A stretch of 64,000 bases of DNA, from the NCBI RefSeq assembly GCF_007741535.1, contig NZ_CP036525.1, positions 1,240,001 through 1,304,000 on the forward strand, written 5' to 3'. The notes below the pieces were generated by a model that saw only the letters and a program-made list of their open reading frames with translations, was not told the DNA's origin and did not search any database. Of this stretch, positions 1 through 64,000 are shown piece by piece (positions within the stretch are counted from its first letter, which is position 1; each line of letters opens with the position of its first letter). The position numbers were made by a program, and so were the translations under genes. The stretch is from Rubripirellula lacrimiformis. GTDB taxonomy: Bacteria; Planctomycetota; Planctomycetia; Pirellulales; Pirellulaceae.

Positions 1-318
1 TTTGGTGCCGGCTTCTTTGCCGGGTTTTACATCGTGCCGCTGCAGGCACTGCTGCAGTACTTGTCGCCCGATGACGAACGGGGCCGTTTCTTGGGCACCG
101 CCAATGCGGTTTCATTCGCCTTCATGACCGTAGCGGCGCTGTTGTACTGGGCCATCCGCCCCGGCTTTGACGACAAGCCGCAGAACATCTTTTACATCTG
201 CGCAGCTCTGATGGCCATCGGCGCGGCATTCTTTCTGTGGCGACTGCGCGGGACAGGGTTACTAGTCGGCAGCCGTGCGCCCGACAGTTCGATCGACGAC
301 GACGTCATCGGCGAATAG
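1..318 (+). CDS. MFS transporter, C-terminal end (partial)
   Basis: The reading frame is already open at base 1 and ends in TAG at 316-318, so only the last 105 residues are visible. They contain a loop with the sequence PLQALLQYLSPDDERGRFLG followed by two hydrophobic segments (roughly residues 37-55 and 65-82) and a hydrophilic tail rich in Asp. The 'P-x-x-A-L-L-Q ... ERGR-x-L-x-x-x-N' pattern is what I know from the lysophospholipid transporter / acyltransferase-linked MFS group (LplT and the MFS half of Aas-like fusions). The family assignment to MFS is solid; the substrate is inference. No acyltransferase domain follows, so if this is an Aas-type protein the acyltransferase would have to be encoded elsewhere. 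Confidence 0.75.
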   Translation, partial: FGAGFFAGFYIVPLQALLQYLSPDDERGRFLGTANAVSFAFMTVAALLYWAIRPGFDDKPQNIFYICAALMAIGAAFFLWRLRGTGLLVGSRAPDSSIDDDVIGE

Positions 319-403
319 CCCCAGCCGGCGTGCGGGGCATTACGTCTGCTGAGGCAAACGGAGATGTGTTTCCGCGGCCTGCTGATTGAGTGAGCCGTGA
401 TCG

Positions 404-450
404 CGTGAGCGGCCGGGCATTGCCCTTCCCCCATTGCCCGTGGCCTCACG
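404..450. terminator. Imperfect inverted repeat, possible terminator
   Basis: The left arm at 404-419 and the right arm at 435-450 are 16 bases each. The outer six and inner six bases of the arms are complementary (CGTGAG/CTCACG and CGGGCA/TGCCCG), with four unpaired positions in between and a 15-base loop. It lies 85 bases past the transporter stop codon. There is no T-tract, so intrinsic termination is only a possibility. Confidence 0.35.
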
Positions 451-590
451 GCCAGCAGCTCACCATTCCCGTTGAAAGTTCGGCTAAATCAGCAGTCGGC
501 TAGCCACGGTTCCCACATTCGATCGGGGACAACGTTCAAACGGCGAGTGGGGTTCTCTCCCATCATTCCGGCCTACCTGATTGCGAGTTC

Positions 591-627
591 AAAAACTTAA
601 ACTCGAACTCGAACTTAACTCGAACTT
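591..627. repeat. CTCGAA hexamer array, site 1
   Basis: The stretch contains AACTTAAACTCGAACTCGAA followed by a second partial run and a pyrimidine-rich tail. The same core sequence recurs, in the same orientation, at 18065-18100 and 41067-41105. All three sites are intergenic and downstream of a plus-strand gene. Function unknown. Confidence 0.8.
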
Positions 628-861
628 TCTTTCTGGCACAACATCAGGACAAGCAAGCCGACCGTCCGGTGAATGCTAGTGATGCTATGTGAGGTCAACC
701 CCATCCGCGGCCAGAAACCAGCGAATTGCTTTCGCATTCGCGATTTTCTCGCCCCAACGAATGGAACTCGGATGGTTGCCTCGGGTTTCTTTGGGCCCAA
801 TCGGGGGATACGATAGTCGGAGCTCTGGTATCCGAAATATCCAAAATAGTTAAGGTCCGAG

Positions 862-3800
862 ATGGCTCGCAAGCGAGAAGTCGGCAAAAAGCAGCGACGG
901 TCAGTTCTTCGAATGGAACCACTCGAGAAGAGAAACCTGCTTGCCGCAGCGATCACGCCATGCGGCCCCCCGACTATTCTAGAATTGGTCTCTGACCAGA
1001 GCGTTGTTCGAGAGTCCGTCCATCCCGCCCTGGCCTCTGAAAGGTTGATGAGTCATAGCGTGCCGGAAGGGGAATCCGTGGTAACGGCTGTGTGGACCGA
1101 TCCGTCCGGCGGTGATTGGAGCGACCGGACAAAATGGCAATCTGGCCAACTTCCAGGTGCGTCAGATGTGGTACTTGTCGATTTGGATCCTGACGCGACA
1201 CTTTTTGTTTCAAGCGGAACGAATGAAGTAGCTGAAGTTCAGCTTAGCGGTGAGATTCATATTGGCTCTGGAAGTCTCTCAGCGGCAAGGATTGGAGTAT
1301 GGGCGGGGCAGATCACGCTCGCCGGTGGAACGCTCTCGAACACATCGGTCGTCTCCACCTCATCTGAGGCGATCTTCAGTGGTGTTGCTGGGAGTCTTCG
1401 CAATGTGATTCTCGACGGTAATGGATCGATCAGTGCTTTAGGGTCAGACAGTATCATCAATGTCAACGGTGGCTTGACGCTCAATGGTGACCTGACGATT
1501 ACCGGAACTCGCACTTCCAGTGGCGAGAACTTTCGAGCGGGATTGAGTTTCGGTAGCAACGAAAGCTTGTCGGGATCCGGGCAAGTGTTTCTCAACACAG
1601 TCAACGCCACCGATGATGTCGCCGCTCTGGCATTTCTTGAACTGGAAGGCTTCAGTAGCAATGTTGAAACGCTCTCCATTGGCTCGGACATTGAGATCGG
1701 CGGCGACGGCGGCTCAATCTACACAACCCAGTCGAGTGACTTAGTCGCGATCGGTGGGGCAGTGACGGGATCCAGCAGTGGTGATCTTTTCATTCGACGT
1801 GCCACCGGACCGCTAGCCGTTACGGATCTTGCAGGTAACGTCACTTTGGAGGGCCCGTTTGACAATCTTCAGTTGACTTCAGTAGGAGAGACCCAGCTCG
1901 ATTTATCACAAGTGACCAGTCTGGTCGGCGTCAGTCTAACGGGAGATGTACTCTTCGGCCCTGGATCTGACGTCAACATCAATGGCGGCTTAGCGATTGA
2001 CGGTGAAGTCACACTAGCCGGTTCGGACGTGCCAGCATCACTAACCTTCCAGAGCAACGAAGCGATCAATGGAACCGGAGCTATCCGCTTTTCGGATGAG
2101 AACGCCACGTCCGGGAGCGCGATCAACTCTTTGTTTCTTGAAGGCGTCTCCAACCTTGTTGAAACGCTGACAGTCCGCCCAGGGATCGCGATTGGTGGTG
2201 GGCCGGGGACCATCGCCACCACACAGTCGAGCGATGAAATACGAATCGAAGGTCTGGTGATGGGCGGTGACAGCGGACCGCTGACGATCCGCCGCGCTAC
2301 GGGACCTTTGACGGTTGACGACCCCAGCGGAAACGTGTCGCTGGTGGGCCGCTTCGACGGCTTGGCATTAACTGCCACTGAGGGCACTCGCGTCGACTTG
2401 CAAAACGTAACGGACCTAATCGGAGCGACCATCAACGGTGATGCCGTTATCACTCCGGGCAGTCACGTCGAAGTCAACGGAGGACTGACAATCAACGGCG
2501 AACTTGCCTTGGCTGGGTCCGATGTGCCAGCCACGTTAACGTTTGGCGGAAGCGAGACCGTCGGCGGAACAGGGACGCTCCGCTTCTCCAATGAAAATGC
2601 CATCGATGAGATTTCCAACAACTTTGTCATCCTTGAAGGAGTCAGCAGCAACGTCGAGACGCTGACGTTTGGTGAGGAACTCAGGATCATTGGTGACCAT
2701 GGTCAGATCATCCCTCAAAGTTCGTCAGATACGATCACGATCGCTGGGCCGGTTAGAGGCGAAGGTGAGGGGCGTTTGCTCTTGGCAAATTTAAATGGAA
2801 CGCTCACGATCGATGACGTTTTGGGAGGAGCCAGCCTTAGCGGCAACATTGCTGATCTTACTGTCAATGCCACCGAAGGAACAACGCTCGACCTCTCGGG
2901 AGTTGATAACCTTGCACGCAGTGCGTTTAATTCTGATTTGACAATTACGGCGACCACGTCCGACAGCGTCATTGATGTCAACGGTGGCTTGACGCTCAAT
3001 GGTGACCTGACGATTACCGGAACTCGCACTTCCAGTGGCGAGAACTTTCGAGCGGGATTGAGTTTCGGTAGCAACGAAAGCTTGTCGGGATCCGGGCAAG
3101 TGTTTCTCAACACAGTCAACGCCACCGATGATGTCGCCGCTCTGGCATTTCTTGAACTGGAAGGCTTCAGTAGCAATGTTGAAACGCTCTCCATTGGCTC
3201 GGACATTGAGATCGGCGGCGACGGCGGCTCAATCTACACAACCCAGTCGAGTGACTTAGTCGCGATCGGTGGGGCAGTGACGGGATCCAGCAGTGGTGAT
3301 CTTTTCATTCGACGTGCCACCGGACCGCTAGCCGTTACGGATCTTGCAGGTAACGTCACTTTGGAGGGCCCGTTTGACAATCTTCAGTTGACTTCAGTAG
3401 GAGAGACCCAGCTCGATTTATCACAAGTGACCAGTCTGGTCGGCGTCAGTCTAACGGGAGATGTACTCTTCGGCCCTGGATCTGACGTCAACATCAATGG
3501 CGGCTTAGCGATTGACGGTGAAGTCACACTAGCCGGTTCGGACGTGCCAGCATCACTAACCTTCCAGAGCAACGAAGCGATCAATGGAACCGGAGCTATC
3601 CGCTTTTCGGATGAGAACGCCACGTCCGGGAGCGCGATCAACTCTTTGTTTCTTGAAGGCGTCTCCAACCTTGTTGAAACGCTGACAGTCCGCCCAGGGA
3701 TCGCGATTGGTGGTGGGCCGGGGACCATCGCCACCACACAGTCGAGCGATGAAATACGAATCGAAGGTCTGGTGATGGGCGGTGACAGCGGACCGCTGAC

Positions 3801-6800
3801 GATCCGCCGCGCTACGGGACCTTTGACGGTTGACGACCCCAGCGGAAACGTGTCGCTGGTGGGCCGCTTCGACGGCTTGGCATTAACTGCCACTGAGGGC
3901 ACTCGCGTCGACTTGCAAAACGTAACGGACCTAGTCGGAGCGACCATCAACGGTGATGCCGTCATCACTCCGGGCAGTCAAGTCGAAGTCAACGGAGGAC
4001 TGACAATCAACGGCGAACTTACCTTGGCCGGGTCCGATATCCCAGCCACGTTGACGTTTGGCGGAAGCGAGACCGTCGGCGGAACAGGGACCCTCCGCTT
4101 CTCCATTGAAAATGCCGTGGGTGAGACTTCCAACAACATAGTCATCCTTGAAGGAGTCAGCAGCAACGTCGAGACGCTGACGTTTGGAGGCGGGACGACG
4201 ATTACGGGCGGGAGCGGGGCGATACTCCCGTCGCAACCAAGCGACCAAATTGCGGTCGAAGGAAAGTTCATCGTCGGTCCTGGCACGGATATCGAACTGG
4301 GACGAACGGTTGGACAACCGGCTGAGATAGTTGTCCAAATTTCCGGTAATGAAACTGCAACGCCCAGGCTGCGCGGCTCCGGGCAATTCTCGCTGCCGTC
4401 GGTTCTGCGAATTGAATCAGAAGAGGATTTTGTTCCCTCGCCGGAAAGCCTGATCACCGTCCTCCAGTTTGACCAACTGGTGGGTGAAATCGGCGAGGTC
4501 TTAGGCGATGAAATTGCCTCGTTCCGCACGACGCCGTTGGCCGAGGGCGGTAGCTTAGTTCTCGTCAACGTCCCTCATTCACTAGCGACGCGAATGTTTG
4601 TAGTCGCGGACGGTGACAATACTTCCCGCCAGAACGCCAAGCCATTCGTACCTGCAGCCGATGAACTGGGAACTGGATTGTTGCGAGCGGGTGGGCTGGG
4701 GATCCTGTCTCCTGACGGCGACGCACGCAACGACTGGTGGTCTTTTCAAGCCAGCGCCGGTGATGAACTTGCAATTAGCATCGACGAATTGACGGGAACT
4801 CCGGCGTCCGATATTACAGTGCTGGTCCATGATGATAGTGGTCCGGTGTGGGACCTTACTACTCAAATCAGTGGTGGCGACGGACACTTTAGCGGATTCG
4901 AAGTGGCAGTCGACGGAGTTTACTATTTTCAGCTTACGTCTAACCGCAACGAAATCGCTACCTATACGATCCGGCTTGATGTTGCCCGAGATTTTGATAT
5001 TGAAAGAGACGCTGTTGGGAGTTTCGACGTCTTGGGGCAGCCCACGACACTTCAAACAAATGTCAACGGGACCACTGTCGGATACAAGGTCGCCGGAAAA
5101 ATTGACTCCCGGGATTCTGAAATACCGGACCAAGACTTCTTTGACATAGGGTCGGTCCGCGCGGAACGATCGATCATCGCTTACCTGAGAACGCCCTCCG
5201 GTAGCACCCTCGACCCGCAGATGAACATTCGCGATGCGAACGGTCAGGTCGTGTCGCTGCGTCCCAACCCGAACGACCCACGGATCGTTCGGTTTGACGT
5301 ACCGTCCGACGGTAATTTCCTTATCGATGTGTCAGCGGTCGCCGGTGACGGCCCTGAAGCGTCTTATGTGGTTGATGTTTTCGTGCAGCCAACTGATGGG
5401 CTCGGCTTCTCTGATCTGTCCGTTGGCAATCTCCAAATCAGCGATGATTCACCGCAGAGCGGCCAAACACTGGACGTTACATGGACCGTCGGCAACTACG
5501 GTGCCGTCGCGACGGCGGACGATGAGTGGACCGATAAAGTTGTACTGAGTGTCAATGATCGATTCGGTGATGCCGATGATGTTTTGCTCTCGGAAATACA
5601 ACGAATTGCTTCGCTAGCCATCAACGAAACCTATACGCAAACCGCTTCCGTTCAAATTCCCGTCGGGATTGCGGGGGCCTTTTACTTGTTTGTTGAGACA
5701 GACGCTCAGGACCAAGTCGCAGAGTTCCTGTTCGAGGAAAACAATGTGACCTCGTTGAATATCGATGTCACGGTAACTCCGAACGCAGATTTGCGAGCCT
5801 CGGAAGTCGTTGCACCAGCGATGTCATTCGTTGGCGAGCCTGCAACGGTCACCTGGACCGTGGCGAACGTTGGTTCCAGTTCAACTGGTGATGGAACTCC
5901 AAACGGCAGCGTTGACTCCTGGCTAGACCGAGTTTTTGTGTCGGTCGATGATGTTTTTGGTAATGCCGATGACGTACTAATTGCCGAAGTCACGCATGAC
6001 GGTGTGCTAAACGGCGGCGAGAGTTATTTGGGAACATGGTCAGGCAACGTTCCCGAAGAATTGGATGGTCGCTACCAATGGTTCGTTCGAACCGATGTAA
6101 ATGACGCAGTCTACGAATTTGACGACGTCGCGCCAAACGTCGCCGCGACAGATGGCGTCGTGATCGCACCGAATCGTTTCGCCGATCTTGTACCGACACA
6201 GATCGTATCACCCGGTACAGCGATCAGTGGTCTCGCGATACCTATCACCTGGACCACCGCAAACCGAGGTTTTCGAGATGCCACGGGTTCATGGACAAAC
6301 CGGTTCTACCTTTCGGCAGACGACACTTTCAGTGGTGACGACGTTCTGGTCGGTAGCGAAGCGATCAATCAGACCATTGCAATCGATAGCACTGCTAACC
6401 ACTCAGTCGACATTGTCTTGCCTGAACGAATTGAAGGCGACTTCCATCTGATTCTGGTCGTCAACGCCGATGGCGCCGAGTACGAGTTTCTATTCTCTGA
6501 CAACAACGAGATTGCTACCACGGCCATCATGGTCATGCGGCGACTGGAACCAGACTTGGTTCCGGAAATTGTAGGTTCACCGACGACAATTCAACTCAAC
6601 CTACCGTTTGATTTTAGCTACACGGTTGGCAACCGAGGCGCTGGTGACACCGTCGGAACCTGGACTGATCGTGTCTACCTTTCCTCTGACTCCAAGATCG
6701 ACCAAGGCGATCTACTAATCAAGGAAATCGTTAGTCCATCGGGTTCATTGCCGCTGACTCCATTGGGAGCGACGTATGCTTTCATTGACAGTTTCACCAT

Positions 6801-9800
6801 ACCATTCGGTTTCGATCCGGGTGAGTACAACCTGCTGCTTATCACCAATGCGTTGGGTGACGAGTTGGAGACGGATGAATCCAACAACACGCTTGTCCTT
6901 GGTCCCCTGTCTGTCGAGTCCCCACCTGTACCTGACCTCGTCATCACCAGTGTGACTGCACCTGCCTTTTCCGGTAGCGGCGAACAGATCACGGTTTCCT
7001 GGACCGGTGTGAACGCGGGTGCGGTTGATTTCGCGGAAACGACTTGGAGCGACCGTATCTATCTTTCGATTGATGCTGAATTTGGCAATGCGGATGACGT
7101 CGTGCTTGGCACGTTCGCACAGACGCGATCATTAACCGCTGGTGGCGGTAACTACGTCGATTCGCGAATGGTGACGCTGCCGTCGGGGATCGAAGGCGAC
7201 TATTTCATATACGTCGAAGTGGATGCGATCAACAATGTCCCGGAATTCATTTTTGAGGGGAACAACGTTTCCTCGGCAACGGTGCTTCCTGTCGCTCGAA
7301 ACTATCCAGACCTGGAGGCGACAACTTTCGTCGCTCCAGCGTCTGGTCGTCGCGGCGATCCACTGCAACTGTCATGGACCGTCACCAATGTCGGTGATGA
7401 CAGCAGTGTGTCTACTCGCTGGACTGACCGAGTCGTCTACTCTGGAGACGCGGTCTTGGGCAACGCTGACGATATCGTTCTTGCCGACGTCCAGCGTTTG
7501 ACATCGCTTGCCAAGACGACGTTTTATGACGTTGCGTTGACGCTTGACGAGCTACCTCTCGATTTGCCTCTCGGCAGCGGAACGCTGTTTCTAATTGTAA
7601 ATGCAGACGTGGCAGTCGACGAAAATTCGGCAACGACAAACAACGTCGGCTCAAGAACTTTCCTAGTCGAGGAGCGGGTCTTCATCGATTTGGCCGTCCA
7701 GCCAAACTTGATCGTCGCGCCCGCCACGATTGAAGCAGGCAGCCAGTTTGACCTTGTCTGGACCGTGAAAAATCTTGGCGTCACGCCGGCGGTCGGACCT
7801 TGGGAGGAACGAGTCTACCTGTCGGACAGTCCGACTGGTGGAGGCCGTCAACTGCTAGGCTCATTCCGATTTGAAAGCGACTTGGCCGCGAGTGCCGATA
7901 TCGTGAGACAACGCACCTTCACAATGCCGATCACGGGTCACGCAGGTGACGTTTACTTCGTTGTCGAAGTCGATGCCACGAATCGGGTCATCGAAAGCGA
8001 CGAGTCGAATCGATTCGTCAGCTCGACCCCGACCGAGGTGCCGTTGAAACTCTCCGTATCCACCAATACGAATCGCGTTACCGAGGGACAGACTGCCGCT
8101 CGACTAGTCGTTTCCCGAAACGGGAGTCCTTCCACTGCCTTGACGGTCAATCTTTCTGCGGATGTCGCTTCCCAGTTAGATCTTCCCACGCAAGTCACGA
8201 TTCCCGCTGGCCAGTACAGCGTTCGTGTTCCTGTTGCCGCGACACTCGATGGTGTTGTCGATGGAGACCAGTTGGTCGTTGTCTCCGCCAATGCGAGCGG
8301 GTACCCGTCGGCCACGATTCCTCTAACGGCGGTTGATGTCGATGTCAAAGAATTGACTCTCGAATTTGATTTCGAGTCGCTTGATGAGGCCCAAGTCGGA
8401 ACGGCCACCGTGACACACAACGGTTCCACGGCGACCGAACTGATTGTCGCCATCGGTGTCAGCCCACGCGTCGAACTGTCCGCCCCGATTCGCGTGACGA
8501 TTCCCGCTGGTCAAAACAGTGCATCTTTTGATGTCACCGCCGTCGATGATGACCAGCTTGAGAACAACGACACTGTGACGCTGTCACTCACCGCTCCCGG
8601 CTTCCGTGGGGCGATTGAATCGACGCTCATCAATCCGAGTGATGTTCCCTCAGTGACGCTGACGCTTCCGACGATGATCGCCGAAGGCACGCAAAGTGGT
8701 GCCGCCTTTGGTCAGGTCACACTTGATGCGGTCCAGCCACGCGATGTCAGTCTATTGCTGACGTCATCAGATTCATCCAGTTTGTTCGTTCTGCCCACGG
8801 TAACGATCCCGCGAGGCTCAAGGACCGCCAGCTTCGCTTTGTTTAGCAACGATGATGCGTTGCTCAACGGGACTCGCAACGTTGACGTGACCGCCGCCGC
8901 AATTCCTACCGGCGGTGGTCCGGCTTTGGAGGACATCTTGGCAGCCGGATCCATCGCCGTGACCGACAACGATGGTCCTACTTTGAGAGTGTCTTTCGAT
9001 CGCAACGTCGTAGCTGAATACGCGGCTACAACCGCGACTGTCTTCCGCAACACGGCAACCGATGATGCCTTGACTGTCACTCTTGCGACGGATGATCCCA
9101 GCGAGCTGCAAATTCCAGCGAGCGTCGTCATTCCCGCGGGCGCTGACTCAGTCTCGTTCACAGTTTCTGGAATTGCTGACCGCCTCGCCGATGGCGATCA
9201 ACGGGCGACGCTGACTGCTAACGCGGATGCATTTCAAGCTGGACTCTCGACGATTCTGGTTGCCGATGTCGATCGAGCCGACCTGCTCGCCGACGGATTG
9301 GTTACGCCGGCATCCGGCACGGTTGGTGAGAATGCGGCCGTCCAGTGGCGAGTTCTCAACGACGGCGTCGCTCCCGCACGCGGGCGATGGACCGAAAATG
9401 TCTTCTGGTCATCCGATCGAATCGTCGGCGATGACCAGCAAGTCGAAACCGTTGATTTCCAAGGTCCACTCGGTTTCGGCCAATCGTACAGCCGCTCGGC
9501 CATCGTCACGCTGCCAACGATGCCTGGTCAGTACTTTCTTATCGTCCAAGTGGACGCCAACGATTCGGTACGAGAAGTCCTTGAAACCAACAACTACGTT
9601 GTCTCCGCATCGGCGATCACCATCGAGGCACCGTACACGGCAACCGTATCATCAGGCATCGAAACCGCTTCCGTTGGCACTCCGGTATCGCTTGCTGGAA
9701 CCGCAACCAAGGTGGATGGATCACCAGCGGTCTCGGTCGACGTCGCCGTCAACATTTCTGTTCGCGGCACCAATCGGGTACTGCCAGCAACAACCGACGC

Positions 9801-12800
9801 AGACGGCAACTTCGCTGTGACCTTCGTCCCGCTACCTGGTGAAGGCGGGCAATACAGTGTCTCGGCCACCTATCCCGGCATCGCTCCCACCGATTCGCAG
9901 GATGCATTCCAACTGCTCGGACTCCAGCCCACCGAAGGTTTCGATTTCATCAACCTGACCTCCGGTGCGACCACGACGCAGACCATCACCGTTCGCAACC
10001 TCGCCGATGTCGATCTGTCGGGTCTAACCGTCGAAGCAATCGACATCGGAACTGGGCTCACTGTGACTCCGAGAATCGCCGATGGAGCCAACACGCTGCC
10101 CGCCTCCGAAAGTTTTCAACTCGAATACGACCTTGGCAGCGGCACCGCTACCTTCGGCGAAACAGGCTTCACACTGCGAATCAGTACAACCGAAGCACCG
10201 AACCTGGACATCCCCATCACCGTCGATGTCCTTGCTCCGACTGCTCGGCTCGTCGCCAGCGTCGAGACAATCGAATCAACTATGGTCGTTGGCGAGCAAA
10301 CCACCATCGAGTTTGAATTAGAAAATCGCGGCGGAGCTGACTCGGGACCGATCGAATTTCTGCTTCCCGACGGTGCCCCATGGCTGTCCGTCAGCTCTGG
10401 ACATCGAATCGCAAATATCTCGCCCGGAGGATTGACAACCGTCACACTGCTGCTCAGTCCGCAAATCGATTTGGAACTAACTCAATACAGCGGTTTGATT
10501 GTTGCTCGAACAGAAGGCGACGACTTGGCTGTTCAGTTTAGACTTCAAGCAACAGCCGAAACTGTTGGCGATCTAACGGTCAGAGTTGTCGATGAATTTA
10601 CCTTTTATAAAAATGATGCCCCGCTGGTCGATGGTGCCATCGTTCGCATTCTTGACCCCATTACTCGTGAACTTGTTGCAACGAATGCAGTTCCAGTCTC
10701 ATCTTTCAAGGCTAACGCAGAAGGTGAACAAAATGTTGCAGCTGCTGGTGACTTTTTCTTTCAAGCACTTGCACGCGGAAAATACGTTCTCGAAGTAAGT
10801 GCCGAAAATCATGAAACAAAGACGAGTTTAGTTGACATTCAGGCGGGTGACGGAAATGAGGTCGAAGTATTCATCCCAAGAAACTTTGTGGAATACAATT
10901 GGAGTGTAGAAGAAATTGGAGTTGAAGACCGAACGCGAATTTCGGTCGAGGCAGTGTTCGAGACAAATGTTCCAGCGCCAGTGGTTGTCGTTGAAAGCAA
11001 TATCGACCTTAATATGCTCGAATTCATCGGCGACAGTAAGACATTTGTAATTCAATACACCAATCACGGCTTAATTGATGCTATTGACATCCAACTTTTT
11101 TTCGATGAACACCCGGCATTGGAGATTAAACCACTCGTCGATTCGTTACCTGTATTGTCGGCAAAGTCTACGATATCAATCCCAGTTGTAATTACGCTTA
11201 GAAATCCTGCCGTTGAAACATCTAGCCTTCGCTCTGCACGTTTCGCAGAGGGTGAAGCAGTATCTCGACAGCAACTTTTCACTACTCCAGATACGCTATT
11301 CGATTTGGGAAATGTTCCCTGCGACCTGGAGGTCTATACAACGTACCGATACATTTGTGGCGACTACTTCTTGTTGAGTAGCATTCCAATCCCTGTGCTT
11401 GGAATCAGCTGTACGCCAAAAGGAGGAATCGGAACCGGGTCAGGCTCGGGAGGTGGGTTTGGTGGATTCGGACGTACCGAGATTGTCGATCTTGGGAACT
11501 TCGGAAGGGGCCGAAAACCTAGGGAAACTCTTGACCAGAATCCAATAGTCATCCGACGTGAAGACCCTGTTATTTCAGTTCCGTTCAATTGCGATGATTG
11601 CGTTTTGGGGACAGCGATAGCGGTGGGGAATTTACTTGCCCAACTATCTTCGTTACCAATAAGCGTTATCCCGGACTTGCAAGACTGCAGTCAAGGAATA
11701 GCTGGCTTTTTGACTGGTACTGGAAATCAAACAGGTATTGGAATAGGTAACAGTTGTTCTCAAGTTGGCTTAGGATTGGTCAAGACTAGACTTGATAAAG
11801 TTGGGAAGTCGATTCCATTGTTGAATCTATATCTCTTCGCCCAAGATCTCATAGGATTTATCAACGATGTTGCTGAAGCCTGTCCGGAGTTTCCTTGGGA
11901 GCCTCTAGATGAACTTCCTCCGATACCGGAACCCAACTTGGCTCGCTCCGCCGAAGGCGAGCAGGACTCAATAGCGGTTTCCATCAATGACCAGTTGAGC
12001 CGCTTAGATCGCATGGGGACACTTTTCTCACAGCTAGCAGCACCTGAAGTCTACTTCTACGGTAGTCAAGGGTTTGTTGCTAATCTGGATATTGCCGTCG
12101 CTCAGGACTGGACTTCATTGTTGCGATCAGTGAGTCTCGATGATTCAGGAGCGATTTCAGTTGTCAGCGAGTCAGAAAAGGATCAGCTGTACCGCTCCCC
12201 AAGTCGACCAGCGGGCTTAATTGACGAAGATATCGATCGTTTTGTTGATCGCCTAAATCGAACAGTGCTTTACTGGTCGGAAGGTATCTTCATAGCAAGT
12301 GACGTTCCGCTAGGAAACTCCGAAGATTTCATTGACCTTGAAGTCTGGTTGGGAGAAATGCAGATCGCCGAATCTGCACAAAGTGAAATTGCGAACGCTG
12401 GCGTAGCGGATGTCTATAGTGGGATTTCAGCAACTGGCAATGAACTGCTAAGCCTATTTTCCAGGTACTCAGCCGATGGCGTCTGTGCCGAAGTACGGAT
12501 TCAAATTTCGCAGGATGTCGTTCAAACCCGCCAAGCGTTTGACGCGACACTTGAGATATCGAACGAGACTGCTGAGGATCTTGCGAGCCTGCAGGCGTCG
12601 ATAGTGGTTTTGAATGGCGATGGAGAAGATGTTTCCGACTTGTTTGGAATTGAGTTGATTGAACAGACCGGCTTCGTTAATGCGAACGTCGGTGATACTC
12701 TAGCAGCCGGATCAGGAGGGCAATTTCAATGGAGATTGGTTCCGTCGGCCGATGCTGCCGTGGATGATTCGACTGAGTACTTTGTGACCGGTAATTTGGC

Positions 12801-15800
12801 TTACGAGGAACTTGGTGTCGCGGTCAGCAATAATTTTCAACCTACAAGAATCACAGTTGTTCCGCAGCCGCAGTTAGCAATCGACTATTTTTTTCAACGG
12901 GACGTAATCTCAGACGATCCCTTCACTGACGAAATCGAATCCTCGGAAACTTTTTCACTAGGAGTTCAGGTCAAGAACGACGGAGGTGGCGATGCACGAG
13001 ATTTGCGCATCGAATCCGCTCAACCAAAAATCATCGAAAACGAGAAAGGACTGCTCGTCGAATTTGAAATTGTTGGCACGAGCGTCAATGGTGAGCCTGC
13101 CGAGAGAACTTTAACTGCGGAATTTGGTGATCTGGCTTCCGGCTCGTTATCGACCGCTGAGTTTTTGCTTGAGTCGACTTTGCAAGGCTTGTTCACCGAA
13201 TACGAAGCAAGCTTCGAGCATGTTTCCGACTTCGGCAGCCAAGAACTCAGCCTCGTTAAGAGCGTTGAGATTCATGAATTGATCCGGTCGGTCAGTGCGA
13301 CGGCATCGGGTGTCGATGATGCGATTCCGGATTTCTTGGTCAATGACATCGCCGATCCACTCGATCTGCCGGACACGCTCTACCTTTCCGATGGAACAGT
13401 GTTGGATGTTTCGCTTGGTAGCGACGTTGTCGCCGCTTTGATGCCGACGCTTGCCGACTTGACGGTTGATGTTTCCGCTACGGTTTCAGCGGGTTGGAGT
13501 TTTCTCCGATTTGACGATCCGAGCGATGGCTTGTTCGATGTGATAGGTATCCGCCGATCTGATGGCACGATGCTCGATCCCAAGAATTTTTGGCAAACCG
13601 ATCGGACGTTCATTGGGTTGGGGCAGCGGCCAATCTACGAGAACAAGCTGCAATTGCTGGACTTCAACAGCACCGGTCAGTACGAACTGATCTATTCCAA
13701 CGGTGACGTCGAGGGTCCGTCGGTGGATTCGGTGTCCGGCGTCGACTCGGTGACTGACTCGGCGGTCAGCCAGTTGCAAATCGAGTTCAGCGAAACCATT
13801 GATGCTGGCAGCGTGGAGGTCAGTGATTTTCGCTTGCTTAAAAACGGACAATCGATCGACACGATCGCACTCTCTGTTTCAGCTGTCTCAGGAACTACTT
13901 TCACGTTGGACGGACTTGCACCATTGACGATGGATGACGCCGTCTACGAACTTGAAATCGCTCTCGACGGCATCACGGACCAAGTCGGCAATTCTGGCGA
14001 GGGTCTTTCGGCATTTACTTGGGTCAAAGGCGAAGCGGCACCAGCGGTCATCGAATTCGCTGGCGTGCCAGATCGCATTACGAACTCGACCATTGACACG
14101 ATTCGTCTCGAACTAACCGAACCGATTGAAATCGACACGCTCTCCGGCGCGACATCGTTGACACTGGACGGTGTGAATCTGCTGGATGCCACAACGACGT
14201 TTACCGAGATCGAAGCTGGCGTTTACGAAGTCGGAAATCTGCAAACTCTGATGAGCAGTGATGGAGAGTATCGGTTCTCGGTCGACGCGACTCAGTTGCT
14301 TGATTTGGATGGGCTGGCTGGAATCGGGTCACGGTCCGCGTCCTGGACCCTCGACCAAACGGCTCCCGCAGTCGTTGAAGTGATTCAGCCGTCAACCAAT
14401 CCCCGAAACACGCCCGTCCAACCAATCGACGTGCAGTTCAGCGAGATCATCGACTTGTCATCGCTTTCGGTAGATGACCTGCGACTTACCCGTGACGGCG
14501 GCAGTGAAAATCTTTTGGCCGACGAAACCAGGATCACGTTCGAGGATCTTGGCGACGGACTCTATCGAATCGGTGGCATTTCTTTCGTGCAAGGCTTCCT
14601 TGCCGATCCACAGGTGGCCAGCTTCACCGTCACCATTGATGGAGCCAGCATCAGTGACTTGGCAGGCAACGACGGAGTCGCCAGCGCATCGACAACCTGG
14701 ACATTCGATTTGGCGCCCCCCGAAGGCCCGACGAATGTTCGCTTGTCATCCGCCGACGCCGCAATTGACGGCGATACGGTCGGCTCCGAAAACGTCATCA
14801 TTAGCGGTGATCTCGCCGAGGCTGGATTGAGGATCAGGATCACTGACACAGTCACGAACACGCAGTACGGTCCGTTTGATATTCCAGGAACCCAATTTGC
14901 CCTGCCAATCGAGCTGACGTCCGCTGGGCGTCACGCCTTCACGATTCGCACCATCGATCCGGCGGGGAACACGACGGACACCGATATCAACGGACTATTT
15001 CTTCAACCAGCCCCGGTTGCGGTTTTGGAAACCGACGGTATTCCTGGTCGATTCACTCGCAGCGGGTTTGACTCAATCGATGTCACGTTCGTTGCACCTA
15101 TCATGGCCGACGGCATTTCAAGTGACCTGTTGACGATTCGGCGGAACGGAGGCGCAAACTTGGTTGATAGTGGCATCGCTACCTCACTATCGGAAGATGG
15201 TCGCACGCTAACGATTTCGGGGCTTACCGATGTCGTCAACTCCGAGGGCGTTTACACGCTTGCATTGGATCTCACCGCGCTGAACACTCTGACGGGAGTT
15301 CCAGGCAGTAGCCCGTTCACGGCAAGTTGGACTCTCGACACCCAGTCGCCGAGCAGTGTGGTCCAACCGCTTCAGCCCGACCAAACGATTCCGTCGTTTG
15401 TCCTTTCGGTCACCGGCAGCGATCCGCGACTTCCCGGCGGCCGTATCGGAAGCGGCATCGAAGCTTACGATATCTTCGTATCTACCGACGATGGACCGTA
15501 TGAGTTCTATCGAAGGCTCACCGGACGGACCTCGACTAACTTCGTGGGTGCCGAAAACACCTCCTACGGTTTCTACAGCGTCGCGGTTGATCGAGCTGGC
15601 AATACGGAAGCGGTACCCGCTGAACCGGATGCTACAACAAAAGTTGGGCGACTTGGTCCGGCCATCGAGCAGGCTCCTGTGCAAACGGGACTTGATTCCC
15701 GATCGAATGTTGACGTTGTGAGCTTTGAGTTTGATCGCGTGACCAACCTGCCATCACTCATCAACGACGGTCGGATTGTCGACGCAGTGACACTCACGAA

Positions 15801-16668
15801 TTTCGGCGTGGATGGAACCGAGAATGAGGTTCGTGATCTGTCCGCCGATCAATTCCGGTTCGAGACTGACCCAAAAACTGGAGTTGGAAAGCTGATCTGG
15901 TCGCTTGACAGCTTCACTGACAGCCGAAACACGTTGCCTGATGGATTCTATGCCTTCGAGTTCAACGCCGACTTCATGACCGACGTAGCGGGCTTTGCCC
16001 TCGACGGCGACACCAGCGGTTCCAGCGGCGGAACCTACCAGAAGACGTTCCACCGCCTTACCGGTGATGCCGACGGGAACGGAGTTGTCGACGCTTTAGA
16101 TCGCTCGATCGTGCTTGATTCGCTCGGTCGTTTTTCAACCGCCGACAATTTCGACGCCAATGCTGACCTGGACCGAGACGGCCGGATCAGTGTCCGAGAT
16201 CGCATCGCTGTGATCCGAGCGAATGGACGATCGATTACGCCACCCGTTGGGATGTCATTGTCAGCCACCCAATCCAGCGTTGCTAAACCAATCGCTTACG
16301 AGGACACCAATCGTGACGGTCGCGTTTCAGCACTCGACGCATTGATGGTCATCAATCAGCTGAGTCGGCTGTCTGCCTCCTCCGTTGCTGGTGCGGAAGG
16401 CGAAAGTGAATCGCTGGTATCAAGCCGCTATGACGTCAACGGCGACGGCACGGTGTCGGCGCTCGATGCGCTACAGGTTATCAACAAACTCGGCCGTCAA
16501 TCAGTTACGGGGAATGCAGAGTTCGAATCCCTCGCTCCCACTGAAACCACGACCACTACAATCGACTCGGTCTACACTTCAGCAACCGCCCAAATGGATG
16601 ACGGGGAAGACGACGATTTGTTGCAAGTATTGGCCGACGATCAGGCAAGACTCAGCTTGACCCAATGA
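862..16668 (+). CDS. Giant modular surface protein with dockerin-like C-terminus (5268 aa)
   Basis: Residues 1-29 carry a basic stretch followed by MEPLEKRNLLA, the planctomycete 'LEPRxLL'-type N-terminal motif of very large exported proteins. Modules in order: about 194-1137, six beta-rich units of roughly 150-170 residues (two rounds of an A-B-C set); about 1243-1512, two PPC-like beta domains; about 1513-2395, seven CARDB-like units recognisable by SW(T)...DRVYLS...GNADDV...EFLFEENN; about 2395-2802, four Calx-beta-like units; an eighth CARDB-like unit to about 2925; a central region (about 3240-4010) with cysteines and lower GC; about 4290-4950, Ig-like repeats of the SbsA type; about 5065-5215, four calcium loops such as DADGNGVVDALDR and DVNGDGTVSALDA, i.e. 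two dockerin-like pairs. The likely role is adhesion or cell-surface architecture, which is inference. The ATG at 862 is chosen because the LEPRxLL-like motif sits at its usual distance from it. Confidence 0.9.
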   Translation: MARKREVGKKQRRSVLRMEPLEKRNLLAAAITPCGPPTILELVSDQSVVRESVHPALASERLMSHSVPEGESVVTAVWTDPSGGDWSDRTKWQSGQLPGASDVVLVDLDPDATLFVSSGTNEVAEVQLSGEIHIGSGSLSAARIGVWAGQITLAGGTLSNTSVVSTSSEAIFSGVAGSLRNVILDGNGSISALGSDSIINVNGGLTLNGDLTITGTRTSSGENFRAGLSFGSNESLSGSGQVFLNTVNATDDVAALAFLELEGFSSNVETLSIGSDIEIGGDGGSIYTTQSSDLVAIGGAVTGSSSGDLFIRRATGPLAVTDLAGNVTLEGPFDNLQLTSVGETQLDLSQVTSLVGVSLTGDVLFGPGSDVNINGGLAIDGEVTLAGSDVPASLTFQSNEAINGTGAIRFSDENATSGSAINSLFLEGVSNLVETLTVRPGIAIGGGPGTIATTQSSDEIRIEGLVMGGDSGPLTIRRATGPLTVDDPSGNVSLVGRFDGLALTATEGTRVDLQNVTDLIGATINGDAVITPGSHVEVNGGLTINGELALAGSDVPATLTFGGSETVGGTGTLRFSNENAIDEISNNFVILEGVSSNVETLTFGEELRIIGDHGQIIPQSSSDTITIAGPVRGEGEGRLLLANLNGTLTIDDVLGGASLSGNIADLTVNATEGTTLDLSGVDNLARSAFNSDLTITATTSDSVIDVNGGLTLNGDLTITGTRTSSGENFRAGLSFGSNESLSGSGQVFLNTVNATDDVAALAFLELEGFSSNVETLSIGSDIEIGGDGGSIYTTQSSDLVAIGGAVTGSSSGDLFIRRATGPLAVTDLAGNVTLEGPFDNLQLTSVGETQLDLSQVTSLVGVSLTGDVLFGPGSDVNINGGLAIDGEVTLAGSDVPASLTFQSNEAINGTGAIRFSDENATSGSAINSLFLEGVSNLVETLTVRPGIAIGGGPGTIATTQSSDEIRIEGLVMGGDSGPLTIRRATGPLTVDDPSGNVSLVGRFDGLALTATEGTRVDLQNVTDLVGATINGDAVITPGSQVEVNGGLTINGELTLAGSDIPATLTFGGSETVGGTGTLRFSIENAVGETSNNIVILEGVSSNVETLTFGGGTTITGGSGAILPSQPSDQIAVEGKFIVGPGTDIELGRTVGQPAEIVVQISGNETATPRLRGSGQFSLPSVLRIESEEDFVPSPESLITVLQFDQLVGEIGEVLGDEIASFRTTPLAEGGSLVLVNVPHSLATRMFVVADGDNTSRQNAKPFVPAADELGTGLLRAGGLGILSPDGDARNDWWSFQASAGDELAISIDELTGTPASDITVLVHDDSGPVWDLTTQISGGDGHFSGFEVAVDGVYYFQLTSNRNEIATYTIRLDVARDFDIERDAVGSFDVLGQPTTLQTNVNGTTVGYKVAGKIDSRDSEIPDQDFFDIGSVRAERSIIAYLRTPSGSTLDPQMNIRDANGQVVSLRPNPNDPRIVRFDVPSDGNFLIDVSAVAGDGPEASYVVDVFVQPTDGLGFSDLSVGNLQISDDSPQSGQTLDVTWTVGNYGAVATADDEWTDKVVLSVNDRFGDADDVLLSEIQRIASLAINETYTQTASVQIPVGIAGAFYLFVETDAQDQVAEFLFEENNVTSLNIDVTVTPNADLRASEVVAPAMSFVGEPATVTWTVANVGSSSTGDGTPNGSVDSWLDRVFVSVDDVFGNADDVLIAEVTHDGVLNGGESYLGTWSGNVPEELDGRYQWFVRTDVNDAVYEFDDVAPNVAATDGVVIAPNRFADLVPTQIVSPGTAISGLAIPITWTTANRGFRDATGSWTNRFYLSADDTFSGDDVLVGSEAINQTIAIDSTANHSVDIVLPERIEGDFHLILVVNADGAEYEFLFSDNNEIATTAIMVMRRLEPDLVPEIVGSPTTIQLNLPFDFSYTVGNRGAGDTVGTWTDRVYLSSDSKIDQGDLLIKEIVSPSGSLPLTPLGATYAFIDSFTIPFGFDPGEYNLLLITNALGDELETDESNNTLVLGPLSVESPPVPDLVITSVTAPAFSGSGEQITVSWTGVNAGAVDFAETTWSDRIYLSIDAEFGNADDVVLGTFAQTRSLTAGGGNYVDSRMVTLPSGIEGDYFIYVEVDAINNVPEFIFEGNNVSSATVLPVARNYPDLEATTFVAPASGRRGDPLQLSWTVTNVGDDSSVSTRWTDRVVYSGDAVLGNADDIVLADVQRLTSLAKTTFYDVALTLDELPLDLPLGSGTLFLIVNADVAVDENSATTNNVGSRTFLVEERVFIDLAVQPNLIVAPATIEAGSQFDLVWTVKNLGVTPAVGPWEERVYLSDSPTGGGRQLLGSFRFESDLAASADIVRQRTFTMPITGHAGDVYFVVEVDATNRVIESDESNRFVSSTPTEVPLKLSVSTNTNRVTEGQTAARLVVSRNGSPSTALTVNLSADVASQLDLPTQVTIPAGQYSVRVPVAATLDGVVDGDQLVVVSANASGYPSATIPLTAVDVDVKELTLEFDFESLDEAQVGTATVTHNGSTATELIVAIGVSPRVELSAPIRVTIPAGQNSASFDVTAVDDDQLENNDTVTLSLTAPGFRGAIESTLINPSDVPSVTLTLPTMIAEGTQSGAAFGQVTLDAVQPRDVSLLLTSSDSSSLFVLPTVTIPRGSRTASFALFSNDDALLNGTRNVDVTAAAIPTGGGPALEDILAAGSIAVTDNDGPTLRVSFDRNVVAEYAATTATVFRNTATDDALTVTLATDDPSELQIPASVVIPAGADSVSFTVSGIADRLADGDQRATLTANADAFQAGLSTILVADVDRADLLADGLVTPASGTVGENAAVQWRVLNDGVAPARGRWTENVFWSSDRIVGDDQQVETVDFQGPLGFGQSYSRSAIVTLPTMPGQYFLIVQVDANDSVREVLETNNYVVSASAITIEAPYTATVSSGIETASVGTPVSLAGTATKVDGSPAVSVDVAVNISVRGTNRVLPATTDADGNFAVTFVPLPGEGGQYSVSATYPGIAPTDSQDAFQLLGLQPTEGFDFINLTSGATTTQTITVRNLADVDLSGLTVEAIDIGTGLTVTPRIADGANTLPASESFQLEYDLGSGTATFGETGFTLRISTTEAPNLDIPITVDVLAPTARLVASVETIESTMVVGEQTTIEFELENRGGADSGPIEFLLPDGAPWLSVSSGHRIANISPGGLTTVTLLLSPQIDLELTQYSGLIVARTEGDDLAVQFRLQATAETVGDLTVRVVDEFTFYKNDAPLVDGAIVRILDPITRELVATNAVPVSSFKANAEGEQNVAAAGDFFFQALARGKYVLEVSAENHETKTSLVDIQAGDGNEVEVFIPRNFVEYNWSVEEIGVEDRTRISVEAVFETNVPAPVVVVESNIDLNMLEFIGDSKTFVIQYTNHGLIDAIDIQLFFDEHPALEIKPLVDSLPVLSAKSTISIPVVITLRNPAVETSSLRSARFAEGEAVSRQQLFTTPDTLFDLGNVPCDLEVYTTYRYICGDYFLLSSIPIPVLGISCTPKGGIGTGSGSGGGFGGFGRTEIVDLGNFGRGRKPRETLDQNPIVIRREDPVISVPFNCDDCVLGTAIAVGNLLAQLSSLPISVIPDLQDCSQGIAGFLTGTGNQTGIGIGNSCSQVGLGLVKTRLDKVGKSIPLLNLYLFAQDLIGFINDVAEACPEFPWEPLDELPPIPEPNLARSAEGEQDSIAVSINDQLSRLDRMGTLFSQLAAPEVYFYGSQGFVANLDIAVAQDWTSLLRSVSLDDSGAISVVSESEKDQLYRSPSRPAGLIDEDIDRFVDRLNRTVLYWSEGIFIASDVPLGNSEDFIDLEVWLGEMQIAESAQSEIANAGVADVYSGISATGNELLSLFSRYSADGVCAEVRIQISQDVVQTRQAFDATLEISNETAEDLASLQASIVVLNGDGEDVSDLFGIELIEQTGFVNANVGDTLAAGSGGQFQWRLVPSADAAVDDSTEYFVTGNLAYEELGVAVSNNFQPTRITVVPQPQLAIDYFFQRDVISDDPFTDEIESSETFSLGVQVKNDGGGDARDLRIESAQPKIIENEKGLLVEFEIVGTSVNGEPAERTLTAEFGDLASGSLSTAEFLLESTLQGLFTEYEASFEHVSDFGSQELSLVKSVEIHELIRSVSATASGVDDAIPDFLVNDIADPLDLPDTLYLSDGTVLDVSLGSDVVAALMPTLADLTVDVSATVSAGWSFLRFDDPSDGLFDVIGIRRSDGTMLDPKNFWQTDRTFIGLGQRPIYENKLQLLDFNSTGQYELIYSNGDVEGPSVDSVSGVDSVTDSAVSQLQIEFSETIDAGSVEVSDFRLLKNGQSIDTIALSVSAVSGTTFTLDGLAPLTMDDAVYELEIALDGITDQVGNSGEGLSAFTWVKGEAAPAVIEFAGVPDRITNSTIDTIRLELTEPIEIDTLSGATSLTLDGVNLLDATTTFTEIEAGVYEVGNLQTLMSSDGEYRFSVDATQLLDLDGLAGIGSRSASWTLDQTAPAVVEVIQPSTNPRNTPVQPIDVQFSEIIDLSSLSVDDLRLTRDGGSENLLADETRITFEDLGDGLYRIGGISFVQGFLADPQVASFTVTIDGASISDLAGNDGVASASTTWTFDLAPPEGPTNVRLSSADAAIDGDTVGSENVIISGDLAEAGLRIRITDTVTNTQYGPFDIPGTQFALPIELTSAGRHAFTIRTIDPAGNTTDTDINGLFLQPAPVAVLETDGIPGRFTRSGFDSIDVTFVAPIMADGISSDLLTIRRNGGANLVDSGIATSLSEDGRTLTISGLTDVVNSEGVYTLALDLTALNTLTGVPGSSPFTASWTLDTQSPSSVVQPLQPDQTIPSFVLSVTGSDPRLPGGRIGSGIEAYDIFVSTDDGPYEFYRRLTGRTSTNFVGAENTSYGFYSVAVDRAGNTEAVPAEPDATTKVGRLGPAIEQAPVQTGLDSRSNVDVVSFEFDRVTNLPSLINDGRIVDAVTLTNFGVDGTENEVRDLSADQFRFETDPKTGVGKLIWSLDSFTDSRNTLPDGFYAFEFNADFMTDVAGFALDGDTSGSSGGTYQKTFHRLTGDADGNGVVDALDRSIVLDSLGRFSTADNFDANADLDRDGRISVRDRIAVIRANGRSITPPVGMSLSATQSSVAKPIAYEDTNRDGRVSALDALMVINQLSRLSASSVAGAEGESESLVSSRYDVNGDGTVSALDALQVINKLGRQSVTGNAEFESLAPTETTTTTIDSVYTSATAQMDDGEDDDLLQVLADDQARLSLTQ
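1460..2418 (+). repeat. Exact 959-bp direct repeat, copy 1 (inside giant gene)
   Basis: This segment is identical, by reading, to 2975-3933; the spacing is 1515 bp, exactly 505 codons, so the frame is kept. Similarity continues beyond 2418 with scattered differences up to about 2680. It encodes the A and B beta-rich units and the start of C. Identity including silent positions points to a recent duplication or gene conversion. Confidence 0.92.
2975..3933 (+). repeat. Exact 959-bp direct repeat, copy 2 (inside giant gene)
   Basis: Second copy of the segment at 1460-2418, offset 1515 bp. The first mismatch on the right is at 3934 (G against A at 2419, Val against Ile). From 3934 to about 4190 the copies remain similar with occasional changes, then diverge completely. 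Confidence 0.92.
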
Positions 16669-16731
16669 TCGTCAAGTAGTCTCACTATTCCCAATCACCG
16701 AAAACCCCACCTAGACGGGATACACATCACC

Positions 16732-17403
16732 ATGTTTTTACGACTGTTACTGATTCCACTGATGGCCTTAATGGCGACGGTTGCGTCCTCCGCCCCGGTG
16801 CGACTCTTGTTTCCCGATTCGACGTTTACACCGGGAAGCCAATTCTTTTTTTCGGTTGAACTGCCCACCGCGACGAATCTCGGCTCCTACCAAATCGATC
16901 TGCTGCTGTCGGGAAGTTCTGGTACAGCAGGTGTCGACTACTTTTTCGATTTGGCCGGAACCGACGCGGCAATGACGGGATACGTTTTCCCGTCTGATGG
17001 ACAATTCTTTGATACAGTGAACCTTGATTCGGCAATGTCGCAGCGTCTAACGTTGTCCGACATCAACTTCGACGGAATGGACGTCAATGGAGCAGGCGTG
17101 GTTTCTGGTACGAACGACGCTATCGCGAATATCGTCGTTTCGACACTGCCTACGTTCTCGGGCAGTTTGATGTTTTCCGTTGATGCAGACGCTTTGATCC
17201 TAGATACGCCAGACCTGACGCCGACTTCGATCAATGAATTTGCGACGATCCAAGCTGATACCGTTGCCGTGGCCCCGCAAACTGTCACTGCCGCCGCGGT
17301 CCCCGAACCCTCGGGCATCGCGATGCTGGCGGTTGCAGCGGTAGGCGTGCTAACTCTGCGTCGCAGGAGGAAGATTGCGTTTGGTGAGTCGAAACTGCGG
17401 TAA
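16732..17403 (+). CDS. PEP-CTERM domain protein (223 aa)
   Basis: A secreted protein: residues 1-20 form a signal peptide (MFLRLLLIPLMALMATVASS) and the C-terminus has VPEP, a hydrophobic segment and an RRRRK tail at about residues 189-217, the complete PEP-CTERM sorting signal recognised by exosortase. The middle part (about 25-185) is beta-rich and resembles cohesin-like or generic PEP-CTERM exported domains ('F-T-P-G-S-Q-F-F-F-S-V-E-L', 'Y-Q-I-D-L-L-L-S'). That is interesting beside a dockerin-bearing giant protein, but the cohesin resemblance is weak and should be treated as inference. It starts 63 bp after the giant gene on the same strand and may be co-transcribed. No exosortase gene is in the window. 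Confidence 0.85.
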   Translation: MFLRLLLIPLMALMATVASSAPVRLLFPDSTFTPGSQFFFSVELPTATNLGSYQIDLLLSGSSGTAGVDYFFDLAGTDAAMTGYVFPSDGQFFDTVNLDSAMSQRLTLSDINFDGMDVNGAGVVSGTNDAIANIVVSTLPTFSGSLMFSVDADALILDTPDLTPTSINEFATIQADTVAVAPQTVTAAAVPEPSGIAMLAVAAVGVLTLRRRRKIAFGESKLR

Positions 17404-18021
17404 TGCTTTCGTTGACGCCGCTTGCGCATCGCTTCTACGAGGTGGGCGTCAACCAACAAAAGATGGCTCATCCCTCGGAAGCGCGCGACGCACAGCCCGA
17501 GGTTTTTGGAGACACCTTTCTGGTGTCCCATGGCTTTGACGGAAGTGTCCCTGACGAAAAATGATTCGCCGCGGACAGGTCACGCCATTGACGCACCATC
17601 ATCAAGGCCATCCCGTGTCGAGTTAGACCTCGGCAGAGCTGGATTCCGTTTCGCCTGGCAATTCCAGTGTAACGCTCGATAAAGACGCTCTCAAACACTA
17701 TGGGACAACGGAGCCATTCCTAGAATACCGTTCGCTCACCCTTCCGACGGATGAGCCATTTTTTTACCCATCAATTTTCTAACCCCATTTCCCTGATCTG
17801 CGAGCCGATCGCCCGATCGCGGTTCCACGCTTAGCAAGCACCCGTTCGTGACCATCAACAGGAACGAGCAAGCGAACGTTGGGTTAAAAAATTTGTGGAT
17901 TAAAAGATTGCAGGCGTTCAAAGCCATAGGCCGTGAACGATTACAACATAAATTGGCTAGCGGCAGGCCTGGTCGCTGAATCGTCCAAAGTGCGTGACAG
18001 CGTCTTGCGAGCGTGGTTAAG

Positions 18022-18100
18022 AAGTTCGAGTTCCAGTTTAAGTTGGGTGCTGGAATACGGTTCGAAAACTCGAACTCGAACTCGAACTTAAACTCGAACT
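18022..18100. repeat. CTCGAA hexamer array, site 2, with inverted partner
   Basis: The right part (18065-18100) is a run of CTCGAA units containing AACTTAAACTCGAACT. The left part (18022-18044) carries the reverse complement elements AGTTCGAGTT and AGTTTAAGTT, so the two sides could fold into a hairpin. The core matches sites 1 and 3. Confidence 0.8.
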
Positions 18101-18109
18101 ACTTTGTCC

Positions 18110-18131
18110 AGGCGAAGCTCACGCTTCGCCT
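18110..18131. terminator. Perfect 9-bp hairpin past thiC
   Basis: AGGCGAAGC (18110-18118) and GCTTCGCCT (18123-18131) are perfectly complementary with a TCAC loop. The hairpin lies 42 bases beyond the thiC stop on the minus strand; a second, smaller stem (18144-18148 with 18154-18158) lies between. No T-tract follows on either strand. It may end transcription from thiC or protect its 3' end. Confidence 0.5.
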
Positions 18132-18172
18132 CTCTCTAACAGTCCTGCCCCTTGCAGGGCTCTCGAGGCAGC

Positions 18173-19561
<1,389 letters not shown>

Positions 19562-19648
19562 TTACGCCGTGAAATGTCGAGTGTGAACCTGCTTTTATAC
19601 GCTGCGGGCGGCCAATCGAGTAGTCGCCATCGGCTGGCCCGGTTTCGG

Positions 19649-21127
19649 CTACAGCGTCTTCAGGTACTCCAGCACCGCCCGTTTCTGGTTCTCGTCCAGC
19701 TGATCGGGATAATCGTGCCCAGCACGGCTTTTGCCAAATCGGCGTGTGTCGAAATAGCTGCGGCGGATCGCGACGTCGGGTTCGGTCAGCGGCACTTTAT
19801 CAGCCAGTTGGATCGAAAAACCGACCCGCTGCTGATCCATTTCCTGTCCGGTTCTGCGCCAAACCACTGGCCGATCGGACGGATGCAACACATGCCACAG
19901 GGTGGGGACGCTGCCGTTGTGGAAATAAGGCGGGCTGGCCCACACACCGTCCAGCGGCGGGGCAACGTAACCGTCGGGATCGACGATCGTCGCGGCATGG
20001 ACATCGTCGGGCCGATCCTTCGCCAAATCGCGGGGGTGTTCCCGCGTTCCGGGACCCTCGTCATCGGTTGCGGCAACCGCTTTTTCGCGATTAAACCAGC
20101 TGTCGGCGTATTTTTGTCGGCCTGCGATGGACAGTGCCCGCAATCGCACGGGATCCGTACCGATGTCTTCGATAGGAATCCGCCGATTGGGATAGTGTTC
20201 GTCGTCGCCGTAGGTGCCATGACACTGAGCGCAGGTTTGGTTGAACAGTGCCCTGCCCTGTTGTGCCAGATCGGTATCGATTGGCCCGCTGTATCGGGGG
20301 GGATCCAGTGACGACAAATAGGCGTACACGTCACGGAATTCGTCTTCGTGATCTCGGAAAAACTCGGGACCGTTCTCGGGAATCAGTGCGAACTGCATCA
20401 GCCCTCGATGCCCCTTGGCGGCGAACCCGTCAATGTACATCGACGGCCGTTTACCGAAGTGCCACCACGGTGGTGCGTCCATGTCGTGATGCGTGAAAGA
20501 ATCCAGCGGTGCGTCGACCAAGTTCAGTTCGGTATCACGGCTGGCCATCAATCCCATGCCAAAGACCACCGCATTGGTGGTGCCGTTGGTCGTCCCCAGC
20601 GGAATGATCAGTGATCCGATGTCCATTCGAGACAGGGGTTTGCCCAGTTTGAACTTCGTCGCACGAATCTCTTCGGTCATCGTTTGCAATGCGAACCGGC
20701 TGTTCGGCGCACCGGGCGTCGGTGTTCCATAGACGCTGCCGCCGTGGCAGGCAAAGCAGTTCATCGTCCAGTTGCCGGTGGCATCGTCCACGACGTACTG
20801 CAGCGGTTTCGGGAAATCATCGCCTTTCCGGTCGCCGTCTGTTCGGTGATCGGGGCGAGCGGTCAGCCCGTATCGGTCAAAGGCCATCGCGCGACGCTCG
20901 GCGGGCGTCGATTTTTCAGCCTGGCTGCGGAGAGGCTCGGGCCACGACCGCCATGTCTGGTTGAACACGTCTTCGGTGAAATCGTTCGATAACAGCGGAG
21001 TTTCGGTCAACACACGGTAGCCCCGTTGGGCTGCGTCCAGGTTGCCTTCGTCCGCGCCGCATCGTTGTCCTGCGATCGCCAGGACGGACAGGATGGCAAA
21101 CAGGTACCGGGTTGACGAAGATTTCAT
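19649..21127 (-). CDS. Exported dihaem cytochrome c protein
   Basis: The N-terminus MKSSSTRYLFAILSVLAIAG is a signal peptide, so the protein acts outside the cytoplasmic membrane. Two c-type haem sites are visible, CFACH near residue 124 and CAQCH near residue 299, the second in a context (GRALFNQTCAQCHGTYGDD) typical of cytochrome c or dihaem peroxidase-like proteins. A late segment, PPLDGVWASPPYFHNGSVPTL, is the well-known block of the MauG/cytochrome-c-peroxidase-like group and planctomycete cytochromes. The electron partner is unknown. An alternative GTG start lies two codons upstream at 21133. It is followed at 144 bp by thiC on the same strand, but no functional link is evident. Confidence 0.85.
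   Translation of the reverse strand: MKSSSTRYLFAILSVLAIAGQRCGADEGNLDAAQRGYRVLTETPLLSNDFTEDVFNQTWRSWPEPLRSQAEKSTPAERRAMAFDRYGLTARPDHRTDGDRKGDDFPKPLQYVVDDATGNWTMNCFACHGGSVYGTPTPGAPNSRFALQTMTEEIRATKFKLGKPLSRMDIGSLIIPLGTTNGTTNAVVFGMGLMASRDTELNLVDAPLDSFTHHDMDAPPWWHFGKRPSMYIDGFAAKGHRGLMQFALIPENGPEFFRDHEDEFRDVYAYLSSLDPPRYSGPIDTDLAQQGRALFNQTCAQCHGTYGDDEHYPNRRIPIEDIGTDPVRLRALSIAGRQKYADSWFNREKAVAATDDEGPGTREHPRDLAKDRPDDVHAATIVDPDGYVAPPLDGVWASPPYFHNGSVPTLWHVLHPSDRPVVWRRTGQEMDQQRVGFSIQLADKVPLTEPDVAIRRSYFDTRRFGKSRAGHDYPDQLDENQKRAVLEYLKTL
20251..20258 (-). other. GGGCAGGG octamer (KOPS-like) on minus strand
   Basis: The octamer fits GGGNAGGG, the FtsK-orienting consensus known from E. coli. It is one of ten such sites in the window, all on the minus strand (see findings). 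Function here is inferred only from the consensus and the polarity. Confidence 0.35.
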
Positions 21128-21176
21128 GATCACGGTCGCAGGGAATGGATTCGATACAACCTAGGATAGACCGCGA

Positions 21177-22868
21177 TCAATCGCCTTTGGGTAACCGCAT
21201 CACCGTTACCCCGCCAAACTGGACGACTTCGCTGCCTGGAAACTTGGCACGGTCGCTCGGCCCCAGCCGCCGTCGAGTGATCAGGAAGGCGTTTTCCCGT
21301 GGCCAATCGTTGATGTCACGCCCGATGGGCTGGGGGGGCACGGCCAACGGGTAAGGACCTCGCAGCGGATAGGCCAGATACTGTCGCTGGGCCTCCGTCG
21401 CGTCTTCGACAGCGATCGTCCGCGCTTCGATCAGTCCGGAATCCAGCCATGTGGCGACCGGCGGTTGCTCGGTTGGCCGTTCTTGATGGATCCCCAGTTG
21501 CTGATTCACCCATTGGGCCGCGCCACGCCAATCTTCTCCGCGAGCGGCGTTTGCCGCGGTGGGGTGTTGGATCCATCGGCCAAGAGTCCCCTGATGGTAG
21601 GTCAGTCCCGTCAACATCGCGATCGCCGCGATCCATCCCCAACATTGGCCACGCGAGGATGCGGCACCGACGCCACCGCCCGCCGCGATCGCCATGATCG
21701 GTAGCGCGGCCACGTAGTACCGGCGATGCCACAGCGGCAACCAACCTGACCAAGACACCCACCAGTACCCGGAGGTTGCGATCACGGCGATGGCTGCCAG
21801 GATCCAAACCGTCGTGCCGATTCGCGGGATGGGCAGCGCCCTCGTCGCACGCGAGGTCCTCGTCGCACGCGCGCCGACCGGTAATGCCCGACCCGGCGGA
21901 ATGACTCGCTTGGCGGCCAACGCCAACAACATCGGGAACATCACCAGCCATGGCCAGTCCCAGGTTCGCCACAGTTGGTTCAGATGCGTCGCGGTGGCGA
22001 ACGAGGCCCAGATCTGTCGGTTCTGCCACGAATGCTGAAGTGTAAAGCTCCACAGTACAGCTGCGATCCCCACGGTTGCGATTGCGATACACACCAGCGT
22101 CCGGATTCGCACCGCCCTGCCCTGCCCTGCTTCGATCGATTCGTCTTCATTGGGTTGGCGAGCGACCGAATCACGGTCTTTGGGCGTGAAAAACCAGATC
22201 CCAATCGCCGCCACAAAGAACCACCCCAGCACGCCGGCGCTGGTGGGTTGGCAGACCATGGCGGCCAAAATGCCAACCGACATCCAGGTCCATCCGCGCC
22301 GCTGCTGGCGTCGATCGGGGGCCGATTGGAAAAGCACAAATCCGATGGTCGCAACGCACGCAAACAGCATCACCGCAGCAAACGGCCGCAGTTCAGTGCC
22401 GAAGAAGATCGCGTTTTTCTCCAGTGCAAGCACCAGTCCGGATGCCAGGCCTGCTGCCAGACTTCCCGTCCACCGGGTCACACCCACGGTAGCGATACCG
22501 CCACCGAGCGCCACCGCCAATACGCTGGACATCCGCAATGCAAATTCGGACTGGCCGATCACCAGTTTCCAGAACCATAGAAACAGAAAGTACACCGGCG
22601 ACTGGTTGCCGGCTCGCGACCGTGCCACGACATCGCCCAGCGAATCCCAGATGCACCAAGCCGAATGCAGTTCGTCGACCCACAGACTTTCGCTCAGTGA
22701 TGTGATTCGTACCGCGATCGATACCGCCATCGCGATCACGGCAACGCACCAGGTTGCTGGCCACGATGGATGTGCCATGGACGCGGGAATATCGGACGCG
22801 GCGATATCGGACGCGGCGATATCGGACGCGGGGATATCGGAAGCGGGGATCGCGTCAGGCGGTGGCAT
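21177..22868 (-). CDS. Membrane glycosyltransferase, ArnT/PMT (GT39/GT83)-like
   Basis: A polytopic membrane protein with about ten hydrophobic segments. After the first one comes SLSESLWVDELHSAW, the luminal/periplasmic acidic loop (D-E) shared by GT-C enzymes that transfer sugars from polyprenyl-phosphate donors; the C-terminal 150 residues are soluble. Donor and acceptor cannot be told from sequence. The chosen ATG at 22866-22868 overlaps the stop of the threonine aldolase gene (TGATG), suggesting translational coupling; the open frame extends further upstream but that part is aldolase antiparallel-frame sequence with an improbable composition. Residues about 5-28 are an Ala/Pro-Ser-Asp-Ile repeat from a 15-bp tandem repeat; an alternative start after the repeat lies at 22778. 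Confidence 0.75.
   Translation of the reverse strand: MPPPDAIPASDIPASDIAASDIAASDIPASMAHPSWPATWCVAVIAMAVSIAVRITSLSESLWVDELHSAWCIWDSLGDVVARSRAGNQSPVYFLFLWFWKLVIGQSEFALRMSSVLAVALGGGIATVGVTRWTGSLAAGLASGLVLALEKNAIFFGTELRPFAAVMLFACVATIGFVLFQSAPDRRQQRRGWTWMSVGILAAMVCQPTSAGVLGWFFVAAIGIWFFTPKDRDSVARQPNEDESIEAGQGRAVRIRTLVCIAIATVGIAAVLWSFTLQHSWQNRQIWASFATATHLNQLWRTWDWPWLVMFPMLLALAAKRVIPPGRALPVGARATRTSRATRALPIPRIGTTVWILAAIAVIATSGYWWVSWSGWLPLWHRRYYVAALPIMAIAAGGGVGAASSRGQCWGWIAAIAMLTGLTYHQGTLGRWIQHPTAANAARGEDWRGAAQWVNQQLGIHQERPTEQPPVATWLDSGLIEARTIAVEDATEAQRQYLAYPLRGPYPLAVPPQPIGRDINDWPRENAFLITRRRLGPSDRAKFPGSEVVQFGGVTVMRLPKGD
22115..22127 (-). other. Two overlapping GGGCAGGG octamers (KOPS-like)
   Basis: The minus strand reads GGGCAGGGCAGGG, giving two overlapping matches to the FtsK-orienting consensus GGGNAGGG within the glycosyltransferase gene. 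A similar double site is at 54746-54758. Confidence 0.35.
22784..22855 (-). repeat. 15-bp coding minisatellite (about 5 units)
   Basis: Units such as GGCGATATCGGACGC repeat about five times with small changes. On the minus strand they encode repeats of Ser-Asp-Ile-Ala/Pro-Ala at the N-terminus of the membrane glycosyltransferase. The unit length of five codons preserves the frame when copy number changes. Confidence 0.85.
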
Positions 22869-23914
22869 CACGCGGTGACCGAGGCTGGCGTTTCGGCGAT
22901 CGTGCGGATGATGCGACAGGCGGATTCGATTTCGGATTCGCTGACATCCAAGTGGGTGACGAAGCGGACGGCTTGTGGCCCGATCGCAAAGCAGTCGATG
23001 CCGTTCTGGAAAAGCTGTTTGGTCATCTGGTCTGCTGTGCCCCAGGCGGTGTCGATCTCGACAACCACGATGTTCGTATCGACCCGGTCGCCCCGGATGG
23101 AAAGCGATTCGCATTGTCGGCAAGCGTCCCCCAACCTGGTCGCTGCCGCATGGTCGTCGGCTAGCCGGGCGCGGTGGTGTTCCAGTGCGTGGACTGCACC
23201 GGCGGCGATCATGCCGGCCTGACGCATCGCGCCGCCGAACAATTTTCGCGTTCGCTTTGCTTCGGCGATGAACGCGGCCGAACCGGCCAATGCCGACCCG
23301 ACGGGGGCGCCGAGTCCCTTGCTGAAACAGACGCTGACCGAATCAAACGGGGCGGCCAATTCGGATTCGCTGATCCCGGTCGCGACTGCCGCGTTCCACA
23401 ATCGGGCCCCGTCCAAATGCGTGCGGAGATCGTTCTCGGCTGCCCACTGGCAGATCGCCAACACGTTTTCCTGCGGCTGGATGCGTCCGCCCCACCGGTT
23501 GTGCGTGTTTTCTAGACAGACCAATCGGGTGCGGACCATGTGGTCGTTGACGGGCCGGATGTGAGGACGCAATTGGTCCACCGTCAACACACCCCCAGTA
23601 CCGGCGACGGTATGCGCGACTAGGCCGGAGAGTTGGGCGAATGCCCCCTGTTCGTAGTGATAGATGTGACAGTCGGCTTCGCACAAAAATTCGCTGCCAC
23701 GGTCGCAGTGGACGCGAATGCCGACCTGGTTGGTCATCGATCCGCTGGGCATGAACACGGCCGCTTCCTTCCCCAGGATTTCGGCGGTCATCTTTTCTAA
23801 TCGGTCCACGGTTGGGTCGACGTCGATCACGGCGTCACCCACCACGGCGCCAGCGATCGCCTGTCGCATGGCGGGGGTGGGACCAGTGACGGTGTCGCTG
23901 CGCAAATCAATCAT
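22868..23914 (-). CDS. ltaE: L-threonine aldolase, PLP-dependent
   Basis: Cleaves L-threonine or L-allo-threonine to glycine and acetaldehyde (family knowledge). The protein begins with IDLRSDTVTGPTPAMRQA, the invariant opening of this family, followed by GDAVIDVDPTV and FMPSGSMTNQV; HLDGARLWNAA carries the PLP-binding aspartate and SVCFSKGLGAPVGS the Schiff-base lysine. The start at 23914 is chosen because the family opens directly with M-I-D-L-R-S-D-T; the frame is open for 28 more codons upstream and a nearby ATG at 23926 is possible. The end overlaps the next gene by one base. Confidence 0.93.
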   Translation of the reverse strand: MIDLRSDTVTGPTPAMRQAIAGAVVGDAVIDVDPTVDRLEKMTAEILGKEAAVFMPSGSMTNQVGIRVHCDRGSEFLCEADCHIYHYEQGAFAQLSGLVAHTVAGTGGVLTVDQLRPHIRPVNDHMVRTRLVCLENTHNRWGGRIQPQENVLAICQWAAENDLRTHLDGARLWNAAVATGISESELAAPFDSVSVCFSKGLGAPVGSALAGSAAFIAEAKRTRKLFGGAMRQAGMIAAGAVHALEHHRARLADDHAAATRLGDACRQCESLSIRGDRVDTNIVVVEIDTAWGTADQMTKQLFQNGIDCFAIGPQAVRFVTHLDVSESEIESACRIIRTIAETPASVTA

Positions 23915-24142
23915 CGGGTGAACCATCGAATCAATGAACGGGTCTTGAAAAGTGACTTTTGCCGGCTTGGGGGGGCTGTGCCCGCCAACAACCGGCACGG
24001 TGGCGACGCGATCTCCAAACGGCGAATCAGCCGAAAGACTGCTGGCGGCCGGATTAGTCCCCTGCGGTAACCGGCGGAGACAAGTTCTATTATCCTATCG
24101 GACATCCTTTCATTGCACTTCCCCCGGGAATCCTTCGTCCAG

Positions 24143-25489
24143 ATGACCCTGAACCTTCAATGCGTCGACGCTACCCGCGGATCGACGGAAGTTTTGCAGC
24201 AACTTCGTGACAAGCTAAGTCCGCAGGGCGACGTCGTCAGCCCACGTGGTCGGGCGTTGACCGAGGAAGTGTTTGGGCAGGCGCTGACGCCGGTCCAGGT
24301 CGTCGATCGAATTTGCGACGATGTCCGCCGCGACGGCACCCCTGCCCTGCTCCGCTACTCGGCTTCGCTGGACAAAGCCGACCTGTCCGCCGACCAGTTG
24401 CGAGTTCCCGCTGCGGATCTGGCCGCCGCCCACGCCGGTGCGGACCCCGAACTGCTGAATTCGATTCGCCGTATCGCCGAAAATATCCGCCAGTTCCAAA
24501 CCGCGATCCTGCACCGTGATGTCACGATCACTCCGCAGCCCGGCGTGACACTGACCCAGCGGTACCTGCCGCTGCGACGTGTCGGCGTCTGTGTCCCAGG
24601 CGGCGCCGCGGCCTATCCGTCGACCGTGTTGATGACCGTCGTCCCGGCGCAGGTCGCCGGCGTCGACGAGATCGTGGTGGTCGCTCCGCCAACCAAGTTC
24701 GGTTCTTACAACACGGACATGTTGGCAACCTGTCACGAACTGGGCGTCACCGAAGTCTATCGCTGTGGTGGTGCACAAGCGGTCGCGGCAATGGCCTATG
24801 GATGCGACGCTCTGCCAGCGGTCGACAAGATCGTTGGTCCCGGCAATCTGTTTGTGGCGCTGGCTAAGAAAAACGTTTATGGCACCGTCGACATCGATTC
24901 GTTCGCCGGGCCAAGCGAAGTGATCGTGATCGCCGACCAGACCGCTCGCGCCGACTATGTTGCGGCCGACCTGTTGGCCCAAGCCGAACATTCGCCCGGA
25001 TCCGCGATCCTGATCACCTGGCACGCGCCCCTGATCGAAGCGGTCAAGGTCGAACTGGAAAAACAGGTCGCGATGCTGCAGCGGAGCGAGTTGACGGTCG
25101 ATGCATTGGAATCCTTTGGCGCCTTGATCTTGGTCCGCGACCAGGATCATGCCTGCGAATTGACCGACCAGTTTGCTCCCGAACACTTGAACATCGAAAC
25201 CGAAGATCCGCATGCGATGATCGCCAAGATCCGAAACGCCGGTGCAACCTTCCTGGGGCATCACACACCGGTTGCACTGGGTGACTACGCGGCTGGCCCC
25301 AGTCACGTGTTGCCGACCGGCGGCACCTGCACATGGGCCGCCGGTTTGTCCTGCAACAGTTTTCTGCGCAGCGGCAGTGTGACCGAATTCGACCCGGCCG
25401 CATTGAACCAAATCGCTCCGGACGTCGTCCGGTTAGCGGAAAAAGAAGGCCTGACCGCCCACGCCCGCAGTGTCACGATCCGCCAATAG
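24143..25489 (+). CDS. hisD: Histidinol dehydrogenase
   Basis: Catalyses the last two steps of histidine synthesis, L-histidinol to L-histidine with NAD+ and a zinc ion, in the cytoplasm. Visible blocks are LPLRRVGVCVPGGAAAYPST, VDKIVGPGNLFVALAKK, DSFAGPSEVIVIADQ with QAEHSP containing zinc ligands, and the C-terminal ALGDYAAGPSHVLPTGGT and GLSCNSFLR. Length (448 residues) is as expected. The ATG at 24143 gives MTLNLQ and is preferred over an in-frame ATG at 24113. It heads a his gene group with hisC and hisB on the same strand; hisC starts about 160 bp further on. Confidence 0.97.
   Translation: MTLNLQCVDATRGSTEVLQQLRDKLSPQGDVVSPRGRALTEEVFGQALTPVQVVDRICDDVRRDGTPALLRYSASLDKADLSADQLRVPAADLAAAHAGADPELLNSIRRIAENIRQFQTAILHRDVTITPQPGVTLTQRYLPLRRVGVCVPGGAAAYPSTVLMTVVPAQVAGVDEIVVVAPPTKFGSYNTDMLATCHELGVTEVYRCGGAQAVAAMAYGCDALPAVDKIVGPGNLFVALAKKNVYGTVDIDSFAGPSEVIVIADQTARADYVAADLLAQAEHSPGSAILITWHAPLIEAVKVELEKQVAMLQRSELTVDALESFGALILVRDQDHACELTDQFAPEHLNIETEDPHAMIAKIRNAGATFLGHHTPVALGDYAAGPSHVLPTGGTCTWAAGLSCNSFLRSGSVTEFDPAALNQIAPDVVRLAEKEGLTAHARSVTIRQ
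24340..24347 (-). other. GGGCAGGG octamer (KOPS-like) on minus strand
   Basis: Match to GGGNAGGG inside hisD, here opposite to the gene's direction, so the strand bias of these octamers is not simply coding-strand composition. Another opposite-to-gene case is 25676-25683 in hisC. Confidence 0.35.
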
Positions 25490-25652
25490 TCCGAAAGCCG
25501 CCGTTTTCAGCGTCCGCGTTTTCACTGCTTCACTTCCGATTTTTCTGTAGTGGGTTTTGCCAAAAATCCCAGATGCGACTCGCATCGTTCGCAACGTCCA
25601 CTACTCGAACCCATCGTTCCTCAATCTCACCCCCAAAGTCCAGTTCCCAGCC

Positions 25653-26717
25653 GTGACGAACGCCGACCTGTTCCGCCCTGCCCTATCGAAGATGCTGCCA
25701 TATGCGCCGGGTGAACAGCCGCCGCCGGGGACCGGCGTCAAGCTGAACACGAACGAGAATCCGTATCCACCGCCGCCTGCGGTTGTGGAAGCGATCCGAG
25801 CGGCTGCCGGCGGGCCGCTGAACCGGTATCCCGACCCCATGGCGAACTCGTTTCGGGTGGCCGCCGCAAAGGCGTTGGGGATGCCCGGCCCGGAATGGAT
25901 CTTGGCGGGCAATGGCAGCGACGAAATTTTAACGCTGTTGGTCCGTGGCTTCGTCGGGGAAGGACAACGGTTGCGACTGCCCTACCCCAGCTACATCTTG
26001 TATCGCACTTTGGCAGACATCCAGGGCGCGGGTTGGGAACAGGTTCCCTTCGAAGACGACTGGAAACTACCCGCCGCGTTCGGGAAAAGTGACGACGACT
26101 TGCGACTGGTGCTGTTGCCCAATCCAAACAGCCCTTCGGGAACAATCGTCCCACCGGATCAGATCGCCGCGATCGCTGATTCGCTGGACTGTCCGTTGGT
26201 GGTCGACGAAGCGTACGTTGATTTTGCGGAAACGAATTGTCTGGACTTGGTCCAAAAGAACGAACGAGTCTTCGTCACCCGTACGCTCAGCAAATCCTAC
26301 GGTTTGGCTGGTTTGCGATTCGGGTTTTTGGTCGCCCAGCCGCACATGGTGGCCGAGCTGACCAAAATCAAGGACAGCTACAACTGCGACGCGATCGCCA
26401 TCGCCGCCGCCACGGCGGCAATGGGATGTCAGGATTGGCTGGCCGATATCAAAACCAAGATGAACGCCACACGCGCAGTGCTGGAAACTCGGTTGGCGCA
26501 AATGGGATTCCATGTCACCCCGTCCCACGCCAACTTCGTTTGGTGCCAGCACCCGACGGGGAATCACCAATCGATCTATGAATTTCTAAAGCAACAACAA
26601 ATCCTGATTCGATACATGCAGTTTCCCGATTGGGGTGACGGCCTACGGATTTCCGTGGGGACCGACGACCAAATCGAGACTTGTTTGTCCGCAATCGAAA
26701 GAGCACTAAAGTTATGA
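25653..26717 (+). CDS. hisC: Histidinol-phosphate aminotransferase
   Basis: PLP-dependent aminotransferase that makes L-histidinol phosphate from imidazole acetol phosphate and glutamate. Blocks seen are KLNTNENPYPPPPAV, the NGSDE turn, LLPNPNSPSGT, VDEAYVDFAE and the lysine motif TRTLSKSYGLAGLRFGF. The GTG at 25653 (V-T-N-A-D-L-F-R-P-A) is preferred because homologues begin just before the NENP block; the frame extends upstream to a TTG at 25557 but those 32 residues look uncharacteristic. The stop codon overlaps the hisB start (ATGA), so the two are translationally coupled. Confidence 0.95.
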   Translation: MTNADLFRPALSKMLPYAPGEQPPPGTGVKLNTNENPYPPPPAVVEAIRAAAGGPLNRYPDPMANSFRVAAAKALGMPGPEWILAGNGSDEILTLLVRGFVGEGQRLRLPYPSYILYRTLADIQGAGWEQVPFEDDWKLPAAFGKSDDDLRLVLLPNPNSPSGTIVPPDQIAAIADSLDCPLVVDEAYVDFAETNCLDLVQKNERVFVTRTLSKSYGLAGLRFGFLVAQPHMVAELTKIKDSYNCDAIAIAAATAAMGCQDWLADIKTKMNATRAVLETRLAQMGFHVTPSHANFVWCQHPTGNHQSIYEFLKQQQILIRYMQFPDWGDGLRISVGTDDQIETCLSAIERALKL

Positions 26718-27301
26718 ACCGTATCGCATCGATTGCTCGCAAGACCGGCGAGACTGATATCCAGTTGACCATCAACCTGGATGGCCAAGGTGACGGAACA
26801 CGTCGATCGGGTGTCGGATTTCTGGACCACATGTTGGACCTGTTTGCCAAGCATGCCCTGATCGATTTGGACGTGCATGCCACCGGCGATTTGCACGTCG
26901 ACGACCATCATACGACCGAAGACATTGGGATCGCGCTAGGCGAAGCGGTGCACGAAGCCCTGGCCGATCGCGCTGGTATCCGCCGCTACGGTCACTTCGC
27001 GCTGCCGATGGACGAATGCTTGGTCACCGCTGCGGTCGACTTGGGTGGCCGCTATGCGTTCGAGTATCAGGCACCGATCACGGCGTCCAAGATTGGCACC
27101 TTCGATAGCGAGTTGGTCGAACATTTTTGGCAATCGTTTGCCGCCAATGCTCGCTGCAATCTACACGTGCTGTTGCACCACGGTCGCAACGGGCACCACA
27201 TTTCGGAATGCGTGTTCAAGGCCGTCGCGCGAGCCGTCCGGATGGCAGCCGAAAGCGACCCGCGAAGCAACGCGATCCCCAGCACCAAGGGCGTCCTGTA
27301 G
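26714..27301 (+). CDS. hisB: Imidazoleglycerol-phosphate dehydratase
   Basis: Manganese-dependent dehydratase of histidine synthesis, converting imidazole glycerol phosphate to imidazole acetol phosphate. The 195-residue monofunctional form (no phosphatase domain) has the metal-binding blocks GVGFLDHMLDLFAKH, DDHHTTEDIGIALG and LHHGRNGHHISE. The ATG at 26714 overlaps the hisC stop by four bases (ATGA). The following gene converges from the other strand 34 bp away. Confidence 0.97.
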   Translation: MNRIASIARKTGETDIQLTINLDGQGDGTRRSGVGFLDHMLDLFAKHALIDLDVHATGDLHVDDHHTTEDIGIALGEAVHEALADRAGIRRYGHFALPMDECLVTAAVDLGGRYAFEYQAPITASKIGTFDSELVEHFWQSFAANARCNLHVLLHHGRNGHHISECVFKAVARAVRMAAESDPRSNAIPSTKGVL

Positions 27302-27335
27302 TCCGGGAAGTGAATGGTGATGCCCGCCGATCTGA

Positions 27336-28412
27336 TTAGGCGGAGACCATCCGGGAGATGGCGCTGTCAAGCAATGATGGGTCCACGATCACGTTCCCGC
27401 TGTGCATCGACTGCGCCGCGTTTTCGGGTTTCGCGAACATGTAGTAGTAGTGGATGTCGGCAGCGCCCGCCAAGTTGTGGTAGCAGCCGTTGATCGGTTT
27501 GCCATCGGTGTGGATTTCCATCACGCTGCTGCTGGGCTGCATCATCATCATGTTGGACAACCCCGCGCCGTGGTTGGAAATCATGTACTCAGCGTTCATC
27601 GCTGTACGTACTTGATCGGCCCAACTCATCTGGCCCGCCACCATCACCTCGAATCCGTGACGTTCCAGAACGTGCATGAATTCCGACTCGTTGACCACTT
27701 TTCGTCGGCCCGCGTCACGACGTGAAATGTAGATTCGTTTCCCCGTCGTCACGGACGAATCACCGAAGGCGGAACGAAATCGTTGTCGCATCGCGTCCAT
27801 GATTTGCGGATCGTGATGTCCGGTTCGGGCGACATGGCCGGGGACCACCAGTTCTCTGCAACGCAATCGCTGGAATCGACGAAGCAGACGGATGTCTCGC
27901 AACCCAAAGACACTCAGGCTTTCTAGGAAATACGGGTATCGCCCAAACTTGTGTGGCAAAACGACTGTCAGTTCGTCCGCCTGGTACAAACGCAGCGCCA
28001 GTTCCAGTCGGGGCAACGCATCGCACATCCAGTGGAAATACCCGGCGCTCCAATTGTCCACGAACCAGATGCTGCGCTCGTCCAATCGTTCGGTACGTTG
28101 AAAGACGCGTTCGATCGATAGCCGTAACGGTCCGCCTTTATTTTCCCACTGTTGCTTGTGCTGCTCGTTGACGAATGCTTCCGCCAGCGCGCGACCGTTC
28201 TGGTCCAGGATCGGCCCTCGGCCGTGAACATCGACTTCGTTGAACAGCTGCAGTCGATATTCGGGATTCTGGTTGCTGTCGTAATTTGGTAGCCCAGCAT
28301 TCTGGGTCGGATGGCAGATGACGGCAGGAGGAAACGTGACGCACTGGCCCTGATACGTTTGCACAATCACGAAACACGCCTTTCGGAAGATAGTCGAGGG
28401 AACTCGCAGCAA
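27336..28412 (-). CDS. Glycosyltransferase family 61-like protein
   Basis: The middle and C-terminal parts show the pattern of the DUF563/GT61 group: SIWFVDNWSAGYFHWMCDAL early, KRIYISRRDAGRRKVVNE in the middle, and SNHGAGLSNMMMMQPSSSVMEI near the end, which I recognise as the conserved GT61 region (H-G-A-x-L-x-N). The enzyme would add a pentose or similar sugar to a glycan; substrate unknown. No signal peptide is evident. The open frame begins with a TTG at 28412; a GTG at 28370 is another possibility, so the exact start is uncertain. It follows the two-gene membrane unit on the same strand after about 208 bp. Confidence 0.8.
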   Translation of the reverse strand: MLRVPSTIFRKACFVIVQTYQGQCVTFPPAVICHPTQNAGLPNYDSNQNPEYRLQLFNEVDVHGRGPILDQNGRALAEAFVNEQHKQQWENKGGPLRLSIERVFQRTERLDERSIWFVDNWSAGYFHWMCDALPRLELALRLYQADELTVVLPHKFGRYPYFLESLSVFGLRDIRLLRRFQRLRCRELVVPGHVARTGHHDPQIMDAMRQRFRSAFGDSSVTTGKRIYISRRDAGRRKVVNESEFMHVLERHGFEVMVAGQMSWADQVRTAMNAEYMISNHGAGLSNMMMMQPSSSVMEIHTDGKPINGCYHNLAGAADIHYYYMFAKPENAAQSMHSGNVIVDPSLLDSAISRMVSA

Positions 28413-28620
28413 TACGCGTGATGCCAGAATCCGCCGAAAACGTCAAGTTCGATTGTTGGTCGTTTGTCCCGCCGCTTCCCCGTTTCAGAATCAAAAAGCG
28501 GGTCCCGTTGCAGGATCGGCGTCGCTCCGCTTCTTGATCCGGCCTACTTTGCTGGCGGTGACCGTCGAATCGTTCCGCCGGGCCTACCCGATCCAACGAC
28601 GCGGATAGCAGTCCGCTGTA

Positions 28621-29454
28621 TCACGCGGTTTGTCGTTTCGGACCCGTTGGCTTGGACGGCTTGGCGAAGAATCCGACGGATGCCAATCCGATCAAGCACA
28701 TCAGTACCGAAAACAGCAGGAAGTTGGACAGCAACGCGATCGACGATAGCAGCACGATGCCCACGGCGGCTGCCCAGCGGGCTGGCAACATCCATAATCC
28801 GAGTCCTGCGACCGTTTCGACGATGATCACTTTTCGGCTGTACCAGGTCGCGACCTCGCGGAGTGTTTCCGCCGTCAGGTTGTCGCGTAGCAAATTGAAC
28901 AGCCAGAAGTCGCGGTTGCGGAAATAGATGTCAAAGAACACTTCCCCCGACCAGTATTCGCCGGTCCATTTGCCCGCCGCACCGCCCAGCAGGATCATCG
29001 ACAAGATCAGCCGCGATAAGAATGCGGCGCGACGCAAAAACGCATCGGCATCGGTGGAGGTCATCCCCGCGATGTACCACAGCGACCAAAGCGCGGTCCA
29101 CCAAGTGGTGACAAACGTCATGTCGTTGTAGCTGCCCTGATGGATGCACAGAACCGTGCTGCCCAGAAGCGTCACCGCGCCGCACACGAGTTGTAGCGGG
29201 CGACTGGCTGTCACGATGTTCAAAACGATTGCCGCGCACGTGGCCATGAACGCAGCGATCAGGACATTGGTGGACTGCATCGCATCAGGAAAGAAGTCAT
29301 CGCGCAGCGGAATCCGCCGGTACACTTCCATGGCAGCGACAAAATAGCTGATCTTCCATAGCAGGCCCGCCAGCATGCCTAGCTGCACGACGCGGTGAGC
29401 CAGTACAACGCGATCGAACGTCAGCGGCGGTGGTTCAGGGATTGCGTCCGTCAT
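28621..29454 (-). CDS. Polytopic membrane protein (HTTM/DoxX-like appearance)
   Basis: A 277-residue membrane protein with about seven hydrophobic segments and a positively charged C-terminus. Charged and aromatic loop features (HQGSYNDMTFVTTWWTALWSLW, GGAAGKWTGEYWSGEVFFDIYFRNRDFW) resemble the HTTM / vitamin-K-carboxylase-like membrane group, but I cannot assign a function. Its ATG overlaps the stop of the upstream 165-aa gene by four bases (ATGA), indicating a two-gene unit in which the small protein is a likely partner. Confidence 0.75.
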   Translation of the reverse strand: MTDAIPEPPPLTFDRVVLAHRVVQLGMLAGLLWKISYFVAAMEVYRRIPLRDDFFPDAMQSTNVLIAAFMATCAAIVLNIVTASRPLQLVCGAVTLLGSTVLCIHQGSYNDMTFVTTWWTALWSLWYIAGMTSTDADAFLRRAAFLSRLILSMILLGGAAGKWTGEYWSGEVFFDIYFRNRDFWLFNLLRDNLTAETLREVATWYSRKVIIVETVAGLGLWMLPARWAAAVGIVLLSSIALLSNFLLFSVLMCLIGLASVGFFAKPSKPTGPKRQTA

Positions 29455-29948
29455 CGCGCCGCCTGATCTGGCAATCGGACAATCACGTAGCCGCCCTTGT
29501 GATCACCGTCCGGATCGGCATGAATGCGAGTCTGGATGGATTGGCCACGGTAGGACGAATTCAAAGTGAACCAGCGGTCGGTCCCGTCTTTCAGATTTCG
29601 ATAGCGCGAGCTTACGAAGGTGATGATGCGAAACGGAAAGTGGTTGATGTAGCGCCGCGATCCGGAGGTGGCAGGGCTGATCTCACCAAGCGGATTTTCT
29701 AAGATCGGGTCGACGAAGCCCGGCGGAATGTTGGTCACTTCGACTTGGTTGGCGAAGTTGTACATCGTCGGGATCGGAAACTGGGTCACCCAGCAGGCGA
29801 ACGACGAGGATCGGAGATGAAACCGATGCATGGTGGCCGACGCGATCGCGGGGACCCACGGCATCAGCACTAACCAGATCGAAATCGCGACGACGAACAT
29901 CACGATCGCGATGAACCCGTAGTCGCGGTTTCGTGCGGCGTCGTTCAT
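29451..29948 (-). CDS. Small membrane-anchored protein, partner of the polytopic protein
   Basis: A 165-residue protein with one N-terminal hydrophobic segment (about residues 10-37) and a soluble remainder, so probably anchored with its C-terminal part outside. No family is recognised. It lies 7 bp after gatB and overlaps the following membrane gene (ATGA), so it belongs to a gatA-gatB-165aa-277aa transcription unit. Planctomycete proteins of this pairing seem to be uncharacterised; this is inference. Confidence 0.75.
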   Translation of the reverse strand: MNDAARNRDYGFIAIVMFVVAISIWLVLMPWVPAIASATMHRFHLRSSSFACWVTQFPIPTMYNFANQVEVTNIPPGFVDPILENPLGEISPATSGSRRYINHFPFRIITFVSSRYRNLKDGTDRWFTLNSSYRGQSIQTRIHADPDGDHKGGYVIVRLPDQAAR

Positions 29949-29955
29949 AGCGTGC

Positions 29956-31437
29956 TTACATCGCTTGCAGTAATTTGATCAACGTTTCGCGAACCACTTG
30001 TGGGTTCGCATTGGGGTTTCTTTTCTTGGCTTGGCCGATCAGGGATCCAACGGCTTGTTGCTTGCCGCCCTTAAAGTCTTCGACGACTTGCGGGTTGGCA
30101 TCAAGCAATTCTTTGCAAAGTGATTCAAGTTCGTTGTCATCGACCGATTCGATCCCCAATGCCGTGATAGCCGCTTCGACTGTCACCTGATGTTCGATCA
30201 TGTGGGCGAAAACGTCACGGGCGCGAGTGTTGTCAATTTCGCCTTTGGAAACCCGTCGCAGCAGTTCGCCCAATTCGTCGGCCGACACCGGGAACTGGTC
30301 GATATCGATTTCGCGGTCCTTGATCGTTCGCATCACATCCTGTTGGATCCACGAACTGGTGCGTTTCCCGTCGCCCGACTTGGTTCCGGCGGTTTCAAAG
30401 TATGCGATCAAGGCAGGACCTTGATTGACGATCACGTCGGCATCGTAGGGTTTGATTCCGTATTGGTTTTCCAAGCGAACTCGCAGCGCCGCTGGCAATT
30501 CGCCCAGGCTGGCACGAGCCGCTTCGATTCGATCGGCTGGCAAACGGATCGGCAGCAAGTCGGGATCGGGGAAGTAACGGTAATCGGCCGATTCTTCTTT
30601 TTCGCGTTGCAGGAATGTCTTGCCCGCGCCGTCGTCCCAGCCGCGAGTCGTCTTGGTTTCGTCTTCGATCGTCTTGCCTGTGTCTTCCCACAAATCGTAT
30701 TGTCGGTCCACTTCGTGTTCGATCGCACGCTCGACGGCGCGGAACGAGTTCATGTTTTTGACTTCGACGATTGGCGTGGCGATCTTTTTGCCATCAACTT
30801 CGATATGCAAGTTCACGTTCGCGTCGACTCGCAAACTGCCTTCCTGCATTTCACAGTCCGAGATGCCCAGGTGAGTCATCCGCAGTTTCAGTTCTTGCAA
30901 ATAAGCCTTGGCTTCGGCGCTGGAACGCAAATCGGGCTGGCTGACGATTTCCAGTAGCGGCGTGCCACAACGGTTCAGGTCGATCCGCGTGTCACCGCGT
31001 CCGGCCGCTTCGTCATGCATGCTCTTGCCCGCGTCTTCTTCTAAGTGAGCGCGGATGATGCCGATGTGACGGGTTTTTTCCGGGTTGGCCGGGTCAGGAA
31101 TTTCCAGGAATCCATCGGCACAGATCGGCAAGTCGAACTGGCTGATCTGATATCCCTTGGGGAGGTCCGGATAGAAATATTGTTTGCGGTCCCACTTGGT
31201 CATCGGTGGGATCGAGCAATCGATTGCTAGCCCCGCGCGGATCGACAGCTCGATCGCCGCGTCGTTCATCACCGGCAAAGCACCCGGCAATCCCAGGCAG
31301 ACCGGGCAGACCTGAGTGTTGGGGGCGGCGCCAAAGGTGGTGCTGCATCCGCAAAACAGTTTGGTTTCGGTCTTCAACTGGACGTGGACTTCCAGCCCGA
31401 TCACCGTCGTCGTGGGATAGCCGTTGGAAAGCGTCAT
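29956..31437 (-). CDS. gatB: Aspartyl/glutamyl-tRNA amidotransferase subunit B
   Basis: Kinase-like subunit of GatCAB, which amidates Glu-tRNA(Gln) and Asp-tRNA(Asn). The opening VIGLEVHVQLKTETKLFCGC with NTQVCPVCLGLPG supplies the zinc cysteines; DLPKGYQISQFDLPI, HLEEDAGKS and DLNRCGTPLLEIVSQPD are the catalytic-core blocks, and the C-terminal YqeY-like tail ends in PNANPQVVRETLIKLL. Length 493 is normal. gatA lies 58 bp upstream on the same strand. Confidence 0.97.
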   Translation of the reverse strand: MTLSNGYPTTTVIGLEVHVQLKTETKLFCGCSTTFGAAPNTQVCPVCLGLPGALPVMNDAAIELSIRAGLAIDCSIPPMTKWDRKQYFYPDLPKGYQISQFDLPICADGFLEIPDPANPEKTRHIGIIRAHLEEDAGKSMHDEAAGRGDTRIDLNRCGTPLLEIVSQPDLRSSAEAKAYLQELKLRMTHLGISDCEMQEGSLRVDANVNLHIEVDGKKIATPIVEVKNMNSFRAVERAIEHEVDRQYDLWEDTGKTIEDETKTTRGWDDGAGKTFLQREKEESADYRYFPDPDLLPIRLPADRIEAARASLGELPAALRVRLENQYGIKPYDADVIVNQGPALIAYFETAGTKSGDGKRTSSWIQQDVMRTIKDREIDIDQFPVSADELGELLRRVSKGEIDNTRARDVFAHMIEHQVTVEAAITALGIESVDDNELESLCKELLDANPQVVEDFKGGKQQAVGSLIGQAKKRNPNANPQVVRETLIKLLQAM

Positions 31438-31495
31438 GTTGGGTTCGGTGGTAGAAAGCGGTTGGGTGGATGATTGCCAGTGACGGTGTCGTGCG

Positions 31496-32980
31496 TTAGT
31501 GGCGGGTGGCCGATGGTCGCCGCTGGTGGTGGTCGGTGGCCGTTTGGAAGGCTGCCCCGGCCATCAGTAGTCGTGATTCTTCCAACACCGGTGCTTGCAG
31601 TTGAACGGCGACCGGCAACCCGGACGCATCCAATCCCGCCGGCAGCGAGATCGCCGGAACGCCAGCCAAGTTAGCGCCCACGGTAAACAAGTCACAGAGG
31701 TACATTTGGATCGGGTCGTCGACCTTTTCGCCCAACGGAAAAGCAGGCGTCGGGGTGACTGGGCCCAACAGCAAATCGACTTGCCCGAACGCGGTGTCGT
31801 AATCACCTTTGATCAGTCGCCGGACCTTCAATGCCTGGCTGTAATACTGGTCGGCATACCCTTCGCTTAGCGCATAGGTTCCGACCATGATCCGGCGTTT
31901 GACTTCATCACCAAAACCTTCCGCTCGACTGCGACAGTAGGTGGTCACCAAGGGACCCAGTTCATCATCGCCGCTGATGTCGCTGGCACGGTGTCCGTAA
32001 TGGGCGCCGTCGTATCGCGACAGGTTGCTGCTGGCTTCGCTGGGCGCGATCACGTAGTAGGTCGGTACCCAGTAATCATTGTGTGGCAGATCGATTTCGA
32101 CGATCTCGGCACCTAGCGATCGAAATACATCGGCCGCGGTCAGCGTTGCTTGGCGGACGGATTCGTCGACGCCATCGCGATCCATCGATTCACGCAGCAA
32201 GCCGATTCGCATCCCCGTCAAATCTGCCGATTCCAAACCGTCACTGTACCGTGAAATATTCAGGTTCAACGACGTCGAATCACGGCGATCGAAGCCTGCG
32301 ATGGTTTGCAGCAGCAACGCCACATCGGGAACCGACCATGCGATCGGGCCGACTTGGTCTAGGCTGCTGGCAAAAGCGATCAACCCATACCGGCTGACGC
32401 GACCATAGGTGGGCTTCAAACCGGTCACGCCACACATAGCGGCGGGTTGGCGAATCGATCCGCCGGTGTCCGTGCCCAGCGACAACGGGACGGTTCCCGC
32501 GGCGACACAGGCGGCCGCGCCGCCACTGCTGCCGCCGGGAATTCGGTCGGTGTTCCAGGGGTTTCGCGTGACGCCAAAAGCACTGTTTTCAGTGCTGGCG
32601 CCCATCGCGAATTCGTCCATGTTCGTTTTGCCGATGATCACTGCATCGGAATTTCGCAGTCGCTCGACCACTCCGGCGTCGTAGGGAGGCCGGAAATCTT
32701 TCAGCATCTTGGACGAACAGGTCGTTGGCATGTCGTGGGTGCACAGCACGTCCTTGACCGCCACGGGGACGCCAGCCAGCGGTCCCAGTTTTCCACCGGC
32801 GGCGCGTTTTGCGTCGACGACGGCCGCTGCAGCCAAGGCCACCTCGCGATCAACATGGGTAAATGCGTTGATTGTCGGCTGCGAAGCTTCGATCGCGTCC
32901 AACGCAGCGCTGGCGATCTCGACGGCCGTCGCTTCGCCATCGTTCTGCAGACGCAGGATTTCCAATGCGGAATCGAGCAT
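31496..32980 (-). CDS. gatA: Aspartyl/glutamyl-tRNA amidotransferase subunit A
   Basis: Amidase subunit of GatCAB that releases ammonia from glutamine. The amidase-signature Ser-cisSer-Lys triad is visible: Lys in VAVKDVLC, and serines in GGSSGGAAACVA and TDTGGSIRQPAAM. Length 494 is usual. It is first of the gatA-gatB unit. No gatC-like small protein is encoded within the window, so GatC must lie elsewhere. Confidence 0.97.
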   Translation of the reverse strand: MLDSALEILRLQNDGEATAVEIASAALDAIEASQPTINAFTHVDREVALAAAAVVDAKRAAGGKLGPLAGVPVAVKDVLCTHDMPTTCSSKMLKDFRPPYDAGVVERLRNSDAVIIGKTNMDEFAMGASTENSAFGVTRNPWNTDRIPGGSSGGAAACVAAGTVPLSLGTDTGGSIRQPAAMCGVTGLKPTYGRVSRYGLIAFASSLDQVGPIAWSVPDVALLLQTIAGFDRRDSTSLNLNISRYSDGLESADLTGMRIGLLRESMDRDGVDESVRQATLTAADVFRSLGAEIVEIDLPHNDYWVPTYYVIAPSEASSNLSRYDGAHYGHRASDISGDDELGPLVTTYCRSRAEGFGDEVKRRIMVGTYALSEGYADQYYSQALKVRRLIKGDYDTAFGQVDLLLGPVTPTPAFPLGEKVDDPIQMYLCDLFTVGANLAGVPAISLPAGLDASGLPVAVQLQAPVLEESRLLMAGAAFQTATDHHQRRPSATRH

Positions 32981-33255
32981 ATTGGGGGGATGCCAGAGAG
33001 TGGTTTCAGTGAGTCGTAGTCCAAATTATCGGGCATCGAGCCCGAATCGACCAGCGGGCCAAGTCGCAGACGACCTGATCGCTAAAATCATCCGATTCTG
33101 CCAGACGCCTGACTCGGATTTTCGTTCCCGCCGTCGGCCTGGCAGACCTTGCCGATCATGAAAGCGGCGCGTTCCAATGGGGGCGTCGAATGCTGTGCTT
33201 GGCATTCCCATCGATTCGCCAACTTTCCTGCTGTTGAATTCTCGCGAGACAAAAC

Positions 33256-34077
33256 ATGATTCGAACTCTTGGTGCATTTTTTCTAGTGATGGCCGCTGCG
33301 TGCGTCACCGGCTCGGGGACTGCCATGGCCGAAATTCAAACCGAAACAGTCGTCTATCATGACGGCGATGTGACTCTGGAAGGCTTCGTTGCCTGGGACC
33401 CCGAAAAGGTCCAAGGCGGTGCTCCCGGCGTGCTGATTTCGCACCAATGGATGGGACTGACCGATTACGAGAAAGGTCGCTGCCGGCAACTGGCCGATCT
33501 TGGCTTGGTCGCATTCGCGTTGGATATCTACGGGCAAGGCGTGCGTCCGGTCAACCCGGGCGAAGCTGGCAAATTGGCGGGCGTCTACAAAGCGGATCGC
33601 GATCTCTATCGCCGACGTTTGAACCTGGGCCTCGACCAACTGCGTGCCCGTGACGGAGTCGATGCGAAGCGAATCGCCGCGATCGGATATTGCTTTGGCG
33701 GCACCGGCGTACTGGAACTTGCTCGCAGCGGTGCCGAAGTCGCCGGCGTGGTCAGCTTCCATGGCGGCCTGGATTCCCCCAGCCCCGATGACGGCAAGCA
33801 AATCGCCGCGAAAATCTTGGTCTGCCACGGTGCCGACGATCCGTTCGTGCCCAAAGCCGACATCGAAGCCTTCATCGCGGAACTCAACGCGGCTCACGTG
33901 GATTGGCAAATGAATGTCTACGCCGGCGCCGTCCACTCGTTCACCCAGCCGATGGCAGGCAACGATAACTCCAAGGGAGCGGCCTACAACGAACAGGCCG
34001 ATCACCGATCCTGGTTAGCGATGGAAGCTTTTTTCCAAGAGATCTTTGGAACCAAGATGCCGATGACCCAGCCGTAG
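33256..34077 (+). CDS. Exported dienelactone hydrolase family protein
   Basis: An alpha/beta-hydrolase with a signal peptide (residues 1-25, ending ...GTAMA). The dienelactone-hydrolase triad is complete: Cys146 in GYCFGG, Asp194/195 in CHGADDPFVPKAD and His226 in AGAVHSFTQ. The cysteine nucleophile distinguishes it from serine lipases. The presence of a signal peptide suggests hydrolysis of an ester or lactone outside the cytoplasm; substrate unknown. The ATG at 33256 is the only start that gives the signal peptide. It converges on the histidine-kinase gene with a 6-bp gap. Confidence 0.9.
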   Translation: MIRTLGAFFLVMAAACVTGSGTAMAEIQTETVVYHDGDVTLEGFVAWDPEKVQGGAPGVLISHQWMGLTDYEKGRCRQLADLGLVAFALDIYGQGVRPVNPGEAGKLAGVYKADRDLYRRRLNLGLDQLRARDGVDAKRIAAIGYCFGGTGVLELARSGAEVAGVVSFHGGLDSPSPDDGKQIAAKILVCHGADDPFVPKADIEAFIAELNAAHVDWQMNVYAGAVHSFTQPMAGNDNSKGAAYNEQADHRSWLAMEAFFQEIFGTKMPMTQP

Positions 34078-34083
34078 TGCTGA

Positions 34084-35385
34084 CTACGAACCGCCGGAGA
34101 AGTCGTTCAGCGAGATCGTTGCGACGCATCCGATCGGGCCGCCGGCCAGGGTGACATCACCAAGGTGCAAACGGGCCACGCGGTACGCGCGGCACAGTCC
34201 CAGTCCCAAACCGCGGCCAGCTTCTCGGCCGCTGAAATAGGGATCGAAGGCATGTTGGCGAGCGTTTTCGGATACGCCGGGGCCGCTGTCGGCAACATGG
34301 ATCATGATTTGGCCGGACTCACGGACCAACGACACAACAATCGTTCCTTGGCATCCAACCGCATCGATCGCGTTGCGTATCAGTACTCCCACGGCTTCCG
34401 CGATCATGTTTTCGTCCAGGATCGCCGCTGTCGGTTCGTCGGGTGTGACGACTTCCAACCGGATGGATTGCCGGTCGGTTTCGCTGCGGAACGATTCTGC
34501 GACTCGGTGCAACACGCCGTTGACCTCGCATCGCGACCGGATGGCCGCTGGCGGGTTGGCGTAGAACATCAGGTCCGAAATCATTTCGTGTGCACGATAA
34601 ACTTGGTCGACGATTCGCTGCAGGGTCGCGACCCGCGCCGGATCGCTTTCGCCTCGCTGCAATTGTTGGGCTCGCGTCGAAATATTGGCCAGCGGATTAT
34701 TGATCTCGTGGCTAAGCCCGTAGGCAAGCTGTTTGATCGCCCCCAATTTGCTCTTATGCAGCACCCGATCGAAGGCGCCTTCCAGCGTTTCGGTTCGTTG
34801 CACCATCCGAGCTAGCTGAGCCAGCATGTCATCCGATGCGGTCGAATCGGCGGGAACCGCGCCGTTGGATGGGGCGGTGATTTGTGGCCACTGTTGTTGC
34901 CAGGCGGACGATACTTTGGGACCGGCCACTTCCAGCCAGGTCGCCGCATCGTCCATCCAGCGGTCGATCGGCAGCGTGCGGAAATGGCTGCGCAGCTTGT
35001 GCCATTGCGCCTGGGTATCGGCGGTGACCGCTTGCGCACCGATGAACGCATCACCGCTGGCAAAACGTCCCGACGCATTCTGGATCAGCCAGTCGGCCAA
35101 ATCAGCGGGGTCGGCACTTTCCTCGGGCCATCCCAACGCCGCAAAAATCAACAGCGGTGGGTCCGCTGCGATGGTATGTGCAAGATCACTGCGCAGTTTC
35201 GCATCGACATGATGACCACGCAACAGAACACGACCGATCACATCGGTCGCTTCGGCACTGCGCGGTAACCACCAACGGTCCGAGCCGCGTCGCAAACAGG
35301 GCAGCAACCCCATCGGGATCGTCCTATCAATATTGCTGGAAGCGGTCGGCACGGTGATTGGGCGATTTTCCACGCGGTTGATCAA
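34084..35385 (-). CDS. Soluble sensor histidine kinase
   Basis: Residues about 215-285 are a HisKA domain with the H-box GLSHEINNPLANIST (His226), followed by a HATPase_c domain with the N-box LIRNAIDAVG, G1 HVADSGPGVSE and G2 GRGLGLGLC. The first 200 residues contain no membrane segment, so it senses a cytoplasmic signal or works as a relay; that part matches no domain I can name with confidence. The frame opens with a TTG; GTG at 35373 or ATG at 35313 are alternatives. It lies 41 bp after the response-regulator gene and is very likely its partner. Confidence 0.9.
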   Translation of the reverse strand: MINRVENRPITVPTASSNIDRTIPMGLLPCLRRGSDRWWLPRSAEATDVIGRVLLRGHHVDAKLRSDLAHTIAADPPLLIFAALGWPEESADPADLADWLIQNASGRFASGDAFIGAQAVTADTQAQWHKLRSHFRTLPIDRWMDDAATWLEVAGPKVSSAWQQQWPQITAPSNGAVPADSTASDDMLAQLARMVQRTETLEGAFDRVLHKSKLGAIKQLAYGLSHEINNPLANISTRAQQLQRGESDPARVATLQRIVDQVYRAHEMISDLMFYANPPAAIRSRCEVNGVLHRVAESFRSETDRQSIRLEVVTPDEPTAAILDENMIAEAVGVLIRNAIDAVGCQGTIVVSLVRESGQIMIHVADSGPGVSENARQHAFDPYFSGREAGRGLGLGLCRAYRVARLHLGDVTLAGGPIGCVATISLNDFSGGS

Positions 35386-35426
35386 GTCCGCGCGATCATT
35401 GGATCGCGTCGACTTTCCGGCGAATG

Positions 35427-36014
35427 TCAGTTGACCACGCCTCGATCAATTTCTAGCAGATCGCAGGCACGGGAAACCAAGTCGTCGATTGAAAACGGTT
35501 TTTGCATGAAGTCATTGGCACCTGCCGCCTTCAATGCGTCCACCTTGCTGTGTTCAACCATCCCCGAGATGCACAGGATCTTGACCATGTCCATCGATGG
35601 GTCGTTGCGCACTCGTTGGCATACTTCTTTTCCGTTGATATCGGGAAGCATGACGTCCAAGACAACTAGGTCCGGACGAAACTCTTTCACGCCCATACCG
35701 GCATCAAAGCCGTTATTAGCCGTGCGAATTTCGAACCGCCCATCGCGATCGAAACCGTCTTTCATCAAGTCGACCAAATCCTGGTCATCGTCAACGATCA
35801 ACAGTTTCTTTTTACCGTTTTCCAACGCATCCGTAGGGATGCCGTTGTCTTTCATGAACAGATAAAGCTGTTCACGAGGAATCCGCCGAAATTTACTTCC
35901 GGGGACACGAAAGCCCTTCAACGATCCGTTGTCGAAACAACGAATGATCGTCTGCTGACTGACTTTACAAATCTTGGCTGCTTCGCCTGTCGTGAAGACC
36001 GTTTTAGTGGTCAT
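35427..36014 (-). CDS. HTH (excisionase/MerR-type) - receiver fusion regulator
   Basis: The N-terminal 55 residues are a helix-turn-helix of the excisionase/MerR type (VFTTGEAAKICKVSQQTIIR ... RVPGSKFRRIPREQL), followed by a receiver domain (about 70-195) with acidic pocket DDD, phospho-acceptor Asp120 in LVVLDVMLPD and Lys172 in MQKPFS. The domain order is the reverse of classical response regulators, where the DNA-binding domain is C-terminal. The ATG at 36014 is preferred over an upstream in-frame start at 36026. It is followed by the histidine-kinase gene, forming a two-component pair. Confidence 0.9.
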   Translation of the reverse strand: MTTKTVFTTGEAAKICKVSQQTIIRCFDNGSLKGFRVPGSKFRRIPREQLYLFMKDNGIPTDALENGKKKLLIVDDDQDLVDLMKDGFDRDGRFEIRTANNGFDAGMGVKEFRPDLVVLDVMLPDINGKEVCQRVRNDPSMDMVKILCISGMVEHSKVDALKAAGANDFMQKPFSIDDLVSRACDLLEIDRGVVN

Positions 36015-36626
36015 GGCAGAAACCATCCTCCCTGCATGACTAGCCGTTTTCCAGAGTGAATCTTGGCTTCGGTGCTGCGGCCCAGTGAAGCATGGCGAAC
36101 CAATTTCGCCTAACCTTCAAAACGCTTTCTTACCGAAGCGGACAATCGGTGCGGTTGGGACCATCGATTGGTTCCCGTCCGACCTGCCCAGCCCACGCAT
36201 CCACTGCGTATTCGCCTGGCCGGCCATTCACCGTAAGCCCTCATCTAGCACACTTGCCGTTCCTACCGCACTACCACTTACCCGCTTGGTTTAGCGGGAG
36301 GTGATAAATTGCGTGAAGAACGCAGGCGACAAGAAGCTCCGAGCCTCTCTGCCTTGCCAAGCTTGCCTCATCGCCGAATTCTATCGATTCAGCCCAGCGG
36401 GTCAAGATCGATTCTATCGCCGTAAGTTCCCAATACGATTGAAGTTATCGCAAAGACAGGGATCTCGACCAAAGTTTTTGCCGAGATTACCACAGGATCG
36501 GAATGGTAGTTTGGTTGCCGCAGCAGCAGTATTGATGGGGGGACACGTCTGTACCGCCAGGGGAATGCGGTGCTGGGACAGTGCGCTGATTGGCGATTTC
36601 GGGCAGGTATCCGTGATCCCGATCGA
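36015..36626. other. Intergenic region, no gene seen
   Basis: About 610 bp between the end of mnmG and the start of the receiver-regulator gene, both minus strand. The short plus-strand frames here lack family motifs. A small stem-loop (36281-36286 with 36293-36298, CCCGCT/AGCGGG, loop TGGTTT) is the only structure noticed. No tRNA-like T-loop was found. The regulator's promoter presumably lies in the left part. Confidence 0.55.
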
Positions 36627-38444
36627 TCAATGATCCAAGTGCGCCATCACCAACGCGATGTCGGCCGGTGTGATGCCACTGATTCGTTTCGCTTGATCGA
36701 GCGACAGGGGACGGATCTTGGACAGCTTTTCGCGAGCTTCGTTTCGCAGCGCGGAAATCTTGCCGTAATCAAAGGACGTTGGGATCCGTTTGCCGGCCAA
36801 ACGATGTTGCTTTTCAACTTCCATCTTTTGCCGGCTGATGTACCCCTCGTACTTCACGTCATAAACCACCTGTTCGGCTGCCGAGGAATCGACCTTCGTC
36901 AACTCGGGCACCAATCCACACATCGTCGCCCAGTCGATCTCGGGACGTTTCAGGTACACGTCGCCAGGCGTGTTCTGGATCCGAGCCGCTTTCAGGATCG
37001 TGTTGGCCTGTTCGATCTCCGCTAACTTGCTTGCGAAACGATCGCGACGTTGGGCCGTGATCAGCCCCAATCGGTCGGCGTCGGGGGTTAGCCGCCGGTC
37101 GCAATTGTCTTGCCGCAATAGCAAGCGGTATTCGGCCCGGCTGGTAAACATGCGGTACGGTTCGTCGGTTCCTGCGGTGACCAAATCATCGACCAGCACG
37201 CCGATGTAGGCTTGATCGCGACTGGGGACCCAAGTCGGTTTTCCGGCCACGACCATGGCTGCGTTGGCGCCGGCGATCAGCCCCTGGCCGGCGGCTTCTT
37301 CGTAGCCGGTGGTGCCATTGATTTGGCCGGCAAAGAATAGTCCGTCGACCGATTTGGATTCCAGGTGAGGCCACAGCTGAGTCGGCGGACAGAAATCGTA
37401 TTCGACCGCGTATCCGTATCGCATGATCGACGCGTTTTCGAGGCCGGCAATTCGCTTGAACATCTCGTCCTGGACATCTCGCGGCAAACTGGTCGAAATT
37501 CCGTTGACGTAAACTTCTTGGGTCTGATGCCCCTCGGGTTCCAGGAACAGCTGATGCTGCGATTTGTCGGCGAACCGGACCACTTTGTCTTCGATCGATG
37601 GACAGTACCGCGGACCACGCGTACTGATCTGCCCGCTGTACATGGGAGCCCGATCCAGGTTGGCGCGGATCAAGTCGTGAACAGCTTCGTTGGTGTAGGT
37701 GATGTGGCACGGAATCTGTTGGCCGACGATCTTGTCGGTCAGAAACGAAAACGCTTGTGGCTGATCGTCGCCAGGCTGTTCTTCGAGTTTGGCATAGTCG
37801 ATCGTACGTGCGTTCAATCGCGGCGGGGTACCGGTTTTGAAACGATCCACTTCGAATCCCAATCGTGCCAACGCACCACTGATTCCCGACGTGGTGCCCT
37901 CCCCTCCTCTGCCGCCGGCGGTCTGGGCTTTGCCGGTATGCATGATCGCCTGCAGAAACGTGCCGGTGGTCAGCACCACGGCGGCGGCTCGGTACTGGGC
38001 GTCCCCGCGGACTTGCACGCCGACAACTCGGTCGCGGCCATCGACGTTTTCGGTCAACAGGTCTTCGACGGTTTCTTGACGCAGGTCCAAGTTGTCTTGG
38101 GTTTCGATCCGCATCTTGATGTGGCTTTGGTAGGCCCGTTTATCGGCTTGCGCACGCGGGCTGTGCATGGCCGGACCTTTGCGGCGGTTCAGCATTCGGA
38201 ACTGGATTCCAGTCGCGTCGATCGCTTCGCCCATCAAACCGCCCAGCGCGTCAACCTCGCGCACGATCTGGCCCTTGGCCACCCCGCCAATCGCAGGGTT
38301 GCACGACATCTGTCCAACCGTGTCCAGGTTCGTCGTCAACAGCGCCGTCTTGGCACCCAGTCGGGCGGCCGCCGCAGCCGCTTCGGTGCCTGCATGACCG
38401 GCTCCGATCACGATGACGTCGTATTGATAAACGTTGGCGGTCAT
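36627..38444 (-). CDS. mnmG: tRNA uridine-5-carboxymethylaminomethyl modification enzyme MnmG (GidA)
   Basis: FAD-dependent enzyme that with MnmE modifies the wobble uridine of several tRNAs. The N-terminal FAD motif is VIVIGAGHAGTEAAAAAARL; further signatures are MSCNPAIGGVAKGQIVREVD, GTFLQAIMHTGKAQTAGGRGG, RFKTGTPPRLNARTIDY, INGTTGYEEAAGQGLIAG and TSRAEYRLLLRQDNCDRRLT. Length 605 is close to the family norm. The ATG at 38444 places the FAD motif at residue 10 as usual. No mnmE is adjacent. Confidence 0.97.
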   Translation of the reverse strand: MTANVYQYDVIVIGAGHAGTEAAAAAARLGAKTALLTTNLDTVGQMSCNPAIGGVAKGQIVREVDALGGLMGEAIDATGIQFRMLNRRKGPAMHSPRAQADKRAYQSHIKMRIETQDNLDLRQETVEDLLTENVDGRDRVVGVQVRGDAQYRAAAVVLTTGTFLQAIMHTGKAQTAGGRGGEGTTSGISGALARLGFEVDRFKTGTPPRLNARTIDYAKLEEQPGDDQPQAFSFLTDKIVGQQIPCHITYTNEAVHDLIRANLDRAPMYSGQISTRGPRYCPSIEDKVVRFADKSQHQLFLEPEGHQTQEVYVNGISTSLPRDVQDEMFKRIAGLENASIMRYGYAVEYDFCPPTQLWPHLESKSVDGLFFAGQINGTTGYEEAAGQGLIAGANAAMVVAGKPTWVPSRDQAYIGVLVDDLVTAGTDEPYRMFTSRAEYRLLLRQDNCDRRLTPDADRLGLITAQRRDRFASKLAEIEQANTILKAARIQNTPGDVYLKRPEIDWATMCGLVPELTKVDSSAAEQVVYDVKYEGYISRQKMEVEKQHRLAGKRIPTSFDYGKISALRNEAREKLSKIRPLSLDQAKRISGITPADIALVMAHLDH

Positions 38445-38617
38445 AGGGTTTCTTCGAATGAGAAGATTTTCGCGAAAAACGAGTTGGATTTCTTCAAGGC
38501 AGGTTTTTCTTCAAGAACCAGTGCCCGGAACGTCGAATCCGAGAGGGAGTGGCTGCGCCGGTTGGCACAGCCCAGTGAACCGACACAGTGTTTCCTACTA
38601 GGGGCTTGGACGACAAG

Positions 38618-40969
38618 ATGCAAATCGCCAACAAAGCGAAGCTGATTGCCGTTCTGGCCGCCATGGGTGGCCCGGTATCCATGGTGGCCACACCCGACAT
38701 GCTGATCGGCACTGCCGCGGCTGTCGAGGTGTTTGGATCGCCAACCGTGGATTCAGTGGCACCCGATGTCACCGATCCGACGTCGGATCCAGTCGGTCCC
38801 AGCCCAGACAGCCACGTTTTGGGATCGCGGACCTTCAATATCCCCTACACGGTGGATGCGGTCGGTACGCAACCGATCGAGGTCCAGTTGTTCGTCAGCC
38901 GTGGACCCACCGATCCCTGGACACTGATTCAAGCCAAACAGCCCAATCCAACCGAATCGCGTCAGTTCGAATTCACGGCCGACCGCGACGGCGAGTACTG
39001 GTTCGCCACCCGGACCACCGCTCCGAAAGGTTCGGCCCAACTATCCAGTGCGGTGTCACCGCAACTGAAAGTATTCGTCGACACGTCCAAACCGCACGCC
39101 GAAGTCGTCGCCGAAGCCGACGCGGATGGCCGCGTTGAAGTCCAGCTGATCATCCGTGATGCGACGCCTCTAAAATCGATGCAGCTTCGCTACATCACCG
39201 ATACGGTTCGCACTTGGCATGACGTTGACATCAGCGGACTACCCGCCGATGGCCGCGTCGGGTTCACGCCCTCGGTTGCCTGGGGACAAATGTCGCTGCA
39301 GCTGATCGTGACCGATAAAGCCGGAAATCATAACGTCGCCAACCGGTTGGTCCAACTGCCACGCGTTGCCTCGGTTCCCCAATATCGATACGCGATGGGC
39401 CCTGGCAACGGGATCGATGCGCGGCAAACACCGTTTCGTGTCAGCGAGTCTGATGTGACCGATGCCCAAACGGCGTCCGGTCCCGTGATCGCATTGGATC
39501 GGCCCCGTCGACACCCCGATGCCAGCAACCATGCGGTCGCGCTTGGCCAGTTTCCTGCGAATACGCCATTTCCTTCCAATGCACCGGCACCGTCCTACCG
39601 TAACGGTCGCAGCGGTCTAGGCGGTTTTCGTGGTGCTGCATTCCCGGTTGGTACGCCCCCCGGTGTTTTGCCGGCACCGGCACCGACACCGATGCCGCAG
39701 GCACCTGGGCCCGAATACATTCCGCCGCCTGAACCGTCTAGCATGTACGATCGGTTGTTCGCGCCGGAACCAGCGGTTTCCAACAACACACGTCCCGAGC
39801 CGGGATCCGGTAACGCATCGCCCGGTCGCACATCGGTGCAGCGTTCACCGACGGAAATTCCGGCGCCAAGCGGCCAACCCGATCTATTCCCGTTGGCGCC
39901 ATCGGCTCCTATCGATGCGCCATCGATCTATGCCTTGCCCACGCCCCCAGGAAAACCGGACCGATCCAGTGGCAAGCTGCCACCGCCATCGACGCCCGAA
40001 CAAATTTCCAACGGCTTTGATCTATCGGCTCCCGCAAATCCGGCGGTTCCCGAAACGGTACCCGCACCCACCGGTTCGCCTGAACTGTTCGGCAAAAGCG
40101 GCCCACAACCCGATGACTCGGACGATCCGTCCCAACGCAAACCGTTGCCTCAGCGAACTCTGTCCGAAGCCCTGCGGCCGTTGGGCGAAAAGAGTGCGTT
40201 GCCACCGCAACGCGAAGAACCCGCTGCGTCCAAGCCGCCGCTGACCCCTGGCGAATCGTCCGCCTATCAAAGCAAACGACCCTCTGCATCGGAGATTCCA
40301 TCGATCGCCGCGGGGGTCCCCGTGCGTTACAGCGATGGGTTGCGATTCAGTTTGGCCTATGAATTAGAAGCTGTGGGTAGCCAGGGGGTCAAAGGGATCG
40401 AACTGTACGGCAGCGTCGACGAAGGAAAGACTTGGAAGTTGTGGGGAAGTGACCCCGATCGGACCAGCCCGTTCGATATCGAAACCCGTGAACCGGGTGT
40501 CTTCGGTTACCGAATCGTTGTCGTCGGCAACAATGGCCTGACCAGCCCGCGGCCACAGTTCGGTGAATCACCCGACATTGTCGTAGTCGTCGACAATCAA
40601 GCACCAGAGGTTCGTGTGACCGGCGCCCGTTACGGTGAAGGCAATCGCATTGGCGCTTTGGTAATCCAATACGAGTGTTCCGATGCGAACCTGATGGCGC
40701 GACCGATCGCACTTTCCTTTGGTCCGAACATGGATGGTCCTTGGACTACCATCGCCGCCGGACTGGCCAATGATGGCGACTACGTTTGGCCAGCCGATCC
40801 ACAGTTGCCTCGACAATTCTATCTGCGGATCGATGCGACGGACAAAGCGGGGAACGTCGGAACCTTTATCCTGGACCGACCCATCGACGCCCAAGGATTG
40901 GCGCCGCGAGCGAGAATTCGCGGATTCCAATCGATCTCAGGTGCCGAGCCCAAAGCGGCATTCAAGTAG
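38618..40969 (+). CDS. Exported proline-rich protein with Ig-like ends
   Basis: A 783-residue protein not assigned to a named family. The N-terminus has a hydrophobic stretch (IANKAKLIAVLAAMGGPVSM) that could act as a signal peptide. Residues about 60-240 and 570-760 form two similar beta-rich parts (for instance FNIPYTVDAVGTQPIEVQLF and RFSLAYELEAVGSQGVKGIE, both about signal-like 'VDKAGN/TDKAGNVG' edges), with a proline-rich, presumably unfolded linker of about 300 residues between them. It is likely a periplasmic or surface scaffold. The ATG at 38618 is chosen for the hydrophobic N-terminus; an in-frame start at 38588 is less likely. Confidence 0.75.
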   Translation: MQIANKAKLIAVLAAMGGPVSMVATPDMLIGTAAAVEVFGSPTVDSVAPDVTDPTSDPVGPSPDSHVLGSRTFNIPYTVDAVGTQPIEVQLFVSRGPTDPWTLIQAKQPNPTESRQFEFTADRDGEYWFATRTTAPKGSAQLSSAVSPQLKVFVDTSKPHAEVVAEADADGRVEVQLIIRDATPLKSMQLRYITDTVRTWHDVDISGLPADGRVGFTPSVAWGQMSLQLIVTDKAGNHNVANRLVQLPRVASVPQYRYAMGPGNGIDARQTPFRVSESDVTDAQTASGPVIALDRPRRHPDASNHAVALGQFPANTPFPSNAPAPSYRNGRSGLGGFRGAAFPVGTPPGVLPAPAPTPMPQAPGPEYIPPPEPSSMYDRLFAPEPAVSNNTRPEPGSGNASPGRTSVQRSPTEIPAPSGQPDLFPLAPSAPIDAPSIYALPTPPGKPDRSSGKLPPPSTPEQISNGFDLSAPANPAVPETVPAPTGSPELFGKSGPQPDDSDDPSQRKPLPQRTLSEALRPLGEKSALPPQREEPAASKPPLTPGESSAYQSKRPSASEIPSIAAGVPVRYSDGLRFSLAYELEAVGSQGVKGIELYGSVDEGKTWKLWGSDPDRTSPFDIETREPGVFGYRIVVVGNNGLTSPRPQFGESPDIVVVVDNQAPEVRVTGARYGEGNRIGALVIQYECSDANLMARPIALSFGPNMDGPWTTIAAGLANDGDYVWPADPQLPRQFYLRIDATDKAGNVGTFILDRPIDAQGLAPRARIRGFQSISGAEPKAAFK

Positions 40970-41278
40970 CCGCGAGATCCCGCGGGGGCTGGTGATCGTT
41001 CGCCCTGTTGGGGCTCCATCGCTCTCAAGTTCGATTTCGGATTGTCGAATCCGTCTTCAGCCACCCAACTTAAACTCGAACTCGAACTCGAACTCGAACT
41101 TTTTCTTCCCCCCCCATCGCTCCACCTAGCACCCAAACCGGCTGCAATTCGGGGGCCCCTCATCGCTTTGCCCCCGATTTCGCCTCTCGCTCGATCCGAC
41201 CACCCGCGATCGGATTCCTGCGATTCCGTCTGGTAGCCGTCATTCTGTCGCAATTCCAGCTCTGGTATCCTAGCGGCC
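40970..41278. other. Intergenic region with CTCGAA array, site 3
   Basis: About 310 bp between the proline-rich protein gene and holA. Apart from the hexamer array at 41067-41105 and a C-rich run right after it, no other feature is seen. Confidence 0.6.
41067..41105. repeat. CTCGAA hexamer array, site 3
   Basis: AACTTAAACT followed by four CTCGAA-phase units and a T/C-rich tail (CTTTTTCTTCC). The core AACTTAAACTCGAACTCGAA is shared exactly with site 1. It lies about 100 bp downstream of the proline-rich protein gene. Confidence 0.85.
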
Positions 41279-42322
41279 ATGACGCTGATCCACGCCTTCG
41301 AAATGTTGCCCGATCCGCCCACATCGGTGCCCGATGTGGTGGCGGTTTTTGGTGCCGATGCGACACTTCGGTCTTGGTCGATGCTGGCTTTATCGGCCTG
41401 CGGCGACGCGACCCAGTTCGATGGTGAAACGACCAAGTGGTCGGATTTGCGAGACGATTTGGCGACTGCGTCCCTGTTCGACATGGGCGGTGGCAAACGT
41501 ACCATCATGGTCCGCAATGCGGACAAATTCGTCAGCGATCACCGTCCCGAGATCGAGAAGTACTTGGCCAAACCTGGGTCGGCTTCGCGATTGATCCTGG
41601 ACCTGGAATCCTTGGCGTCAAATACGAAAATCTACAAAGCGATCCTGAAGGACCAGATGTTGGTCGCCTGTGGGAACACGACCGATGCCAAGTCGGGCGT
41701 GACCGCGGCGACCCGTCGAAAGTTCTTGACCGGTTACGTGGCCAAGCGTTACAAGACAAAGATCGACAAGACGGCCGCCGACGCTTTGCACGAAATGCTG
41801 GGCGACGAGATCGGGATGATGGATACCGAGATCGCCAAGCTGGCCTTGTACATCGATCCTGGCGGGAAAATCGACGAGGCGTTGGTGCGAGACGTTGTCG
41901 CCGGTTGGCAGGGGAAAACCGTTTGGCAAATCACGGACGCCATCGCAGCAGGCGACGCGGCCGAAGCCATCCGCCAACTGGACAAACTGCTTAGCGGTGG
42001 CCAACGCGCGATCGCCCTGTTGCCGCAAATCGCGTGGTCACTGCGCCGCTTGGGGATGGCCACTGCGATCGTCGAACAACGCGAACGATCCGGACGCCGC
42101 ATTCAATTGGAAGACGCCTTGGCCTCGGCCGGCTGCCGTCGCCCCAGCGAGATCCAACAAGCCAAGAAACAGTTGATCGGTCTGGGCCGCGGTCGGGCCC
42201 GTCAATTGTTGCCCTGGTTGTTGGATGCTGACCTTCGATTGAAAGGGACGCACAGCGCCGAAGGACGCGACCGATTTCTGTTGGAACAACTGGTCCTGAA
42301 AATGGCCAAGACTAAAGCTTAG
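41279..42322 (+). CDS. holA: DNA polymerase III delta subunit
   Basis: Clamp-loader subunit that opens the sliding clamp. The 347-residue protein shows the HolA pattern: VVAVFGADATLRSWS near the N-terminus, SLFDMGGGKRTIMVRNADKF, RLILDLESLASNTKIYKAI, the middle DEIGMMDTEIAKLALY and WQITDAIAAGDAAEAIRQLDKLLSGGQRAIALLPQIAW, and no Walker motifs, as expected for delta. The ATG at 41279 gives the full N-terminal strand. The downstream hydrolase gene converges 20 bp away. Confidence 0.93.
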   Translation: MTLIHAFEMLPDPPTSVPDVVAVFGADATLRSWSMLALSACGDATQFDGETTKWSDLRDDLATASLFDMGGGKRTIMVRNADKFVSDHRPEIEKYLAKPGSASRLILDLESLASNTKIYKAILKDQMLVACGNTTDAKSGVTAATRRKFLTGYVAKRYKTKIDKTAADALHEMLGDEIGMMDTEIAKLALYIDPGGKIDEALVRDVVAGWQGKTVWQITDAIAAGDAAEAIRQLDKLLSGGQRAIALLPQIAWSLRRLGMATAIVEQRERSGRRIQLEDALASAGCRRPSEIQQAKKQLIGLGRGRARQLLPWLLDADLRLKGTHSAEGRDRFLLEQLVLKMAKTKA

Positions 42323-42342
42323 GTACGGGCCCTTGCCCAGCG

Positions 42343-43788
42343 TCACTTCGTCATTTGGGCGATCCATTCGCTGATCACCGCCAGCGTCTTGGGCGAAAAC
42401 GTCTGCTCGATCGTCGCATAGTCTCCTGTTGCGCCGGATCCGTCGGTTTCTTGGAACAAGTGATTCTGGTTGGGCAGACGCACAACTTTGAAGTTTTGGT
42501 TTCCACCTTTCGTCAGCGCCCCTTCGATTGCATCAAGATTCAGATCCGCTAGCACCTGCATGTCCTTCGTTCCGTTGACGGCAAGAACCGGACATTGGAC
42601 ACGCTGCAAATTCGTGGACGGGTCGTACCGAATGAAGTACTGCATCCATGGTGTGCTAAACATCGCCCCGAGCGGGACGTCCAACTTCTTTCGCAGATCT
42701 TCGTCCTGGATCTCTTCAACCACGGATTTGCAAGCGGCATTGATTGCGGTGGCGGTGACGTCATCGTCCGACTTCATCAGGTCCAGAACCGCGGCGATCA
42801 GTTGTTGATTCGCGGTCACCGCTTCGGGCGATTCACCAGCCGCCTGCAGCATTGCTGACTGTTGCGTCTGAATGATTCTGGCACCATCGACCCCCGGCCC
42901 AGCCAACAGAACGATGAACGCTAGGTCATCTCGCCCGGCCGCGACCATCGGTGCAATCAGTCCTCCCTCGCTGTGGCCGATCAGGCCGATCTTGGCCGCA
43001 TCGATCTTGGGGTCACGCTTCAGGAAATCCATGCCCGAGCGAACGTCTTCGGCGAAATCTTCGGACGTCGCTGTTGAAAAGTCGCCTGTGGACGCACCAA
43101 CTCCGCGATCATCGAATCGCAATACCGCGATACCCTGACGAGTCAAATGGTCGGCAATGACCAGGAATGGTCGATGCCCCAGCAATTCTTCATCACGGTT
43201 TTGAGGGCCTGACCCAGTGATCAAGATGGCGGCCGCAAAGGGACCGTCGCCACGTGGAATCGTCAACGTGCCAGCGAGCGAAAGATCGTGCTTCTTGTTT
43301 TCAAAGGTGACATCAGATGAATCGTATGGATACGGAGTCGTCGGAGTCTGTGGCCGGTTCTGCTTCACTTCGTAGTTCAAGTCCGTCTTTTCGAATTCCA
43401 AATCCGTGGTGACGGGACCCTGCTTGAATACTCCTTTCAACATCGACTTGTCCGCGCTTCGCTGTGCTTCGTACTCCAGCCCCAACGCTTTGTTGGAAAC
43501 CTTGTACTTGTCACCATCCCGCGAGAACTCTACCGGGATGCCCAACGCATTTTGCGTGTAGCTGTCCAATTTGGCGGACAGTGTTCCGTCGTTCTGGCGA
43601 TAGACCTTCAGTCCGAGTTCCAGTTTGGCACCCAGGTTCAGCGTGCCCTTCCATGTCTCGATATGTTCCGCAACCGGCGCGACCTGAGCGGTGTCGGTTT
43701 GTGCCAGGCCAATGGGGATTGCCAAGGTTGTCGCGATGACGATGGTCATCACAAACGACGTAGCGCGGGCGATCGATCGAAGGTGCAT
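42343..43788 (-). CDS. Exported alpha/beta hydrolase
   Basis: Residues 1-30 are a signal peptide (MHLRSIARATSFVMTIVIAT...). A beta-rich N-terminal part (about 40-160; LNLGAKLELGLKVYRQ, LDSYTQNALGIPVEFS) precedes the hydrolase domain with the oxyanion loop LITGSGPQNRDE, the nucleophile elbow GLIGHSEGGLIA, the acid region LAVNGTKDMQV and the catalytic His in NQNHLFQE. Family: S9/prolyl-oligopeptidase-like or esterase-type hydrolases with an N-terminal extension, common in planctomycetes; substrate unknown. The ATG at 43788 is preferred over the start of the open frame (43893) because it gives the signal peptide and has GGAGAAG just upstream as a ribosome binding site. Confidence 0.9.
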   Translation of the reverse strand: MHLRSIARATSFVMTIVIATTLAIPIGLAQTDTAQVAPVAEHIETWKGTLNLGAKLELGLKVYRQNDGTLSAKLDSYTQNALGIPVEFSRDGDKYKVSNKALGLEYEAQRSADKSMLKGVFKQGPVTTDLEFEKTDLNYEVKQNRPQTPTTPYPYDSSDVTFENKKHDLSLAGTLTIPRGDGPFAAAILITGSGPQNRDEELLGHRPFLVIADHLTRQGIAVLRFDDRGVGASTGDFSTATSEDFAEDVRSGMDFLKRDPKIDAAKIGLIGHSEGGLIAPMVAAGRDDLAFIVLLAGPGVDGARIIQTQQSAMLQAAGESPEAVTANQQLIAAVLDLMKSDDDVTATAINAACKSVVEEIQDEDLRKKLDVPLGAMFSTPWMQYFIRYDPSTNLQRVQCPVLAVNGTKDMQVLADLNLDAIEGALTKGGNQNFKVVRLPNQNHLFQETDGSGATGDYATIEQTFSPKTLAVISEWIAQMTK

Positions 43789-44242
43789 TTTCTTCTCCAG
43801 AGGAGCCGTTTGCGAAATCACCGCGCCGAATTCGTTGGTCACCGGTGGACCTTCCAATCTTGGATCGGTGGCAGCCGACGGGGAGACCGTCATGAACGAA
43901 GTTAATGGTTTCCCATCACGCGGGCAAGTTTTTGCGTCACCGTCGGGCCATCAGGTTCGACATCAAGCCCAGCGTCGAACCGTACCGTTGGTGCACCCCT
44001 TCGGTCCGCCGTGTACCGAAGCCGTTTGTCGTACCGCGTTCAGCGAGCGTCCAGCTGACGACAGCCTCGGAGAGACGAAAGCATCCTGCCGGTTGGCTCT
44101 GCCACTGGCATTGGGCGTTGGCTTCCCAGTGGGCTATTCCACTGGCATGCACGGCTCCTGGTCCGATCGGCAGCAATCGTTCCCGGGGGGCGTTGGGGGG
44201 CACCGCGGGCCGGCGATTGACAGTTTGCGACGGCTTGTTAGT
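43789..44242. other. Intergenic region, no gene seen
   Basis: Divergent spacer between the alpha/beta hydrolase gene (minus) and the riboswitch-controlled gene (plus). Both promoters should lie here. Plus-strand open frames through it have no recognisable motif. A 7-bp inverted repeat (CCACTGG at 44102-44108 with CCAGTGG at 44126-44132) is visible. Confidence 0.5.
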
Positions 44243-44463
44243 TTGTGGCCGTCCAAGGTGACTCGCGTGACTTCTGTCGGCGAGTGAACAGGGAACTCCG
44301 GTGAAATTCCGGGACGGTCCGGCCGCTGTGTGCTATCGGTGATTCTGAAATGGAATCCCATCCGTCGCTCCTTCTATCGAAGTGCCATTGCTTGCCCGAG
44401 GCGAGTGAGAAGGCTGTGAGCGACGGGAAAGATAGTGAGTCAGAAGACCTACCTTGGGCAAGA
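44243..44463 (+). promoter_or_regulatory. Cobalamin (B12) riboswitch
   Basis: The conserved core is present: a helix ACTCGC/GCGAGT around 44261-44286, then AGGGAA, the P5 stem-loop CTCCGGTGAAATTCCGGGA, and GGCCGCTGTG (about 44290-44330). At 44437-44454 there is GAGTCAGAAGACCTACCT, which fits the B12-box consensus rAGYCMGgAgaCCkGCcd with about two deviations. A 9-bp long-range stem (44362-44370 with 44418-44426) closes the variable domain, and CTTGCCC (44391-44397) can pair with GGGCAAG (44456-44462). It lies about 270 bp before the start of the PEP-CTERM gene on the same strand, so expression of that gene is probably repressed by cobalamin. The expression platform was not resolved; a T-run at about 44516-44520 follows a GC-rich stretch. 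Confidence 0.92.
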
Positions 44464-44731
44464 CGTTTTCGTGCCTTCTCGGATTGAGGCGAGCGTTGCA
44501 ACGCGTTGCGAGCGATTTTTCTTTGGGCCGTCCTGAGCCTCTTGGTGAGTTGTTTGGCTGTTCGCGTTGGTTGGTTTTTTACTTTCGTTCCGAGTGCCAA
44601 CGGCTTCGATCGCTGACGTTTCCTTTTCGCTCTGATTTCCTTCGATGTCTCGCATCCAGGATTGGGCTAGAGGTGCGCCCCGCGAGCTGGGCCTGCACAC
44701 TTGCGAACGGCAATTCCGAGGGTTCCCCCCG

Positions 44732-45610
44732 ATGCCTAAAAACACTTCTTCCCTAACCGCGTTGTTCCTGTTGTTTGCTTGGTCGACCGCGCAGGCCGGG
44801 ATCTATTCCGGACCCACCGATACTGCGAATTCGATCGACGGGGCCATCGCAAAAGATGATTCGCGAATCGTTCAGTGGGCCAATCTGATTGACGCTTCGC
44901 GGACGATGTTTGGACCACGCGGCAGTACGGCCATCAATCAAACCGGTGGCTTCAACAGCCTCGGTGATCTGGATGCCACTGAAATCAGCAATGATGATTC
45001 ACCCGGATTCTTGACCGTCATGTTTCCAACCGGGATTTCCGATGCCGCAGGCCATGATTTTGCCATTTTCGAAAATGGGTTCACGTTGGGCAGCGCTGGC
45101 GGCGTTGCCGGATTGTTCGCCGAATTTGCCTATGTCGACGTGTCGACCAACGGCACCGACTTCGCAAGGTTTTCGAGCGTTAGTTTGAATGCCGGAGCAT
45201 TGCCGGGCGGATTTGGTACCGCGTTTTCCGGGTTCGATGTAACGAACGTCCACAACTTGGCTGGTAAGCATGCGGCGGGCTTCGGTACCCCGTTTGATCT
45301 GGCCGAACTAGCCAGCGATCCGTTGGTCGCGGCCGGGCTGCTGGATCTAAACAACATCCAATACGTTCGCATGTTCGACATCCCTGGCAACGGTTCGTAC
45401 ACCGATAGTCTTGGCAATCCGATCTACGACAACTGGTTGACGTCGGGAAGTGGCGGATTCGATTTTCGACTGGGCGAAGGGTTGGGCGTCGGAGTCCTGA
45501 ACGTAGCCGCGGTGCCCGAGCCGAGCAGTTTGGCGGCGCTAGCAATTTTGGCCGGGACGACAGTGTACATCCGCAAACGACGACAAGTAACGTCGCGCGG
45601 GAACCGATGA
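44732..45610 (+). CDS. PEP-CTERM surface protein under a B12 riboswitch
   Basis: A 292-residue exported protein: signal peptide at residues 1-22 (PKNTSSLTALFLLFAWSTAQA) and a PEP-CTERM signal at the end (VAAVPEPSSLAALAILAGTT, then YIRKRRQ). The body contains ISDAAGHDFAIFENGF and FAEFAYVDVSTNGTDFARFS, a pattern I associate from memory with 'cell surface protein' genes found beside cobalamin riboswitches and B12 uptake loci in other phyla. The riboswitch immediately upstream supports a role in binding or acquiring cobalamin or a precursor at the surface; this is inference. No TonB receptor or Btu transporter is adjacent. The ATG at 44732 gives the signal peptide; an upstream in-frame ATG at 44645 is less likely. 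Confidence 0.85.
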   Translation: MPKNTSSLTALFLLFAWSTAQAGIYSGPTDTANSIDGAIAKDDSRIVQWANLIDASRTMFGPRGSTAINQTGGFNSLGDLDATEISNDDSPGFLTVMFPTGISDAAGHDFAIFENGFTLGSAGGVAGLFAEFAYVDVSTNGTDFARFSSVSLNAGALPGGFGTAFSGFDVTNVHNLAGKHAAGFGTPFDLAELASDPLVAAGLLDLNNIQYVRMFDIPGNGSYTDSLGNPIYDNWLTSGSGGFDFRLGEGLGVGVLNVAAVPEPSSLAALAILAGTTVYIRKRRQVTSRGNR

Positions 45611-45628
45611 TCGGTCGATTGGACGGTC

Positions 45629-46275
45629 GGTGATCCGGTCGTTTGGCCTCGTGGCCTGCGGGCTGTGCGATGGGGTGTGTGGACGCGCGGGGCGTTGCCC
45701 GCGCGGTTAAACGATTTTTGTTGGTGATGCGTTGTTTGGCCTCGTGGCCTGCGGGCTGTGCGATGGGGTGTGTGGACGCGCGGGGCGTTGCCCGCGCGGT
45801 TAAACGATTTTTGTTGGTGATGCGTTGTTTGGCCTCGTGGCCTGCGGGCTGTGCGATGGGGTGTGTGGACGCGCGGGGCGTTGCCCACGCGGTTAAACGA
45901 TTGTTGTTGGTGATGCGTTGTTTGGCCTCGTGGCCTGCGGGCTGTGCGATGGGGTGTGTGGACGCGCGGGGCGTTGCCCGCGCGGTTAAACGATTGTTGT
46001 TGGTGATGCGTTGTTTGGACTCGTGGCCTGCGGGCCTGGCGATGGGGTGTGTGGACGCGCGGGGCGTTGCCCGCGCGGTTAAACGATTTTTGTTGGTGAT
46101 GCGGTCGTGTGGGCTCGTGGCCTGCGGGCTGTGCGATGGGGTGTGTGGACGCGCGGGGCGTTGCCCTCGCGGTTAAACGATTGTTGTTGGTGATGCGGTC
46201 GTTTGGACTCGTGGCCTGCGGGCTGTGCGATGGGGTGTGTGGACGCGCGGGGCGTTGCCCGCGCGGTGAGACGAT
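45629..46275. repeat. Minisatellite: about 7 tandem copies of a 93-94 bp unit with a hairpin
   Basis: The marker CTCGTGG (ACTCGTGG in two copies) starts at 45648, 45741, 45834, 45927, 46020, 46114 and 46208: five units of 93 bp spacing or nearly so, then two of 94. Each copy contains CTGTGCGATGGGGTGTGTGG followed by the perfect hairpin CGCGCGGG-GCGTTG-CCCGCGCG (one-base changes in copies 3 and 6) and an A/T-richer stretch, TTAAACGATT. There are no unique spacers, so this is not CRISPR. It fills the whole gap between the PEP-CTERM gene and the ArsR gene. The 93-bp units leave open frames on both strands, but the translations are simply the repeat and are not called as genes. Confidence 0.95.
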
Positions 46276-46324
46276 GGCGCTGGCGTCATTGATGGGAAGG
46301 TGCCGGGGGACCTATCATGGGTGG

Positions 46325-46657
46325 ATGAGTACACCTGATGCACCCGACGAACTGCAATGCGCAGCCTACTTGAAGGCGCTAGCTGATCCGCTTCGGTTGC
46401 AGATTGTCCGCGGCCTGCAAGCGGGGCCGCTAAGCGTTTCCGATATCGCCCTGTTGTTGGAACAGGAGATCGGAACGGTATCGCACCACTTGCGTGTGTT
46501 GTTTCATGCCGGGGTGGTCACGACGCAGCGTGATGGAAAGTTCATCTACTATTCGTTGACGACCGGCCTATTGCCCGGCCGCGGATCGTCCCAGCGCAGT
46601 TCGCTAGACTTCGGCTGCTGTCGTCTCGAGTTGCAGCCAACAACGAAGTCCCCGTGA
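46325..46657 (+). CDS. ArsR/SmtB family transcriptional regulator
   Basis: A 110-residue winged-helix repressor type: ELQCAAYLKALADPLRLQIV, SVSDIALLLEQEIGTVSHHLRVLFHAGVV (recognition helix) and TTQRDGKFIYYSLT (wing). One cysteine is near the N-terminus and a Cys-Cys pair near the C-terminus; whether these bind metal is not clear since the classical CVC or H/D motifs in the usual places are not seen. The ATG at 46325 is chosen because the open frame before it is minisatellite sequence. The last minisatellite unit ends about 50 bp upstream, so the repeats form or adjoin its promoter region. Confidence 0.88.
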   Translation: MSTPDAPDELQCAAYLKALADPLRLQIVRGLQAGPLSVSDIALLLEQEIGTVSHHLRVLFHAGVVTTQRDGKFIYYSLTTGLLPGRGSSQRSSLDFGCCRLELQPTTKSP

Positions 46658-46676
46658 AGGGTGAAGAAAACGCGGT

Positions 46677-47633
46677 CTACATCCGGTTGCTGGTGCCCTT
46701 GGTCAGCGCCATGAAGGCGGATTCCAGGTCCAGTTCTTCTTCGCTGAATCGACGCAGATCGATGTCGTTTTGCATCAACAGCCTGGGCAAATCGCTGTAG
46801 TCCGTAACGCCGCTCTTCAGGATGATTCGCAACGCGTCGTCGCCCATTTCGCAGCCCTGCACTTTTTCGTGCTTGCGAAGCAGTTCGTCGATCGCGGACA
46901 TCTTTTCGCGATCTTGTGGTTGAATGACCAGCACGGTGTGTTCGCGAACCATGCGGATCACTTCTGCCTTGGTGGCGTTCTGTTTCAGTTCGCCCTTGTC
47001 GATGATCCCGACCTTGTTACAGACATCGGCCAGTTCCGGCAGAATGTGGCTGCTGACGATGATCGTTTTTCCCATCGCCCCGAGTTTGCGAAGCAGGTTT
47101 CGCATTTCGATCCGAGCGCGTGGATCCAACCCGGAAAGCGGTTCGTCCAACAACAGGACCTGAGGGTCGTGAAGCAGCGTACGGGCCAGCCCTAGTCGCT
47201 GCGTTTGGCCGCGCGACAGAGTGTTGGCGTACGCGTCGCGTTTGAAATCCAGGTCGACCACGTCCAGCATCTCGTCCACGCGTTTGCGTCGCGCCTCACC
47301 TTTGATGCGATACGACGCCGCAAAAAATTCCAAGTATTCGACGACCGTCATATCGTCGTAGACACCAAAGAAGTCGGGCATGTAGCCCACCAGCCGGCGA
47401 ATTTCTTTGGGCGCCGTGTGCACGCTATGGTTGCAAACGTAGGCTTCACCCCAGCTGGGTTCCAGCAACGTTGCGATGATCCGCATGGTCGTGGTCTTGC
47501 CAGCACCGTTGGGACCAATGAATCCGAACAGGTCGCCGGCTTGCAGGTCCAGGTCGATGGATTTGATGGCGAATGCATCGCCGTACTTTTTCGTCAGGTC
47601 GACAGTCTTGATCACGGGCTTGTTGTCTACCAA
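46677..47633 (-). CDS. ABC transporter ATP-binding protein
   Basis: A complete ATPase subunit: Walker A GPNGAGKTT, Q-loop region GYMPDFFGVYDD, signature LSRGQTQRLGLARTL, Walker B VLLLDEPLSGLDPRAR and H-loop VSSHILPE. The C-terminal extension (about 215-318) is typical of ATPases of ABC-2 type exporters. Starts with TTG at 47633 or GTG at 47615; not decidable. It lies 15 bp after the large membrane protein and is most likely its partner. No ABC permease is encoded nearby. Confidence 0.92.
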   Translation of the reverse strand: MVDNKPVIKTVDLTKKYGDAFAIKSIDLDLQAGDLFGFIGPNGAGKTTTMRIIATLLEPSWGEAYVCNHSVHTAPKEIRRLVGYMPDFFGVYDDMTVVEYLEFFAASYRIKGEARRKRVDEMLDVVDLDFKRDAYANTLSRGQTQRLGLARTLLHDPQVLLLDEPLSGLDPRARIEMRNLLRKLGAMGKTIIVSSHILPELADVCNKVGIIDKGELKQNATKAEVIRMVREHTVLVIQPQDREKMSAIDELLRKHEKVQGCEMGDDALRIILKSGVTDYSDLPRLLMQNDIDLRRFSEEELDLESAFMALTKGTSNRM

Positions 47634-47648
47634 TGGGTGGAAAGGTGA

Positions 47649-50051
47649 TTATCGACGCGACGTCGTGGTGACCGGCAGGATCACGCGGATCATGGTCAAC
47701 TGATCGCCGGTGGGCGTGAATGATTCGTCGGTATCCGAAACTTGGATGGATGTCAGCGGTTTGTCGACGCTGCCGAACAAGATACAGCGATCATCGCCCA
47801 GCGTTTGGCTGAGGTCCAAGTGGGCCAGCGGGCTGTTTTCTAGGTTCGTGTACTGGGAACCGCCGGTCGCGTTGTGGAACATCAACATCTCGGCGATCCG
47901 CTGCATGCTGTTCTTGGACGTCGGGTCCCAGGCCTGTGTTTCCGTTGAACTTTCCAACGCCTTTTGGCGGCTAAGCAGCCAGCGGAAATTCTTTTGTCGC
48001 AGTTTGTCCAACAGCGGGATGCGTTCGCCTGCACGCAATCGGGTCGGCAAAATGTAAGCCCAGTTACGAAACACGAGTTTGCCATTCAACAAATCGAATG
48101 GCAGCGGGTTGACCAAGCCACCCTGCAACAATTCGCTGCCGGGACGACGCTGGACTTCGACCGACGTTGTCAGTTCAGGAGTGAACGTCGTGTCGCTGAG
48201 GAACCCTTTGCTGCTGCGGGGCGCCAGCGGTAACTGTCGCAGCGAACTGGTTCGGCCCAGCTTGCTGCCCTGGAACAGCACCTGATAGATCGGCAGTCGC
48301 GAATCTTCGATCGATATCTGAATCCCACCAAAGGGTTCGCCCGGATATCCAAAGGGGGCTGTCAGCGATCGGCGAATCTGCGGGGCAATCGAATTCAGTT
48401 CGGCCGATGGGGTCACTGCGATGTCGAACAGGGACGCTTCGTGGGTGTACAAGTAGTTGACGGAGTAACCGCGGCCAACTTGGCTGATGGTGTCAACGTC
48501 GACGATTTCAATGCGATTGCATCGCACGGTGCGGCCGATTGGATCGGCGTTGGTGGGCGAGGCTGTGTTGTCGGGATCAACAGCCGACGACGCGTCGGTT
48601 GCTTGCGCCGTCATTGGCATCACGGTCGACTGCGACGCCAGCAGGACCGACAACCCGATCGCCATGACGGGGAAGCTGATCCATCCCAACATCGGTTTGC
48701 CAAACACACGGTTGATCAGAAAGTAATCCAGTGGACCAATCGCTGCGATCAAAGCCATCACCGCTAGCGATAACACCGAAAACTTGAACTGTCGTTGGAT
48801 TGGGAATCGGTCCAGGATCGCTCGCGTCTGTCCGGCCAAATCGTTGTAGGCGGTCGCTTGGATCGCACTTTCTTGTGCGAGTTCATCGGGGTTGATCGTG
48901 GATCCGGTCAGTCGGCTGATCAAGTCCAGTCGTTCTGGCCAAGCAGCAAACGAAGGCGTTTCCAGATCAGCGACGACAACCGTAACTGTGCCGAAGCCGA
49001 TGGAATAGCGAACCGCAACCGGCGTGCTGATTCTTCGTTGGTTGCGACCCAGGATCAACACTTCGCCCTGATCCTTTGGCAGCCGCACACCGTCGAACGG
49101 TTTCAGCGGTGTTTGGCTTGACGTGTAGGTTTCGATGCTGGCGGGGTCGATCTTTGTCAGGGCAATCGATTCCACTGGCAGCTGTTCTCGCAGCCAAGGT
49201 GCTGACCGAAGCAGATCAGCGGATTTTTGGCCCAAGGTCACAAAAACTTTTCCGCCACCGATGACCCAATCGGCCAGCGCCTGTTGTTGGTCGAGGTTCA
49301 ATTGTCCTAGGAACTCGCTGCCGGCGGCGTTGATCACGATCATGTCGATGCCATCGAGGCCCAGAACCGATTCCGGCATCGACTCGGGTGACTTCGGCAA
49401 CGTGACGGCAATCGAGGCGTCACGATCGAGGATTCGGTTGACGCCGATTTGATCGATGCCCATCGGGTCGCCCAGCACCAAAACCCACGGCATCGAAAGC
49501 GGGATCATCGCGGGGCCACGCGATGGAGCCCCGATCGTTGGCAAGCGAGTGCTTAAAATCGGTTTCGCATCGGTGCCATCGTCTTCCCCGCGTAGGACAA
49601 GCGGAGCCGCTTCGGATCCGGGAATGACGTACGTCCATTCGTATCCGGTGTCCGAAGTTCGGTCTTGGCGGTTGGGGGTGTATTCGACCTGAACACCGTC
49701 GCCATCGCGGGTTTCGATCGACGCGATCGCCAGTGAAGATGGAGTGCGAATTCCTACCCAGCGGCCAACGCGATAGTGGCCGTCGATGCCGACGTGGTGC
49801 TTGGATTCGGCTGGCTTGGATTCGGCGGATGACGAATCCGAGGATGCGGACGCTGCGTCGGCCGCCTTGGCTGCCAAAAGTCCAGACGTGGATCCCAGGC
49901 TTGCCAAGGCCACCATCATCAGCAGGAAGCGTGTGCAAGTTCGCCATGGGGCGATCGATCCATGCGAGGCTGGACGCGGGCCATGCGGAGCTGGACGCGG
50001 GCCATGCGGAGCTGGACGCGGGGTGGCGGTGATGGCGGGCAAAAGTGGCAT
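47649..50051 (-). CDS. Large membrane protein, partner of ABC ATPase
   Basis: An 800-residue protein of no named family that I can assign. After a 20-odd residue repeat-bearing N-terminus comes a signal-anchor (LLMMVALASLGSTSGLLAA), then a large soluble region with a beta-sandwich start (YRVGRWVGI) and a Rossmann-like segment (DMIVINAAG, DWVIGGGKVFVTLG) resembling the glutamine-amidotransferase-like part of gliding/ABC accessory proteins (GldG-like). Two transmembrane helices follow around residues 425-475 (FSVLSLAVMALIAAIGPLDY, WISFPVMAIGLSVLLAS), and the last 320 residues are outside. The ATG at 50051 is chosen over a TTG at 50072. Confidence 0.75.
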   Translation of the reverse strand: MPLLPAITATPRPAPHGPRPAPHGPRPASHGSIAPWRTCTRFLLMMVALASLGSTSGLLAAKAADAASASSDSSSAESKPAESKHHVGIDGHYRVGRWVGIRTPSSLAIASIETRDGDGVQVEYTPNRQDRTSDTGYEWTYVIPGSEAAPLVLRGEDDGTDAKPILSTRLPTIGAPSRGPAMIPLSMPWVLVLGDPMGIDQIGVNRILDRDASIAVTLPKSPESMPESVLGLDGIDMIVINAAGSEFLGQLNLDQQQALADWVIGGGKVFVTLGQKSADLLRSAPWLREQLPVESIALTKIDPASIETYTSSQTPLKPFDGVRLPKDQGEVLILGRNQRRISTPVAVRYSIGFGTVTVVVADLETPSFAAWPERLDLISRLTGSTINPDELAQESAIQATAYNDLAGQTRAILDRFPIQRQFKFSVLSLAVMALIAAIGPLDYFLINRVFGKPMLGWISFPVMAIGLSVLLASQSTVMPMTAQATDASSAVDPDNTASPTNADPIGRTVRCNRIEIVDVDTISQVGRGYSVNYLYTHEASLFDIAVTPSAELNSIAPQIRRSLTAPFGYPGEPFGGIQISIEDSRLPIYQVLFQGSKLGRTSSLRQLPLAPRSSKGFLSDTTFTPELTTSVEVQRRPGSELLQGGLVNPLPFDLLNGKLVFRNWAYILPTRLRAGERIPLLDKLRQKNFRWLLSRQKALESSTETQAWDPTSKNSMQRIAEMLMFHNATGGSQYTNLENSPLAHLDLSQTLGDDRCILFGSVDKPLTSIQVSDTDESFTPTGDQLTMIRVILPVTTTSRR
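49960..50022 (-). repeat. 21-bp coding minisatellite (3 units)
   Basis: CCATGCGGAGCTGGACGCGG(G) occurs three times in a row (49960-49980, 49981-50001, 50002-50022), the first with one swapped pair. On the minus strand it encodes Arg-Pro-Ala-Pro-His-Gly-Pro repeats ahead of the signal-anchor of the ABC-associated protein. Confidence 0.9.
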
Positions 50052-50108
50052 CGCGTTAAAAATGGGTGACAATGTCGAATCGGTCAGGAATACTTTAGTC
50101 GATCAAGG

Positions 50109-50453
50109 CTACGGTTTTTCCGACGACGGGCATTCGCAGACCAAACGTTTGCAGCCTGGGCAGCCGTGTCCGTACTTGGCCGAGAGTGCCGCATTCAAAT
50201 CCACGCCCGCCACGTTCGCGATGGTGGCCAACCAAGCGATGACGTCTGCGAATTCCTCGGCCAAATTTTCCTGATCGTCCCCGCGAAGGGCCGATGCTAG
50301 CTCGCCAACTTCTTCCATCAGCCACATGAAAGTGCCGTCGACGCCGCGGATAACGTCTTTTTCGTAATACATCTGATGGATGTGCCGTTGCAGGTCGGCA
50401 ATGGACAGCTCGTCACTCGATCGAGGGGGCTGAGAAGAATCGCTGGATGGCAT
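50109..50453 (-). CDS. MazG-like nucleotide pyrophosphohydrolase with a cysteine-rich tail
   Basis: A 114-residue protein of the MazG/all-alpha NTP pyrophosphatase group: the metal-binding glutamates are in WLMEEVGELASALRG and the EEFADVIAWLATIANVAGVD helix. The C-terminus ends GHGCPGCKRLVCECPSSEKP, four cysteines that look like a zinc knuckle and are not part of the core family. It would hydrolyse non-canonical NTPs to NMP. The ATG at 50453 is preferred; the open frame upstream of it is uncharacteristic. Confidence 0.87.
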   Translation of the reverse strand: MPSSDSSQPPRSSDELSIADLQRHIHQMYYEKDVIRGVDGTFMWLMEEVGELASALRGDDQENLAEEFADVIAWLATIANVAGVDLNAALSAKYGHGCPGCKRLVCECPSSEKP

Positions 50454-50655
50454 CGGGATCGCCTGGGCGGACGTTGAAAATGGATGGGGACGGCAAATGA
50501 GGCAATATTTGACGTGGTAACGTGAATACTTTGGCTGATTTTGGGCCAAACGCCCACAACCTATCCCGCTGCCCCATCCCACGGTAGTCAACTACAGTGT
50601 TTGCGGTCGTTTGGTTCCATCACATCTGTTCGCAACTCCGAAAATCTCTCCATCT

Positions 50656-51804
50656 ATGACTGAATCCAAGCCTTCGCCGAGCGAAAAACCCGCCGGGAAC
50701 GCTGGTTTTCATCGCTATCCCTTCTATTCACCCCGATTCTGGCACGGAATGCGTCCGGCGACATGGTTCGGGTTGCTACGCAGTGGGCGGTGCCGAATTC
50801 ATCCCAGCCGAATCGGGATTCTGATCGGGGTCACCATCGCGACCCCCTTCAATACGCTGATGGCGGGCATCCAGTGGCTGATTTTTCGGCGTCAGCTTGC
50901 CGAAGCCGAATTGCACGGTCCCCCGGTTTTTATCGTGGGGCATTGGCGAAGCGGGACGACGTTGTTGCACGAATTGATGGTTCGCGACGAGCGGCTGAGC
51001 AGTCCGTCGACGTACCAGTGCTTTGCCCCCAGCCACTTTTTGATTTCGCAGTGGTTCTTTCGGCGGTTCGCCAACTGGCTGTTGCCGGGCAAACGACCGA
51101 TGGACAACATGGCCGCCGGATGGGAACGCCCGCAAGAAGACGAATTTGCGCTGCTGACCTTGGGACTGCCATCGCCTTACCGCCGCATCGCGTTCCCCAA
51201 TGAAGGGCCGGCGGATATGGATTACCTGGACTTCGAGGGTGTTCCGCCAGCGGATATCAAAACTTGGCTGCAAGGTTTGCGATCGTTTCTGCTGCGCGTC
51301 AGCATTTCGACCGGGCGTCCGCTGATCATCAAGAGCCCGACTCACACCGGCCGGATCGCCCAGTTGGCTGCCGAGTTTCCAGATGCCAAATTCATTCACA
51401 TCACTCGTGACCCACGCGATCTGTATCCATCCACGATGCGTTTGTGGAAAGGGCTTGATGAAGTCCAGGCCTTGCAACAACCGGACGAATCGGATTTGGA
51501 CCAGTACGTCGTCGATTGCTTTCAGCGGATGTACGGCGCGTTCCACCGAGATCGCGATCAACTGCCCTCTGGCCGCTTGATGGACGTCCGTTACGAAGAC
51601 CTGGTTGCGGATCCCGTCGCCGTGCTGCGTAATATCTATCAGTCTTTGCACCTCAGTGACTTCGATGCCGTGTGCCCCGTCATCGAAGAGTGGGTGGAAA
51701 GCGAACACAGGGGCTATCAACCCAACAAGCACCAACTCGAACCGGCGACCGAAGCGATGATTCGCGGCGCATGGAAAGAGTATTTCGATCGGTACGGTTA
51801 TTAA
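50656..51804 (+). CDS. Sulfotransferase
   Basis: Transfers sulfate from PAPS to an acceptor. The 5'-phosphosulfate loop VGHWRSGTTLLHELM (about residues 94-108) and the 3'-phosphate region KFIHITRDPRDLYPSTMRLW (about 252-271) are both intact, and RYEDLVADP is the usual third block; this is the GT-independent bacterial sulfotransferase family. The acceptor (sugar, lipid or polysaccharide) is unknown. The ATG at 50656 is preferred over an in-frame start at 50611. A DUF1080 lipoprotein gene follows 3 bp after the stop, so the two are almost certainly co-transcribed. Confidence 0.9.
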   Translation: MTESKPSPSEKPAGNAGFHRYPFYSPRFWHGMRPATWFGLLRSGRCRIHPSRIGILIGVTIATPFNTLMAGIQWLIFRRQLAEAELHGPPVFIVGHWRSGTTLLHELMVRDERLSSPSTYQCFAPSHFLISQWFFRRFANWLLPGKRPMDNMAAGWERPQEDEFALLTLGLPSPYRRIAFPNEGPADMDYLDFEGVPPADIKTWLQGLRSFLLRVSISTGRPLIIKSPTHTGRIAQLAAEFPDAKFIHITRDPRDLYPSTMRLWKGLDEVQALQQPDESDLDQYVVDCFQRMYGAFHRDRDQLPSGRLMDVRYEDLVADPVAVLRNIYQSLHLSDFDAVCPVIEEWVESEHRGYQPNKHQLEPATEAMIRGAWKEYFDRYGY

Positions 51805-51807
51805 ACG

Positions 51808-53106
51808 ATGCGTCAACAACTTCGCTGCTGGATTCAAATTGGTTCGATGTCCGCACTGTTATTGGGCGTTGTGCCCGGTTGCAGTGGGAAGCCTGCCCCG
51901 GAATCGGCGGCCGTTCCCGTCGAAAAATCTGCGGAACAACCGCAGGTCGCCAAAGAACCGGCGCCGATCGCGCCGCAGGTCTACGAAGCCAGTGCCGACG
52001 AACTGCTGGCCGCCCGCCTGCCAGCAGACCAAGCCAGCGAAGGTTGGATTCGACTGTTCGACGGGCACACGCTGTACGGATGGGAGATTACCGGAGCGGC
52101 CAATTGGCGGATCGAAGACGGCAGCATCGTGGTCGATGAAGGCGCCAAATGCCTGCTTTGCACATCCATGCCCTGGCAAGATTTTGAATTGGAACTGGAA
52201 TACCAGGCCGACGCCGATACCAACAGCGGCGTGTTCCTGCGAACGCCCCTGGAACCCGAAGATCCGGCGTTGGACTGTTACGAAGTCAATATCGCGCCGG
52301 CCGATAACCCCTATCCCACCGCCGGACTGGTCAAACGCCAGAAAGCTGACCCGGTCAGCGAACCCGAGTCGGCTGACGCGTGGCGGACAATGCGGATGGT
52401 CTTGGACGGGGACCACCTGACGGTTGCCGTCGATGGCAAAGTCGTCAACGACTATACCGACAAGGTCGGTTTGGAAACCGGCCGGATCGGGCTGCAACAC
52501 AATGGTGGCCGGATCGCCTTTCGGAACATCCGACTAAAACCGATCGGGCTAAACAGCCTATTGAGCAAAGACTTGGACCAATGGACCAAGTACCCCGAAA
52601 TGCCCGGCAGCTTTACCGTCACTGACGATGGTGATCTGCATGTCCAGGGCGGACGCACGCAACTGGAATCCAAGCAGTCCTTCGGCGACTTTGTCCTGCT
52701 GGCACAGTACCAATTGGCCAAACCCGAAATGAACTCGGGGATCTTTTTTCGTTGCATTCCAGGTGACGAAATGATGGGCTACGAATGTCAGCTGTCCAAC
52801 GAAGTGAAAGACGGCAACCCGCTAGCGCCCGCCGATACCGGCACCGGTGGAATCTTTAAACGCCAAGACGCTCGCGTCGTCGCCGGTGATGCGGACAAGT
52901 TTTCGACTCTGGTCTTGGTCGTCCATCAGCAGAAGATTGCTGCCTGGGTCGAAGGAGTCCAAGTCAGCAATTGGTTCGACGACCGCAAAGCAGACGAAAA
53001 CCCACGACGAGGCCTACGCTTGGAACCCGGCACGATCATGATCCAAGGTCACGATCCCACCACCGACGCCAAGCTAAAGCAAATCGCCATCCGCGCGATC
53101 GAGTAG
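51808..53106 (+). CDS. Lipoprotein with two DUF1080 (3-keto-disaccharide hydrolase-type) domains
   Basis: The N-terminus has a lipobox-like VPGC with Cys25, giving a probable lipoprotein. Two consecutive concanavalin/laminin-G-like domains follow: about 75-250 (IRLFDGHTLYGWEITGAANW, DFELELEYQADADTNSGVFL, GRIGLQHNGGRIAFRNIRLK) and about 255-432 (WTKYPEMPGSFTVTDDG, NSGIFFRCIPGDEMMGYECQ, GTIMIQGHD). The pattern 'LFDGxxLxGW ... NSGVFLR ... IxLQxHGG' is DUF1080, very common in planctomycetes and described as 3-keto-glycoside hydrolase or sugar binding. It lies 3 bp after the sulfotransferase, suggesting a role in sulfated polysaccharide metabolism (inference). Confidence 0.9.
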   Translation: MRQQLRCWIQIGSMSALLLGVVPGCSGKPAPESAAVPVEKSAEQPQVAKEPAPIAPQVYEASADELLAARLPADQASEGWIRLFDGHTLYGWEITGAANWRIEDGSIVVDEGAKCLLCTSMPWQDFELELEYQADADTNSGVFLRTPLEPEDPALDCYEVNIAPADNPYPTAGLVKRQKADPVSEPESADAWRTMRMVLDGDHLTVAVDGKVVNDYTDKVGLETGRIGLQHNGGRIAFRNIRLKPIGLNSLLSKDLDQWTKYPEMPGSFTVTDDGDLHVQGGRTQLESKQSFGDFVLLAQYQLAKPEMNSGIFFRCIPGDEMMGYECQLSNEVKDGNPLAPADTGTGGIFKRQDARVVAGDADKFSTLVLVVHQQKIAAWVEGVQVSNWFDDRKADENPRRGLRLEPGTIMIQGHDPTTDAKLKQIAIRAIE

Positions 53107-53271
53107 CCGAAGCGGATACAGAAAGTCCATCACGCCACCCTGGCCCCGAAACCTGCTCAACCGTAGTGGACTTTGCTGGTGGGGGCCGTTTTCGGTTGGG
53201 GGGAATTCTGGCGAATCCGGTTACGAGGACACTGGGGGATTCTGACGAATCCCGTTTCGTTGTTTGGGAAC

Positions 53272-56200
53272 TCATTCAACAGTCCGCTGCATTAGGTCCT
53301 TGGGGAACTCGGCTGGCCAGTCGCCGGTTAATTTCATGTCGCGAATTTTGACATCCCGTTTCACTTCTCTTAGCAATCCTGGACGCGATGATTCCGCGAT
53401 TGGTATGTCCATCAGGGGTTTGTCATTCAATTGGACCTGAACGACTTCGCCTTCGCGTGTCATCGTGATGGTGTTCCATGACTCGTCATTGGGAACGTTG
53501 TCGGCGGCAATCGGTTCAGCCGGCGGATCCAGCTTGTCGTCACTGACAAAGTCCGTCGATGACAGATCATTGGTGATAGCGATCCAGGATGGTAGCGTGC
53601 CTTTGCGAGTCAGTTTCAGCGCCGTGCGTCCAATCGTAGGATGGACTTCCGTTTTATCCCACTGCCACCAGAACGAATATTCGATCGTATCGCCGTCCAT
53701 CAACGGACGTAGATATTCGATATGGGATTTAGGGTCAGACGCGTTGCTGGTTTCTAAAGATTTGTAAATCAGTTGGCCGTCTTGAACGAGCCATCTGGTC
53801 GTATCGTTTTCAAGCCCTTTGCGACGTGCCTCGGCGATCTCGCCGGCGTCTTGGTCGTGTCCGATCGGCAATAGCGGGTCGGCTTGGTAGCGGCCGATGG
53901 TCAGAATCCCCCAGCCTCGCAGCGTCGCGTCGATTGGATTGATCTCACTTGGGATCACCGGATCGCCTTTCACGCGAATGTTGTTGAACTTGGTCGTGCG
54001 ATCCATACGGTGCAAGATCGACAGCCAGGGAAACGACTCGGTTTTCAGGTCGGTGACGTAGTCATCACCGTTGCAGAAACCTACCACCTCGTTATCAGTC
54101 ACTTTCAGCCCTTCGGTGTTCAGATGATTGCTTTCAATGTTGGGAACTTTGACGTGCACCGACCTACCACCCATCGAGGCAATCAACGCCTCTTTCTTCC
54201 ATCCGTTGGGACGGTACAAGATGCCGCCATAGCCCATGTCCGATTCGCCCCAGTTGCCGTCCCAAATGTCGGCAGTGACTTCGAACGATCCCGTCACGGG
54301 AAAGCGAAGCATCAACAGCGTCAAGTTGTTGCCACTGGTGCCGCTGACCCATCCATCGTCATCAATCGCAAACATGGCCGGCAAACTCGGCATGTTGGAT
54401 ACTGTTCGCATCGGCAGGGTAACGGGAGCAAAATGTTTTAGTGGCGACTGAGTGCTCGCACCAGCTGCGCGTCCGACTCCGGCGAGGGCTCTGATGCGTC
54501 CCAATGCTGATTGGATCATGGGATGTTGCCCGCGAGTGGCAAACGGCAAAATTTTGTCCAACAGATCCGTGGTCTGTTTCTTGGATAGGCCTGCCGGGAT
54601 CGATCTTGCGATGAGGTGAGTGGCCAACATCGGATAACGAAGCAGTTTGTCATTTTTCTCAGGCTTGTTCGCGGCCAAGTCCGCGTCGATGGCCGCAAAC
54701 GTATCCGCTAGCGACGCGATCAGTTGACGTGATTGCGGTGTGCCGCCCTGCCCTGCCCCGCTCTGCGATTTCCGGATCTTTCGGTCGTCCAGTTCGATGG
54801 CAGCCAGACGAACCAGCGCTGCGGCGATATCAGCGTCGTCGCCTGGTTGCTTGCTGCGCGTCGCGATCGTTTCAGCGATTTGATCCGACTTTCCTAGTTC
54901 GGCGGCCACATCGGCCAGCATCAGCACGGTATCGACGGCGGGCAGGTCTGGCGAACAGGTCGGCAACGCTTGGATGTCGGCCAGACGCGGAGTTTGACGC
55001 TGCAGCATTTCCGGCGGCGTGTCGTAGCGAACAAACCCAGTCCAGTGGGCGATGGGATCATCAGCGGAATCGCCAAGTGTGATCCGTTGCAATACATCCA
55101 GCTGGTCCGACTTCGGAAGTTTTTGAATTCCCAAGCATAGTTTGCCGACCGTCAACGATTGCGGATCGGTCCCGTCGGCTTCGTCAGACGCGATCAATTG
55201 GCGAATGAACAACGGGATCTGCTGAGCCATGCCATCAGCCACCAATTCGTGCATGAATCCCTCCAACGCTCGCTGGACATATTCGTCGCGACGATCGTCG
55301 TCATAGTTGGCATATCTCGCTTCGATGGAATCCGATTCCATTTTCAAAATTTCGCCGAATCGGGTCGGTGATCCTCCTTGAGCGGAACTCTTTAGCATCA
55401 GCTTGCGCAGTTTGCTGGCGATACTGCGGTGTCGGTTGGACGTGTAGGAGTCCGATGCGATCAGGGCAACGGTGCGCTGCAACAGGTCGCTAACCTGGTC
55501 TGCGACTTCTGGTACCGGGATCACGGCATCTCCGGTTAACGGCCAAATGCATCCGAGCACCAGATTGATCGACTCGCTTTTACGGTACGAGTCTTGTTGC
55601 ATCTGGGACGTAATCGATGTCGGGCCAGCCGCCTGCGGTGCGATGGCATCTTTGTCGGGCAATACCGAATCCATGGCTTCGGTGAAACTGTTCAAGGCGG
55701 TCTCCAGCGTGGCAAAGTCATTCGCCGCCCAAGATGCCTCCACGATCGCTCGTGCCACCACCGCTTTCTCGGTCGTCGTTTCGATTCGCTGCTGCAATTG
55801 CGCGATCAACGATTTCGATTGTCCCGACTTGGCGGCGGCACGCGCCATTGCGATCGACGCAGACTGGACCTCGCCGCTGGTTTGGCTGTTGTCGTATCCC
55901 GTCGTCGAAACCATGCCTGTGGCGTACGGGAACACGGTTGCCGGGCGATGCTGTGGCAGAACGATCGAACGCAGCGAGTCGGTAATCAAGGTCATGGTTT
56001 CCTTGGACGGTTCCTGCGGCGGTTCATCGCCGTCGGATTTTCCGTCTTTGTCTGTTGCCGGATCGCTAGTGCCCAGTTCGAAACCACTGGCATCGGAATA
56101 CAGATCCACAATCTCGTTCACTCGTCGAACCAATTCACCCATCCCGCCGTCATCTCGGTTGTTCGAATTGACGTTCGATCGGGCGATCGTAAACGCGTCG

Positions 56201-59200
56201 CCCGTCGTGGCCATTTTTCGAAGTGGCGGGCCATTGCCCAAAGCCAGAGTCAATGCACGCGTGGAGACGGCGATGTCGCCTTGGATCGCGGTCGTGCGGG
56301 CGATGTTCAGCGCCGTGTCGCACTGCTCGGCTGATAGCGGTGCACCCTCCGTCGATGCCGCTTCGATCGAATCCAGATAGGTTGCAAACGTCTGGGACGT
56401 GTCGCCGATCAACTGGGCCAGCGCCAGGTCCAGCTGCGGTTCGTCGGCTGTTTTTGCCGCCGTTCGTAGATAGCGAACCAATGTCTTGCCGATTTCGTCG
56501 TGCTCCGCTTCCTGGGAATCGACGAGGGTCTTGGCGACCGGGTACAGGTCCAGCAGGTCGCGGTACTTGCTTGCTGTGGGTGTTCCTTCGGCGGCAGCCA
56601 CATCGGCCATCGGTGGCAGTCGATCCGTCAGTCGGTCGGCCGCGGATGAAACGTTTGCCGGATCAGTCATCGACGCGATCAGCAGTTCGGCTGCGGGCAA
56701 TGACCAGTCCTCGGTCTTCTTGGCGGCAAGGTCCGCAATCGCTGCCGCGAATTCCTCAACGGCGGCCTTGCCGTCATCGCTCTGGATCGCCGTTTCGATC
56801 GCTAGCGTCAGCCCCGGCTTCGTATCACCTGACAGCAGTGCATTGGCCGGCAGATCCATCAAGTCGATTTGCTGCTGCCCTGCCCTGTCGATGTCTTCAC
56901 GGTCGGCCAGTGCTTGCGAGGTCCAACGCAGGTACTGAGTGCTGGATTCAGGAGTCACTGCATCCGCAGCCTTCTTGGCCGAATCGACGAACTTGTCGAT
57001 CGACATCGATCCGCTCCAACGCTTCGATCGTTCGAACTTGGCGGGTTCCGAAATGGCACGCCGATAGATTGCCAGTGCATCGATGGGACAACCCATATCG
57101 ATCAGTTTGTCAGCGATCGACTGGTACTCTCTCAGTTCTTGGTAGTCACCGTAGCCTGGATTGTATTGGTTTTGATCGGAATGATCGATCGACCGGTATC
57201 CATCCAACGCAAATTGCCTTGCCTTGTCGGATTGGTTGTTATCCGCGTAGGCATCGACCAAGCGAGCGGCGACGGAGTACCGAAAGTCCACTTTGGAAAC
57301 GTTGGGGTCTTCGGTGGATGCTTCGTACAGTGCGATCAATAGAGCTGGCCGATCTGGTACGTCGCGGATTGTTTCGACCACCTGTCCCGCTTGCCACAAC
57401 AATCCGCCGCTGATGTTCACTGTGGTGTTGTCCGCTGCGGAGTCATCGTCATTCGCCGCGGTGACGGCCTGTGCGGTGATTTCGTGAAGTCGTTTGGCGG
57501 CATCCGATTTCTGGTCGGCGGTCTTCAGGTCAACCAACGCGATCAAAAACTCGGCCGTTGGCTTCTGGATTTCCTTTGCCGCGGCCGCTTGGGCGGCATC
57601 GGAAAACTGCTTGCCGACTTGTTCGTCCGCGACGATCATGTTGATCAAGTCCGCTAGCGGGCCGCGGGCGGTGCCACCGCTGGAACGGCTGCGGACTTGC
57701 CACATCGTCGACGATGGCAAAAACGCGTCGTCACTGCAGATCGCCGCGATCATCGTGTCGCGAATCTCGGGGATCTTTTGGACTTCCGATTCCGGGATTC
57801 CGTCGATGATTGAATGAAAGTTCTGCTTTGCGTGGGTGCTTTTCATCGCATGCCGAATGAAATTACGTTTGGCGTCGCTGAACTTGGTTCGGTCGCCCAT
57901 CGATACCAGTTCGTCCAAACGGTAGCCCGGCATGGCGTCCGCGTCGATTTTTAGCAGCCTTTCAAACATCGAATCTTCGGATTTGGCCTGCTGAACCGAT
58001 CGGCGCATATCATAGTAGCTATTGCCCATCAGACTCGGCTGCTTCTCGAACGCATCCAAGTACAGGTCGGCGGCTTCCTTGTGCTTTTTGTTTCTGGCCA
58101 TCGACGCAGCACGCGCGATCAGTTGGCGTGGGTCGGCGGGCCGATCTTCGCTCATGTCTGCCCATAGTTTTTCCGCGTCTTCGCCACGTCCAGCGGCGTT
58201 GTACAGTTCCGCCAATTCCAATCGCGCTCGGTTCGATGATGGTGACGACTTCAGCCGCCGCTCGGCGCGTTCAATCAATGGTTCCATGCGACCGGCCGAC
58301 GTCAGGATTTCGACGGCTTGGCGGCGATAGTATTCTTGGTTGTTCTGGTTGCGGCTTCGGCCGCTGCCCAATTTACGCAAAATCGAATATGCCACTTCGG
58401 CTGCGGAATCTTTGTCTTCGCTAGCCATGAACGAGCGCGCGATCTGTAGTTCCACGCTTTCGTCGCGTGTTTTCCCGCCTCGCATCCGACGCAGTACCGC
58501 CGCCGCTTTGTCGTTCATGCCCAAACGCCGCAACTGGTCGGCGAGCGCCAATTGCGTGTTGGTATCCATTCGCATCCCGAATAGACGTTGGGCGGACTTC
58601 TTGGCGCGTTCGATGTCACCCAATTCGGCGGCTAAGTTCATCGCTGCCATTTCTTTGCGGACCAACATCCGACTGTCCAGCGGATCAAACGAATCGAGCG
58701 CATCCAACGCGACACGCGGTTGGTCCAGTTCGCTGGCCAGCCGAGCCCGTTCGATCTGTAAATCGACATCGTCGGGATACTTTTCGCACAACGCGATCAG
58801 GGCCCGGTAACAATCTCGGGGACGGTCGTCCCACCAATGCGCGAATGCGGCCAACGCACCACGTGACTTCAGTTCATAGATCGGTGCATCGGGCAGCGGG
58901 GTTTGCAGATGTTCGATGATGTCCAACGGCACACGCACGGATCGGTCGTTGCTGTTGCTTTTCGCCGACGGGTCGCTGGGCAGCAGACTGGACAATTCCG
59001 CCACCATCGATTGATTGATCAGGGAAGTCGACAACGGCGCTTTGATTTGAATCGATCGATACATGCCGGTGGACGTCTGATAGTAAGTTTGCAGAGTGCC
59101 ATCGGACGGCGATGAACCTCTGCGGTTTGTTTGGAACGTCTTTCCAATGGCGGAAGCCAAGACCGCGTCCAAAAGCGCCAGCCGGTTTGCGGCAACGAAC

Positions 59201-62200
59201 GACTTTCCACGCTTCGTTGTTTGTCCAATGCTGCTGGCCGATCCGGTGATGCTGTTGCTGCCGATCGTTGATTTTGTGTGGTTGCGGGCGGCTGGCAACA
59301 AACGATCAACCAATGCTTGGGCACGCTCGGAGTCGCGGAATTGGACGTGAAACGCAATCGTGGCCAGCAGTTCTTGGATCGATGCGTCAGGTTTCGGTGC
59401 CGGGATGTCGAACTCGTTGGCTCGTTCCGGTTGCTCGGCGATGGTGAACTCGTTCATCAACACCGTGCGCAGTGACAGTTGGCTGGACGCCGAACCGGTT
59501 GCATGTTTGTCTTCGATTCGGCGGAACTGCTGGACCAGAAGATCCAATTGTTCCGGGCTCAGAGGCTGGATCGGCTTGGAATCCGCCTTGTCCGGATTGT
59601 CTTGACCCGGATCGTTCTGGTCCGGATTGTTTTGGTCGGCGGCTGGATCATCTGCGGCATGATCCTCTTCGTCCTCGGGGACTTTGATCCGCTGCATCAG
59701 CGTCGGCAGAATGGCGGACAGGCCGTTTTCGGGGTCCAATTTTGCCAGTCGCCAATTCAGTGCTTCTTGACGCTGCTTTTCTTCTTCGGATGGTTCGGCG
59801 GCAGGTGTTGCTGAGGCGTATGGCGAGTTCGATGTCCCCGCCACGAGTGCAACAAACGATTGCAGAGAACGGTTTTCCCAGATGGCCATCGCATCATCGA
59901 TCTGGTCGGTATCGGGCAATGCGAATGGGCCGTCCATCAGCTGGGCAAGGGAGGCGTCCAGTTCGTCCCCGGAAAGCTCCTTGGCGTGTCGAGCCAGCAT
60001 CAGCATCCGGGCGATGACGCGAGCGTGGCCGAAGGTTCTGGGGCGGACAATCCCGACGCTGCTGCTGGAACCATAGTTTTGAGTTCCGTACCGCCCCAGC
60101 TTGTAATTGCGAGCCATCTGATAGCCGTCCTGTCCCCAATACAACGGGCTGGTGAGGTAGTTCGCCGGATAGTTCGCCAGCTGTGGACTGGGTTTGGATG
60201 GTTTCTGAGTCGGCGGACTAGCGTCCATGGCCAGATCCAGTTGACGAATCTCGTCGCACAGTTGGATCGCTTCATCGAACCATTTTTCGCGATCGTCGTC
60301 GTTTTCGTAAAGCAGCAGTTCGGCGAGCATCAGTTTGACATCCCACAGGCTGGAATCTCGCTTGATCGCTTCACGGCAGATGGCGATCGCGGTTGCGGAT
60401 TCCCCGCGTGAAGCAGCTGACTGGATCATCGAACCTAAACGGACCGGATCCGAGGCCAGCGAGATTCGTTCGCTCAGCGCGGTGGCAACGTCGATCATTC
60501 CGGAATCCAGTTTTAGCTGGACCAACTTGAATCGATTTTCGGGCGTGTCGGCCAATGCGACGATGCGCTGCTGGAACTCCGCGGCGGTTGCGACCTCGTC
60601 CGCCAAGTCGCTCAACCGAACCATCGTTTCTAGCAGCGACACATCGCGCGGTTGTTGGGCCAGCAATCGGTCGATGGCTTGGCGAGCGGCCCCATAGTCC
60701 TCGATCGATTCGTAGGCGGCGGACGTTAGCAACAGCGTGCCACGCGTGTCGCCATCCTCGCGCCCAATCGCGTTGATGCGCTGAATCAGTTCGTCGACTT
60801 CGCCTTTGCGGTCATACAGAGGTGCAATTTGTTTGATAAGCGCGATGCGGTCATCGGATTGGCGTTCGTACTGCATCGCTTGCCAGTACAGTTCGATGGC
60901 TTCGTCGGTGCGATAACGATCGGCCAATTGGGAAGCCATCATTCGTCGCGGTGCGTTGTCGCGTGGGGCCACGTTCATCGCCCGGCGCAGTGCAGTGAAC
61001 GCCTGGTCGTCGCGGTCGGCACGAAACGCCGTGCGAGCCATGTGCAGATAGGATTCAGGGCTGGCTGGGTTGGCATCGATCAGCGATTCGCACGTCGCCA
61101 GCGCTTCGTCGATTTGCCCCAGGCGAACCTGCAGGTCGACGAACTTCTGCAAATAGTTGGTGCGAAAACGCGTGTCCACTTTTGCCAAATGTTCGAACAA
61201 CACTGCTGCGTCGGCGATCCGCGTTTGTCGTTCGGCAATGTCTGCGGCCACGATCAGGACATCGATGTTGTCGGGATCCGACTGCATCGCCTGTTCAATC
61301 GATTCGGCGGCCTCGGTCAGTTGTCCAGCCGCTTGCTGCATCATCGCCAACTGCCGCAGGTTCATCGGTGTCGACGGAAGCTGTTTCAAGTCCGCGATCT
61401 GCTGGCTTAGCGTGCCAGCCTGTTGGTAGGTCGTGATCAGGTCCTTCAACACCTGTTCTTGTTCGTCCGGGGTTTCTGCAATTTTCTGGGCGACTTCTAG
61501 CCGAGCAATCGCTTCGTCATGTTTTTTGGCATCACGCAGTGTCTTGGCGAAACGCAGTTCTTGAGCGAAGGTTAGGTCCAGTTTCGACGCGTCCCGCCAT
61601 GCCGCCAATGATCGGTCATGCAGGTCGAACGTTCCGAAGACTTCGCCCAATCGAACCAGGGAATCGCGGCCACGTCGGTCTCCTTCGGCGATCGATTCCC
61701 AAGCTTGGATGGCTTCGTCTTGGCGGTCCAGCTTGTGCAGATATTCGCCCAGGTATTCGCGGTACTGCGGCGAATCTGGATCGATGTCGATGGCTTGTCG
61801 GTACAGTTGGATCGCATCGTCTTGACGTTCGATCCCACGCAATCGATCGGCAATCTGGGACAGCGTGACTGCATCGTCCGATCGCGCGTCGGCAAGCTTT
61901 TGCCATACCGCGGCGGCGGCACTGCGTCGTGCATCCAGTTCCGACTTGGGATCGTCCAGCAGCAGTTGTCCCCAACGCAGCAGGTAGTCGGGGTTTTCGG
62001 GATCGTCTTTGGCCAGGATTTCGTACTGTCCAGCCGCCGCCTTGGTATCGCCCAACGAAACCAGTACGTCCACCAACGCCAATCGCACATCGGCATCCTC
62101 GGGCGCTTTCGCGGCCGCCAACAGCAACGTTTCTTTGGCTTCGTCCAGACGCCCGGCCGAAACCAGGATTCGGCCCAATCGAGTTTGCATTGCCAGGTTG

Positions 62201-63126
62201 TCCGACGAATCAGCCAAGCGACTTTGGTAGTAGTCGGCAAGCGCGTCGTAGTCGCCCGACTTTAGGAACCCGTCTTCGATTCGATTGCGGACGTCTGTGT
62301 ACAACCAACTTCCCGGACGCAGTCGAGCCAAGATGACTTCCAGGTCTTCGGTGGCCTGATCGGACTGGCCCAAACGACGCCTCATTTCTGCCGCTTCGAC
62401 AGCGAACGAAATTTTGTCCTCTTCGTCTTTGGCTGATTTCGATAACGCAACGAATCGCTGCAGGGCCTCTTCGAGGTTTCCCTCTTCGGCCTGAGTCCGT
62501 GCGATCTGGCCTCCGACACGTCCGTCGCCTGGGAACATGGATTCCAATTGCGTCCACACGGCCAACGCTTTTTCGTTCTGGCCGGCGCGGCCGTAGATCC
62601 GCCCTAGTTCGGTAAAGATTGGCACTGCTTCGTTTCGCGCCGGGCCGCGATCGATCGCCCTCTGCATCGCTGCGGCGGCTTTTTCGGTTTCCCCAATCGC
62701 CAACAACGATTTGCCCAAATAGAAACTGCAGGCTGCGTCCTTCGGCAATCGTGTTTCGGCCGTCGCCAACGCTTCGGCTGCTAACGCGGACTTGCCTCGC
62801 TGTGCCTGAATCAGGCCTCGGATCATCGTTTTCTGACCCGCCGAATCTGCATCCGGTGGAACCGTCAGCGATTCGATCAAGTCGTCCAGCGACCCGTTTT
62901 GGACATGGAAACCGTACACGCGATCCAGTGCAGTCCCCGGGCGTGGCCGCCTCATCAAGACCTGCAGGAAACGATCGGCAGTGATCTGTTCCTTGCTGGA
63001 TTCTGTACTGGATCCTGTGGGGGCTTGCGCGATGATGGGATCGCCGATCACGGATATGGAGACGCCCATGAACAAGGCGAAGCCCAAGCGGAAACCTGCG
63101 GTCAAAACACGGCGGGTATCTGTCAC
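53272..63126 (-). CDS. Giant TPR-repeat protein with concanavalin-like C-terminus (3284 aa)
   Basis: An exported protein: the GTG at 63126 begins TDTRRVLTAGFRLGFALFMG..., a signal peptide ending in ...IIAQA, and has AGAGG just upstream. Residues about 70-1000 are tetratricopeptide-type helix pairs (EALATAETRLPKDAACSFYL, LGKSLLAIGETEKAAAAMQR), more irregular repeats run to about 2900, and the final 375 residues (nucleotides 54400-53272) form two beta-rich concanavalin-like parts (GSFEVTADIWDGNWGESDMG, DTIEYSFWWQWDKTEVHPTI), the domain I recall as planctomycete DUF1583/DUF1581. An acidic Asn/Asp/Gln linker is at about 59583-59645. The frame is open 52 codons further upstream but without a signal peptide. 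The likely role is a periplasmic or surface protein-binding scaffold (inference). Confidence 0.87.
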   Translation of the reverse strand: MTDTRRVLTAGFRLGFALFMGVSISVIGDPIIAQAPTGSSTESSKEQITADRFLQVLMRRPRPGTALDRVYGFHVQNGSLDDLIESLTVPPDADSAGQKTMIRGLIQAQRGKSALAAEALATAETRLPKDAACSFYLGKSLLAIGETEKAAAAMQRAIDRGPARNEAVPIFTELGRIYGRAGQNEKALAVWTQLESMFPGDGRVGGQIARTQAEEGNLEEALQRFVALSKSAKDEEDKISFAVEAAEMRRRLGQSDQATEDLEVILARLRPGSWLYTDVRNRIEDGFLKSGDYDALADYYQSRLADSSDNLAMQTRLGRILVSAGRLDEAKETLLLAAAKAPEDADVRLALVDVLVSLGDTKAAAGQYEILAKDDPENPDYLLRWGQLLLDDPKSELDARRSAAAAVWQKLADARSDDAVTLSQIADRLRGIERQDDAIQLYRQAIDIDPDSPQYREYLGEYLHKLDRQDEAIQAWESIAEGDRRGRDSLVRLGEVFGTFDLHDRSLAAWRDASKLDLTFAQELRFAKTLRDAKKHDEAIARLEVAQKIAETPDEQEQVLKDLITTYQQAGTLSQQIADLKQLPSTPMNLRQLAMMQQAAGQLTEAAESIEQAMQSDPDNIDVLIVAADIAERQTRIADAAVLFEHLAKVDTRFRTNYLQKFVDLQVRLGQIDEALATCESLIDANPASPESYLHMARTAFRADRDDQAFTALRRAMNVAPRDNAPRRMMASQLADRYRTDEAIELYWQAMQYERQSDDRIALIKQIAPLYDRKGEVDELIQRINAIGREDGDTRGTLLLTSAAYESIEDYGAARQAIDRLLAQQPRDVSLLETMVRLSDLADEVATAAEFQQRIVALADTPENRFKLVQLKLDSGMIDVATALSERISLASDPVRLGSMIQSAASRGESATAIAICREAIKRDSSLWDVKLMLAELLLYENDDDREKWFDEAIQLCDEIRQLDLAMDASPPTQKPSKPSPQLANYPANYLTSPLYWGQDGYQMARNYKLGRYGTQNYGSSSSVGIVRPRTFGHARVIARMLMLARHAKELSGDELDASLAQLMDGPFALPDTDQIDDAMAIWENRSLQSFVALVAGTSNSPYASATPAAEPSEEEKQRQEALNWRLAKLDPENGLSAILPTLMQRIKVPEDEEDHAADDPAADQNNPDQNDPGQDNPDKADSKPIQPLSPEQLDLLVQQFRRIEDKHATGSASSQLSLRTVLMNEFTIAEQPERANEFDIPAPKPDASIQELLATIAFHVQFRDSERAQALVDRLLPAARNHTKSTIGSNSITGSASSIGQTTKRGKSFVAANRLALLDAVLASAIGKTFQTNRRGSSPSDGTLQTYYQTSTGMYRSIQIKAPLSTSLINQSMVAELSSLLPSDPSAKSNSNDRSVRVPLDIIEHLQTPLPDAPIYELKSRGALAAFAHWWDDRPRDCYRALIALCEKYPDDVDLQIERARLASELDQPRVALDALDSFDPLDSRMLVRKEMAAMNLAAELGDIERAKKSAQRLFGMRMDTNTQLALADQLRRLGMNDKAAAVLRRMRGGKTRDESVELQIARSFMASEDKDSAAEVAYSILRKLGSGRSRNQNNQEYYRRQAVEILTSAGRMEPLIERAERRLKSSPSSNRARLELAELYNAAGRGEDAEKLWADMSEDRPADPRQLIARAASMARNKKHKEAADLYLDAFEKQPSLMGNSYYDMRRSVQQAKSEDSMFERLLKIDADAMPGYRLDELVSMGDRTKFSDAKRNFIRHAMKSTHAKQNFHSIIDGIPESEVQKIPEIRDTMIAAICSDDAFLPSSTMWQVRSRSSGGTARGPLADLINMIVADEQVGKQFSDAAQAAAAKEIQKPTAEFLIALVDLKTADQKSDAAKRLHEITAQAVTAANDDDSAADNTTVNISGGLLWQAGQVVETIRDVPDRPALLIALYEASTEDPNVSKVDFRYSVAARLVDAYADNNQSDKARQFALDGYRSIDHSDQNQYNPGYGDYQELREYQSIADKLIDMGCPIDALAIYRRAISEPAKFERSKRWSGSMSIDKFVDSAKKAADAVTPESSTQYLRWTSQALADREDIDRAGQQQIDLMDLPANALLSGDTKPGLTLAIETAIQSDDGKAAVEEFAAAIADLAAKKTEDWSLPAAELLIASMTDPANVSSAADRLTDRLPPMADVAAAEGTPTASKYRDLLDLYPVAKTLVDSQEAEHDEIGKTLVRYLRTAAKTADEPQLDLALAQLIGDTSQTFATYLDSIEAASTEGAPLSAEQCDTALNIARTTAIQGDIAVSTRALTLALGNGPPLRKMATTGDAFTIARSNVNSNNRDDGGMGELVRRVNEIVDLYSDASGFELGTSDPATDKDGKSDGDEPPQEPSKETMTLITDSLRSIVLPQHRPATVFPYATGMVSTTGYDNSQTSGEVQSASIAMARAAAKSGQSKSLIAQLQQRIETTTEKAVVARAIVEASWAANDFATLETALNSFTEAMDSVLPDKDAIAPQAAGPTSITSQMQQDSYRKSESINLVLGCIWPLTGDAVIPVPEVADQVSDLLQRTVALIASDSYTSNRHRSIASKLRKLMLKSSAQGGSPTRFGEILKMESDSIEARYANYDDDRRDEYVQRALEGFMHELVADGMAQQIPLFIRQLIASDEADGTDPQSLTVGKLCLGIQKLPKSDQLDVLQRITLGDSADDPIAHWTGFVRYDTPPEMLQRQTPRLADIQALPTCSPDLPAVDTVLMLADVAAELGKSDQIAETIATRSKQPGDDADIAAALVRLAAIELDDRKIRKSQSGAGQGGTPQSRQLIASLADTFAAIDADLAANKPEKNDKLLRYPMLATHLIARSIPAGLSKKQTTDLLDKILPFATRGQHPMIQSALGRIRALAGVGRAAGASTQSPLKHFAPVTLPMRTVSNMPSLPAMFAIDDDGWVSGTSGNNLTLLMLRFPVTGSFEVTADIWDGNWGESDMGYGGILYRPNGWKKEALIASMGGRSVHVKVPNIESNHLNTEGLKVTDNEVVGFCNGDDYVTDLKTESFPWLSILHRMDRTTKFNNIRVKGDPVIPSEINPIDATLRGWGILTIGRYQADPLLPIGHDQDAGEIAEARRKGLENDTTRWLVQDGQLIYKSLETSNASDPKSHIEYLRPLMDGDTIEYSFWWQWDKTEVHPTIGRTALKLTRKGTLPSWIAITNDLSSTDFVSDDKLDPPAEPIAADNVPNDESWNTITMTREGEVVQVQLNDKPLMDIPIAESSRPGLLREVKRDVKIRDMKLTGDWPAEFPKDLMQRTVE
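54746..54758 (-). other. Two overlapping GGGCAGGG octamers (KOPS-like)
   Basis: The minus strand reads GGGCAGGGCAGGG within the TPR gene, the same double site as at 22115-22127. A further single site is at 56878-56885. Confidence 0.35.
59583..59645 (-). repeat. Short coding repeat in the TPR gene (Asp-Pro/Asn-Gln linker)
   Basis: Units of about 15 bp of the type TCCGGATTGTCTTGACC / TCCGGATTGTTTTGGTC repeat about four times and encode (N/D)-P-(D/G)-Q-(N/D) runs in an acidic linker between two parts of the TPR protein. Confidence 0.75.
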
Positions 63127-63292
63127 GGGAACCTCTGCGTCGATGAGGATGCCGAATCGAAAGAAATCGATTGGCAAATCGGAAAAGCGGTAGCGACCAC
63201 CAATCTTAGCGGACCAGGACCGGCCGGGGGGGGAAGCGAAAACCAATCCTCGGAATCCGGCCTGAATCGCGTCCCGATTCACCGATGTGCTA

Positions 63293-64000
63293 TCAATCGG
63301 TCATCGAATCGAGCGCCGCCATCATGCCCTTCCAAACCTGGCCGACGTGTTCCGGTGTGGTTCGCCAATTGGTAACGGAGATGCGAATCGCGGGGGTGGC
63401 GAAGTATTCGGTCGGTGTCATGTAAAGCTGTCCGCCCGCCTGAACGCGATGCAAATACTGCTGGACTTGCCTGTGTGTCGTCGGTTGACCTGCCAGCGTG
63501 AAGACGATGCCGTTCATCCGAACTGGGGCTAACAATTGGAATTCGTCCGCTTCGTCGATCCGCTGACCGATCTGTTTGGCGATTTGACAATTCCGCAGCA
63601 CGATCTCTTGATATCCCTGACGTCCGTACGCCATCAACGTGAACCATGCTGGCAACGCGCGAAATCGTCGAGAGTTTTCAGGGGTCAGGTTTACGAAATT
63701 CGTCGGTGTCGGATCGGATTCCAAATAGGCCGCCGAGTTTTGGAAAACTTCAAGTTGCAGTCTCAGGTGACGGGTGAACACCATCGCCGAGTCGTACGGC
63801 ACGTTCAGCCATTTGTGCGCGTCGATGGTGATGGAATCGGCTCGGTCCATCCCTGCTACCAACGATTGTGTTTCGGGGACACATGCGGCGAAGCCACCGA
63901 AGGCAGCGTCGACGTGAAACCAAGCGGTGAATTCTTTGCAAAGATCCGCCAACGTATTCAAGTCGTCGTAGTCGACGCTGTTGACGGTCCCCGCGTTGCC
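63293..64000 (-). CDS. PLP-dependent amino acid decarboxylase (partial)
   Basis: The gene runs off the right edge; 235 residues from the middle to the C-terminus are visible. HVDAAFGGFAA and DSITIDAHKWLNVPYDSAMVF are the PLP-binding aspartate and Schiff-base lysine regions of the group II (aromatic/histidine/glutamate) decarboxylase family; AYLESDPTPTNFVNLTPENSRRFRALPAWFTLMAYG is the usual active-site loop and helix that follows. The C-terminus is complete and ends in TGA at 63293-63295. Which amino acid is used cannot be told from this part. The frame continues upstream of the first visible methionine to base 64000. Confidence 0.9.
   Translation of the reverse strand, partial: GNAGTVNSVDYDDLNTLADLCKEFTAWFHVDAAFGGFAACVPETQSLVAGMDRADSITIDAHKWLNVPYDSAMVFTRHLRLQLEVFQNSAAYLESDPTPTNFVNLTPENSRRFRALPAWFTLMAYGRQGYQEIVLRNCQIAKQIGQRIDEADEFQLLAPVRMNGIVFTLAGQPTTHRQVQQYLHRVQAGGQLYMTPTEYFATPAIRISVTNWRTTPEHVGQVWKGMMAALDSMTD

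Follow-up and report, generated by a model that had tools for sequence, protein, structure and literature searches.

A cobalamin riboswitch and a candidate BtuH-like, PEP-CTERM-tailed surface protein in Rubripirellula lacrimiformis

The protein P0001, encoded behind a cobalamin riboswitch in the 64,000-nt stretch of Rubripirellula lacrimiformis DNA analysed here (the window), probably serves at the cell surface as a BtuH-like cobamide-capture protein, produced under B12 scarcity. We favour this reading because the pairing with the riboswitch is conserved and because the domain family of P0001, which we call P1, shares operons and polypeptides with DUF4465, a published B12-binding family. The initial annotation had proposed a surface cobalamin-capture protein anchored by the PEP-CTERM system; this is supported by the riboswitch pairing at 16 of 16 loci, by operons and fusions with DUF4465, by the TonB receptor that follows P1 at 27 of 29 Flavobacteriales loci, and by profile matches to BtuH-domain proteins in the PDB. 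In what follows, L-numbers denote fetched loci.

Results

A complete cobalamin riboswitch precedes a PEP-CTERM protein

When the whole window was scanned with cmscan, a single Rfam match exceeded its gathering score. This is a cobalamin riboswitch aptamer (RF00174) at 44239-44470 on the forward strand, which spans model positions 1-189 of 189, scores 72.3 bits against a gathering score of 31.5 (E 6.8e-16), and includes the B12 box GAGTCAGAAGACCTACCT, recognised by eye, at 44437-44454. The riboswitch core and B12 box described in the initial annotation are therefore borne out by a significant, full-length match. Between the end of the aptamer and the start codon of P0001 lies a leader of 261 nt (44471-44731, forward strand). 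A terminator scan of this leader found no terminator-like site, the fold of 44239-44760 was not better than those of shuffled sequences (z -0.03), and an inverted-repeat search returned short repeats only; no expression platform was thus found by terminator scan, folding or repeats.

P0001, a BtuH-like candidate cobamide-capture protein of 292 amino acids, is encoded at 44732-45610 on the forward strand, an assignment based on its translation, the starts of its homologues, the riboswitch pairing and the linkage to DUF4465. An alternative in-frame start at 44645 would yield 321 amino acids; we prefer 44732 because close homologues align from the methionine at this position, immediately upstream of which stands GAGGG. 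An export signal-like N-terminal stretch (residues 1-22; 44732-44797, forward) was recognised by eye, and residues 261-285 (45512-45586, forward) form a PEP-CTERM sorting tail, with a C-terminal VPEP motif, a hydrophobic stretch and a basic end. The tail passes NCBIfam TIGR02595 (23.8 bits, cut-off 16) and falls slightly under Pfam PF07589 (18.8 bits against 20.7), and tails of this type are common to other ORFs of the same genome. The length of the protein, its signal peptide and its complete PEP-CTERM were thus read correctly at the outset, as was the lack of any B12 gene adjoining P0001; the nearest long upstream ORF (42343-43893) lies on the opposite strand. Apart from the sorting tail, no functional Pfam or NCBIfam model was matched above its cut-off by the P1 family. 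The motif DFAIFENGF (residues 109-117; 45056-45082, forward) was assigned by conservation: among 93 P1-domain segments, N115 is conserved in 99% and F117 in 86%.

Directly 3' of P0001 lies a tandem array (45629-46275) of a 93-bp unit in 6.9 copies with 95% matches, inside which an ORF with an ArsR-type HTH domain starts (46109-46657). Elsewhere in the window (862-17403), a 5268-aa ORF (862-16668) is followed by a 223-aa ORF (16732-17403) whose PEP-CTERM-like tail is its only similarity to P0001.

The pairing of riboswitch and P1 is conserved

A scan of genome contigs identified six relatives, five from planctomycetes and one from a Flavobacteriales bacterium, each with a same-strand RF00174 upstream. 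Among 199 genomes of the organism's own taxonomic family, 52 match the P1 search at E<=0.001, the match in several being confined to the PEP-CTERM tail; each of the 13 stand-alone homologues that were fetched (L017-L029) has RF00174 upstream on the same strand. Once L017, L021 and L022 had been removed as duplicates of L010, L015 and L012, and with the P0001 locus counted, the distinct same-family loci with this arrangement came to 16 of 16, the opposite of the consistent absence from relatives that had been named beforehand as counter-evidence. Two of the 16 look broken in assembly, the match in L024 holding one TAG and that in L028 lying in two frames. The pairing exceeds chance, there being two RF00174 matches in the 8.54-Mb genome and the pairing recurring in relatives. 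Viral contigs scanned with the close-relative profile (A1, seven sequences) contained no relative.

P1 shares operons and polypeptides with prepilin-like and DUF4465 genes

Using profiles built from the same-family loci for gene calls, we found P1, a prepilin gene and a DUF4465 gene together in one riboswitch operon at 7 of the 16 loci (L010/L080, L012/L085, L013, L086, L088, L090 and L091); at nine, including that of P0001, P1 alone of this trio was found behind the riboswitch. Many genomes of the family, including 9 of 13 searched congeners, instead encode a P1 domain in an open frame of roughly 1000-2600 aa, the layout in the congeners being riboswitch, prepilin gene, and then a giant protein that joins the P1 domain to DUF4465 domains. 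The six giants fetched at length (L093-L098, with L098 divided over two frames) combine one P1 with two or three DUF4465 domains and stand after a prepilin gene; in L093, Pfam identified three DUF4465 stretches and a dockerin. RF00174 lies ahead of the prepilin in all seven giant-bearing genomes scanned, two of which were negative in a short flank and positive after extension, and a prepilin-profile match accompanies the giant at 16 of 16 loci. While the C-terminal sorting part differs among P1 relatives (PEP-CTERM, type IX tail or dockerin), the domain itself is retained. The planctomycete loci read have a DUF1559 prepilin-like gene alongside P1 or the giant, and no TonB-receptor match next to it.

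The genome itself, a single contig of 8,542,491 bases, holds two RF00174 matches in total, the second 85,879 bases beyond the first. Behind the second lie a DUF1559 prepilin-like gene with an N-terminal methylation motif and then, at 1371642-1372652 of the contig, a DUF4465 gene with a PEP-CTERM tail. P0001, initially described as a lone PEP-CTERM protein, is therefore lone in position but not otherwise, since these genes lie behind a second riboswitch at a distance of about 86 kb. A planctomycete DUF4465 protein is among the published binders of this B12-binding family (PMC13398666), in which the Tyr of an NTPAY/GTPAYF loop is described as B12-binding and 97% conserved (PMC13398666); the DUF4465 protein of this genome retains NTPKY.

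On a bolder reading, planctomycete cobalamin riboswitches may often control DUF1559 prepilins. RF00174 is present in 168 of the 199 family genomes, and among the 30 riboswitch loci fetched, which are the best-scoring ones and no random sample, 20 have a same-strand prepilin-profile match downstream within the flank. All three of those tested by Pfam (L050, L052 and L061) carry DUF1559 with the methylation motif. At the rate of this genome only (46 PF07596 rows, about 45 genes), the chance of a PF07596 gene in a random 1.5-kb same-strand flank is about 0.4%. The gene after the prepilin in L064 starts like CobQ/CobB-type enzymes (PF01656). At the other ten loci, Pfam identified DUF6580 (L057), a ribonucleotide reductase (L059) and a histidine-phosphatase protein (L069) behind the riboswitch; by eye, the genes of L056 and L058 are DUF6580-like and those of L070, L076, L078 and L079 ribonucleotide-reductase-like, and the sequence of L063 stops 431 bases beyond the aptamer. 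A DUF6580 gene also lies near a cobalamin riboswitch in L012 (8766-9296, Pfam). As a guess, DUF6580 may be a candidate inner-membrane B12 transporter.

P1 in Flavobacteriales and the wider planctomycete phylum

In the order of the Flavobacteriales relative, P1 was found in 40 of 46 genomes. At the 29 loci fetched, the gene before P1 is a DUF4465 gene in 18 and a propeller gene in 10, the gene directly after it encodes a TonB receptor in 27, and both sides occur together in 26. Gene names at these loci were given by phmmer with the L014 proteins and by our own profiles; Pfam was run on L014, and the receptors of L101 and L109 were checked further with NCBIfam. RF00174 lies within the 1.5-kb flank at 8 of 20 Flavobacteriales loci and at 6 of 8 in a further set, which together take in every fetched locus but L127.

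P1 is uncommon across the planctomycete phylum as a whole, where 27 of 392 genomes, with this one counted, have it at 1e-10, and it mostly stands behind RF00174. RF00174 lies upstream of P1 in 14 of 20 phylum-wide loci and in one of six others (L151, 37.7 bits), and longer flanks yielded two more positive loci, L158 (for L136) and L159 (for L135). Loci L138, L139 and L145 lie at contig ends, and L133 was taken with its flank as originally fetched. In five distant homologues (L150 and L152-L155), no RF00174 match above the gathering score was found in the fetched stretch. L158 (4568-10747) presents the order riboswitch, DUF4465, P1, prepilin (called from the methylation motif only), BtuF-type binding protein, ABC ATPase (BtuD) and FecCD permease (BtuC), with no TonB-receptor match within the 12 kb read. 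Together, the receptors following P1 in 27 of 29 Flavobacteriales loci and the BtuFCD operon of L158 show the co-occurrence with TonB/Btu genes that the initial annotation suggested looking for in related genomes. In L147, two cobalamin riboswitches are divergently oriented at 893-1268, one of them ahead of a P1 homologue.

Diverse P1 profiles point weakly to the BtuH domain

Compared with PDB sequences, P0001 alone gave a chance-level match only, and the A1 profile gave no BtuH match, and indeed none at all. A profile of 20 diverse members (A2), run against 177,635 PDB sequences at E<=10, matched only 8blw_B (2.5e-4) and 7biz_A (0.045). With 58 members (A4), 8blw_B again came top (0.0061); five of the six other matches lie over the C-terminal part, where type IX secretion tails occur in some A4 members, and the sixth is unrelated. 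The core-only profile A5 had 8blw_B as its sole match (E 0.0035). Of these chains, 8blw_B is BtuG1, which carries a BtuH domain as its C-terminal extension, and 7biz_A is BtuH2, solved with B12 (PMC10404256, PMC8941943); B12 binding by BtuH has been reported as shown (PMC8941943). The similarity is weak and spans about the first half of the domain. Of the two checks on the protein suggested at the outset, the HMM search with diverse profiles ranked BtuH-domain proteins first, with weak scores, and the structure prediction of P0001 from the seven sequences of A1 gave a low-confidence model with a pLDDT of 36.9.

The A2 alignment pairs ENGF of the conserved motif with GNAF in 7biz_A (chain 298-301) and with GNAS in 8blw_B. 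According to its published description, the 7BIZ construct comprises residues 103-593 and a tag; the chain is 501 residues long. If the numbering is shifted by 100, the N and F of the motif would fall on Asn399 and Phe401 of BtuH2 and the reported Gln333 on a glutamine, which is suggestive rather than proof. BtuH2 Asn399 and Phe401 are reported to contact the phosphate and lower base of B12, so that the motif would align with a B12-contacting loop, with residue numbers by inference; the Phe401 position is matched in 7biz_A and is a serine in 8blw_B.

Other family assignments were also considered. P0001 was rejected as a member of DUF4465 (PF14717), with no Pfam match and an hhalign probability of 3.4, and as a propeller, again with no Pfam match. 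Against the LIC_13355 family (NF033170) it scores 19.8 bits, where the cut-off is 120, and all seven A1 members match this family weakly (best 3.1e-5). Leptospira LIC_13355 is described as a laminin- and plasminogen-binding lipoprotein, an adhesin (PMC11891782), and the B12 terms looked for in the available text of that paper were not present.

B12 supply in this genome

CbiC is a marker of de novo corrin synthesis. It was found neither in this genome nor in 197 of the 199 searched family genomes, and the organism therefore probably depends on B12 from outside. Of two B12-binding-domain matches in the genome, one passes the cut-off and lies in a 1373-aa frame, which we take from its size to be methionine synthase. 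Both FecCD matches were rejected as BtuC; ABC-3 fits both far better, and hence no BtuC was found in the genome. Three TonB receptors pass PF00593, none of them near either riboswitch and none reaching the TIGR01779 cut-off (599.7). Since the receptor adjoining P1 in L014 also falls below that cut-off (109.2), TIGR01779 cannot separate BtuB among the receptors of this genome.

Discussion

A working model for P0001 and its alternatives

We suggest that at low cobamide the riboswitch would be unbound and P0001 made, bound cobamide lowering its expression as in other B12 riboswitches. P0001 would then be exported and anchored by its PEP-CTERM tail at the surface, where it might hold cobamide partly via the loop with N115 and F117, act with the DUF1559 prepilin-like and DUF4465 PEP-CTERM partners of the second riboswitch to gather B12, and hand the captured cobamide over to them. 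More tentatively, riboswitch-run DUF1559 prepilin-like proteins and BtuH-like or DUF4465 surface binders, be they separate PEP-CTERM proteins or large fusions, could replace BtuB in Planctomycetota in a pilus- or pseudopilus-coupled B12 import, with P0001 as the capture part; we regard this as possible though doubtful.

P0001 might also belong to a B12 acquisition system without itself binding B12, in a docking or structural role beside the prepilin, the DUF4465 protein or the Flavobacteriales TonB receptor. P1 is nearly always linked to DUF4465, the better binder candidate, and is without a family model of its own that would indicate function; moreover, the B12-locus proteins BtuL and BtuK2 of B. 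theta are reported not to have bound cobalamin (PMC12751083). We nevertheless consider such a role unlikely, because at 9 of 16 loci neither the prepilin nor the DUF4465 gene was found with P1 behind the riboswitch, and because the PDB chains that match P1 best belong to B12-binding BtuH-domain proteins and align at the B12-touching loop.

In our view, P0001 is very unlikely to be just a PEP-CTERM protein of biofilm or adhesion whose induction at low B12 is incidental. B12 riboswitches can precede genes other than those of synthesis and transport. The distant similarity to the laminin- and plasminogen-binding lipoprotein LIC_13355 (PMC11891782) would fit such a protein, but the DUF4465 fusions and operons, the adjacency of TonB receptors and the one BtuFCD operon would not, and the sorting tail varies among relatives while the P1 domain persists. 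Least credible of all is a decayed or unlinked riboswitch without control of P0001, as the 261-nt leader without recognisable terminator or significant fold might suggest, given that the aptamer is complete and the arrangement conserved in 16 of 16 same-family loci.

Novelty and significance

Among the open-licence PMC papers searched, we found no description of the riboswitch-P1-prepilin system of which P0001 would probably be the capture protein, and nothing joining DUF1559 and cobalamin. The one paper found with both a cobalamin riboswitch and PEP-CTERM has, in its available text, cobalamin riboswitches flanking synthesis genes and c-di-GMP riboswitches preceding PEP-CTERM genes.

Most descriptions of surface B12-capture proteins concern gut Bacteroides, in which such proteins supply BtuB. 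The protein found here looks related but differs in its anchor, has a prepilin-like partner and stands under a B12 riboswitch, in bacteria that probably need B12 from outside. The analysis allows a function to be proposed for the P1 family and a role for some members of DUF1559, and it makes planctomycete B12 import a directly testable question.

Comparison with known systems

Like P0001, BtuH2 (7BIZ) and the H domain of BtuG1 (8BLW) of Bacteroides thetaiotaomicron belong to riboswitch-linked surface proteins of B12 loci, and the conserved Asn of the motif is common to the P1 family and to both chains, 7biz_A and 8blw_B. BtuH in Bacteroides is a lipoprotein or part of a fusion, whereas P0001 carries a PEP-CTERM tail and its cobamide binding is predicted. 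The linkage of BtuH to btuB is not seen at P0001, which has no adjoining TonB-receptor gene; a comparable linkage is seen in 27 of 29 Flavobacteriales P1 loci. The BtuB-BtuG TonB loci of Bacteroides and Flavobacteriales find their counterpart in the 26 of 29 loci where P1 homologues lie between a DUF4465 or propeller gene and a TonB receptor, while the planctomycete loci read have a DUF1559 prepilin-like gene and no TonB-receptor match beside it. Finally, DUF4465/BtuJ (PF14717) is the partner of P1 in operons and polypeptides and in this genome is PEP-CTERM-tailed like P0001, although there is no detectable kinship between the two; the NTPKY of the DUF4465 protein of this genome resembles the published NTPAY/GTPAYF loop (PMC13398666).
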